Origin: a virus
Direction: 5' to 3' (one strand)
DNA length: 32,016 bases
Virus record (IMG/VR): IMGVR_UViG_3300007523_000048
Location: 1-32,016 of that record
Shown one piece after another: positions 1-32,016 of the stretch (position 1 is the first letter of the stretch; the number at the start of each line of letters is the position of its first letter). A program made the translations under genes and the position numbers. The notes under the pieces were generated by a model. The model saw only the letters and a list, made by a program, of their open reading frames with translations. It made no database searches and had not been told where the DNA came from.

Positions 1-283
1 AAAAAAAATGATATTTCCAAAAAAAATTCTGAGAAAAAATTTTACCTAAAAAAAGACCTCCAATTGAAAGCATCTTTCTCAGAGCCCATCTTAGTTACAT
101 CTTTCTCAGAGCCCATCTTAGTTACAACTTACCCAAAGGGATTACCCAAAATAACTTAGTTACCAACCCCCATTTCCTCACCCCAATTACTAACCCCCAT
201 TAAAGACCCCCCCCTAAAAAAAATGTGGCAAAAAAAATCCCACAAAATTTGTCTCAACCAATTAATTGTTGTATATTTAACCC
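1..283. other. Non-coding leader region, C/A-rich
   Basis: No convincing reading frame lies here. The stretch has runs of A, then a 27-bp tandem duplication, then a pyrimidine-rich part with repeated ACCCCCAT and TTAGTTAC words. A TATATTTA element at about 270-277 precedes the first gene by a few bases and may be its promoter. What else the region does (replication or recombination site) cannot be told from the sequence. Confidence 0.5.
72..125. repeat. 27-bp exact tandem duplication
   Basis: Two identical head-to-tail copies of a 27-nt unit (72-98 and 99-125), beginning ATCTTTCTCAG and ending TTAGTTAC. A third partial echo of the TTAGTTAC end lies about 30 bases downstream. The region is non-coding. 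Confidence 0.9.
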
Positions 284-562
284 ATGGAAGAGAATAATTT
301 TGACTGGGTTAATGATGTACCATTTATTGACAAGGTGTCATTAGACAATGTCTTAGTAGGTATGACCGTTAAGTTATCACCCGAATCGGAGTTCTATAAT
401 CAAGCAAAGGGGGAATATGGTACCATAACTAGTCTGAGTTCCGCGGTTGATATTAACAAATGGGTTTATGTTAAATGGTCGGATGAAGAGACATGGGATT
501 ACCGAATTGGTCCTGAAAATTTTGATTTATTAAGTGAGTTTTACAATTATGGAAGAGAATAA
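284..562 (+). CDS. Small MIB/HERC2-like beta-barrel protein with N-terminal FDW motif (copy 1)
   Basis: A 92-aa protein that opens MEENNFDWVNDVP. The body has G-M-T-V-K-L-S-P-x-S-E-F-Y-x-Q, then G-x-I-T, W-V-Y-V-K-W and finally Y-R-I-G-P-E-N-F-D-L. This order (start strand, G-T-I turn, W-V-x-V-x-W, Y-R-x-G...D-L) is the pattern of the MIB/HERC2 SH3-like domain. That assignment is a pattern match by eye, not a search. It is the first of three tandem paralogs on this strand; the next gene overlaps its end by 14 nt. Function is unknown. The FDW motif directly after the start codon is shared with 16 other proteins in the window. Confidence 0.75.
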   Translation: MEENNFDWVNDVPFIDKVSLDNVLVGMTVKLSPESEFYNQAKGEYGTITSLSSAVDINKWVYVKWSDEETWDYRIGPENFDLLSEFYNYGRE

Positions 563-800
563 TTTCGATTGGGTTATAGATATACCTGTTACTACTAAGG
601 TGACCTTAGGCAATGTGTGTATTGGTTTATGGGTTAAGTTATCACAACAATCAGAATTTTATTATCAAGCACCAAACGTGTTTGGTAAAATTACTGATTT
701 ACGTATAGGTGACCATTGGGTTGTTGTTAAATGGGAGAATGGAAACATAAATTATTATCGGGTTGGGCCTGATGTGTTTGATTTAGTAACAATAATTTAA
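549..800 (+). CDS. Small MIB/HERC2-like beta-barrel protein with N-terminal FDW motif (copy 2)
   Basis: An 83-aa paralog of the preceding gene (W-V-V-V-K-W, Y-Y-R-V-G-P-D-V-F-D-L). The ATG at 549 gives MEENNFDWV, matching copy 1, so it is preferred over an in-frame GTG at 534. It overlaps copy 1 by 14 nt and is followed after 4 nt by copy 3. The DNA is clearly diverged between copies although the first nine residues are the same, so the N-terminal motif is under stronger constraint than the body. Confidence 0.75.
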   Translation: MEENNFDWVIDIPVTTKVTLGNVCIGLWVKLSQQSEFYYQAPNVFGKITDLRIGDHWVVVKWENGNINYYRVGPDVFDLVTII

Positions 801-804
801 CATT

Positions 805-1071
805 ATGGAAGATAATAGTTTTGAATGGTTAATGGATATTGAACCAGTTACTAAGGTTACGTATGATAATGCTCGAATTAATATGTGTGTTCGGTTATCA
901 CCGGACTCTATCTTTTTTCATCAGACGGAACCTGATGAGATTGGTGTTGTTGTTAAATTTAGTGATTCTAATGATGGTTCTAATAATTGGGTCGTTGTTA
1001 AATTCGAAAATATTAATGCTAATAGTTATAGGATTGGTCCGTATGATTTTGATTTAATTATGGTTGATTAA
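805..1071 (+). CDS. Small MIB/HERC2-like beta-barrel protein with N-terminal FEW motif (copy 3)
   Basis: An 88-aa third paralog: MEDNSFEWLMDIEP at the start, V-R-L-S-P-D-S-I-F-F-H-Q, then I-G-V-V-V-K-F, W-V-V-V-K-F and Y-R-I-G-P-Y-D-F-D-L. The last part matches the end of the MIB/HERC2 domain particularly well. It is the last gene of the tandem triplet, and the next genes run in the opposite direction. Function is unknown. Confidence 0.75.
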   Translation: MEDNSFEWLMDIEPVTKVTYDNARINMCVRLSPDSIFFHQTEPDEIGVVVKFSDSNDGSNNWVVVKFENINANSYRIGPYDFDLIMVD

Positions 1072-1166
1072 TTTATTGATAACTGGTTTTAACCATGGAT
1101 TTGATGCCCACGGTTATAAATACCACCTAGTGTGTGGATAATAAAAAAAATCCGGAAGTCCGTTGA

Positions 1167-1490
1167 TTATCCCCCCGACCCCCCTTTTAAAAGTTTTCTT
1201 ATGTCTACTAAATTACTATTATGTCTATATATTGACATATTTGGTTTATACTCGTCACACCAGCCACAGATTTCTAAATGTTTATCGGTTACAAAAAAAT
1301 TGAGTTTGCGACCTGGTCGTTCCACCGACATCTCAGAAAACCATTTAATTATGTTACCATGTACTGGGTTTATTATTTCCGTTAATTCACAAAATGTGCC
1401 ATCCCCATCAGGGAAATAATACATGGTATTCCTTTTTAATACCAATCCCGCTTGTATTTCTTTTGTCCATTCGAAGTCGTTATACACCAT
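1167..1490 (-). CDS. EIQAG-family small protein with N-terminal FEW motif (copy 3 of minus-strand triplet)
   Basis: A 107-aa protein starting MVYNDFEWTKEIQAG. It shares with the two upstream genes a core of N-T-M-Y-Y-F-P-D-G-D-G-T-F-C-E-L-T-E-I-I-N-P, then F-V-T-D and G-W-C. I recognise no known family. Its start overlaps the end of the upstream copy by 11 nt. The C-terminus runs into a G-rich stretch (ending KGGSGG) not seen in the other copies, so the tail may have been changed by run expansion or fusion. Confidence 0.7.
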   Translation of the reverse strand: MVYNDFEWTKEIQAGLVLKRNTMYYFPDGDGTFCELTEIINPVHGNIIKWFSEMSVERPGRKLNFFVTDKHLEICGWCDEYKPNMSIYRHNSNLVDIRKLLKGGSGG

Positions 1491-1785
1491 CCAAAATTTT
1501 TCTTATGTTTATTTTTTTTATGTTTGGTGGGTAACCATCCGACCACCATTTTGTCAAATTACACCAACCTCTAATATCTAAATCTTCATCCGTTACAAAG
1601 TAACTAATAAATCTGCCGGGATGTTTTGTTTCTTTTAAAAACTTATGTACCTTATCATGTGCTGGGTTTATTATTTCCGTTAATTCACAAAATGTCCCAT
1701 CCCTATCCGGGAAATAATACATGGTGTTTGGTTCCAATGTAAAACTAGCTTGTATTTCTTCTAACCATTCAAAGTCATTACTCAT
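1480..1785 (-). CDS. EIQAG-family small protein with N-terminal FEW motif (copy 2)
   Basis: A 101-aa paralog: MSNDFEWLEEIQASFTLEPN, then the shared M-Y-Y-F-P-D-R-D-G-T-F-C-E-L-T-E-I-I-N-P block, F-V-T-D-E-D-L-D-I-R-G-W-C and a basic C-terminal I-R-K-I-L. The inner ATG at 1785 is preferred over 1791 because it gives exactly the same length (101 aa) as copy 1 and the same start pattern. It overlaps copy 1 by 8 nt, which suggests translational coupling. Confidence 0.7.
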   Translation of the reverse strand: MSNDFEWLEEIQASFTLEPNTMYYFPDRDGTFCELTEIINPAHDKVHKFLKETKHPGRFISYFVTDEDLDIRGWCNLTKWWSDGYPPNIKKINIRKILDGV

Positions 1786-2083
1786 TATCAAAAATTTTTC
1801 TTATGTTTATTTTTTTTGTTTTTGGGTAATAACCTTCCCTCCAATTTGTCTCACTACACCAACCATAGATACATAAATTCTCATCTGTTACAAAGTATTT
1901 AAAAAGTAATTTTCTTTCTAAGATTCTTTCAAAAAAATTATGTAGATAATCATGTGTCGGGTTTATTTTTTCTAGTAATTCCTCAGGTGACCCACCCCCG
2001 TCCGGGAAATAATACATGGTGTTTGGTTCCAATGTAAAACCAGCTTGTATTTCTTCTAACCATTCAAAACTATTATCATCCAT
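1778..2083 (-). CDS. EIQAG-family small protein with N-terminal FEW motif (copy 1, first in operon)
   Basis: A 101-aa protein starting MDDNSFEWLEEIQAG. The reading frame stays open to 2128, but a host-type TATATTTG element ends 4 nt before the ATG at 2083 and the paralogs start at the same place, so 2083 is chosen. The shared core is M-Y-Y-F-P-D-G, I-N-P-T-H-D-Y-L-H, F-V-T-D-E-N-L-C-I-Y-G-W-C. It leads a three-gene minus-strand operon of successive duplicates. Function is unknown. Confidence 0.72.
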   Translation of the reverse strand: MDDNSFEWLEEIQAGFTLEPNTMYYFPDGGGSPEELLEKINPTHDYLHNFFERILERKLLFKYFVTDENLCIYGWCSETNWREGYYPKTKKINIRKIFDNE

Positions 2084-2087
2084 GAAC

Positions 2088-2095
2088 CAAATATA
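2088..2095 (-). promoter_or_regulatory. Host-type -7 element TATATTTG before minus gene at 2083
   Basis: On the minus strand it reads TATATTTGGTTCATG, so the -7-like element ends 4 nt before the start codon. I see no good TTG at the expected 20-nt upstream spacing. The arrangement implies a leaderless or nearly leaderless mRNA. Confidence 0.5.
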
Positions 2096-2152
2096 ATAAA
2101 AATAAACTGAATAACCTACGCATTCCATATTATTCTTTTATATGGGTTAAGT

Positions 2153-2161
2153 ATATTTATA
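2153..2161 (+). promoter_or_regulatory. ATATTTATA late-type motif
   Basis: ATATTTATA followed by ATT and the ATG of the gene at 2165. There is no TTTG at the -33 distance. It belongs to a class seen in front of most putative virion genes in this window. Confidence 0.5.
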
Positions 2162-2164
2162 ATT

Positions 2165-2488
2165 ATGAACATCAAAAAAATAATAAAGGAAGAAATCGAT
2201 AACTTCGATTGGGTTAATGATATGGAAACCCCACTTTCGTGGTTAATCGATAATTTTGGGGGTTTGACACCGGTTGTTAAGGATGATAAAACATTTTATG
2301 TCGATGGTAATGAAAACCCAATTTTTTATTATTATGGGAATAATAAAAATAAACATTGTTACATTAGTGATGGTAAAATATGGTTAGTTTTGGAGTCCCG
2401 TTTTGGGATTAATTATAATGAAATTCGGAAAGTTATAACCATATGGTTGGGTGAGGTATATGGATTAACAGGATTCAGACCACGATAA
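2165..2488 (+). CDS. MNIKKIIKEE-family protein, putative capsid-targeted internal protein (copy A)
   Basis: A 107-aa protein. Residues 1-9 (MNIKKIIKE) are short, basic and end in I-K-E, like a T4 internal-protein capsid-targeting sequence cut by the prohead protease after (I/L)-x-E. Residues 14-17 are FDWV. The body carries T-P-L-S-W-L-I-D-N-F-G, F-Y-V-D-G, a tyrosine-rich F-Y-Y-Y strand, C-Y-I-S-D and L-x-S-R-F-G-I-N-Y, and ends in W-L-G-E-V-Y-G-L-T-G plus a private tail (FRPR). Seven paralogs occur in the window. The virion role is inferred from the leader, the late-type motif upstream and the shared pattern; the body has no family I know. Confidence 0.75.
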   Translation: MNIKKIIKEEIDNFDWVNDMETPLSWLIDNFGGLTPVVKDDKTFYVDGNENPIFYYYGNNKNKHCYISDGKIWLVLESRFGINYNEIRKVITIWLGEVYGLTGFRPR

Positions 2489-2511
2489 ATACAAAGTAAA
2501 AACAGCTGAGG

Positions 2512-2541
2512 GTTGGATGAGGTATACGGATTAACGGGACT
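2512..2541 (+). repeat. Solo junction repeat 1 (orphan C-terminal tail)
   Basis: A 30-nt copy of GTTGGATGAGGTATACGGAT plus TAACGGGACT downstream of copy A. It is in frame with copy A beyond its stop codons and encodes L-D-E-V-Y-G-L-T-G-L followed by its own tail D-K-stop. Confidence 0.8.
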
Positions 2542-2551
2542 AGATAAATAA

Positions 2552-2654
2552 ACTATTCACATACACAGACCAACATCGTTATGATAATTACCTCCCTATT
2601 AATATGGATGAGTATGTTGAGGTTGTGTATTCAAATGATATTATACAAATTTAA
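2552..2654 (+). pseudogene. Possible gene remnant (3' fragment)
   Basis: A short open stretch without a proper start, ending at a TAA at 2652. Its last residues read N-M-D-E-Y-V-E-V-V-Y-S-N-D-I-I-Q-I. The composition looks protein-like rather than random, and the stretch lies between an orphan junction repeat and a convergent gene. It could be the end of a displaced gene; it could also be chance. Confidence 0.2.
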
Positions 2655-2889
2655 ACACAATTTTAGAATCAGCCCATTTTTGATAACCTTTTTTGGGTTC
2701 AATGTAACGAAAGTATTCATCGAATAGTTCATTTAATTCCCATCTGTGGTTAAGACCAAGTTCCGAAGTAATCTGAATAGCATTAGCAAGTACGTCGGTG
2801 ACTAAATAATCTTTACCAGCAATAGCGAATATTTGACCATCGTTCATGTAACCGGTTTTATAACAATGTACGTAATCCCCAACCTTCAT
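2641..2889 (-). CDS. Small protein, pair family with next gene (MKVGDYVHCYKTG)
   Basis: An 82-aa protein. It shares with the upstream gene the order Y-[VI]-H-C-x-x-T-G, F-A-[IL]-A-G-K-x-Y-L-[VI]-T, then I-x-x-x-x-E-[IL]-G-x-x-x-x-W and an E/D-x-Y-F near the end, so the two are tandem duplicates. The spacing is 1 nt, consistent with one operon. The predicted fold would be mainly beta. I recognise no function. Confidence 0.7.
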   Translation of the reverse strand: MKVGDYVHCYKTGYMNDGQIFAIAGKDYLVTDVLANAIQITSELGLNHRWELNELFDEYFRYIEPKKGYQKWADSKIVFKFV

Positions 2890-2890
2890 T

Positions 2891-3133
2891 TTAAATAAAT
2901 TTTAATTTTTTAATATTTTTTCTTACCATGTCTTTGGTGAAATACTTATCAAATAATTCATCACCTAAATACCACATATGGTTATCATTTCCAATCTCAT
3001 TTAATATCGTGATTCTATTATTGAATTCACTATAACTAGTGATTAAATAATTTTTACCAGCCAAGGCGAACACTTCTGAATTATTTCTAAAATGACCGGT
3101 CGTATGACAATGTATATATTCTCTTTCTTCCAT
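2891..3133 (-). CDS. Small protein, pair family (MEEREYIHCHTTG), first in operon
   Basis: An 80-aa paralog of the downstream gene. The frame is open to 3172, but a GTTG-N20-TATATTTG promoter lies inside that extension and the ATG at 3133 follows it by 5 nt, which aligns the start with the paralog (MKVGDYVHCYKTG against MEEREYIHCHTTG). I therefore place the start at 3133. Function is unknown. Confidence 0.7.
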   Translation of the reverse strand: MEEREYIHCHTTGHFRNNSEVFALAGKNYLITSYSEFNNRITILNEIGNDNHMWYLGDELFDKYFTKDMVRKNIKKLKFI

Positions 3134-3138
3134 ATACA

Positions 3139-3170
3139 CAAATATACTAATAACTTTTTTCATATACAAC
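3139..3170 (-). promoter_or_regulatory. Host-type promoter GTTG-N20-TATATTTG
   Basis: On the minus strand, GTTG (3167-3170), 20 nt, TATATTTG (3139-3146), then 5 nt to the ATG at 3133. It matches the Bacteroidota -33/-7 layout and decides the start of the gene it precedes. Confidence 0.6.
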
Positions 3171-3196
3171 ACTTGTTTTTATTATTATAACTTATT

Positions 3197-3445
3197 ATGT
3201 TTTTGATTATGACTAATTTTATTTTAGATGATGGTACATATGTTGATGTCGGTCAAGTGTGGACTTGTGAAGGGGATGGAGAATTTACTATAATGTACTT
3301 AAACAACTTCACTGAACAAATGTTTGTTAATGACGGTGAAATATCATGGAGTAATTTTAAATTGAATTATGAAAATGAGGTGTTATATCGTTACAACATT
3401 ATTTCACCAAAAAAATACATCATACCATATTGTTTTACTACATAG
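3197..3445 (+). CDS. Hypothetical small protein
   Basis: An 82-aa protein (alternative start at 3209, MTNFILDDGTYVDVG). It carries V-G-Q-V-W-T-C-E-G-D-G-E-F-T-I and then M-Y-L-N-N-F, a pattern that suggests a small beta-barrel, but I recognise no family. It stands alone between a divergent minus-strand operon and the three-module gene at 3487. No clear promoter element precedes it. Confidence 0.55.
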   Translation: MFLIMTNFILDDGTYVDVGQVWTCEGDGEFTIMYLNNFTEQMFVNDGEISWSNFKLNYENEVLYRYNIISPKKYIIPYCFTT

Positions 3446-3474
3446 GTTTTTTCTATGCTTATAATTATAGGTGC

Positions 3475-3483
3475 ATATTTATA
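3475..3483 (+). promoter_or_regulatory. ATATTTATA late-type motif
   Basis: ATATTTATA, then ATT, then the ATG at 3487. The same sequence (ATATTTATAATTATGAAC) precedes copy A at 2165. It supports 3487 as the true start instead of the longer open frame from 3430. Confidence 0.55.
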
Positions 3484-3486
3484 ATT

Positions 3487-4308
3487 ATGAACCTTAAAAA
3501 AATTATCTTAAAAGAAGTGAACGACTTCGACTGGGTTGCCGACATTGAACCAAATAATTCTGACAAATTACGATATATATTACGTGTGGAACCAAAATTT
3601 CAATTAAACCATTTATCTGACAAATATAATGGACACCACTCGGAACATTCCGAAATTACTTTTATGGGTGAACACGTACATGCAATTAACGTTCGTGGTG
3701 GTGTTAATGATTGGGTTAGGAACATAAATTATCGGATTAAACATGTCTCTAGTAGTTATAAACATTACGATGTTTTGTTATACTTACAAGAGTTGTTTGT
3801 GAATTACCGTAATACAAATAATTCGATGACCGAATCCAACGAATTCGAATGGGTTGGGGAATTTGAACCACAATTATCCATTGGTATGGAGGTAAAAATG
3901 GAAGATGATGAATATCGTGTGATAGACGTAAATAACCAAGTTACTATGGAACATATAGAAAGTGGTATATCTATCACTAGAAGTCTTAAAAACATACAAG
4001 AACTATTAAACAATGGTGGTATTGAAGTATATCATGACCCAAAATTTATTAAAGAAAATTTTGATTGGTTGGATGACGCCCCATCTCGTGTTACAGACTG
4101 TTCGGAACTTTCGATTGGGGCTAAGGTTAGGGTTATTGATAATGTTGATAAAGTTAATAAACTTAATGGGTTAGATGGGGTTATCACACTTGTGGAACAC
4201 GGGATTTATGTAATTAAATTCGTAGATGTAAAATTAGGTGGTGGTTTAATGCCAACGTGGCACTTTCTTTGTGATAAACTAGATAAGGATAATATAATAT
4301 TAATATAA
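3487..4308 (+). CDS. Three-module FDW polyprotein with capsid-targeting-like leader
   Basis: A 273-aa protein starting MNLKKIILKE. Three modules each open with the FDW motif right after a hydrophobic-x-E tripeptide: L8-K-E10 then NDFDWV (13-17), M114-T-E116 then SNEFEWV (117-123), and I188-K-E190 then NFDWL (191-195). Cleavage after these glutamates by a T4 gp21-type prohead protease would give three pieces of about 106, 74 and 83 residues. The third resembles a KOW/SH3-like barrel (I-G-A-K-V-R-V ... G-L-D-G-V-I-T-L-V). No module has a recognised function. The frame is open upstream to 3430, but the late-type motif and leader homology fix the start at 3487. The polyprotein reading is inference. 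Confidence 0.8.
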   Translation: MNLKKIILKEVNDFDWVADIEPNNSDKLRYILRVEPKFQLNHLSDKYNGHHSEHSEITFMGEHVHAINVRGGVNDWVRNINYRIKHVSSSYKHYDVLLYLQELFVNYRNTNNSMTESNEFEWVGEFEPQLSIGMEVKMEDDEYRVIDVNNQVTMEHIESGISITRSLKNIQELLNNGGIEVYHDPKFIKENFDWLDDAPSRVTDCSELSIGAKVRVIDNVDKVNKLNGLDGVITLVEHGIYVIKFVDVKLGGGLMPTWHFLCDKLDKDNIILI

Positions 4309-4310
4309 AC

Positions 4311-4667
4311 ATGAACATTAAAAAAATAATAAAAGAAGAGATTGATAACTTTGATTGGGTCAATGAAATGGAAACCCCACTTTCGTGGTTAATAGATAAT
4401 TTTAGTGATTTGACCCCGGTTAATAGGGATAATAAAATATTTTATGTTGATGGTAATAATAATGGTTTTTTTTATTATTATTGGGGTGAAGAAAATGAGT
4501 ATTGTTACATTAGTGATGGTAAAATATGGTCAGTTTTGGCGTCCCGTTTTGAGTTTAACTATAAGAAATTTCAGAAAGTTATAACCACATGGCTGGATGA
4601 GGTATACGGAATAACTGGACTCATACCTGTAAGGCAAATGAATACAAAGCATTTGGTAGCTGGATGA
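4311..4667 (+). CDS. MNIKKIIKEE-family protein, putative capsid-targeted (copy B)
   Basis: A 118-aa protein with the same leader, FDWV and body as copy A, ending W-L-D-E-V-Y-G-I-T-G-L-I-P and then a private tail (VRQMNTKHLVAG). The stop codon TGA lies inside the next junction repeat, read out of frame. It begins 2 nt after the three-module gene and has no motif of its own, so it is probably co-transcribed with it. Confidence 0.75.
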   Translation: MNIKKIIKEEIDNFDWVNEMETPLSWLIDNFSDLTPVNRDNKIFYVDGNNNGFFYYYWGEENEYCYISDGKIWSVLASRFEFNYKKFQKVITTWLDEVYGITGLIPVRQMNTKHLVAG

Positions 4668-4688
4668 GGTATACGGAATAACTGGACT
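4659..4688 (+). repeat. Solo junction repeat 2 (orphan tail)
   Basis: GCTGGATGAGGTATACGGAA plus TAACTGGACT. Read in the junction frame it gives L-D-E-V-Y-G-I-T-G-L-I-P-Q-A-F-stop, an alternative tail. It supplies the stop codon of copy B out of frame. Confidence 0.8.
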
Positions 4689-4723
4689 CATACCTCAAGC
4701 ATTTTAGTCTACATTGTTTTCTA

Positions 4724-4738
4724 GTTGGATGAGGTATA
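4724..4738 (+). repeat. Truncated junction repeat 3
   Basis: GTTGGATGAGGTATA, with the usual 5' edge, running directly into AAGATACTATATTAAACTAT, the promoter segment shared by copies C, D and E. Confidence 0.7.
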
Positions 4739-4755
4739 AAGATACTATATTAAAC

Positions 4756-4763
4756 TATTTATA
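4756..4763 (+). promoter_or_regulatory. TATTTATA late-type motif
   Basis: CTATTTATAATT directly before the ATG of copy C at 4767. The same element with the same preceding GATACTATATTAAA occurs before copies D and E. Confidence 0.5.
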
Positions 4764-4766
4764 ATT

Positions 4767-5123
4767 ATGAATATTAAAAAAATAATAAAGGAAGAGATTG
4801 ATAACTTTGATTGGGTTGGTGAGGGTCAAACACCATTATCATGGTTAATTGATAATTTTGGTGATTTGACACCGGTTGTTGATGGTAATAAAACATTTTA
4901 TGTCGATGGTAATAATAAAATATTGTTTTTTTATTATCAGGGTGGAGAAGATGGGGTTTGTTACGTTAATAATGATGAAATATGGTTTGTTTTGAGGTCC
5001 CGTTTTGGGATTAACTATGGTGAAATTACGGAAGTTTTAACCACATGGTTGGATAAGGTCTACGGAATAACGGGACTTAAACCCAGTAACGGGCGTCAAT
5101 ACAAACAAACCAAAATTGGGTAA
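4767..5123 (+). CDS. MNIKKIIKEE-family protein, putative capsid-targeted (copy C)
   Basis: A 118-aa protein: leader MNIKKIIKE, NFDWVGEGQTP, then the family body (P-L-S-W-L-I-D-N-F-G-D-L-T-P-V-V-D-G-N-K-T) and junction W-L-D-K-V-Y-G-I-T-G-L, ending in the private tail KPSNGRQYKQTKIG. That tail, with its downstream promoter segment, reappears almost unchanged as an orphan after copy D (107 nt, four mismatches by eye), which is direct evidence for duplication of the tail segment. Confidence 0.75.
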   Translation: MNIKKIIKEEIDNFDWVGEGQTPLSWLIDNFGDLTPVVDGNKTFYVDGNNKILFFYYQGGEDGVCYVNNDEIWFVLRSRFGINYGEITEVLTTWLDKVYGITGLKPSNGRQYKQTKIG

Positions 5124-5154
5124 GGTATAAAGATACTATATTAAACTATTTATA
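5048..5154 (+). repeat. 107-bp tail-plus-promoter repeat, copy 1
   Basis: It runs from the junction of copy C through its tail and the next promoter motif. The second copy is at 5502-5608. The last 84 nt differ at one position, and three more differences lie in the first 23 nt. It includes a degenerate junction (ATTGGGTAAGGTATA, 5115-5129). Confidence 0.85.
5147..5154 (+). promoter_or_regulatory. TATTTATA late-type motif
   Basis: ACTATTTATAATT directly before the ATG of copy D at 5158. Confidence 0.5.
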
Positions 5155-5157
5155 ATT

Positions 5158-5490
5158 ATGAATATTAAAAAAATAATAAAGGAAGAGATTGATAACTTTG
5201 ATTGGGTTAATGAGGAAACACCACTTTCGTGGTTAATCTATAATTTTGGTGATTTAACACCGGTTGTTAGGGGTAATGTAACATTCTATGTTGATAATAA
5301 TGATGAAAAATTGTTTTTTTATTATCAGGATAAAAAAAATGGGGATTGTTACGTTAAATATGATGAAATATGGACAGTTTTGGCGTCCCGTTTTGGTATT
5401 AATTATGGTGAAATTCAGAAAGTTACAACCATGTGGTTGGATGAGGTATACGGATTAACAGGACGTACACCTAATCTTTGGGACTTCTAA
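5158..5490 (+). CDS. MNIKKIIKEE-family protein, putative capsid-targeted (copy D)
   Basis: A 110-aa protein: leader, NFDWVNEETP and family body, with C-Y-V-K-Y-D in place of C-Y-I-S-D, junction W-L-D-E-V-Y-G-L-T-G and private tail RTPNLWDF. Read on past its TAA, the same frame enters the orphan junction at 5502 and then the tail of copy C, so the orphan looks like an old 3' end that copy D's present tail has displaced. Confidence 0.75.
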   Translation: MNIKKIIKEEIDNFDWVNEETPLSWLIYNFGDLTPVVRGNVTFYVDNNDEKLFFYYQDKKNGDCYVKYDEIWTVLASRFGINYGEIQKVTTMWLDEVYGLTGRTPNLWDF

Positions 5491-5501
5491 AATCTCTATA
5501 A

Positions 5502-5608
5502 GTTGGATGAGGTCTATGGATTAACGGGACTTAAACCCATTAACGGGCGTCAATACAAACAAACCAAAATTGGGTAAGGTATAAAGATACTATATTAAAC
5601 TATTTATA
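5502..5608 (+). repeat. 107-bp tail-plus-promoter repeat, copy 2 (contains solo junction 4)
   Basis: Solo junction (5502-5531) followed by a tail nearly identical to that of copy C (KPINGRQYKQTKIG), a degenerate junction (5569-5583) and the TATTTATA motif (5601-5608) that serves copy E. It is in frame with copy D beyond its stop. Confidence 0.85.
5601..5608 (+). promoter_or_regulatory. TATTTATA late-type motif
   Basis: ACTATTTATAGAT directly before the ATG of copy E at 5612; part of the 107-bp repeat. Confidence 0.5.
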
Positions 5609-5611
5609 GAT

Positions 5612-5956
5612 ATGAATATCAAAAAAATAATAAAAGAAGAAATTGATAACTTTGATTGGATTAACCAATCGGGAGTTGAAACCCCACTATCGTGGTTAAT
5701 CAATAATTTTGGTGATTTAACACCATTTGTTGATGGTAATAAAACCTTTTATGTTGGTAATAATAAACCGATTTTTTATTATTATCAGGATGAAAAAAAT
5801 GGGGATTGTTATATTAGTGATGATGAAATATGGTCAGTTTTGAGGTCCCGTTTTGGGTTTAATTATAAGGAAATTCAGAAAGTTATAACCACATGGCTGG
5901 ATGAGGTATACGGAATAACTGGACTCATACCATACATTACCAATGTCTTCTGGTAA
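5612..5956 (+). CDS. MNIKKIIKEE-family protein, putative capsid-targeted (copy E)
   Basis: A 114-aa protein. It has the leader MNIKKIIKE and an NFDWI motif followed by NQSGVETP, an insertion also found in the distant copy G (IDQSGFETP) 20 kb away. The body is as in the family, with junction W-L-D-E-V-Y-G-I-T-G-L-I-P and private tail YITNVFW. The link between copies E and G shows exchange or duplication between the two clusters. Confidence 0.75.
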   Translation: MNIKKIIKEEIDNFDWINQSGVETPLSWLINNFGDLTPFVDGNKTFYVGNNKPIFYYYQDEKNGDCYISDDEIWSVLRSRFGFNYKEIQKVITTWLDEVYGITGLIPYITNVFW

Positions 5957-5962
5957 CCATCT

Positions 5963-5992
5963 GTTGGGTGGGGTATACGGAATAACTGGACT
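5963..5992 (+). repeat. Solo junction repeat 5
   Basis: GTTGGGTGGGGTATACGGAA plus TAACTGGACT. It reads L-G-G-V-Y-G-I-T-G-L-E-K-Y and on, in frame with the next gene's ATG at 6018. It is out of frame with copy E. Confidence 0.75.
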
Positions 5993-6017
5993 AGAAAAAT
6001 ATAATATTAATTTAAAC

Positions 6018-6245
6018 ATGAACATTAAAAAAATAATAAAGGAAGAGATTGATAAAAAAGTTTGGGGTATCGAACTACCTAAAAAAGTTAGTTTTGGGGA
6101 TGATATATTAACCCTAACTGATAGAGGTGTTTACCAAGGGGGTGATATTGAAGTTGAATATTGTGTTGATGGGGATGATATATTAACTTTAGATGGTGAT
6201 ATACTAACCCCAGTTAATGATTCTGATTTTGTTTACGGTGGGTGA
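6018..6245 (+). CDS. Capsid-targeting-like leader fused to an unrelated body
   Basis: A 75-aa protein. Residues 1-12 (MNIKKIIKEEID) are identical to the array family, but the rest (KKVWGIELPKKV, two D-D-I-L-T-L units) is unrelated and lacks the FDW motif. The frame is open upstream to 5943 through the orphan junction; the start at 6018 is chosen by leader identity. A leader conserved at the same N-terminal position on a different body argues that it is a separable targeting signal. The gene overlaps the convergent gene at 6214 by 32 nt. Confidence 0.65.
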   Translation: MNIKKIIKEEIDKKVWGIELPKKVSFGDDILTLTDRGVYQGGDIEVEYCVDGDDILTLDGDILTPVNDSDFVYGG

Positions 6246-6456
6246 TGAAATGATGTTTAATACAAGAATACACAACACGACAATCAATGACACGACAATC
6301 AACAATCTGAATGGCTAAATCTGATGGTTTTCCATTATCATCATTAACGACATACCAATTAATTTCATATGGTTCAGGGTTAACATTAAAAACCTCACCA
6401 ACATTTTGGGTGTACCAATAAGTTACAACACTACATTTTACTATTTTAACCTTCAT
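6214..6456 (-). CDS. Hypothetical small protein (MKVKIVKCS)
   Basis: An 80-aa protein with a conserved-looking first half: K-C-S near the start, W-Y-T, V-G-E-V-F-N-V, Y-E-I-N-W-Y-V-V, then A-I-Q-I-V-D-C-R-V-I. This resembles small beta-barrel proteins common in large phages, from general memory only. The Asn/His-rich C-terminus overlaps the convergent gene. The start overlaps the upstream gene by 4 nt (ATGA), indicating one operon. Confidence 0.65.
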   Translation of the reverse strand: MKVKIVKCSVVTYWYTQNVGEVFNVNPEPYEINWYVVNDDNGKPSDLAIQIVDCRVIDCRVVYSCIKHHFITHRKQNQNH

Positions 6457-6938
6457 ATAAAAGAATGTTTTTTTAAATCATTAATTTTAACTAATAAACC
6501 ATCCATTTGATATTTTAAAAAACTTACACCATGTGGGTATCTTGTTGAGTAAACTATCGGTACATGAATTAGTTGTGTTATACATTTGTTAATCACACTT
6601 AAAATTTCGTTGGTTTCCCGTAGATTAAAACCAGAACTACGAAGGTTATCAAAAACAGTTTGTCGAACCACTATTTCACCCACATCGGAAACCCAACCTA
6701 ACCTATTTTTAATTAGTTTTAATTGGCCTGAACGGTGAACACCAATAGCCATTGTTGACTGATATAATTCACTTGTGGCACATAATATTGACCCATGTCT
6801 AAAGTGTGAATGGTTATCTATTATCTCACTTATTAATATATCAATATTAAATGTGTCACCCCATATGTTTATAATACGTACACTACTATTTTCCTTGTTT
6901 AAAAAAGGGTTATGTGGTTTCCTTACCTCCAACTGCAT
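6453..6938 (-). CDS. Hypothetical protein, 161 aa
   Basis: Starts MQLEVRKPHNPFLNKEN. It contains W-G-D-T-F-N-I-D, H-S-H-F-R-H-G-S-I-L-C-A-T-S-E-L and I-G-V-H-R-S-G. The histidine cluster with the nearby Cys could bind metal, but I recognise no family. It is the first gene of a two-gene minus operon, with a host-type promoter 34 nt upstream. Confidence 0.65.
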   Translation of the reverse strand: MQLEVRKPHNPFLNKENSSVRIINIWGDTFNIDILISEIIDNHSHFRHGSILCATSELYQSTMAIGVHRSGQLKLIKNRLGWVSDVGEIVVRQTVFDNLRSSGFNLRETNEILSVINKCITQLIHVPIVYSTRYPHGVSFLKYQMDGLLVKINDLKKHSFI

Positions 6939-6971
6939 CTACTGTAATATGAATGAATAAAATTATATTTA

Positions 6972-7003
6972 CAAATATAAACATTTAATTTATAACAAAC
7001 AAA
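6972..7003 (-). promoter_or_regulatory. Host-type promoter TTTG-N20-TATATTTG
   Basis: On the minus strand, TTTG (7000-7003), 20 nt, TATATTTG (6972-6979), giving a leader of about 30 nt to the ATG at 6938. It overlaps the region serving the divergent gene at 7019. Confidence 0.6.
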
Positions 7004-7006
7004 TAG

Positions 7007-7015
7007 ATATTTATT
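7007..7015 (+). promoter_or_regulatory. ATATTTATT late-type motif
   Basis: GATATTTATT, then AAT, then the ATG at 7019. It has the same position relative to the start as in the MNIKKIIKEE genes. Confidence 0.5.
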
Positions 7016-7018
7016 AAT

Positions 7019-8632
7019 ATGTCATATATAGTAAGAAAAAATTGTGTTTACAGAAAAATCAATAACAAAATGGTTGGTTGTACTAATGGTTCTATGGAGA
7101 AGTATTTAACAAAGTTGGGTATAAACGAATCTAATGATTTTGAATGGATTGATGATATTCACGGAGAGGTTGAATTTGAATTATGGGAAAAAGTAACCAC
7201 CATCATTAATGATTTGGTATATGGACCATCATCGTTTCAATCAGCATCGACGAGAAAATTAGCATCTATCCTATTAAATTATGATATCGATATTGATGAT
7301 ATGGGTGAGTTTTTTATTTTTCCACCTAAGGATTTTAACGGAAATGAAATCACACAACACCAATTTACTGAAATAAATGACGAATTAACTGATAATGGTT
7401 TTGTTGATGATTATGATGGTGATATTACTGAATCTAGTGAGTTTGATTGGGTTGATGATGGTGTTGGTGATGGTGATATTGTGGTTGGTAGTGTATTTAG
7501 ATGGTCAGCTTCCGATATGGATAGTAAAATGGAACTAGTGGGGGTTGACTACCAAGTACATTGGGTGAATAGTATAACTGGTTATGAAAATAGTATGAGT
7601 ATTGAAGCATTTAAAAATGGTATAAGTAGAGGTGATATATTATATGATGGAAACATAAACGAATTAAATAAAAATTTAAATGAAGACTTTTTTTTTAAAG
7701 GTGTGAATCCCACAGTGGATTTGGTTGTCACTCGTGGTGATGAGGTGTTACTAATTAAACGGTCTGATGATTCAGATATTGAAGCTGGAAAATGGGCTTT
7801 ACCTGGTGGTTTTCATGATACTAAGGCAAAGAAAGGTGAAGAATGGAAAGATGATAAGGAAACTTCGTTAGAAGCTGCCAAACGTGAAGTAAAAGAGGAA
7901 ACAGGGTTGGATGTGGACTTAATTGGTGGACTTAATTTTGAAATGGTTGGTGTATTTGAAGGTGGTGGTAGAGACCCAAGGGATAAAGAAGATTCATGGA
8001 CTAGGAGTACGGTTTATAAAGTACAAATCCCTGAGGATATGGGTAATGAGGTAAAAGGTATGGATGACGCTCAGGAAGCTAAATGGGTTCCAATAAAAAC
8101 AGCACTAAAAACTGAATTAGCTTTTGACCATCACATTATTATTGAAAAGTCACTTAGTGTAAATGAATCTAACTACTTCGATTGGGTTGAATCAATTGAG
8201 GTGTTCCAAAATCCAGCTGTTTATCGAATTAATGATATGGTTAAACGGGAAGAGTTTTTTCGAACATTACATGACGAAGGTTATTATTGGGGCCCCAATA
8301 AACCAATTATCCAACCAGATGGTAGTTTTACTAAATTATATGCTGGGTTAGATGAATACGTATTCCTTGGTCTTAACGATAATGACCGAAAGATAGTATA
8401 TCATGATAGACAAATACCACATAAGACATCTTTAAATGATGTTATTGTTATTGAATCGATAAAACTACCTATCGATATTGGTGACACAATCTATATGGGT
8501 AAATTTAAGAATAAAAAAACAATAGTTAAAGATATTGAGTGGAGTGAAAAAGGTGATTTATTAATTAATGGTAAATCAGCTTTACGATTGAGAATAACTA
8601 AAAATCTTAAAAAGTTGGGGAAGGTTAAATAG
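7019..8632 (+). CDS. Multi-module FDW polyprotein with internal Nudix hydrolase domain
   Basis: A 537-aa protein. Residues 1-37 form a basic leader with two cysteines ending I35-N-E37, followed by NDFEWI (39-44). A second break is I136-T-E138 followed by SSEFDWV, and a third is V381-N-E383 followed by SNYFDWV. Cleavage there would release pieces of about 101, 245 and 154 residues. The middle piece ends in a Nudix domain (about 231-380): P-G-G (262-264) and Nudix-box R-E-V-K-E-E-T-G-L (289-297), with the upstream E seven residues before the R as expected. G-R-D-P-R (317-321) recalls ADP-ribose/NAD-type Nudix enzymes; the substrate is not proven. The Gly-to-Glu spacing of the Nudix box is longer than canonical because of a Lys/Glu-rich insert. 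Processing and packaging are inferred. Confidence 0.85.
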   Translation: MSYIVRKNCVYRKINNKMVGCTNGSMEKYLTKLGINESNDFEWIDDIHGEVEFELWEKVTTIINDLVYGPSSFQSASTRKLASILLNYDIDIDDMGEFFIFPPKDFNGNEITQHQFTEINDELTDNGFVDDYDGDITESSEFDWVDDGVGDGDIVVGSVFRWSASDMDSKMELVGVDYQVHWVNSITGYENSMSIEAFKNGISRGDILYDGNINELNKNLNEDFFFKGVNPTVDLVVTRGDEVLLIKRSDDSDIEAGKWALPGGFHDTKAKKGEEWKDDKETSLEAAKREVKEETGLDVDLIGGLNFEMVGVFEGGGRDPRDKEDSWTRSTVYKVQIPEDMGNEVKGMDDAQEAKWVPIKTALKTELAFDHHIIIEKSLSVNESNYFDWVESIEVFQNPAVYRINDMVKREEFFRTLHDEGYYWGPNKPIIQPDGSFTKLYAGLDEYVFLGLNDNDRKIVYHDRQIPHKTSLNDVIVIESIKLPIDIGDTIYMGKFKNKKTIVKDIEWSEKGDLLINGKSALRLRITKNLKKLGKVK

Positions 8633-8825
8633 TTTTAATCCTAAAATAGATTCCACCGTTTAAGATGGTATCATCAACTTCTAAGTATTTCATCAAGTCA
8701 TCATCACCCATGTCACCGATAAGTCTCTGTGCATCCTCTAAAAGGTCCAAATTACTTGAACCTTTTATTTTTGTTTCATCAATTCCGAAGAAACCTTTAT
8801 GACCCCACACTAATTCATAACTCAT
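8625..8825 (-). CDS. Hypothetical small protein
   Basis: A 66-aa acidic protein: MSYELVWGHKGFFG, then D-A-Q-R-L-I-G-D-M-G-D-D-D-L. No family is recognised. It overlaps the upstream membrane-protein gene by 4 nt (ATGA) and the convergent Nudix gene by 8 nt, so it is the last gene of the minus operon that runs from 10781 down to here. Confidence 0.6.
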   Translation of the reverse strand: MSYELVWGHKGFFGIDETKIKGSSNLDLLEDAQRLIGDMGDDDLMKYLEVDDTILNGGIYFRIKTI

Positions 8826-9127
8826 GATTTGTTTTTATGGTTTCGTCTTTTACTTAATTTCCAATAGTTAGATACAATATCATCCTTTAACTTACCAGCC
8901 ATGGTTGCCATTGTGGTCGTAATGGTTATTGATATGGTAACTATCTCACCACCATCACCAAACTCAAAAGACCCATTAATGAAGTAATTAATTACACAGA
9001 CACTAATCATACCATATATTGTGTATACAGCCAAATAAAAGAATGTTAATTTAAAATAATCATCCCTAAAGTCTTTTTTAATTTTATCGATTAGTGTTCT
9101 AATCTTTGTTTTTTCTTTTAATTCCAT
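8822..9127 (-). CDS. Small two-helix membrane protein
   Basis: A 101-aa protein. A charged N-terminus (about 1-24) is followed by a hydrophobic segment (about 26-50, F-F-Y-L-A-V-Y-T-I-Y-G-M-I-S-V-C-V-I), a short acidic loop (F-E-F-G-D-G-G-E), a second, weaker segment rich in T/I (about 61-80) and a strongly basic C-terminus. This fits a small hairpin membrane protein. A holin-like role is possible from size and topology, but no lysis partner is seen nearby, so no function is assigned. Confidence 0.65.
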   Translation of the reverse strand: MELKEKTKIRTLIDKIKKDFRDDYFKLTFFYLAVYTIYGMISVCVINYFINGSFEFGDGGEIVTISITITTTMATMAGKLKDDIVSNYWKLSKRRNHKNKS

Positions 9128-9269
9128 TTTTTTCTCTATTTTTTAAAAATTTATCGTAATCACCAATACTCATGTATTGTGTATCCCCATTATCAACCCT
9201 AACTGTAAAACCAACCAAGGTACCATTATTCTTATCGTAGTGTTTGTTAACTATATTAATTTCCCACAT
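9099..9269 (-). CDS. Hypothetical 56-aa protein
   Basis: A small frame starting MWEINIVNKHYDKNNGTLVG. It reads as a compact beta protein (G-T-L-V-G-F-T-V-R-V-D-N-G-D-T-Q-Y) with a basic tail. It overlaps the downstream membrane-protein gene by 29 nt and the upstream gene by 14 nt, filling what would otherwise be a gap in a tightly packed operon. No family is recognised. Confidence 0.5.
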   Translation of the reverse strand: MWEINIVNKHYDKNNGTLVGFTVRVDNGDTQYMSIGDYDKFLKNREKNGIKRKNKD

Positions 9270-9504
9270 TTTTTTTTCTTTTAAATAGGTTCAATGGTCT
9301 AAACACAAAAACCTTATTATTGTTATTATCATTAATTTTTTCTAGAACCTTAACACAGTGTTCTAGTGTTTTAATGGTTACATTATCAATCTTATTAATT
9401 TTTTTATGTAGTTCAATAATTTTATATTGATTACTTATCGTTCTTTCATACCAAGTAAAATCGTTGTCACTACTGGATATTTTAACTAACGGCCTACCTT
9501 TCAT
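9256..9504 (-). CDS. Hypothetical basic protein, 82 aa
   Basis: Starts MKGRPLVKISSSDNDFTWYE. An alternative start at 9528 adds eight residues; 9504 is preferred because it leaves an 11-nt overlap with the upstream gene rather than 35. The middle is likely helical (Q-Y-K-I-I-E-L-H-K-K-I-N-K-I) and the C-terminus is Asn-rich and basic. D-N-D-F-T-W-Y is loosely like the FDW motif but is not counted as one. Function is unknown. Confidence 0.55.
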   Translation of the reverse strand: MKGRPLVKISSSDNDFTWYERTISNQYKIIELHKKINKIDNVTIKTLEHCVKVLEKINDNNNNKVFVFRPLNLFKRKKNVGN

Positions 9505-9775
9505 TTTTAATTCTATTAAAAACCTCATCAGTTGTGTAATACCATTTCATAGAAGTTTGTGATATAGCTGTTAATGTACTCCATAACTCTTTACCCCTTA
9601 AAACTTCATATTCATCAGTTTGTAAACACATACCATCAACTTCCTCATCAACACCAACATTGAATGGTTTAATATTCATGTACCAAATATATTTAAAAGG
9701 AATTAATAAGTAAAACCTATATCTATATAATTTTACCAAACAACCACAATCTTGAAACCTTTTTTCACTCATCAT
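9494..9775 (-). CDS. Hypothetical protein (start uncertain)
   Basis: Two starts are plausible. The ATG at 9775 overlaps the upstream stop by 4 nt (ATGA coupling) and gives 93 aa with C-G-C-L-V-K near the start. The ATG at 9679 (MNIKPFNVGVDEE, 61 aa) is preceded by TATATTTGGTAC, a host-type -7 element in the usual position. Both may be used. The common part is acidic, then K-E-L-W-S-T-L-T-A-I-S. No family is recognised. Confidence 0.5.
   Translation of the reverse strand: MMSEKRFQDCGCLVKLYRYRFYLLIPFKYIWYMNIKPFNVGVDEEVDGMCLQTDEYEVLRGKELWSTLTAISQTSMKWYYTTDEVFNRIKNER
9684..9691 (-). promoter_or_regulatory. Host-type -7 element TATATTTG (possible internal promoter)
   Basis: On the minus strand TATATTTGGTACATG, leading into the ATG at 9679. 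At the 20-nt upstream spacing there is TTTT rather than TTTG, so it is weaker than the other host-type promoters. Confidence 0.4.
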
Positions 9776-10158
9776 ATTAATAATTTTAGTATTTTATCTT
9801 TAACCCCACATTGTTTAATACCCTCAGTGTGTCTAGGGCAATGTACGAAATTTTTTAAACCACCACCGATATTTTCCATTTTTTCAGTATATTCAATACT
9901 CATATTAAGGTCATCAATAGCAACCCACTTAATATCATCTTTCCAAGCGTGTGTGTGTAACCATGATTTAATTTCGTCAACCCGACCACCCTCTAAATTT
10001 GTATCATTGTAGGATTTCATTGATGGTGTAAACCCCATTGGTCCTTTAATGACACCATTATGAGTAAATAGTACAACACACTTTGCGTCGAACATATAGA
10101 CACCCCAACAAGGGGATGTGGAAATAACACCATCGATATCTAAAAATATTATTTTCAT
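9772..10158 (-). CDS. HAD-superfamily protein (probable phosphatase)
   Basis: A 128-aa protein. HAD motif I is at the very start, F-L-D-I-D-G-V-I with D7 and D9; the late acidic motif is W-V-A-I-D-D-L with D82 and D83. The short form with W-V-A-I-D-D resembles the HAD domain described in 'Swiss Army Knife' RNA-repair proteins and many phage HAD proteins. A polynucleotide or nucleotide phosphatase is possible; the substrate is not known. It overlaps the (p)ppGpp hydrolase gene by 4 nt, so the two are co-expressed. Confidence 0.8.
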   Translation of the reverse strand: MKIIFLDIDGVISTSPCWGVYMFDAKCVVLFTHNGVIKGPMGFTPSMKSYNDTNLEGGRVDEIKSWLHTHAWKDDIKWVAIDDLNMSIEYTEKMENIGGGLKNFVHCPRHTEGIKQCGVKDKILKLLI

Positions 10159-10781
10159 CTTAAATCTAACACTGGTTTAATTGCTTTTTTTATTTTCTTA
10201 ATTAGACTTTTATGTGTTTTGGATAAGGTTCTACCACTTTCAAGTTCCTCAATAATATAATCGGTTTGATTACAATATTTAAGACACCAATTAATGTCAG
10301 ATTGTTTACCACTTTCAAGTTTAGTTTGAACGTCCGACAAATTGTGAAGTCTATCAGCTAATTTAATACCTAGACCCCAACTACTCATTGTAGTCATTTT
10401 CATTAATAGGTAATCTTGTTTTCCGTAAGCCTCAATACCTTTTGGGTCTGATGTTAACTCTTCAACCAAAGAAGCAACTAATGACCCAAAATTCAATTTA
10501 ATCACCTCAATTGTGACCCATTCAACATCTTCAACGGTGTCATGTAATAGACAAGCAACAACCAATGGACCTATTTTATGTGAACTTTTATGTTGGTGTA
10601 GTATTTTAGCTACAGCTATTGGGTGTGTTATGTAATCAATTTTAACCCCATTTTTATCAACACCTCTACGGTATACACCTTTATGTGCTTCAGTAGCAAA
10701 CTTTCTAGCTTTTTTCACTAATGTAATAAAGTTAGTAAAATTATCTAATTCTTCTCGGTTGTATGTGTCTACTTGTCTCAT
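10155..10781 (-). CDS. RelA/SpoT-type HD-domain (p)ppGpp hydrolase (MESH1-like)
   Basis: A 208-aa single-domain HD enzyme. It carries the small alarmone hydrolase motifs in order: I-T-H-P with H53, L-L-H-D-T-V-E-D with H80-D81 and E84-D85, and L-A-D-R-L-H-N-L-S-D with D143 and N147. There is no synthetase domain or ACT/TGS region, so it should only degrade (p)ppGpp or related nucleotides, with a Mn2+-type HD site. Removing the stringent-response signal would keep host transcription and nucleotide pools favourable to phage growth (inference). It is the first gene of the minus operon and has a perfect host-type promoter. Confidence 0.88.
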   Translation of the reverse strand: MRQVDTYNREELDNFTNFITLVKKARKFATEAHKGVYRRGVDKNGVKIDYITHPIAVAKILHQHKSSHKIGPLVVACLLHDTVEDVEWVTIEVIKLNFGSLVASLVEELTSDPKGIEAYGKQDYLLMKMTTMSSWGLGIKLADRLHNLSDVQTKLESGKQSDINWCLKYCNQTDYIIEELESGRTLSKTHKSLIKKIKKAIKPVLDLR

Positions 10782-10785
10782 ATAT

Positions 10786-10817
10786 CAAATATAGTGATAA
10801 TTAACTAATAAAACAAA
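10786..10817 (-). promoter_or_regulatory. Host-type promoter TTTG-N20-TATATTTG
   Basis: On the minus strand, TTTG (10814-10817), 20 nt, TATATTTG (10786-10793), then ATAT-ATG at 10781. The predicted mRNA starts almost at the start codon. This implies early transcription by host RNA polymerase. Confidence 0.65.
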
Positions 10818-10848
10818 CATATATTAAATATTTATGTGTTTTTTTTAG

Positions 10849-10857
10849 ATATTTATT
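10849..10857 (+). promoter_or_regulatory. ATATTTATT late-type motif (second, weaker ATATTTATG at 10828)
   Basis: AGATATTTATTAG lies about 46 nt before the ATG at 10904, farther than in other cases, with a variant ATATTTATG 21 nt upstream of it. Confidence 0.4.
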
Positions 10858-10903
10858 AGTGGGGGTATAATAATATTATGTGTAACTTAAAAAAAACTAA
10901 GAT

Positions 10904-11149
10904 ATGAGTGAACAAAAAAATACAAAAGTGTCATTAATTACGCAATCAGTTAAGGAAGCTAAAGTTAAATACCTTGATATACATTCACCTAATGGTGAAA
11001 CAGCTATGAAAATAATGTTAAATGTTGATTCCAATGAGATGGTAAATTTTTTAGATGAATTTCATGACGCTGGTTTTACCGTACATAAAATCACTAAACA
11101 AGAGTTTGATGATTTTGAAGCTGACGATAAACTTAATTTTAATATATAA
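10904..11149 (+). CDS. Hypothetical protein, 81 aa
   Basis: Starts MSEQKNTKVSLITQSVKEAK. The predicted pattern is beta-beta-helix: V-K-Y-L-D-I-H, A-M-K-I-M-L-N-V, E-M-V-N-F-L-D-E-F-H-D-A-G-F-T-V-H-K-I, with an acidic tail. I recognise no family. It is preceded by a long AT-rich leader with two ATATTTAT-type motifs. Confidence 0.65.
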   Translation: MSEQKNTKVSLITQSVKEAKVKYLDIHSPNGETAMKIMLNVDSNEMVNFLDEFHDAGFTVHKITKQEFDDFEADDKLNFNI

Positions 11150-11200
11150 GGTTTAATGTAACTTTAGAATTAATTAATCTTATGTAAACAATTTAAAAAT

Positions 11201-11446
11201 ATGTTAGATGAGTTATACGATGATGTTTTAAGTATTATGACAGAAAAAGGTTTTGTCAATTGGTTTCATAAAAAACACCCAAATAAGGTATCACCATTAA
11301 AGTGGTCATACGATAGTGGTTGTACAATAAAACCAATACCCAAGACACCCAAAAATTTATTATGGTTAGGTTTCACATATGAGACACATAACTACACACC
11401 AATAAAATTAAAAATAACCGACACATCGGTTTCTACATGTGATTGA
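11201..11446 (+). CDS. Hypothetical protein, 81 aa
   Basis: Starts MLDELYDDVLSIMTEKGF. It contains W-F-H-K-K-H-P-N-K and L-K-W-S-Y-D-S-G-C, rich in His, Lys and Pro. It lies just before the 692-aa gene, separated from it only by the late-type motif. It has no recognised domain. Confidence 0.6.
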   Translation: MLDELYDDVLSIMTEKGFVNWFHKKHPNKVSPLKWSYDSGCTIKPIPKTPKNLLWLGFTYETHNYTPIKLKITDTSVSTCD

Positions 11447-11454
11447 TATTTATT
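11446..11454 (+). promoter_or_regulatory. ATATTTATT late-type motif
   Basis: GATATTTATTATGT directly before the ATG at 11459. It also contains the end of the preceding gene. Confidence 0.5.
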
Positions 11455-11458
11455 ATGT

Positions 11459-13537
11459 ATGGAAGTGAATAAACACATAAATTTTCTTAAAAGACGTGGG
11501 TTTTTAATGAAAGAGGGTACGAATGATAAATTCTTAACACCTAAGGATATTAGTAGTAAGTGTCGTAAACACACGGATAGAGATGAAACACACACGTTTT
11601 GTAGTTTAGATAACCTATATAAGGATATCGAGGGTGATAGTGGTTTACAAACAAAATTAATGACATCACTCAATAAGATTTACCAACACCTTCACCCGAA
11701 TAAAGTTGATAATAGACGTAAATTCAGTAAATTAGTTGATGCTGTAATGAGTGAACAATCAACAACCACTATTAGTACTTTTGAAGTAATATCTAATAAT
11801 CTAGATGTTGTTAATATCGATATATTAGTTAAGGGTATTAATAGTGGTGATGTAAATCTTGATGGTGTGAACAATGTTGATGGGTTTTTAGAACAGATTA
11901 GGGATATTAAGTACCAAACATATACAATGTATGAAAATAGTTTTGTGTCAGATTATTTAGTGTCAGCTAAAAAAAGTTTAAGACTAAAATATGATGATGA
12001 GATATCATTTCAGGTACGTTTGGGTCAAATAATAATGGGTCATAAGGTTAAAACCTTTAATACTGATTTAGAAATCAGAAACCTAATTAAACACATGTAC
12101 GACTCAATAGAAAGAAACCTTAAAGGGTCTTTACATGAGTTTATTAAAGCTGATGTTATGTGTACCAAGGATTTAACAGATGAAAATGGTGATGTTGTTG
12201 TTAAAAGAGGTGATTACATTGAAATTAAAAAATTAGATACGTGGTCAGATAGTTATATATCTGAATTTTTCGCGATATATAAAAACACTACTAATGAGAT
12301 GTTAAAAAGTGATTATGGTTATTTTCTATATAATAAAATTATTGATGGGTTATATATTAGAATTAAAGAGGGTTTTGGTTCTAATATGATTGAAGCCATT
12401 AAAGATAAATTAAGTGGGATTATGTTTGATGGTAATAAATTTGTTCCTATTGAAAATATTAACCTATATTGGTCAAATAGGGGTCAAAGAACTAAGGACC
12501 ATAGACTATCAATTAGATATCAAATAAATGTGAATGAATTAAACGCTTATTACTTTAATACAGAAACTAACCCACCTATGTTTACGAGTTTATCTACGGA
12601 AAATAGACCAAACAGAAGTGAAAAATATAATACAGAACGAAATTTAAAATTTATTACTGAACCACCAATCAGTGAAAATGTAATTAAGGAAGAAACGTCT
12701 GATTTCGATTGGGCAACTGAATATATGGAAACAACACCGAACAATCCGTATATGTTGGCGATAATGAAATGTAATAAAGAAAATTACGAAATATTGGATG
12801 GTCTTGACCCTGATGAATATGAGACCTATTGGTCAATGAGGGAGTACGTTAATGACAATGATGAAAGTATTTTTATTGGTACAAGGGATGAGGCTACTAA
12901 ATCATTAACTGATATGACTTATGATTATTTAAGTGATGATATTTTTAGTTTAGAATCTTATGGTTTAGACCCCGAACAATATGTGATAATCGATGAACCA
13001 ATGATAAATATGATAGCTTCAGATGAGTCTGATTATCATATTGGTCACTTAAGTGATGATGATGTCTTACTTATAACTGATAATAATACGGAATATGAAA
13101 CCCTTGAAGAAGAAATTGATGAAATAGATAGTGGTATTGAGGAATTATCTGTTAGAATAATGATAGCTGATTCAGAAGAGATGGTGGAGGTTGTAAATCA
13201 ATTAACTTCTGAAATGGAGGAGTTGGAAAGTAAAAAAGAAGACATAGAAAAACTTAAATATGAATTAATTGAATCATCTAAACTTAAAGCAACTGAGGAT
13301 TATTATTATGAAATCCAAAAAGAAATGACACAAAGTCCTATTAACTATTTTATTGAAAATGGTACATATGGTAGTGTTGACGAAGTAATTACTAGTTTGG
13401 GTTTGAGGTTTAATTATCGGGAAGCTGCCGAAGACATCGCTTCCCAAGGTGATTTTAGACCACTAAACCAATTTAGTGATAGTTATTGTACGGAATATTT
13501 TGATGGTGAAGATTACATTGTGTTTACAGACATTTGA
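11459..13537 (+). CDS. Large two-part protein with internal I-K-E/FDW break; possible nuclease-like N-part
   Basis: A 692-aa protein. The N-terminal ~410 residues include C-R-K-H and C-S near 35-50 and a segment D232 ... Y-I-E255-I-K257, which looks like the D-xn-E-x-K core of PD-(D/E)xK nucleases; this is weak and by eye only. At I409-K-E411 followed by ETSDFDWA (412-419) the protein shows the same hydrophobic-x-E/FDW break as the putative polyproteins. The C-terminal part (about 280 residues) is very acidic, with a coiled-coil-like stretch (about 535-605, rich in E, I, L). Cleavage at 411 would separate the two parts. Function is unknown. Its end overlaps the convergent gene by 25 nt. Confidence 0.75.
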   Translation: MEVNKHINFLKRRGFLMKEGTNDKFLTPKDISSKCRKHTDRDETHTFCSLDNLYKDIEGDSGLQTKLMTSLNKIYQHLHPNKVDNRRKFSKLVDAVMSEQSTTTISTFEVISNNLDVVNIDILVKGINSGDVNLDGVNNVDGFLEQIRDIKYQTYTMYENSFVSDYLVSAKKSLRLKYDDEISFQVRLGQIIMGHKVKTFNTDLEIRNLIKHMYDSIERNLKGSLHEFIKADVMCTKDLTDENGDVVVKRGDYIEIKKLDTWSDSYISEFFAIYKNTTNEMLKSDYGYFLYNKIIDGLYIRIKEGFGSNMIEAIKDKLSGIMFDGNKFVPIENINLYWSNRGQRTKDHRLSIRYQINVNELNAYYFNTETNPPMFTSLSTENRPNRSEKYNTERNLKFITEPPISENVIKEETSDFDWATEYMETTPNNPYMLAIMKCNKENYEILDGLDPDEYETYWSMREYVNDNDESIFIGTRDEATKSLTDMTYDYLSDDIFSLESYGLDPEQYVIIDEPMINMIASDESDYHIGHLSDDDVLLITDNNTEYETLEEEIDEIDSGIEELSVRIMIADSEEMVEVVNQLTSEMEELESKKEDIEKLKYELIESSKLKATEDYYYEIQKEMTQSPINYFIENGTYGSVDEVITSLGLRFNYREAAEDIASQGDFRPLNQFSDSYCTEYFDGEDYIVFTDI

Positions 13538-14004
13538 TTATCAAGAATAAACCAATTAGGTGTATCCCGTTTATTCCATACACAGAAACTACTTTTTTCT
13601 TTAATGTAGTAGTTACGATAAGCCTCAACCGTATCATCTAACTTACAATCATCAGGCATTGCCTGTGGTGGGTCTGTGAACGGAATTTTAGGTAACTGAG
13701 GTTCATTGTCACGACACCATTCAATAATTACCTGTGACTTGTGTACCTTACCATATCGATGAGTGTATTCATAGGACAACTCTAACCCTAAGTCACATAA
13801 CCAACGATAGTTATTTATCGATTGTCTTGTCCATATTGTGGATGGATGGTTTTTATGTGTTAATCGATATGGTGCCTCTGTACCAAATAACCATTGTGTT
13901 GCACATAACAGTTGAGCCGTTTCCAATATCATCTTAACAACATGTTTGTTACAATGATATTCAGCACATTTTTTTGTTTCCCTATCTAAATAAAATATAT
14001 TCAT
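13513..14004 (-). CDS. Conserved phage protein (MNIFYLD...HCNKHVVKM family)
   Basis: A 163-aa protein with a pattern I remember from many phage genomes: M-N-I-F-Y-L-D, C-A-E-Y-H-C-N-K-H-V-V-K-M-I-L-E-T-A-Q-L-L, N-H-P-S-T-I-W-T-R, N-Y-R-W-L, E-Y-T-H-R-Y-G-K-x-H-K-S, A-M-P-D and A-Y-R-N-Y-Y-I-K-E-K. The invariant His, Cys and Arg residues suggest an enzyme, possibly a DNA-processing one, but its activity is not established to my knowledge. It is the second gene of a minus operon and overlaps the first by 4 nt. Confidence 0.75.
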   Translation of the reverse strand: MNIFYLDRETKKCAEYHCNKHVVKMILETAQLLCATQWLFGTEAPYRLTHKNHPSTIWTRQSINNYRWLCDLGLELSYEYTHRYGKVHKSQVIIEWCRDNEPQLPKIPFTDPPQAMPDDCKLDDTVEAYRNYYIKEKSSFCVWNKRDTPNWFILDNQMSVNTM

Positions 14005-14345
14005 AATACTACACTGTTTAAAAACTCATCCATACTTATTTCAATACCCGTTTTAATTCGATTAGGTTTCACATCCCAGCCAGTATTAATATGTGGTACA
14101 TTTGTAGTTAACACAAAGGTTAAATAAACCTTATTACCCAGTCTCCTAATATTTTCATTACTAAACCAATTAACATATGAATTATAATTAGTCCCATATG
14201 TCAACCAACCCTCACCAACTAAATTATTTATTTTATCCCTAACTGAAGGTTCGTAAAACCCAATAATAGTGGTATCAATACAGTATTCGGTATCATATTT
14301 TAATTCAAAACATGCTATATCATCAACCCAATCAAAATCACCCAT
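14001..14345 (-). CDS. FDW-motif small protein
   Basis: A 114-aa protein starting MGDFDWVDDIACFELKYD. The FDW motif directly follows the start codon, as in the other minus-strand and leaderless family members. The body (Y-C-I-D-T-T-I-I-G-F-Y, V-G-E-G-W-L-T-Y-G, V-Y-L-T-F-V-L-T-T-N-V-P-H) looks beta-rich and matches nothing I know. It is transcribed from a perfect host-type promoter and is therefore probably made early, unlike the capsid-targeted relatives. Confidence 0.7.
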   Translation of the reverse strand: MGDFDWVDDIACFELKYDTEYCIDTTIIGFYEPSVRDKINNLVGEGWLTYGTNYNSYVNWFSNENIRRLGNKVYLTFVLTTNVPHINTGWDVKPNRIKTGIEISMDEFLNSVVL

Positions 14346-14361
14346 ATTAATTAATTTTTAC

Positions 14362-14393
14362 CAAATATAGGGTTTATTAATCGTTTAACCAAA
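14362..14393 (-). promoter_or_regulatory. Host-type promoter TTTG-N20-TATATTTG
   Basis: On the minus strand, TTTG (14390-14393), 20 nt, TATATTTG (14362-14369), about 16 nt before the ATG at 14345. Confidence 0.62.
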
Positions 14394-14408
14394 TTTATAT
14401 TGATAATT

Positions 14409-14618
14409 ATGGAGGATAAACAAAAAGAACAAGTAGAACACCCGAAACATTATAATGTTGGGATTGAGGTGTGGGATTACACATCGTCACATAAATTAGA
14501 TTTTTTAGAGGGTAACGTGGTAAAGTACGTTACAAGATGGAGACATAAAAACGGAATACAGGACCTATATAAGTGTCGTGAGTATTTGGATAAATTAATC
14601 GAGGTGAATAAAGGGTAA
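14409..14618 (+). CDS. DUF3310-family phage protein
   Basis: A 69-aa protein with the DUF3310 signature: H-P-K-H-Y-N-x-G-I-E-V-W-D-Y near residues 11-23, L-E-G-N-V-V-K-Y-V-T-R-W-R-H-K-N-G, then D-L-Y-K-C-R-E-Y-L-D-K-L-I. The family is common in phages; it is often annotated as a nucleotide kinase-related protein, but its biochemical role is unsettled. The ATG at 14409 is chosen over a TTG at 14400 because it is preceded by TTGATAATT, as in other starts here. Confidence 0.85.
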   Translation: MEDKQKEQVEHPKHYNVGIEVWDYTSSHKLDFLEGNVVKYVTRWRHKNGIQDLYKCREYLDKLIEVNKG

Positions 14619-14626
14619 ATGTGTGG

Positions 14627-14635
14627 ATATTTATT
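14627..14635 (+). promoter_or_regulatory. ATATTTATT late-type motif
   Basis: GGATATTTATTAATAAAATA lies about 13 nt before the ATG at 14649. The spacing leaves room for a short leader. Confidence 0.45.
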
Positions 14636-14648
14636 AATAAAATAAAAG

Positions 14649-16175
14649 ATGACATACATTCTACCAAAAAATTTATTAATAGAGTCTGGTATACGAAACA
14701 TACGGGAGTTATCCAAAAGATATAAAAAAGCTAAGATTTATTTTCACCAAGATTTAGATGGTGTAACAACAGCTTTAGGTATGAAGTATTATTTAGAGAA
14801 TAACGGTATTAAAGTGGTTGATGCTGAAACTATTCAATATGGTGATACCGAATTTTCAGTTAAAAAACCAGACGCTAGTGGTGAGGTGATGCCTGTTTTA
14901 GTGGATTTCGCACACGGAAAACCAATGTTTGTAATACACACAGACCACCACGATTCACAAGTGGGGGTTGAAAAGAATACATCAACATCATTTAAACAAT
15001 CAAGGTCAAATGTTGAAACGGTTTCACAAATTTTATCACCCTCTGACATATTCCCATCGGACGATATTAAAATGATATCAACGGTTGATTCAGCTGATTT
15101 CGTTAGTATGGGTGTGACTGTTGATGATGTTATGAGTTTTGTGTTTAGTAATAAAACAAATGAAGTAGTTAATGGTTCATCTGTGATAAAAAAATTCATT
15201 TTATGGGTTAAGACCAATTTAGGAAAAAAACCTAAATTAAATAATGAATTTCAGGTCAGTGGAAGGAAAAAAATAATGTCATTAGTAACAAATAAATTAC
15301 TTTTAGCTTATAAAAACAAACCTAAGTTCTTAGAAAGGTTAGTTTTGGAATCAACCCCATCGTTAGTAAATATTTATGTTAATATTCTTAAAATGGCTAA
15401 GGAAAGTGGTTACGCCACACCTGAGGAAATGACAAAACACCAAACAGACTACACACAAGCACAAAAAAGTAGTGATAGTGTTAAATATGACAAAGATTAT
15501 GGGATTATCACACAATACGGTGGAGGTTCAATGTTCAAACCTGGTTCGTATGATAGATACACACCATTTAAAAACAACCCTGACGCTAATTTTATTGTTT
15601 TAGTATGGCCAATGGGTCTTATGCAATCAAGTTGTAACCCATTTCAAACAAATAGGTCACTAAAAGGTGTTAACCTTGGTGATATTGCTCAAGAAGTCTT
15701 AATAAAATTCAAAGAAGAGTTACAAAATGTCACATTAACCTTCGATACAATCAAATATTTCTCGGAAAAACATAAATCATTCACAGAAGATAGTGTTGGT
15801 TTTACTTATAGTGATATGGTTGCGTTATTTAACGATACTGATGGTGGTATTAAAGGTTTGGGTGAGACACCTAAGGGTTCTTCATCTGAATACACCGTAG
15901 AACGATGGCAGGCAGCAATTAAAAAGATTATGAGTAAACCATATAGCTCATTAAGTGATAAAGAAGTGAAAGCACTTAAATTACTATCACTTAATGGTTG
16001 GGATATGATTCAATCACAGTCAGGTGGTCATAAGTGTATAACAAACATATCGGGTTTTATGTATTTTGGTAAAAATGGGGTTCCATTTATGAAAAAAATA
16101 GCTCGTGAATTCTATAATGAACTTAAAAGACGAATTGATGTTGATAAAGATGTTGATTTAGCTAGTGAAGATTAA
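14649..16175 (+). CDS. DHH-family phosphoesterase
   Basis: A 508-aa protein. DHH motifs: F-H-Q-D-L-D-G-V-T-T-A (D35, D37), V-L-V-D-F (D86), H-T-D-H-H-D (D99-H100-H101) and S-T-V-D-S-A-D (D147, D150). Near the C-terminus S-G-G-H-K (458-462) fits the G-G-H substrate-binding motif of a DHHA1-type domain. Family members (RecJ, NrnA, GdpP) cleave phosphodiester bonds in ssDNA, nanoRNA or cyclic dinucleotides with Mn2+. This protein is too divergent for me to assign the substrate. It is oriented toward ClpC, with a shared terminator between them. Confidence 0.85.
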   Translation: MTYILPKNLLIESGIRNIRELSKRYKKAKIYFHQDLDGVTTALGMKYYLENNGIKVVDAETIQYGDTEFSVKKPDASGEVMPVLVDFAHGKPMFVIHTDHHDSQVGVEKNTSTSFKQSRSNVETVSQILSPSDIFPSDDIKMISTVDSADFVSMGVTVDDVMSFVFSNKTNEVVNGSSVIKKFILWVKTNLGKKPKLNNEFQVSGRKKIMSLVTNKLLLAYKNKPKFLERLVLESTPSLVNIYVNILKMAKESGYATPEEMTKHQTDYTQAQKSSDSVKYDKDYGIITQYGGGSMFKPGSYDRYTPFKNNPDANFIVLVWPMGLMQSSCNPFQTNRSLKGVNLGDIAQEVLIKFKEELQNVTLTFDTIKYFSEKHKSFTEDSVGFTYSDMVALFNDTDGGIKGLGETPKGSSSEYTVERWQAAIKKIMSKPYSSLSDKEVKALKLLSLNGWDMIQSQSGGHKCITNISGFMYFGKNGVPFMKKIAREFYNELKRRIDVDKDVDLASED

Positions 16176-16181
16176 AAATAA

Positions 16182-16212
16182 AAAACCCCTACCATAAATT
16201 GGTAGGGGTTTT
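16182..16212. terminator. Bidirectional rho-independent terminator
   Basis: A 12-bp perfect stem AAAACCCCTACC / GGTAGGGGTTTT with a 7-nt loop (16194-16200), flanked by A-rich sequence on one side and T-rich on the other. It lies in the gap between two convergent genes (DHH and ClpC) and can serve both. Confidence 0.92.
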
Positions 16213-16216
16213 GTTT

Positions 16217-18709
16217 TTACTTCTCTATAGTTTCGGGTTTAATAATTTCGACTGTTACATCGTCTTTTTTATAACCAACCTTGATTATGTCACCTTCTTC
16301 AACGTCACCTTCAAGTAACCTTTCAGCGATTGGGTCTTCGATGAATTTTTGGATAGCTCTGTTAAGTGGTCTAGCTCCATATTTTTCGTCGTAACCAACT
16401 TCAGCGATGTGTTCTTTCAACCTCGGTGTGATTTTAACCGAATAACCTAAATCAGCTATTCTATTAGTTAAATCTTTAAGTGGTAACTCAACCATTTTCT
16501 TAATATCCTCTTTTGTAAGGGAATTAAAAACAATAATCTCATCTAATCGATTTAAGAATTCAGGTGCGAATGATTTTTTTAATGATTCTTGGATAATATC
16601 ATTAGTTAATATATCCTGAGTCTCAATCTTCGCCTTAGTCCCAAAACCAACACCAGTCCCAAAGTCTTGTAACTTTCTAGCTCCAATGTTTGATGTCATG
16701 ATAATCATGGTGTTCTTAAAGTTCACCTTTCTACCCAACGAGTCAGTTAAGTGACCCTCATCTAACAATTGAAGTAAGATGTTAAACACATCAGGGTGTG
16801 CTTTTTCAATCTCATCCAATAAAATCACTGAATATGGTTTTCTTCTAACTTTTTCAGTTAATTGTCCACCTTCCTCATAACCAATGTATCCCGGAGGTGC
16901 TCCAACTAACTTAGATACAGCGTGTTTCTCCATGTATTCAGACATATCAATTCTAATTAACGAATCAGTCGTCCCAAATACGTTCTCAGCTAACATCTTA
17001 GTCAAATGTGTTTTACCCACACCCGTTGGACCTAAGAACATAAATGTTCCCATTGGTTTGTCAGCCTTATTGATACCAATTCTACTCCTTTTAATCGCTT
17101 TAGAAATTTGAGTGATAGCATCATCCTGACCAAGTACCTTAGTTTTCAACTCTTTTTCCATGTTGATTAACTTTTGGATTTCATCTTTACCAACCTTAGT
17201 CACTGGAATACCAGTAGACATAGAAACTACCTTAGCGACATCATCTTCGGTAATAATTTTTCGACTTTTATTGGTATCTGAATTCCATTTTTCTGTCTCA
17301 ACTTCTAATTTTTCTTGAAGTTGTCTTTCTTCATCACGAAGTCTTGCTGCTTCCTCATATTTCTGTGATTTAACAACAGCAACTTTTTTATAACCAATTT
17401 CAACAATTTCTTCTTCTAAATCCAAAATCACTTTTGGTGGTTTAGCGTGGACTTGTGCTCTAGCACCAACCTCATCCAAAATGTCAATCGACTTATCAGG
17501 TTGTTCTCTGTCAGTAACATACCTATCAGATAACCTTACACAAGCCTCAATAGCTTCATCAGTGTAAGTAACTTTGTGGTGGTCCTCATACTTATCCTTG
17601 ATGTTGTTAAGGATAACTAAAGTATCCGCGGTTGAAGGTGGGTTAATCATAACATTTTGGAAACGTCTTGTTAATGCCTTATCCTTTTCGATGTGTTCAC
17701 GGAACTCATCAAGAGTTGTCGCTCCAATACACTGAATTTGACCACTAGCTAAAGCTGGCTTTAACATATTCGACGCGTCCATTGAACCTGAAGCGTTTCC
17801 AGCACCAACCATCGTGTGAATTTCGTCAATAAACAATATAACATCATCAACTTTTTCAAGTTCTTCCATTATACCCTTTAATCTTTCCTCAAATTGTCCT
17901 CGGTATTTAGTACCAGCAACTAATGAACCTAAATCTAACGATACAATTCTCATACCGAATAAAATTCTAGGACATTTTCTAGTTACAATTTTAAGTGCTA
18001 AACCTTCAACAATAGCTGTTTTCCCAACACCAGGTTCACCAATTAAGATAGGGTTATTTTTCTTTCTTCTAGAAAGAATTTGAGACACCTTCTCAATCTC
18101 CTCATCTCTACCAATTATTGGGTCTATTGAACCATTTTCAGCTAATTTAGTAACATCTTTACCGAAATTATCTAAAATTGGTGTTGTTGACTTTGCTGAC
18201 TTACCTTTTGTTTTCTTTCCGAAATTGTTGTCATCTACTTCATCATATCCATCTGTCATACTCATATTTATTTGTTCTTTGGTTTCTATTAATGTTTGTT
18301 TGAATGTTTTATAAGTTATACCTTTATTTCCTAAAAATCTAGTCCCATCCAAAGATTCGTTTTTTAATATAGCTAGAAATATGTGTTCAACACCAATAAA
18401 TCTATCATTTAACTTATCAGATTCAAGTTCAGCTGATGATATAACATTTTTTGATGATTCACTAAAAGGTAATATTTTAGATTTAATAGGGGGACTACTT
18501 GGTTTAGTTAAAATATAACCTTCTAACACAGCTTGTATATCCTCAACATCCGTACCCATTTCAGTTAAAACATCCACCACATCATTATTATCATTTAACA
18601 TTGCTAATAATATGTGTTCAGGTCTTATCTTCACATCACCTAATCTATTAGACTCTTTAAACGCTTGTTTAAATATCGTCCTAACTTTTGGTATCATTCT
18701 TTTACTCAT
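16217..18709 (-). CDS. clpC: ClpC-type AAA+ unfoldase
   Basis: An 830-aa protein with full ClpC architecture. N-domain repeats span about 1-145. D1 has Walker A G-E-P-G-V-G-K-T (224-231) and Walker B F-I-D-E (293-296). A short UVR-like middle segment (Y-E-E-A-A-R-L-R-D-E, 451-460) is ClpC-like, not the long ClpB coiled coil. D2 has G-P-T-G-V-G-K-T (560-567) and L-L-D-E (630-633). The G-V-G-F sequence at 686-689 is in the place of the loop that docks onto ClpP, so it may work with host ClpP. D-F-G-T-G-V-G-F-G-T followed by F-A-P-E-F-L-N-R-L-D-E strongly recalls Bacteroidota ClpC, suggesting acquisition from the host. No ClpP gene is seen in the window. Confidence 0.93.
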   Translation of the reverse strand: MSKRMIPKVRTIFKQAFKESNRLGDVKIRPEHILLAMLNDNNDVVDVLTEMGTDVEDIQAVLEGYILTKPSSPPIKSKILPFSESSKNVISSAELESDKLNDRFIGVEHIFLAILKNESLDGTRFLGNKGITYKTFKQTLIETKEQINMSMTDGYDEVDDNNFGKKTKGKSAKSTTPILDNFGKDVTKLAENGSIDPIIGRDEEIEKVSQILSRRKKNNPILIGEPGVGKTAIVEGLALKIVTRKCPRILFGMRIVSLDLGSLVAGTKYRGQFEERLKGIMEELEKVDDVILFIDEIHTMVGAGNASGSMDASNMLKPALASGQIQCIGATTLDEFREHIEKDKALTRRFQNVMINPPSTADTLVILNNIKDKYEDHHKVTYTDEAIEACVRLSDRYVTDREQPDKSIDILDEVGARAQVHAKPPKVILDLEEEIVEIGYKKVAVVKSQKYEEAARLRDEERQLQEKLEVETEKWNSDTNKSRKIITEDDVAKVVSMSTGIPVTKVGKDEIQKLINMEKELKTKVLGQDDAITQISKAIKRSRIGINKADKPMGTFMFLGPTGVGKTHLTKMLAENVFGTTDSLIRIDMSEYMEKHAVSKLVGAPPGYIGYEEGGQLTEKVRRKPYSVILLDEIEKAHPDVFNILLQLLDEGHLTDSLGRKVNFKNTMIIMTSNIGARKLQDFGTGVGFGTKAKIETQDILTNDIIQESLKKSFAPEFLNRLDEIIVFNSLTKEDIKKMVELPLKDLTNRIADLGYSVKITPRLKEHIAEVGYDEKYGARPLNRAIQKFIEDPIAERLLEGDVEEGDIIKVGYKKDDVTVEIIKPETIEK

Positions 18710-18714
18710 TGGTA

Positions 18715-18746
18715 CAAATATACATAAAATATTACATCACATCAAG
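18715..18746 (-). promoter_or_regulatory. Host-type promoter CTTG-N20-TATATTTG for clpC
   Basis: On the minus strand, CTTG (18743-18746), 20 nt, TATATTTG (18715-18722), 5 nt, then the ATG at 18709. Confidence 0.62.
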
Positions 18747-18887
18747 TTTTAAATTTATTTTTATTTATTTTTTTGTGATAATCTTAGTAATAAGTAACTC
18801 CTACAAATATATAAAGAATTAACTAAATAACAAACAATATTTAGTTTTATTTTAAAAAAATCTATATTTAAGTTAAATTAAAGAAAT

Positions 18888-19094
18888 ATGGAATATAAAG
18901 AATTAACAATCCTATTTAAGGATAACCCAAATAGTGATGATGAATTTGGGGGTACACATAAAGTTGTCTTTTCTAATGCTAGTATAACGATAACAGGTGA
19001 TTACTGTGTAGTGGGTGTAGAAACTAATAAAAAATCGGTAGTTGGTAAAATATACCATCTTAATACGATAATCAGTTATATCGGTAAAGACTAA
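18888..19094 (+). CDS. Hypothetical protein, 68 aa
   Basis: Starts MEYKELTILFKDNPNSDDEFGG. The pattern is beta-rich, with T-I-L-F-K-D-N-P, V-V-F-S-N-A-S-I-T-I-T-G-D-Y, V-V-G-V-E-T and V-G-K-I-Y-H-L-N-T-I. No family is recognised. A TATATTTAAG element lies about 16 nt upstream. The gene shares one base (TAATG) with the KTSC gene, so it leads the small operon that ends with thyA. Confidence 0.65.
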   Translation: MEYKELTILFKDNPNSDDEFGGTHKVVFSNASITITGDYCVVGVETNKKSVVGKIYHLNTIISYIGKD

Positions 19095-19432
19095 TGTTAG
19101 TTGATAAAGTGTTTCAAGAGGACGGAACAATGGAGTGTTTATATAAGTCGACAAATATTTTAATGTCGGAGTATAATGAAAAAACACAGAATTTAATTAT
19201 CACATTTAATTATGGTGGTAAATATGCTTACCATAATGTATCATATAAAGATTACCTAAGGTTTGAAGCTGATGAATCACAAGGTAAGGTTTTTAACAAA
19301 TACATTAAAATTCATAAAACAGATAATTTAGGTAAAGTTGATACTAGCTTGATGCTTGAAAGAATAAACAATATGTTTAAGAAAGATATCAAAGAGGAAA
19401 AAGAAGGAATTAATGATGAAAACGTAGAATAA
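19094..19432 (+). CDS. KTSC-domain protein
   Basis: A 112-aa protein. Residues about 17-75 fit the KTSC pattern: Y-K-S-T-N-I-L-M-S-E-Y-N, L-I-I-T-F-N-Y-G-G-K-Y-A-Y-H-N-V-S, then F-E-A-D-E-S-Q-G-K-V-F-N-K-Y-I-K. The domain is found in many phage and bacterial proteins, with proposed links to nucleic-acid metabolism, but its activity is not firmly known. The C-terminal ~30 residues are a charged tail. It overlaps the upstream gene by one base. Confidence 0.8.
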   Translation: MLVDKVFQEDGTMECLYKSTNILMSEYNEKTQNLIITFNYGGKYAYHNVSYKDYLRFEADESQGKVFNKYIKIHKTDNLGKVDTSLMLERINNMFKKDIKEEKEGINDENVE

Positions 19433-19444
19433 GGGTATTACCAT

Positions 19445-19618
19445 ATGATTAATATGAAAAAGAAAAAAATACAATACGCGATAATAGTTGATGAGGGTTA
19501 CTATTGTGTTGTTGAGGTTAAAAAATTTTTATATATTTTTAGGTATGCTAAAGGTGTATTTGAGTTTAAAACTCTTTGTGAGGCTAATAACTTTATAAAC
19601 GAATTAAAAAAAATATGA
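19445..19618 (+). CDS. Hypothetical 57-aa basic protein
   Basis: A short frame, MINMKKKKIQYAIIVDEGYY and on (alternative start at 19454). It reads as strand-strand-strand-helix: Y-C-V-V-E-V, F-L-Y-I-F-R-Y, V-F-E-F-K-T-L-C-E-A-N-N-F-I-N-E-L. Its TGA overlaps the ATG of thyA by 4 nt (ATGA), so it is translationally coupled to thymidylate synthase. No family is recognised. Confidence 0.6.
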   Translation: MINMKKKKIQYAIIVDEGYYCVVEVKKFLYIFRYAKGVFEFKTLCEANNFINELKKI

Positions 19619-20733
19619 ATAAATTAGATAAAGATTACCAAAATATACTTAGTGACATAATAGATTTTGGTGTTAAAAAGGAAGATAGAACTGGTACTGG
19701 TACTATTTCATTGTTCTCACATCAAATAAGTCATGATATGTCAACTGGGTTTCCTTTATTAACAACTAAAAAAATGTTTACCAAAGGAATAATAACTGAA
19801 TTATTATGGTTTCTTAAAGGAGATACAAATATAAAATATCTCGTGGATAATGGTTGTAATATTTGGAATGGTGATTCCTATAAAATATATCGTAAAATAG
19901 CTGGTGCTTATGAAGAACCAGATTATGATGTTCATATTGATGACCCTAATGAAAATTCAATTAGGTTGATGACAATTAATGAATTTACTGATAGAATTAA
20001 AACTGATAATAAATTTGCTAAGAATTGGGGTGATTTAGGTCCCATATATGGTAAGCAATGGAGGAGTTGGGAGAGGTACGGTTATAGAGGAGTTCAGAAT
20101 GGTGCTCTTGATTGTGGCTTAATTTCACAAGAAGAAACTAATAAAGAAATATACATAGACCAAATATCCAACCTAATTTCAGAACTCAAATCAAACCCAG
20201 ATTCAAGACGACTAATGGTTTCAGCTTGGAATGTTGGTGAATTAGAGCAAATGACTTTACCTCCATGTCACTGGGCATTTGAGTGTTATACTGAAGAATT
20301 AAGTGACGAGGAAAGGATTGCATTAATTCAACATACTGGTATGGATTCACTTAAACCCACTGCTCGTAAATTATGGATGGATGAAAACAATATCCCAAAA
20401 AGAAAACTTAGTCTTAAATGGCATCAAAGAAGTGTTGATACATTTTTAGGTTTACCATTTAATATAGCATCTTATGGTTTGTTATTAGAAATGTTAGCTA
20501 AGGAGGTTAATATGGTTCCTAGTTTTTTAATAGGAGATTTAACCAATGTACATTTATATTCTAATCATATAGAACAAGCTAAAGAACAGTTGAGTAGGAG
20601 TTCATTTGACTTACCTAGATTAGAGATACATGGTGAACCTATTGGTTCTAATATATCGGACTATAGTATTGACCAATTTAAATTTACCGGGTACGAATCA
20701 CACCCAAGTATAAAAGCACCTTTATCGAATTAA
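19615..20733 (+). CDS. thyA: Thymidylate synthase, ThyA type, with two insertions
   Basis: A 372-aa protein (the usual bacterial ThyA is about 264). Conserved features: R-T-G-T-G-T (25-30), L-L-W-F-L-K-G-D-T-N, P-P-C-H-W with catalytic Cys218, and L-P-F-N-I-A-S-Y with Asn283. Asn at that place favours dUMP over dCMP as substrate, so dTMP synthesis using methylene-tetrahydrofolate is expected, not hydroxymethylation. Extra segments sit at about 90-140 and 225-262 (after the catalytic Cys), which explain the added length and could bind partners. It is the last gene of the operon starting at 18888 and ends 4 nt into the convergent gene. Confidence 0.93.
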   Translation: MNKLDKDYQNILSDIIDFGVKKEDRTGTGTISLFSHQISHDMSTGFPLLTTKKMFTKGIITELLWFLKGDTNIKYLVDNGCNIWNGDSYKIYRKIAGAYEEPDYDVHIDDPNENSIRLMTINEFTDRIKTDNKFAKNWGDLGPIYGKQWRSWERYGYRGVQNGALDCGLISQEETNKEIYIDQISNLISELKSNPDSRRLMVSAWNVGELEQMTLPPCHWAFECYTEELSDEERIALIQHTGMDSLKPTARKLWMDENNIPKRKLSLKWHQRSVDTFLGLPFNIASYGLLLEMLAKEVNMVPSFLIGDLTNVHLYSNHIEQAKEQLSRSSFDLPRLEIHGEPIGSNISDYSIDQFKFTGYESHPSIKAPLSN

Positions 20734-21068
20734 TTTTTAGATTGTAATTTTTCATAAGTCTGTACAAAGGTAATCTGCATACATGGTTTATCTTGGTGCA
20801 TACTTTCGGCTTTAATTATGAACATGGGACCATCAGTGTATATTGAATACATAAGTTTGTTGGTCTCATCTTCATAACCGATAAAATTAATCTTAATATC
20901 CGTATAACCAACACTTCTTAATCTTTCCATTACAAGTGGTTTAACACCCGAACCATCACACTTAATGTTCTTTAATTGTTTAGCAACATCAATTACCTTA
21001 TACTCATTAGCCTTGTACTCCATAATTTTTTTTAACTGTTCTTCATTAATTAACACTTTCTTTTTCAT
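20730..21068 (-). CDS. Hypothetical protein with capsid-targeting-like start (MKKKVLINEE)
   Basis: A 112-aa protein. Its first ten residues are basic and end I7-N-E9, the same design as the MNIKKIIKE leader, and its promoter is of the late type (ATATTTATT, then AAAT and ATG). It lacks the FDW motif. The body has M-E-R-L-R-S-V-G-Y-T-D-I-K-I-N-F-I and C-M-Q-I-T-F-V-Q-T-Y and matches no family I know. It could be another virion-packaged protein, by analogy only. Confidence 0.6.
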   Translation of the reverse strand: MKKKVLINEEQLKKIMEYKANEYKVIDVAKQLKNIKCDGSGVKPLVMERLRSVGYTDIKINFIGYEDETNKLMYSIYTDGPMFIIKAESMHQDKPCMQITFVQTYEKLQSKN

Positions 21069-21072
21069 ATTT

Positions 21073-21081
21073 AATAAATAT
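21073..21081 (-). promoter_or_regulatory. ATATTTATT late-type motif, minus strand
   Basis: On the minus strand ATATTTATTAAATATG, leading into the gene at 21068. It is divergent from and adjacent to the plus-strand motif at 21087. Confidence 0.45.
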
Positions 21082-21086
21082 ATAGA

Positions 21087-21095
21087 ATATTTATA
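21087..21095 (+). promoter_or_regulatory. ATATTTATA late-type motif
   Basis: GAATATTTATAAGATATATGG, 6 nt before the ATG at 21102. It probably drives the head-protein operon 21102-25908. Confidence 0.5.
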
Positions 21096-21101
21096 AGATA
21101 T

Positions 21102-21851
21102 ATGGAAAAGATGAATAAAACTATAGATTTATCTGGGTTCAAAATGAAAGACACCTTAAACCCTAAAATTTGGGATGGTGAAAAGTTAAAACCTGAGATA
21201 AGAAAAACATTATTGAAAATAGCTGATGACTATTTTGAGGGTTTAGGTTTAGGCTCAGAAGTCGATATTGAAGATGTGTCTATGACTGGTAGTTTAGCTA
21301 ATTACAATTGGTCTAAGTATTCAGATGTTGATTTACATATTCTAACTAACTATGATGATATACCGGTTGATGAAGATTTGGTTTTAGATTTCTTAAAGTC
21401 TAAAAGTGGTAGTTGGAATGATACACACGATATTAAAATATATGGTTTTGATGTTGAGATTTATGTTCAAGACATAGATGAGAAACACACATCAACAGGT
21501 GTCTACTCAATACTTAATGATGAGTGGACATTAAAACCAAAACAACAAGATGTTAAAATAAATAAAAAATCTGTAACACATAAAGCTACTGTTATTATGG
21601 ATAGAGTTGAAGACCTTTATAATGACATACATGATGAACGTAATTACGAAACAATCATAGTAAAAGCCCAAAAAATACAAGATAGAATTAAAAAAATGAG
21701 ACAAACTGGTCTTGATTCCGTTGGTGAGTTTTCCGTTGAAAACATGGCCTTTAAATCACTTAGAAGGAACGGTACTTTAGAAAGATTATCAGATATTAAG
21801 ACATTAGCTTATGATAAATCCTTAACTATGGAAAATATTAGATATTTATAA
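21102..21851 (+). CDS. Nucleotidyltransferase-fold protein
   Basis: A 249-aa protein with the polymerase-beta-like signature T-G-S-L-A-N-Y-N-W-S-K-Y-S-D-V-D-L-H-I: G63-S64, then D75 and D77. A further acidic residue on the next strand (V-E-I-Y-V-Q-D) would complete the metal site. The opening D-L-S-G-F-K-M-K-D-T-L-N-P-K-I-W recurs in related phage proteins I remember. Such proteins transfer nucleotides to RNA, protein or small molecules; the target is unknown. The C-terminal helical part is basic. It begins the operon of probable head genes. Confidence 0.8.
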   Translation: MEKMNKTIDLSGFKMKDTLNPKIWDGEKLKPEIRKTLLKIADDYFEGLGLGSEVDIEDVSMTGSLANYNWSKYSDVDLHILTNYDDIPVDEDLVLDFLKSKSGSWNDTHDIKIYGFDVEIYVQDIDEKHTSTGVYSILNDEWTLKPKQQDVKINKKSVTHKATVIMDRVEDLYNDIHDERNYETIIVKAQKIQDRIKKMRQTGLDSVGEFSVENMAFKSLRRNGTLERLSDIKTLAYDKSLTMENIRYL

Positions 21852-21864
21852 TAAAAAACTAACT

Positions 21865-22101
21865 ATGACAATACATTTATTAGCAAACGCTAACTTTACG
21901 GATTACCAATATTCGGAAGTATATATACCTGGTGGTCAGACGGTGACACTAAATGGTGAATCAATAACTACGGTTGCTGATATAAAATTACCCGTTGGTG
22001 TTAATTCAAATGGGGGTAATTCAGGTACAATGTACTTATTAGGGAAAAGAAAACCTGAGTTCTATAAAAGTGATGACGGGACATACCCAATAAAAGGATA
22101 A
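21865..22101 (+). CDS. Hypothetical small protein, possibly structural
   Basis: A 78-aa protein starting MTIHLLANANFTDYQYSEVY. It is Gly/Asn-rich with V-T-L-N-G-E-S-I and N-S-N-G-G-N-S-G-T-M-Y-L-L-G, a composition like small virion decoration or fibre-related proteins. I cannot name it. It is 13 nt after the nucleotidyltransferase gene and 14 nt before the acidic protein gene, clearly in the same operon. Confidence 0.6.
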   Translation: MTIHLLANANFTDYQYSEVYIPGGQTVTLNGESITTVADIKLPVGVNSNGGNSGTMYLLGKRKPEFYKSDDGTYPIKG

Positions 22102-22115
22102 AAATAGATTAAGAC

Positions 22116-23867
22116 ATGAATAATAAACAATTAGAAAAAATGTTAAGATTGGCTGACATTAAAAAGAAGTCAATAAACGAAGGTTCAAAATCATCATCAA
22201 TAGAATTTATTAAATCTGTTGCTGATGGTAATACTTACGCTATCTTTAGAGAAAATAGAACATACTATATAAAAAGTACTGAAACTAAAGATGTTTTAGT
22301 TGAGGGTGATTTTGATTACCTTAATGGGCTTAAAAATAGGACTAAGAATTCTTATAGAGGTTATGATGACGCTGTCACTAAGTTAAACTTAATTTTTAAC
22401 GATATCAATAGAGTACAAAACCTTAACGAAGAGGTTGATATGGTTAACTTCGATTATAAACTTAATGAAAATGGTGAATACGTTAAACTTAGTTCTTTAC
22501 AAGAAAAAAAATTCATACTAAAACAACCTAAACCAAAAACTAAACCAAAACCTGAACCTGAACCTGAAATGGATTTTGGTGATGAGGAAGGTGGTGATTT
22601 TGACTTTGGTGATGAATCGGAGGGTGAAGAAGGTGGAGACACTGATTTTGACTTTGGTGATGAGGAAGGTGGAGACACTGAAGGTGATGAAGATTTTGAC
22701 TTTGGTGATGAGGAAGGTGGAGACACTGAAGGTGATGAAGATTTTGACTTTGGTGATGAGGAAGGTGGAGACACTGATATGGAATTTGATACCTCTGAAG
22801 AAGGTGGTGATAACATTAAAGACATACAAAGAACAACTGGTAAATTAGGTCAACAATTAAGAGACACGGAAGATATATCGTCTGATATGCAGAAATGGGT
22901 TGCTAAGAGTGTTATTTCAGCACTTAACCTTAATAACATGGATGGTGCTGATATCGATGACATTGTAAACACACTTGAAAATGGTGGTGGGTCTAACAAA
23001 AAAACTGATGGGGCTGATATAGACTTTATGGATGATGATTACCACACTGGTGAATATGGTGAGGAATTATTGTTAGATGATGAGGAAGAAGATGAAGGAC
23101 CTGGTGGTTATTTAGGTAATATACACTCACAAACTAATGAAATTGATTACATGGATGATGATGATGAAGGACCTGGTGGTTATTTAGGTTTTGAATCCAC
23201 TTCTTATATGGATGATGAGTATGAAGCTGAAAGACAAGCTGATAAAGACATATCATCATATTATAATAAACCATCTTTTGATGAATTAAAACGTGGTCAC
23301 AAATTACCTTACGATACGTTTGATGATGAAAGTGAGATGGAAGAAGGTATGAGTAATTTTATGGATGATGACACAAAAGGTGGAATGGGTTGGGGTACAA
23401 GTGAAAGTGTTTCTTACATGGGTGATGAATTATCTGATGATGATATTGATAAATTATTTGACAAATCAAATAATTCTACCGATATTTATGGTATGAACAA
23501 TCCAAAAGAAGCTCCAACAAGACCAAGTGTTAGACCAGGTATTGGTAGACCGGATACGGATAGACCATCTAGGCCGTCTAAAAACCCATTTACACCACCA
23601 AGTCGTATTAGACCGGGTGAGGAACCAAGACCAAAGGCTAGACGTAGGGATAGGGTAGATTATATGTCACAACCATCCCCATCTAGAAACCCTAGTGAAG
23701 CTCCAACTACTACACCAACTAAACCTGGTACGGATAGACCAGTGAGACCATCTAAAAACCCATTTACACCACCACCTTATATTAGACCGGGTGATGAACC
23801 AAACCCAAAGGCTAGAAGAGATGGTGGTATTAATTATATAGACGATTCAGATGTAGACTTTAGTTAA
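22116..23867 (+). CDS. Acidic repeat protein, probable prohead core/internal protein
   Basis: A 583-aa protein. The leader is basic and ends I20-N-E22 followed by GSKSS; a second site is L103-N-E105 followed by EVD. Between them is a compact domain (S-I-E-F-I-K-S-V-A-D-G-N-T-Y-A-I-F ... Y-Y-I-K-S-T). Then come a K-P/E-P linker (about 135-150), D-F-D-F-G-D-E-E-G-G repeats, two G-P-G-G-Y-L-G units next to Y-M-D-D motifs, and a Pro/Arg-rich end with a duplicated N-P-F-T-P-P. Strong acidity with (I/L)-x-E sites recalls T4 core proteins (gp67/gp68), so it may be a scaffold or core protein cut during head maturation (inference). Confidence 0.75.
   Translation: MNNKQLEKMLRLADIKKKSINEGSKSSSIEFIKSVADGNTYAIFRENRTYYIKSTETKDVLVEGDFDYLNGLKNRTKNSYRGYDDAVTKLNLIFNDINRVQNLNEEVDMVNFDYKLNENGEYVKLSSLQEKKFILKQPKPKTKPKPEPEPEMDFGDEEGGDFDFGDESEGEEGGDTDFDFGDEEGGDTEGDEDFDFGDEEGGDTEGDEDFDFGDEEGGDTDMEFDTSEEGGDNIKDIQRTTGKLGQQLRDTEDISSDMQKWVAKSVISALNLNNMDGADIDDIVNTLENGGGSNKKTDGADIDFMDDDYHTGEYGEELLLDDEEEDEGPGGYLGNIHSQTNEIDYMDDDDEGPGGYLGFESTSYMDDEYEAERQADKDISSYYNKPSFDELKRGHKLPYDTFDDESEMEEGMSNFMDDDTKGGMGWGTSESVSYMGDELSDDDIDKLFDKSNNSTDIYGMNNPKEAPTRPSVRPGIGRPDTDRPSRPSKNPFTPPSRIRPGEEPRPKARRRDRVDYMSQPSPSRNPSEAPTTTPTKPGTDRPVRPSKNPFTPPPYIRPGDEPNPKARRDGGINYIDDSDVDFS
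22644..22776 (+). repeat. 48-bp coding tandem repeat, about 2.8 copies
   Basis: Units at 22644-22691, 22692-22739 and 22740-22776 (partial), each coding D-F-D-F-G-D-E-E-G-G-D-T-E-G-D-E. The full copies look identical at the DNA level, so the expansion is recent and the copy number may vary between isolates. Confidence 0.88.
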
Positions 23868-24283
23868 TGGATTTAAAACTAATATATATAAACAAAATTG
23901 GAACTAACTTTAAAGGGGAACACATGTTTGAGTTCCTTTTTTCAGATAGGACCGACCATGATTGGGATGAGGAATGGTATGAATCTAGTGTCGTAACTGA
24001 TATGTCATATCTAACACCCCCAATGCCATTTATAAAAATGGTTGGGTTTCTACAAACTGAAAAAATCGATTTACATTTGGTCCAAGAGTCTGGGGTTTTT
24101 CAAATTTATAACGCAGTAGAAGGTATTATAGCTTTAGGATGGGGTAAACTATCTGAAGATGAGGAGATTGATGAAGAAAGTGATAGATTAGTTTTTAAAT
24201 TTGGTGATTTTATGACCGAAGTTGAGGCAAAATTGTTAACTTTGGGAATAGATTTAAAATACATTCAAAATAAAACAAAATAA
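23867..24283 (+). CDS. Hypothetical protein, 138 aa, head operon
   Basis: Starts MDLKLIYINKIGTNFKGEHM. It contains F-E-F-L-F-S-D, W-D-E-E-W-Y-E-S, then an acidic stretch and F-K-F-G-D-F-M-T-E-V-E-A-K-L. It shares one base (TAATG) with the acidic protein gene and ends 11 nt before the next gene. No family is recognised; its position suggests a role in head formation. Confidence 0.7.
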   Translation: MDLKLIYINKIGTNFKGEHMFEFLFSDRTDHDWDEEWYESSVVTDMSYLTPPMPFIKMVGFLQTEKIDLHLVQESGVFQIYNAVEGIIALGWGKLSEDEEIDEESDRLVFKFGDFMTEVEAKLLTLGIDLKYIQNKTK

Positions 24284-24294
24284 AACAAAATAAA

Positions 24295-25908
24295 ATGGCT
24301 AAGAAATTATTAGAAGGTGATATTAAAAGGAAAGCAAAAAACTTTTTAAGGTCACAAGGAAAAAATATTGGTGACCTTACCGAAGGTGAACTAACGGAAT
24401 TATATTGGAACATTATATCTAATAACATTGTTGAAGCTGAAAAAAGAACTGTGACTACGTATTCACCTGAGGATGAAACTGATGAAGTTTCTAAAGCCGT
24501 TAAAAAAGCTAAAGAAGAGGATATTAGTTACAACGATGATGGTACTATTTCTGTTAAGGAAGAAGAGATTATGGATATGATGGGAGAAAATCAAAATCCA
24601 ATCATGTCTAAGAATGAACTTATTCAAGAAATATCTAGACAAATTGTCAATGAGGATAATAAGTATGAAGGTGAATATGATAGTGGTGATAACGACTATT
24701 CTAGACATTTAGATACCGATTCCGTTAAAGACATGGGTAAACAGTTATACCAAGACATTAAATCAGCGGCCGAAGAAAAATTCGGACGAGCTAACTTCCA
24801 AACAGCATCAATGGCGATGGCACAATCCTTACAGAACATATTAATGTTTGAACAAGGTAAGGAACAGGAGTTACAAGATGAAGCTATACAACTTATTAGG
24901 GGTGAATATCCAGCACTAACTGAGGAGGCTGTTGATATTGACGCACAAATCACGGGACACCCCCAATTAGGTGGGAGACCAATCACTAAAGGTAATATTC
25001 AATTATCTAAAGGTAATAAACCAGTACCTGAGGGTTACACTGAAGATGAGTTAAAAGATGAAGTTACAAAAAGACGACTTATTAATGGTCTAACACATGG
25101 TGCAGCTAGAAAAGGTCAAAACCTTTATCACATGGCTAGTGAAAAATTAAACCAAATCAATCCTCGAGCTACACAAGATTATTCCAAAGTGATGGCAGCA
25201 AATGACTTTATGTATTGGGCTATGGATAGAAACACAATCAACGACCAAGGTAGTAATGGTGAACACGCTGGTAATGTTAGGGTTGTAATACAAGAAAGTG
25301 GTAAACCTAAAATTATAGCACAAGGTATGACATTCTCATTTGTATTACATGAACTTACTAAAGGTGTTATGGAATTAATGTCATTACATGGTATACACGA
25401 AGATAAAGGTGTGAGAGATTATGTTGAAGACAAGACTGATACCTTAGAGGCTGAAGCTGATGACATTAGGTTAGGTACTGGTATTTGGGAAAAAGTTAGT
25501 CGTTTTGTTAATATAGAAAACCCAAATCATAAAGCGGTATTCTTAAATAAATTAATAACAAAACCAGCTAACGAATTTGTTGGGATTATGAAAGGTCTAA
25601 TGAAAAATGACCCTGAGATGGTTGAGGTTATACAGAGTATCGCTGAAGAAGCGTCAGAAGAACTTCGTAACGAGGAATATGAGGACGCTATGGGTACATA
25701 CGATGAACCAAGTGGCGATGAAGAAGGTGATGTTGCTGACGGTGATGAGAATGTACCTGATGATGAATTAGATAATCTATTAGGTGGTAATAACGATGAA
25801 TTAGATTATTCAGAAATGGATATCATTGATTTACGAAAAGCTATGGATGATGCTTTGGATAATGGAGACTACGGTTTAGCTAAAGAAATTGGTAAATATT
25901 TGAATTAA
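24295..25908 (+). CDS. Probable structural/head-associated protein, 537 aa
   Basis: Starts MAKKLLEGDIKRKAKNFLRS. The N-terminal ~150 residues are charged and probably flexible, with V-N-E at about 118. A helical central domain includes F-S-F-V-L-H-E-L-T-K-G-V-M-E-L and M-S-L-H-G, which keeps an H-E pair but lacks a clear H-E-x-x-H zinc motif, so I do not call it a protease. The C-terminus is acidic (G-D-E-E-G-D) and ends in a short helical repeat (D-A-L-D-N-G-D-Y-G-L-A-K-E). It is the last gene of the operon, followed by a terminator. A virion or assembly role is inferred from position. Confidence 0.7.
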   Translation: MAKKLLEGDIKRKAKNFLRSQGKNIGDLTEGELTELYWNIISNNIVEAEKRTVTTYSPEDETDEVSKAVKKAKEEDISYNDDGTISVKEEEIMDMMGENQNPIMSKNELIQEISRQIVNEDNKYEGEYDSGDNDYSRHLDTDSVKDMGKQLYQDIKSAAEEKFGRANFQTASMAMAQSLQNILMFEQGKEQELQDEAIQLIRGEYPALTEEAVDIDAQITGHPQLGGRPITKGNIQLSKGNKPVPEGYTEDELKDEVTKRRLINGLTHGAARKGQNLYHMASEKLNQINPRATQDYSKVMAANDFMYWAMDRNTINDQGSNGEHAGNVRVVIQESGKPKIIAQGMTFSFVLHELTKGVMELMSLHGIHEDKGVRDYVEDKTDTLEAEADDIRLGTGIWEKVSRFVNIENPNHKAVFLNKLITKPANEFVGIMKGLMKNDPEMVEVIQSIAEEASEELRNEEYEDAMGTYDEPSGDEEGDVADGDENVPDDELDNLLGGNNDELDYSEMDIIDLRKAMDDALDNGDYGLAKEIGKYLN

Positions 25909-25929
25909 AATATACGGATTAGGACCGTT

Positions 25930-25945
25930 ATAGTCTACGGACTAT
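25930..25945 (+). other. Small hairpin with UACG tetraloop
   Basis: ATAGTC-TACG-GACTAT: a 6-bp stem closed by C-G around UACG, a member of the very stable UNCG tetraloop class. It lies just after the stop codon and directly before the terminator, so it may protect the mRNA 3' end. Confidence 0.6.
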
Positions 25946-25946
25946 T

Positions 25947-25978
25947 AAACCCACCCAGTGTCGCTACCGGGTGGGTTT
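25947..25978 (+). terminator. Rho-independent terminator
   Basis: A stem of at least 9 bp, AACCCACCC (25948-25956) / GGGTGGGTT (25969-25977), with a 12-nt loop followed by TTC. It ends the head operon before the next MNIKKIIKEE genes. Confidence 0.88.
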
Positions 25979-25992
25979 TCCTGTTTATATAG

Positions 25993-26001
25993 ATATTTAT
26001 A
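25993..26001 (+). promoter_or_regulatory. ATATTTATA late-type motif
   Basis: AGATATTTATAATTATGAAC, ending 3 nt before the ATG at 26005. It lies directly after a terminator, so a new transcript probably starts here. Confidence 0.55.
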
Positions 26002-26004
26002 ATT

Positions 26005-26343
26005 ATGAACATCAAAAAAATAATAAAAGAGGAGATTGATAACTTTGATTGGTTTGATGAGGGTGAAACTCCACTATCGTGGTTAATCGATAATTTTGGG
26101 GATTTAAAACCAGTTGTTGATGGTAATAAAACATATTATGTTGATGATAATGATAAAAAATTGTTTTATTATTATCAGGGTAAAAAAAATGGGAATTGTT
26201 ATATTAATGATTATGAAATATGGTCAGTTTTGGGGTCTCGTTTTGGGTTTAACTATAAGAAAATTCAGGAGGTTATAACCAGGTGGTTGGATGAGTTGTA
26301 TGGGATAACGGGACTCACACCGACTTTGCAACCTTATCTTTAA
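26005..26343 (+). CDS. MNIKKIIKEE-family protein, putative capsid-targeted (copy F)
   Basis: A 112-aa protein: leader MNIKKIIKE, NFDWFDEGETP and family body with D-L-K-P-V-V-D-G-N-K-T-Y-Y-V. The junction is W-L-D-E-L-Y-G-I-T-G-L and the private tail TPTLQPYL. It lies next to the terminase and portal genes, far from the main array. Beyond its two stops the frame runs into an orphan junction. Confidence 0.75.
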   Translation: MNIKKIIKEEIDNFDWFDEGETPLSWLIDNFGDLKPVVDGNKTYYVDDNDKKLFYYYQGKKNGNCYINDYEIWSVLGSRFGFNYKKIQEVITRWLDELYGITGLTPTLQPYL

Positions 26344-26351
26344 TAAGTGAA

Positions 26352-26381
26352 GTTGGATGAGGTCTATGGAATAACGGGACT
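26352..26381 (+). repeat. Solo junction repeat 6 (orphan tail)
   Basis: GTTGGATGAGGTCTATGGAA plus TAACGGGACT, in frame with copy F past its stop. It reads L-D-E-V-Y-G-I-T-G-L-K-K-Y-R-Y-L-stop; the orphan tail overlaps the next promoter motif. Confidence 0.8.
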
Positions 26382-26393
26382 AAAAAAATATAG

Positions 26394-26402
26394 ATATTTA
26401 TA
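26394..26402 (+). promoter_or_regulatory. ATATTTATA late-type motif
   Basis: AGATATTTATAAACATGAAC, directly before the ATG of copy G at 26406. Confidence 0.5.
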
Positions 26403-26405
26403 AAC

Positions 26406-26759
26406 ATGAACATTAGAAAAATAATAAAGGAGGAAATTGATAACTTTGATTGGATTGACCAATCGGGATTTGAAACCCCACTATCGTGGTTAATCGATAA
26501 TTTTGGGGATTTAAAACCAGTTGTTGATGGTAATAAAACATATTATGTTGATGATAATGATAAAAAATTGTTTTTTTATTATCAGGATAAAAAAAATGGG
26601 AGTTGTTATATTAATTATGGTGAAATATGGTCACTTTTGGGGTCTCGTTTTGGGTTTAACTATAATGAAATTCAGGAAGTTATAACCAGGTGGTTGGATG
26701 AGGTATACGGAATAACTGGACTCACACCATCTCAAACATTGAATTTTTATCTGACCTAG
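26406..26759 (+). CDS. MNIKKIIKEE-family protein, putative capsid-targeted (copy G)
   Basis: A 117-aa protein. Its leader MNIRKIIKE has one change (K4R). NFDWI is followed by DQSGFETP as in copy E, and the body is nearly the same as copy F. The junction is W-L-D-E-V-Y-G-I-T-G-L and the private tail TPSQTLNFYLT. Its TAG stop is fused directly to the next orphan junction, in the same frame, so readthrough would add a second L-D-E-V-Y-G-I-T-G-L. Confidence 0.75.
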   Translation: MNIRKIIKEEIDNFDWIDQSGFETPLSWLIDNFGDLKPVVDGNKTYYVDDNDKKLFFYYQDKKNGSCYINYGEIWSLLGSRFGFNYNEIQEVITRWLDEVYGITGLTPSQTLNFYLT

Positions 26760-26788
26760 TTGGATGAGGTATACGGAATAACTGGACT
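26759..26788 (+). repeat. Solo junction repeat 7 (orphan tail)
   Basis: GTTGGATGAGGTATACGGAA plus TAACTGGACT. It reads L-D-E-V-Y-G-I-T-G-L-T-P-H-Q-K-A-G-R-S-L-stop, in frame with copy G. Confidence 0.82.
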
Positions 26789-26824
26789 CACACCCCATCA
26801 GAAGGCGGGCAGGAGCTTATAACA

Positions 26825-26854
26825 GTTGGATAAGGTCTACGGATTAACGGGACT
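26825..26854 (+). repeat. Solo junction repeat 8 (orphan tail)
   Basis: GTTGGATAAGGTCTACGGAT plus TAACGGGACT. It reads L-D-K-V-Y-G-L-T-G-L-T-P-Y-I-P-N-K-H-S and continues open across the terminase promoter, so this tail has no stop of its own before the terminase start. Confidence 0.78.
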
Positions 26855-26907
26855 TACACCTTACATACCCAACAAACATTCTATAAATACCTTTTCCACA
26901 CAATTAG

Positions 26908-26916
26908 ATATTTATA
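26908..26916 (+). promoter_or_regulatory. ATATTTATA late-type motif for the terminase genes
   Basis: AGATATTTATAGGTATGAG, directly before the ATG at 26920. Confidence 0.55.
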
Positions 26917-26919
26917 GGT

Positions 26920-27984
26920 ATGAGTTTAACAAAAGGACAAAAACTTTTGGAAATAGCTAGGTGTCTTAAGGACCCTATATATGCTATTGAGAGTTACCTA
27001 CACACTGAAGATAGAACACAAGGTGGTGAGGTACCATTCACATTGTTTCCAAAACAAAAAGAACTAGTACATGGTTATATTGACCATAGACACAATATTG
27101 TGATGAAACCTCGTCAAGCTGGGATATCAACAACAACAGCGGCTTACGCAGCGGTCTTAACCGCATTAGCTAGTCCAAAATCTAAACATAAAATCCTAAT
27201 TGCAGCAAATAAACAGGAAACAGCTAAGGAATTTCTTAAGAAAATTAGGGATTTTACTAGACAACTACCTGAATGGATGGATATATATAGACCACCAAAT
27301 GTTAAGGATTGGTTTTCGTCTGATAAAAATTCGGATTCACATTATAGAATGCATAATGGTAGTGAAGTAAAGGCCGTGGCATCATCAAAAGATGCTTTGA
27401 GGGGTTACACACCATCAATCATAATTGTGGATGAGGCAGCGTTTATTGAGGGTAGTAGGGGGGAAGAATTCTATGAAGCAGCACAACCATCTTTATCAAC
27501 AGGTGGTAGATGTATTTTAATTTCAACACCAAATGGGTATGACCCATTATACCATAAAACATATAAACTAGCTAAACTAGGGAAAAATAACTACAATACC
27601 GTTGATATGAAATGGTATGAAGACCCTCGTTACAATGGTAGGAATAAAAATGATTTATTCCCACATGGGATGACATGGAATTTACTTAATGAAAAGTCTG
27701 GTGAAGTACTTGAGAGTATATTTGACCCATGTAGTGGTGATATTAATCATTATACTGGTAAGGAATGTACGGTTCCTGAAAGTACTTGGGATGATATGAT
27801 TGAAAAAGGTTTTACACCAACATCTGGTTGGTTTGAAAGTATGTGTTCTGACCTTAATCACAATCCCCGTTCAATAGCACAAGAACTTTTATGTGTCGTT
27901 GGTGATACTTATATTAAAGTGATGGATAACAACACTGGTGAAATAAAAGAATTAAAAATAGAGGATTTATATAATGAATTATAA
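26920..27984 (+). CDS. Large terminase N-terminal half (ATPase) fused to split-intein N fragment
   Basis: A 354-aa protein. Residues 1-324 are the ATPase half of a T4 gp17-like packaging motor: Walker A-like K-P-R-Q-A-G-I-S-T (63-71), Walker B I-I-I-V-D-E-A-A with D171-E172, and coupling motif L-I-S-T-P-N-G. From Cys325 the sequence changes to an intein start, C-V-V-G-D-T-Y-I-K-V (block A), and stops after 30 intein residues. The extein breaks within A-Q-E-L-L/C-S-F-L-G-S, a conserved TerL segment used by other inteins. The protein should splice in trans with the product of the gene at 29049, giving a 621-aa terminase (T4 gp17 has 610). Confidence 0.92.
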   Translation: MSLTKGQKLLEIARCLKDPIYAIESYLHTEDRTQGGEVPFTLFPKQKELVHGYIDHRHNIVMKPRQAGISTTTAAYAAVLTALASPKSKHKILIAANKQETAKEFLKKIRDFTRQLPEWMDIYRPPNVKDWFSSDKNSDSHYRMHNGSEVKAVASSKDALRGYTPSIIIVDEAAFIEGSRGEEFYEAAQPSLSTGGRCILISTPNGYDPLYHKTYKLAKLGKNNYNTVDMKWYEDPRYNGRNKNDLFPHGMTWNLLNEKSGEVLESIFDPCSGDINHYTGKECTVPESTWDDMIEKGFTPTSGWFESMCSDLNHNPRSIAQELLCVVGDTYIKVMDNNTGEIKELKIEDLYNEL

Positions 27985-29059
27985 ACGATGGTCGGATGTT
28001 GATACTGAATATCTCATAAAAAATGTTAACCATAAACCTTTAAAGTGTGTGGCTGACGATTTAGGTCGTACATATGCATCAATCATGGGTAAGGTTACTC
28101 AACTAAAATTACAACAAACTGACTACGTTAAAAAAGGGTGGGAGACTATTAAAGAACATGTTAATGATATGGGTGTTTACGACATGGATGACACTATTAA
28201 TAAATTAGGGTATAACGATACATACATTAATTTTATGGGTCGGTCTGGTAATCGTAAATTAATGTCATGTGATGGTTTATTATATAACAGTGTTTATCAA
28301 CACACAAAATCTTTAGATAAATTAAAAGATAAGAATAGTAAATCCATAATGGCTAGAATAATTTTTTTAGTTAAACATGGTGGTAATATAGATAAAATTA
28401 AATGTGAATGTGGGAATGGTGTTACATATAAACAAAAACAATCAGTATATGTTGATTATGTAAATAATTTCCAACCGTTTTGTATTCAATGTCAACCTAA
28501 ATACCCATCAGAGAAGTATTTTAAATTTAAATATGGTGATGATTGGATGTCACACCGTGATAAAAGACGTGATAAATTAGGTAATACGAAAACAAATAGT
28601 AAAGAATGGTTCCAAAATAAATACGGTACGGAGTGGGAGGGTAAATACCTTAAATATTATAATAAAAAAATGGTCACGTTACATAAAAACACCGATAAAT
28701 TATTTAAAGATACATTTTCTAAAATATCACAAGAATTATTTAATGATGTGGTGGATGGAATAAATGTGACAGAAAACATTTATTACGCAACTAATGGTGG
28801 TGAGTTTTTTATAAACCTTCGTGATAGTGATAAAATTAAACTTGGTAAACACTGTATTAAACCCGACTTTAAGGTTGGTAATAAGATTATTGAATTTGAT
28901 GGTGATTATTGGCATAATAAAACGATTGATGCCGATAATTTACGATATAAACTATTAGATGATTTAGGTTATAAGGTTATGGTTGTTAGTGAGGGTGATT
29001 ATAAGAAAAATAAAGATTTAATGGTTAATAAATGCATTAATTTTATACATGGAAAATAA
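27974..29059 (+). CDS. Vsr-like (EDxHD-type) homing endonuclease, free-standing inside the split intein gene
   Basis: A 361-aa protein. The N-terminal helical segment (S-D-V-D-T-E-Y-L-I-K-N ... S-I-M-G-K-V-T-Q-L-K-L) looks like a Myb/SANT-type DNA-binding motif. There is a zinc-binding pattern C144-x-C146 ... C170-x-x-C173. The C-terminal nuclease core has P297-D298-F, then E307-F-D309-G-D-Y-W313-H314, then G-Y-K-V-M-V-V-S-E-G-D, as in very-short-patch-repair-type nucleases and the homing endonucleases of fractured phage genes. It overlaps both intein-half genes by 11 nt, so the three frames are tightly packed. It would cut intein-free terminase genes and drive spread of the whole cassette. 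Confidence 0.88.
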   Translation: MNYKRWSDVDTEYLIKNVNHKPLKCVADDLGRTYASIMGKVTQLKLQQTDYVKKGWETIKEHVNDMGVYDMDDTINKLGYNDTYINFMGRSGNRKLMSCDGLLYNSVYQHTKSLDKLKDKNSKSIMARIIFLVKHGGNIDKIKCECGNGVTYKQKQSVYVDYVNNFQPFCIQCQPKYPSEKYFKFKYGDDWMSHRDKRRDKLGNTKTNSKEWFQNKYGTEWEGKYLKYYNKKMVTLHKNTDKLFKDTFSKISQELFNDVVDGINVTENIYYATNGGEFFINLRDSDKIKLGKHCIKPDFKVGNKIIEFDGDYWHNKTIDADNLRYKLLDDLGYKVMVVSEGDYKKNKDLMVNKCINFIHGK

Positions 29060-30275
29060 AAAAAATACTAAATATAAAGTTTTAACTGACAGTGGTTATA
29101 AAGATTTCATCGGTGTTAAACGGAGTTATGCTAAATATGTTCATGAAATAAAGTTAGAGAACGGGTTGGTAATTAAATCAACTGAAAACCATGTATACCC
29201 CACCAATGATGGGGTTTTATTAAAATCTGGTGAATTAACCACTGAAAATTATCTAACCACAAAAGATGGCAACTACCAAGTGGTTAGTAACACCATTATC
29301 ACACATAATGATTATGTATATGATTTATTAGAGGTGGCTGATGGAAACCTTTATTACGCAAATAATATATTAACCCATAATTGTTCGTTTTTAGGTTCTG
29401 GTGATAACGTTATTGATGATAAGTACGTCAAGAGACAGGAAAAACATAATGTTAAAGACCCAATTAGAAAAGAGTGGCTTGATGGTAATATGTGGATATG
29501 GGAAGACCCAATTAAGGACCATCAATACATATTAGCGGCGGATGCTTCATCAGGTTCAGCGGCGGATGCTGCTGGTATATGTGTGTTTGATTACACAACA
29601 GGTAATCAAGTGGCTGAATACCAAGGTAAGGTTGCACCCGATGTACTTGGTGAGATGTGTGCACACTACGGTAATTCATACAACGCTTTTATTGTTGTGG
29701 ATATTACAGGTGGATGGGGTGCAGCAACAGTACTTAAACTAATCGACTTGGGTTACCCTAAAAAATTACTATACTACGATATTACGGTTGGTATTGATGC
29801 GTTAGAGAACAATAGGTCACTACAAAAACACATGGATAATGGTAAATTACCAGGTCTTAACTTCCAAAAAAACAGAAATCTTATTATATCGGAATTAGAA
29901 AAGGGTGTTCGTATGGATACATTTAAACTTCGTTCAGCTAGAGCACTTATGGAGATGGATACTTTTGTATACATCAATGGTAGACCCGACCACATGAAAG
30001 GGTACCACGATGATTTACTTATGTCAATTGGTATGGCTTTATTTGTTGCTATGAGTTCATTTAAAGATTTAGAAAAATCAAAGGGACAAGCTAAGGCGAT
30101 GGTTGGGAGTTGGGTGGTGACTAGTACTGATTCAACAGATGTTGATACATTATCTAGAAACGTAGATTTTTATATGGCTAACAACGAAGTAAATCGGGTA
30201 CAATTAGCTGATTCACCCCATAATTGGGTCTTTGGTGGTATGTATGGATTTAAAAATAAAGGTAAGAAACCTTAG
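29049..30275 (+). CDS. Split-intein C fragment fused to large terminase C-terminal half (nuclease)
   Basis: A 408-aa protein. Residues 1-111 are the intein C fragment: block B-like K-S-T-E-N-H (43-48), block F V-Y-D-L-L-E-V-A-D-G-N-L-Y-Y and block G N-N-I-L-T-H-N (105-111), followed by Cys112 as the first C-extein residue. Residues 112-408 are the nuclease half of terminase, starting C-S-F-L-G-S-G, with acidic residues in A-A-D-A-S-S-G (D165), V-V-D-I-T-G-G (D218) and Y-H-D-D-L-L (D321/D322) that fit the RNase H-like site of gp17. All splice residues are present, so trans-splicing should work. The portal gene follows after 73 nt. Confidence 0.92.
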   Translation: MENKKNTKYKVLTDSGYKDFIGVKRSYAKYVHEIKLENGLVIKSTENHVYPTNDGVLLKSGELTTENYLTTKDGNYQVVSNTIITHNDYVYDLLEVADGNLYYANNILTHNCSFLGSGDNVIDDKYVKRQEKHNVKDPIRKEWLDGNMWIWEDPIKDHQYILAADASSGSAADAAGICVFDYTTGNQVAEYQGKVAPDVLGEMCAHYGNSYNAFIVVDITGGWGAATVLKLIDLGYPKKLLYYDITVGIDALENNRSLQKHMDNGKLPGLNFQKNRNLIISELEKGVRMDTFKLRSARALMEMDTFVYINGRPDHMKGYHDDLLMSIGMALFVAMSSFKDLEKSKGQAKAMVGSWVVTSTDSTDVDTLSRNVDFYMANNEVNRVQLADSPHNWVFGGMYGFKNKGKKP

Positions 30276-30316
30276 TTATTCACATTTACAATATGGTGAT
30301 TACTATTATAACTGGG

Positions 30317-30324
30317 TATTTATA
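30317..30324 (+). promoter_or_regulatory. TATTTATA late-type motif for portal
   Basis: GGGTATTTATAATAAAATAA, about 24 nt before the ATG at 30349, leaving a short A-rich leader. Confidence 0.5.
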
Positions 30325-30348
30325 ATAAAATAAACATTAAAACAACAA

Positions 30349-32016
30349 ATGGCAAAAAAAGATAATTTAACAGTATATCAGAAATTATTTACGATGTTTG
30401 GTACCGGAAACGGACCAAGGACACCTAAATACACACTTGATAAGGATGACCTAATAACCACTAAATCTAGAGATGAATACGAAAAACAGAAATTAGAGGG
30501 TCAACAACAAAACCATATGCAAGCTCAATGGGCTAGAGTGGATAGTGAATTGTATCAAAAAGCTGTATACTACGAAACAAGTAGGATTGCGTCTTACATG
30601 GATTATGAAGCTATGGAGTTTACACCTGAAATTTCAGCATCTTTGGATATTATGTCGGAGGAATCTTGTACACTTAATGAACAAGGTAAAGTTATTACCG
30701 TTCGTTCTGAATCGAAAAGGATTAAAAATATATTAGAGGATTTATTTGAAAATATATTAGATGTTAATACGAATTTACAAATGTGGACAAGAAACACATG
30801 TAAGTATGGTGATAACTTTGTTTACCTTAAAATTGATAGAACCAAAGGTGTTTTAGGAGCTTCCCAATTAACAAATGTTGAAATGGAACGTGATGAAATT
30901 GGTGGGATGACACCACACACCCAAATTGGTGAGGGTGGTCAGGTTAAAAAGAAAGAAGTTAAATTTAAATGGAAAGATAAAGCCATGGAATTTAACGCTT
31001 GGGAAATAGCTCATTTTCGTTTATTGGGTGATGATAGAAAACTACCTTATGGGACATCAGTACTTGAAAAAGTAAGACGTATATGGAAACAATTATTATT
31101 AGCGGAAGATGCTATGTTAGTATATCGTGTGGTGAGAGCACCTGAAAGAAGAGTATTTAAAGTGTATGTTGGTAATATTGATGATAAGGATGTTGAATCT
31201 TATGTACAAAAAGTTGCTAATAAATTCAAAAGAACACAGAAAGCTGATAATCAGACAGGACAGGTTGACCTTAGATATAACACATTAGCTGTTGACCAAG
31301 ATTACTTTATCCCCGTTAGGGATATGAATACATCAAGTCCAATCGAAACATTGGCTGGTGCACAAAACTTAGACCAAATTGCTGATATTCAATATATCCA
31401 AAGAAAAATGGTTACAGCCCTTAGGATACCAAAACCAATATTAGGTTTTGAGGATGCACAGGGTGAGGGTAAAAATTTAGCCTTAATGGATATTAGATTT
31501 GCTAGAACGGTGAATAGAATACAACAAGCTATGATTCAGGAGTTGAATAAAATAGCTATTATCCATTTATATATTTTAGGTTTTGAGGAAGAGTTGAACA
31601 ACTTCCAATTGATGTTAACCAACCCATCTACACAAGGTGAAATGTTAAAAATAGAACAATGGAAAGAAAAAGTTTTATTATATAAAGACCTTGTTACAGC
31701 GGTTGATGGTATAGCACCAACATCTCATACGTGGGCTAAGAAAAACATATTTAACTTCTCTAATGATGAAATTACATTAGACTTAGAACAACAAAGAGTT
31801 GAACGAGCTGTTTCAACTGAACTTGAAAACACACCTAACGTTATTAAGAAAACTGGTTACTTTGATAAGGTTGATAAACTTTACGGTGAAATCGGTGAAG
31901 ATGTTAATACTGATGAAGAAGGTGACGAGGGTGACATGGGAGGTGGAGACGACTTCGGTGGAGGTGGAGGTGGTAACTTTGGTGAGGCTGACTTTGGTGA
32001 GGCTGACTTTGGTGGT
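30349..32016 (+). CDS. Portal protein, T4 gp20-like (3' end outside window)
   Basis: 556 residues are visible, with no stop before the window ends. Features of gp20-type portals: Y-Y-E-T-S-R-I-A-S-Y-M-D-Y-E-A-M-E-F near the start, P-E-I-S-A-S-L-D-I-M-S-E-E, L-P-Y-G-T-S-V-L-E, the strongly conserved R-A-P-E-R-R-V-F (263-270) and K-P-I-L-G-F-E-D. The portal ring forms the DNA channel at the head vertex and docks the terminase, encoded just upstream. The visible end is an acidic, glycine-rich tail (D-E-E-G-D-E-G-D, then G-E-A-D-F repeats) unlike T4 gp20, similar in style to the acidic protein at 22116. Confidence 0.93.
   Translation, partial: MAKKDNLTVYQKLFTMFGTGNGPRTPKYTLDKDDLITTKSRDEYEKQKLEGQQQNHMQAQWARVDSELYQKAVYYETSRIASYMDYEAMEFTPEISASLDIMSEESCTLNEQGKVITVRSESKRIKNILEDLFENILDVNTNLQMWTRNTCKYGDNFVYLKIDRTKGVLGASQLTNVEMERDEIGGMTPHTQIGEGGQVKKKEVKFKWKDKAMEFNAWEIAHFRLLGDDRKLPYGTSVLEKVRRIWKQLLLAEDAMLVYRVVRAPERRVFKVYVGNIDDKDVESYVQKVANKFKRTQKADNQTGQVDLRYNTLAVDQDYFIPVRDMNTSSPIETLAGAQNLDQIADIQYIQRKMVTALRIPKPILGFEDAQGEGKNLALMDIRFARTVNRIQQAMIQELNKIAIIHLYILGFEEELNNFQLMLTNPSTQGEMLKIEQWKEKVLLYKDLVTAVDGIAPTSHTWAKKNIFNFSNDEITLDLEQQRVERAVSTELENTPNVIKKTGYFDKVDKLYGEIGEDVNTDEEGDEGDMGGGDDFGGGGGGNFGEADFGEADFGG

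Follow-up and report, generated by a model that had tools for sequence, protein, structure and literature searches.

Does a viral open reading frame (ORF) of 273 codons encode one protein, or several small ones strung together and released by proteolysis? The question arises from a 32,016-base IMG/VR record (IMGVR_UViG_3300007523_000048), analysed here over its whole length and called the window below. Its first-pass annotation read ORF 3487-4308 as a three-module polyprotein with a repeated cleavage-site pattern, in which a single leader would serve several cargos and fused modules would interchange with stand-alone proteins.

Organization of the 273-residue protein

The ORF, on the + strand, begins with an ATG at 3487, is open throughout to 4305 and has its stop codon through 4308. 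F[DE]W is found at residues 14-16, 120-122 and 192-194 of the 273-residue product, preceded in each case by a hydrophobic-x-E triplet, namely LKE (8-10), MTE (114-116) and IKE (188-190). The three sites read MNLKKIILKE/VNDFDW, NNSMTE/SNEFEW and PKFIKE/NFDW, the slash marking the predicted cut. All three motifs lie where the first-pass annotation had placed them, and none of 200,000 residue shuffles of the protein contained three F[DE]W (60 contained two). With eight [VILM]-x-E triplets in the protein, the triplet alone is not rare, and the specific feature is its pairing with F[DE]W rather than the triplet itself. The third site is atypical, with one residue between E and F against the usual 2-4. 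Rfam and tRNA searches returned no match. The features are as follows.

3473-3483, +, GCATATTTATA element, late-promoter-like, three bases 5' of the start codon
3487-3516, +, leader MNLKKIILKE, predicted capsid-targeting propeptide cut after E10, from its length, charge and L/I-x-E motif
3526-3534, +, FDW tag 1, residues 14-16, from motif position
3535-3825, +, module 1, residues 17-113; relatives searched, none found
3826-3834, +, MTE, predicted cut 2, after E116, with a 3-residue gap to F
3844-3852, +, FEW tag 2, residues 120-122, from motif position
3853-4047, +, module 2, residues 123-187; relatives searched, none found
4048-4056, +, IKE, predicted cut 3, after E190, with an atypical one-residue gap
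4060-4068, +, FDW tag 3, residues 192-194, from motif position
4069-4305, +, module 3, residues 195-273; likeness to the 284-1068 stand-alone proteins by eye only

A single-sequence fold of the protein (mean pLDDT 29.6) was uninformative on continuity through the predicted cut points. In the fold of a relative (nine rows), the unit following one site, residues 289-397, forms a confident separate domain; the first domain is poor, and therefore the seam was tested from one side only. A structure search with that fold retrieved only helical look-alikes over residues 163-275, which have no bearing on unit 289-397.

Prohead protease and major capsid protein of the phage

The window encodes a gp20-type portal protein (phrog_213, E 9.9e-57), whose best named matches are those of a Microcystis phage and a Flavobacterium phage (37-41% identity). 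A second record, G002, matches window positions 12671-32016 at 100% identity over 19,346 bases and extends beyond the portal gene into an S77 protease gene and the start of the major capsid protein (MCP) gene. Because of this identity, a single phage must carry the protease, the MCP and the FDW genes. The gp21-type protease expected for T4-type substrates is thus present, as an S77 prohead protease (PF03420, E 1.6e-28). S77 proteases are encoded in 9 of the 13 records collected with the leader pattern; G006, one of the 13, lacks F[DE]W genes and was probably hit by chance.

The T4 gp21 protease is described as cleaving after L/I-x-E (PMC9026906) and T4 propeptides as 10-20 residues long (PMC5694885), the first 10 residues of IPIII being the part needed (PMC9026906). 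The leader MNLKKIILKE conforms to this type, that is, about 10-20 residues ending in L/I-x-E. The MCP of G002 carries LINE/T where T4-type propeptides end, and LI[NS]E/T occurs in 8/8 MCPs found, three of which are near-copies of another. In the G013 MCP this site is at residue 60, and a weak alignment (10 bits) sets MCP residue 62 opposite residue 77 of T4 gp23, whose propeptide has 65 residues (PMC5694885). This weakly suggests that the MCP site is close to the gp23 cut position. These MCPs mostly have N at P2, and N and K (15/47 each) are the commonest P2 residues at the internal sites of the FDW proteins. L/I-x-E has an observed/expected ratio of 0.98 (0.90-1.06) in the bodies of FDW proteins, lower than in other proteins, 1.14 (1.10-1.18); this depletion is modest, and L/I-x-D, -K and -Q are not clearly depleted.

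Also in the window, the terminase large subunit is split between 26920-27984 and 29049-30275, both of which match terminase and have intein-like ends by eye, with a separate 361-residue ORF (27974-29059) between them. The 26920-30275 arrangement resembles a split intein accompanied by a free-standing endonuclease.

A hydrophobic-x-E and F[DE]W grammar in related large phages

The gene calls of the window contain 21 F[DE]W in 17 genes, whereas 300 shuffles gave 1.2 on average and never more than 6. Besides the 273-residue protein, the FDW genes of the window include the following.

284-559, 549-797 and 805-1068, +, three leaderless stand-alone FDW/FEW proteins, from the motif listing
4311-5953, +, four paralogous stand-alone leader-FDW proteins, with further copies at 2165, 26005 and 26406
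7019-8632, +, another three-site polyprotein, with a NUDIX domain (PF00293, E 1.4e-15)
11459-13537, +, a 692-residue protein with one internal IKE/ETSDFDW site, from the motif listing
21102-21851, +, a stand-alone nucleotidyltransferase, fused to further units in relatives

The 284-559 protein approaches the PF06701 profile (Mib_herc2/SH3-like small barrels) below threshold (27.2 bits for a cut-off of 33.5, E 3.5e-6), and the 273-residue protein has no match to that profile. The paralogous genes belong to an array at 2153-6055 and 25987-26788, with 79-88% identity and repeated 3' ends, some of them outside ORFs. ORF 5943-6245 has the MNIKKIIKEEID leader, with KKVW replacing NFDW. The 7019-8632 polyprotein opens (7019-7130) with a CVY...GCTxGSxxKYL segment, which in G013 is a separate 55-residue ORF soon after the MCP gene (111973-112137) and is perhaps another head-related leader.

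Across related large phage records, the pattern consists of a basic 9-11-residue leader, hydrophobic-x-E, usually 2-4 residues and F[DE]W. Leaders of the class are 9-11 residues long in 48/53 cases, with a mean net charge of +3.3. In 12 records, near-duplicates included, [VILM]-x-E lies at most 9 residues upstream of 101 of the 136 F[DE]W. The same triplet precedes the control motifs F[KRNSTGQA]W (30/107), [YLIVM][DE]W (57/191), W[DE]F (6/26), F[DE]Y (17/87) and F[DE][FLIV] (98/609).

Leaving out five near-duplicate or partial records, we collected 85 proteins with at least one site, 14 of them with two or more, and 73 internal F[DE]W. The longest string, in G017, has seven sites in 1,072 residues. 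An E lies 3-5 residues upstream of 47 of the 73 internal motifs, and the remaining 26 include unrelated matches. P3 is V, I, L or M at 39 of these 47 sites; for the 1,909 E that these proteins contain, the proportion is 25.4% (binomial p 1.9e-16). The E-to-F gap, most commonly 3 residues at internal sites, is 2-4 residues for 41/73 internal F[DE]W and for 55/67 N-terminal F[DE]W having the triplet, far above the background (85/1,595). The cleavage-site grammar first proposed from the window is borne out for the class by these P3 and spacing statistics. The proposal that one leader serves several cargos does not generalize, as hydrophobic-x-E is found within the first 16 residues of just 9 of the 14 multi-site proteins, and in the G017 protein, one of the nine, it looks coincidental. 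One G013 protein (112748) counted as having no leader carries one behind a later Met.

Scans with IKEExxxFDW and ESxDFDW(V/A)xD retrieved 20 and seven stretches, respectively, and a 380-kb record has 34 genes with F[DE]W, chance ones such as an apparent DNA polymerase included. Two loci from the IKEExxxFDW scan (L013 and L022) look like chance matches. The ExxDF[DE]W DNA pattern is absent from LR756508.1, PP395634.1 and MW353175.1, each searched whole, so the grammar is no general T4-like trait. In the first of these (L098, a 484-kb phage), several genes at 135991-157739 start with KLRxIIREEL-like leaders and have no FDW, which suggests a wider leader family. The leader alone had no match among named phages, and the only match to its pattern in bacterial genomes, an apparent lytic transglycosylase of a Marinilabilia MAG, is a chance hit. 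We found no description of the grammar in the open-licence literature searched.

The chain might also stay whole, as a multidomain protein in which FDW is a short motif binding one phage or host partner shared by these proteins and hydrophobic-x-E is a linker. Proteins with an N-terminal F[DE]W but neither leader nor cut site (MGDFDW, MDGFDW, MSNDFEW) agree with this, as do polyvalent proteins of 2-15 domains, some described as packaged uncut (PMC5512222). We regard it as rather unlikely: a hydrophobic P3 and the observed E spacing occur much more often than in the background, the triplet agrees with the published gp21 motif (PMC9026906) and with the MCP of the same phage, and the leaders have the length of capsid-targeting sequences.

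A shared upstream element

The ATATTTAT 8-mer lies within 60 nucleotides upstream of 27/48 structural genes (those matched to structural seeds), 34/75 FDW genes and 145/893 other genes (Fisher p 2e-8 for FDW versus other genes). The host-like TAnnTTTG precedes one of the 75 FDW genes, as against 88 of the 893 others. Two promoter-like classes are seen, [GC]ATATTTATA before structural and FDW genes (e.g., 3473-3483 and 26907-26916) and TAnnTTTG before others. TAnnTTTG is a promoter element of Bacteroidota. From their distribution, we infer that the ATATTTAT-type element may be a late promoter and TAnnTTTG an early one.

These data bear on whether leader and FDW might send the proteins elsewhere, to the membrane or a replication compartment, with a different protease or none. 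Few modules have a named domain, and that lysozyme and NUDIX are among them would suit such a destination. We nevertheless hold it to be improbable, because the upstream element is common to structural genes, leader-type genes adjoin those of the protease, the scaffold and the MCP, and the MCP itself bears a matching site.

Relatives of the modules and exchange between stand-alone and fused forms

No relative of the 273-residue protein was detected by tblastn in 50,697 phage records, and none was confirmed in viral_contigs for the whole ORF, module 1 or module 2. Compared with 253 other modules, none of its three modules gave a significant match (the best score was reached by fractions of 0.815, 0.35 and 0.075 of shuffles), so that the stand-alone homologues expected for each module were found in none of these collections. 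In a search of 18 records, the confident match is confined to the leader and the stretch up to residue 50 (44% identity, E 5.5e-8), longer rows having E near 1e-3 or worse. Module 3 was considered as a fused copy of the 284-1068 stand-alone proteins, and this was rejected: the E of 7e-4 rests largely on the FDW segment, and once that segment is taken out an equally good score is reached by 248 of 4,768 scored shuffles.

For the class as a whole, modules and stand-alone proteins are of similar size, as had been proposed, with a median of 125 residues both for 27 distances between successive sites and for the lengths of 57 single-site proteins. The nucleotidyltransferase gene, whose Pfam scores are sub-threshold, is the clearest case of exchange. 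It is a stand-alone gene in the window, G002 and G013. G009 and G012 append one unit to it, G005 and G016 append two, and G017 has seven, namely six FDW units followed by the last unit that the other fused forms also have. The seams in G005, G009, G012 and G016 bear the tag variants LDW, FKW, LNW and FSW; therefore, the motif is looser than F[DE]W. Lak phages and a 634-kb phage also have the nucleotidyltransferase, with no FDW seam seen in two translated stretches.

Units, cut here with a looser motif, match across other proteins as well, including unit 2 of G003_21705 and unit 6 of G017_8509 (E 6.5e-16), the G013 protein 112369, which has one site, and a unit of the larger protein 116643 of G005 (E 8.2e-18), and the first module of the 7019-8632 polyprotein and the inside of a G014 polyprotein (E 2.7e-19). 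At L115:4554-7097, a G014 FDW polyprotein has a T4-type lysozyme (PF00959, E 2.9e-21) at its end. The lysozyme, NUDIX and the nucleotidyltransferase are the few modules with a named domain. By these comparisons, and most clearly for the nucleotidyltransferase, modules pass between stand-alone and fused forms in the class. The proposed interchange stands at that level and lacks support for the 273-residue protein, whose modules have no detectable relative.

Extensive exchange at the seams is also what one would see if the motif were a DNA segment kept because it aids module shuffling, with no function in the protein. That is very improbable. The DNA differs in 37 of 41 internal E-to-W segments, and the codon use of F, D and E at the motif is near background (N, with 15 codons, excepted), and therefore conservation acts on the peptide, not on the DNA; moreover, the tag is also present on single-unit proteins.

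Discussion

Our analysis establishes the grammar with its statistical support, a protease and an MCP site in the same phage, the shared upstream element and the class-level exchange of modules. We infer from them targeting and cleavage, a location in the virion, ejection, and what FDW does. On balance, the 273-residue protein is probably a late-expressed, capsid-targeted and protease-processed cargo polyprotein of a large T4-like phage. Its basic leader MNLKKIILKE would carry the chain into the prohead core, like T4 capsid targeting sequences, and the gp21-type protease of the phage would cut after LKE10, MTE116 and IKE190. Cleavage would leave three small mature proteins, each about 75-105 residues long and bearing F[DE]W within a few residues of the N-terminus so created, and they would remain in the head and then enter the next host alongside the DNA. 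Speaking against this are the orphan modules, the atypical gap at site 3 and the absence of a leader from some multi-site proteins. Unless it serves in entry, the lysozyme of the G014 polyprotein would need a site of action outside the head.

The FDW tag would work on the mature N-terminus, most likely for docking or retention. In 5/6 leaderless proteins the Met-to-F gap is 2-4 residues, and because this distance equals that from the cut to F, a tag near the mature N-terminus would fit docking or retention better than a protease sub-site.

One of the closest known systems is that of T4 IPI-IPIII and Alt, with short N-terminal leaders ending in L/I-x-E, an S77 protease and small, diverse cargos (PMC9026906, PMC5694885), and the present phages also have a T4-type portal and MCP. 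Unlike T4 internal proteins, theirs add F[DE]W after the cut and string up to seven tagged units per chain, the T4 system being described as having single cargos, or scaffold proteins cut to head-leaving fragments (PMC9026906, PMC5694885). The inner-body and ejection proteins of phiKZ and SPN3US are similar in that a large phage encodes a prohead protease and some head proteins are cut multiply (PMC5694885); their motifs end in A-x-E or S-x-E and their propeptides are often long, and that account, as far as it covers these motifs, mentions no FDW-like tag (PMC5694885). Polyvalent proteins likewise have many unlike domains per chain and strong mosaicism and are thought to be injected (Iyer et al. 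2017, PMC5512222). Unlike domains and mosaic exchange are seen in the FDW class too, the modules of the 273-residue protein itself having no relative and an unreliable fold. The difference is that the repeated hydrophobic-x-E and FDW seam predicts release of the units, whereas the polyvalent protein DdrB of P1 is described as having a built-in peptidase instead (PMC5512222).

More tentatively, FDW may be a portable cargo tag carried by dozens of small head-loaded effectors, single or in protease-released strings of up to seven, an arsenal that would evolve by insertion and deletion of tagged units at the cut sites. Should the cargo reading be correct, virion cargo could be recognized by a simple sequence rule in large phages, whose genes mostly lack names, and unknown proteins would become testable candidates for ejection. 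The same reading would reveal a polyprotein route for packing several cargos under one signal, and would clearly illustrate how protease sites let proteins evolve one module at a time.

Follow-up and report, generated by a model that had tools for sequence, protein, structure and literature searches.

The window analysed here, an IMG/VR record of 32,016 bp, encodes a modular 537-aa protein, P0001, together with a series of proteins that share its FxW motif, a T4-type terminase and a portal protein (Table 1). Within P0001, F[DE]W occurs at residues 41, 142 and 387, in each case 3–4 residues past a hydrophobic-x-E-S sequence: INE|S (37), ITE|S (138) and VNE|S (383), the bar marking the predicted cut. 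When 20,000 shuffles of the same composition were searched for the pattern [ILVM]xE[ST]-x(1-4)-F[DE]W, it occurred on average 0.0006 times per shuffle and never more than once in any, compared with three times in P0001; the three-joint observation is therefore real rather than a product of chance. The protein contains thirteen [ILVM]xE sites, and serine comes next at exactly four of them, the three just described and VIE|S (479); these four are also its only [ILVM]xE[ST] sites, and joints 3 and 4 carry V at P3. An earlier note on this DNA had described three hydrophobic-N/T-E breaks followed by an FDW motif, with a Nudix domain between the second and third. Both observations were borne out and the breaks proved to be true module boundaries, but their count missed the site at 479, and there are probably four cuts rather than three. 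The predicted pieces comprise residues 1–37, 38–138, 139–383, 384–479 and 480–537, the third perhaps being cut again at residue 222, where NLNE|D forms a candidate extra site immediately before the Nudix domain.

Table 1. Features of the window, with coordinates, strand and basis of assignment.
Feature	Position	Strand	Basis or remark
Three paralogous FDW/FEW proteins, motif at very start	284-562, 534-800, 805-1071	+	no usable x-E site
Three paralogous FEW proteins, motif at very start	1167-1490, 1480-1791, 1778-2128	-	no usable x-E site
Family A1 protein, MNIKKIIKEEIDNFDWV tag	2165..2488	+	sequence family
Second multi-module protein, three FxW joints (LKE|V, MTE|S, IKE|N)	3430..4308	+	sequence
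Four more family A1 members (4311, 4767, 5158, 5612)	4311..5956	+	sequence family; AlphaFold
P0001, modular protein, 537 aa	7019..8632	+	open reading frame; PF00293 Nudix
N-domain, 37 aa, strands plus helix, GINE end	7019..7129	+	homologues in G003, G013
Joint 1, INE|S, predicted cut after aa 37	7121..7132	+	sequence pattern
Module 1, aa 38-138, SNDFEWIDDI start	7130..7432	+	homologous to internal module of G002 230-aa protein
Joint 2, ITE|S, predicted cut after aa 138	7424..7435	+	sequence pattern
Module 2, aa 139-222, SSEFDWVDD start, candidate NLNE|D cut at end	7433..7684	+	sequence
Nudix region, aa 223-383	7685..8167	+	Pfam match aa 231-373 = 7709-8137
Joint 3, VNE|S, predicted cut after aa 383	8159..8170	+	sequence pattern
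Module 3, aa 384-479, SNYFDWVESI start	8168..8455	+	sequence
Joint 4, VIE|S, predicted cut after aa 479, without FxW	8447..8458	+	x-E sites also precede homologous domain elsewhere
C-terminal mobile domain, SH3-like by eye, GDTIYMGKFKNKK	8456..8629	+	homology to L002-L006
692-aa protein, internal joint VIKE|ETSDFDW	11459..13537	+	post-joint part matches G002 stand-alone protein
MGDFDWVDDI protein without x-E site	14001..14345	-	sequence
Two family A1 tagged proteins immediately upstream of terminase	26005..26759	+	sequence family
T4-type terminase large subunit, interrupted	26920..30275	+	PF03237, PHROG 2
T4-type portal protein	30349..32016	+	phrog_213 E=1e-56; gene continues in G001

P0001 combines the Nudix domain with at least three other modules, each with different relatives. 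Searches of IMG/VR and of cultured phages returned no close relative of the whole protein, only matches to the N-domain, module 1, the Nudix domain and the C-terminal domain, and the non-Nudix modules matched no known family in Pfam, PHROGs or a fold search. The N-domain is 42% identical to residues 10–73 of an 871-aa, five-joint polyprotein of G003, and its homologue in G013 is a stand-alone 55-aa protein encoded 85 bp past the capsid gene, with two more FxW genes coming next. AlphaFold gave an unusable model of full-length P0001 (pLDDT 37), reaching a pLDDT of about 78 in the N-domain only. Module 1 aligns with the second bead of the 230-aa protein G002 21705, the alignment beginning at the joint in both. 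The C-terminal domain is 82% identical to a module of L002 and 47–72% identical to its counterparts in L003–L006, its homologues being preceded by LKE|S (L002), IME|T (L003) and LTE|K (L006); in T4-like phages without FxW (L003–L005) it lies inside NMN adenylyltransferase-like chains, with [IL]xE before it. Such chains in T4-like phages are large (L003 2060–4549, L005 3096–6422, L135 3928–6651), have [IVLM]xE before domains, contain a KTDG ligase-like motif (L003, L005) or HExxH domains (L135), and also occur in the cultured Flavobacterium phage immuto.

Beyond P0001, F[DE]W is found in 17 further ORFs of the window. Seven of the encoded proteins begin with the motif (MEENNFDWV and similar) and none has a usable x-E site; FxW can thus occur apart from the cut site, and the motif is not merely a by-product of cutting. 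Hidden upstream starts that would add a tag to these proteins were rejected: in-frame stops lie close upstream in most, and only the genes at 534 and 1778 have slightly longer leaders, with no LKE tag. A near-identical MNIKKIIKEEIDNFDWV tag is present on seven window proteins. In family A1, AlphaFold assigned a pLDDT under 50 to residues 1–17, which span tag and FDW, and mostly about 90 to the domain at residues 20–110; because of this low confidence over the tag, we regard FDW as a linear element that is not part of the fold; the modules behind it are unrelated in sequence. Family A1 itself resembled only uncharacterised phage proteins in Pfam, PHROGs and a fold search. Past its joint, the 692-aa protein matches a stand-alone tagged protein, G002 20096. 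Other members of the group carry an M-KxLIKKILKE| tag, and a tag holding both LKE and FDW elements reads LIKKILKESDFDWVED. P0001 lacks both the basic-helix tag found in most stand-alone members and a T4-like N-terminal capsid-targeting peptide; in their place stands a 37-aa domain ending in GINE|S. Adjoining the FDW cluster, at 9772–10781 on the minus strand, a HAD_SAK_2 phosphatase lies beside an HD phosphohydrolase that is (p)ppGpp-hydrolase-like by eye.

The matching protease and its predicted capsid substrate belong to the same phage. Contig G001 shares a 100% overlap of 19,346 bp with the window and extends beyond the portal gene into a T4-type head cluster comprising an S77 prohead protease of gp21 type (PF03420, E=1.4e-26), a scaffold-like protein and the beginning of a capsid gene, whose full-length relative in G005 is Gp23. 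The capsid N-terminus reads ENQASVLINE|TTDSSG, with a predicted cut, LINE|T, at the expected maturation position; we placed this cut by position and homology, the residues just past it aligning close to where mature T4 gp23* begins. At this position LINE|T or LISE|T occurs in the capsid proteins of seven records, LLKE|A in LR756508 and VSE|A in immuto, which is among the nearest cultured capsid relatives. P0001 thus has L/I-x-E-type sites at its domain boundaries and an S77 protease in the same phage, and the earlier proposal that the breaks are prohead-protease sites fits the specificity expected of that enzyme. In several relatives, genes with the FxW tag sit a short way downstream of the capsid gene, and in the window they adjoin the terminase; several FxW clusters are found apart from head genes. 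No FxW modules were found in the 150 kb read of each of the cultured phages immuto and Mel-JY01. The terminase gene is itself unusual: its two ORFs have intein-like ends (..CVVGDTYIKV.., ..NNILTHN|CSFLG..) and flank a separate endonuclease-like ORF (27974–29059), resembling the 'fractured gene' layout already known for split inteins. Upstream of it, at 22116–23867, lies a 583-aa acidic, low-complexity protein with EGGDT repeats and YMDDD/FMDDD motifs, similar to SYMxD repeats in a scaffold-like protein of G003.

We then quantified joint conservation in related uncultured T4-like phages, gathered first by protein similarity and then by DNA pattern, with contigs read whole. In contigs found without use of the motif, 25 of 31 internal FxW motifs were preceded by [ILVM]xE at a distance of no more than 12 residues. 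The [ILVM]xE motif is short and common in these proteins, and the corresponding control frequencies were 20.5% for all positions and 39.5% for acidic-matched ones (p=3.5e-6). Across 13 contigs the site was present at 50 of 57 internal motifs, which speaks against the loss of x-E from retained FDW modules that the earlier note had proposed to look for; the seven motifs without a site were mostly in proteins that do not resemble members of the group. The second contig set was chosen partly by patterns including KES or NES, so 25/31 is the cleaner figure. Serine occupied P1' at 52% of 98 internal joints, compared with 7.1% of 7937 other [ILVM]xE sites and 30% of N-terminal tags. Spacing from E to F was mostly 3–6 residues, with 1 to 12 counted.

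Joints also mark the points at which modules change context. Pairwise comparison of all joint-bearing proteins yielded 44 module alignments with changed context, of which 22 begin within 5 residues of a joint in both proteins against a null of 0.3, although the conserved FxW draws alignment starts towards the joint and thereby helps this test. A module that stands alone behind an M-KxLIKKILKE| tag in one phage can be an internal bead in another: the last 310 residues of G005 215639 match tagged proteins that stand alone in G013, G012 and G018, and the stand-alone proteins G005 222315 and G005 222844 match the third beads of G013 38925 and G012 3971, respectively. At least 14 proteins in eight records have two or more full joints, with differing order and cargo, and the longest chains have five (G003 40204, G013 38925, G013 44058). 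Most modules belong to no known family; those that can be named are the Nudix domain of P0001, a tRNA nucleotidyltransferase head domain in the G003 135696 chain (PF01743, E=2e-35) and Gp88, present in 2 of 34 scanned proteins. The G003 chain (135696–138005; L048:15696-18005:-) joins two FxW modules and the nucleotidyltransferase head to a C-terminal 2H phosphoesterase-like part (HMTINMG...HITIAV), and is possibly an injected tRNA-repair kit. In the same phage, a tagged protein at 304050–304754 (L057:4050-4754:+; tag MGFRRIIKESITEFEW) has no Pfam match, and its C-terminal half (YHITD...IGLTPK...IYLTKT) resembles, by eye, an RNA 2'-phosphotransferase/ADP-ribosyltransferase-type fold.

The Nudix domain of P0001 (PF00293, E=1.4e-15, residues 231–373) retains an intact REVKEETGL core with RDPR downstream and has an insertion between the glycine and first glutamate of its Nudix box. 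Its closest solved relatives are 3i9x, 2qjo (NMN adenylyltransferase/Nudix) and 1q33 (ADP-ribose pyrophosphatase), the last of which we take to be NUDT9. Among phages, the nearest relative is a stand-alone Nudix protein of a 635-kb phage (42% identical), followed by NadM-type Nudix domains at 30–33%. This grouping agrees with the ADP-ribose or NAD-related substrate suggested in the earlier note, and favours substrates of that kind without fixing them.

Together, these results suggest, with a probability of about 0.6, that P0001 is a modular head-cargo polyprotein of a T4-like phage that is cut by the protease during prohead maturation, its Nudix enzyme being ejected with the DNA. Each joint would pair a cleavage site for the prohead protease, [LIV]-[NKT]-E|S, with an acidic F/L-x-W-[VAI]-x-[DE] element that usually follows 3–6 residues later, and small domains, the Nudix hydrolase included, would be strung together by these joints. 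The chain would enter the prohead core during head assembly, with FxW as a loading or retention signal, and the gp21-type (S77) protease would cut the joints when it cuts the capsid protein. Freed domains would remain with the DNA and enter the cell together with it, and the Nudix enzyme would hydrolyse molecules of the ADP-ribose or NAD type ahead of all phage gene expression. For P0001-type chains, the jointed, modular architecture is well supported by direct results, namely the joints themselves, module boundaries, conservation, module exchange, and the matching protease and capsid site. Cutting and packaging of the chain are likely, and delivery of an active anti-defence Nudix enzyme is plausible. 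The simplest idea for FxW is that it docks proteins to the prohead core or retains them there, which the position of tagged genes beside capsid or terminase in several phages would suit.

Several known systems share parts of this arrangement. T4 gp21 cleaves after L/I-X-E, and the T4 internal proteins IPI–IPIII and Alt (PMC9026906) resemble the present group in their PF03420 protease and cleavage rule, in many diverging small cargo proteins and, for the stand-alone members, in a short targeting peptide at the N-terminus that runs up to the cut site; T4, however, has one cargo per precursor and no FxW, whereas here cargo domains are chained, each with its own joint. P0001 would work like the T4 internal proteins, and like polyvalent proteins, but without the short (about 10 aa) targeting peptide that is one of the defining features of the T4 proteins. 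In phiKZ and SPN3US, gp21-related proteases (gp175/gp245) process head and ejection proteins under an x-E rule, SPN3US gp245 cleaving after A-X-E with Ser favoured next (PMC10052503); serine at P1' recurs here and several cuts per precursor are predicted, but the phiKZ and SPN3US cuts remove propeptides and leave one mature cargo protein per gene rather than chained cargo. Polyvalent proteins, proposed earlier as multi-domain injected proteins (PMC5512222), likewise place several unrelated domains on one polypeptide thought to be injected early, yet they often have their own peptidase domain or stay uncut, in contrast to the repeated prohead-protease sites and shared FxW found here. Virion-packaged Nudix enzymes acting against NAD-derived signals have also been proposed (PMC9503650); these head-linked Nudix/ADP-ribose enzymes of myoviruses usually stand alone or are joined to portal, MuF or protease, and do not form a bead between FxW joints. 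Our literature search found no report of FxW or of chained prohead-protease cargo in phages. Polyvalent proteins, virion Nudix enzymes and capsid-targeting sequences of T4 had all been described before; what appears to be new is the repeated joint combined with the FxW code.

Other readings account for some of these observations. The chain might be packaged uncut as an injected polyvalent protein, with only N-terminal targeting peptides removed and internal x-E sites persisting as relics of gene fusion; N4 vRNAP is packaged in this way (PMC5512222), and tag remnants do survive at some internal copies, as in G005 84997 (SIKKIIKEEMEDFEW) and in G003 36367 when compared with its stand-alone homologue. 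Most internal joints, though, have lost the basic helix and kept L/I-x-E, and serine at P1' is commoner there than at tags, which looks like selection for the cut site itself, and we consider an uncut chain improbable. Slightly less credible is that x-E-S-acidic-FxW forms a single motif by which proteins, neither packaged nor cut, dock in the cytoplasm to a partner of phage or host origin. The limited E-to-F spacing, the site-less FDW proteins and the FxW clusters away from head genes would suit such a motif, but the spacing still varies widely, the two halves occur apart (a helix plus LKE tag without FxW, and FxW without LKE), joint sites agree with the capsid maturation sequence and module homology stops at the site.

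That the joints have no function, and arose when adjacent paralogues in a repeat-rich stretch happened to run together, gains something from the several tandem paralogous families of the window; it requires neutrally evolving joints, however, and orthologues in G012 and G018 keep theirs, as do multi-module proteins of varied order and cargo across eight records, making this explanation very improbable. A further alternative concerns only the enzyme and is compatible with the cutting and packaging steps of the preferred reading, that of a protease-cut head-cargo polyprotein: the Nudix domain could be a house-cleaning or RNA-decapping enzyme rather than an ADP-ribose or NAD enzyme directed against host defence. 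Nudix substrates cannot be read from sequence, and other Nudix genes occur in G013, G003 and LR745206; against this stand the ADP-ribose/NMN-type closest relatives and the location of the domain, which is flanked by a full joint on each side and immediately preceded by a further candidate site, and we regard the alternative as unlikely, if less so than those above.

More tentatively, and with less confidence than for P0001 itself, the FxW joint may be a general loading code, by which any domain bearing [LIV]xE|S-acidic-FxW would be recruited to the prohead core, cut free and delivered. If so, this phage group would reshuffle injected toolkits (Nudix, tRNA nucleotidyltransferase and many unknown modules) as self-sorting polyproteins, gaining new cargo by insertion of a bead at a protease joint. 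The head-carried proteins of a large uncultured phage group would then be marked by a sequence tag legible from DNA alone, making the contents of large T4-like heads predictable, and pre-made NAD and tRNA enzymes would be tied to the first minutes of infection. Alongside the T4 capsid-targeting sequence, such a code would provide a second means of loading cargo, and a transferable one. In a separate observation, about ten small proteins encoded in LR756508.1 (L143, 150001–200000) share an N-terminus like M-[KR]L-x(4)-L[KR]x[IV][IV]xEE, a candidate for another head-targeting tag in a stretch without FxW.
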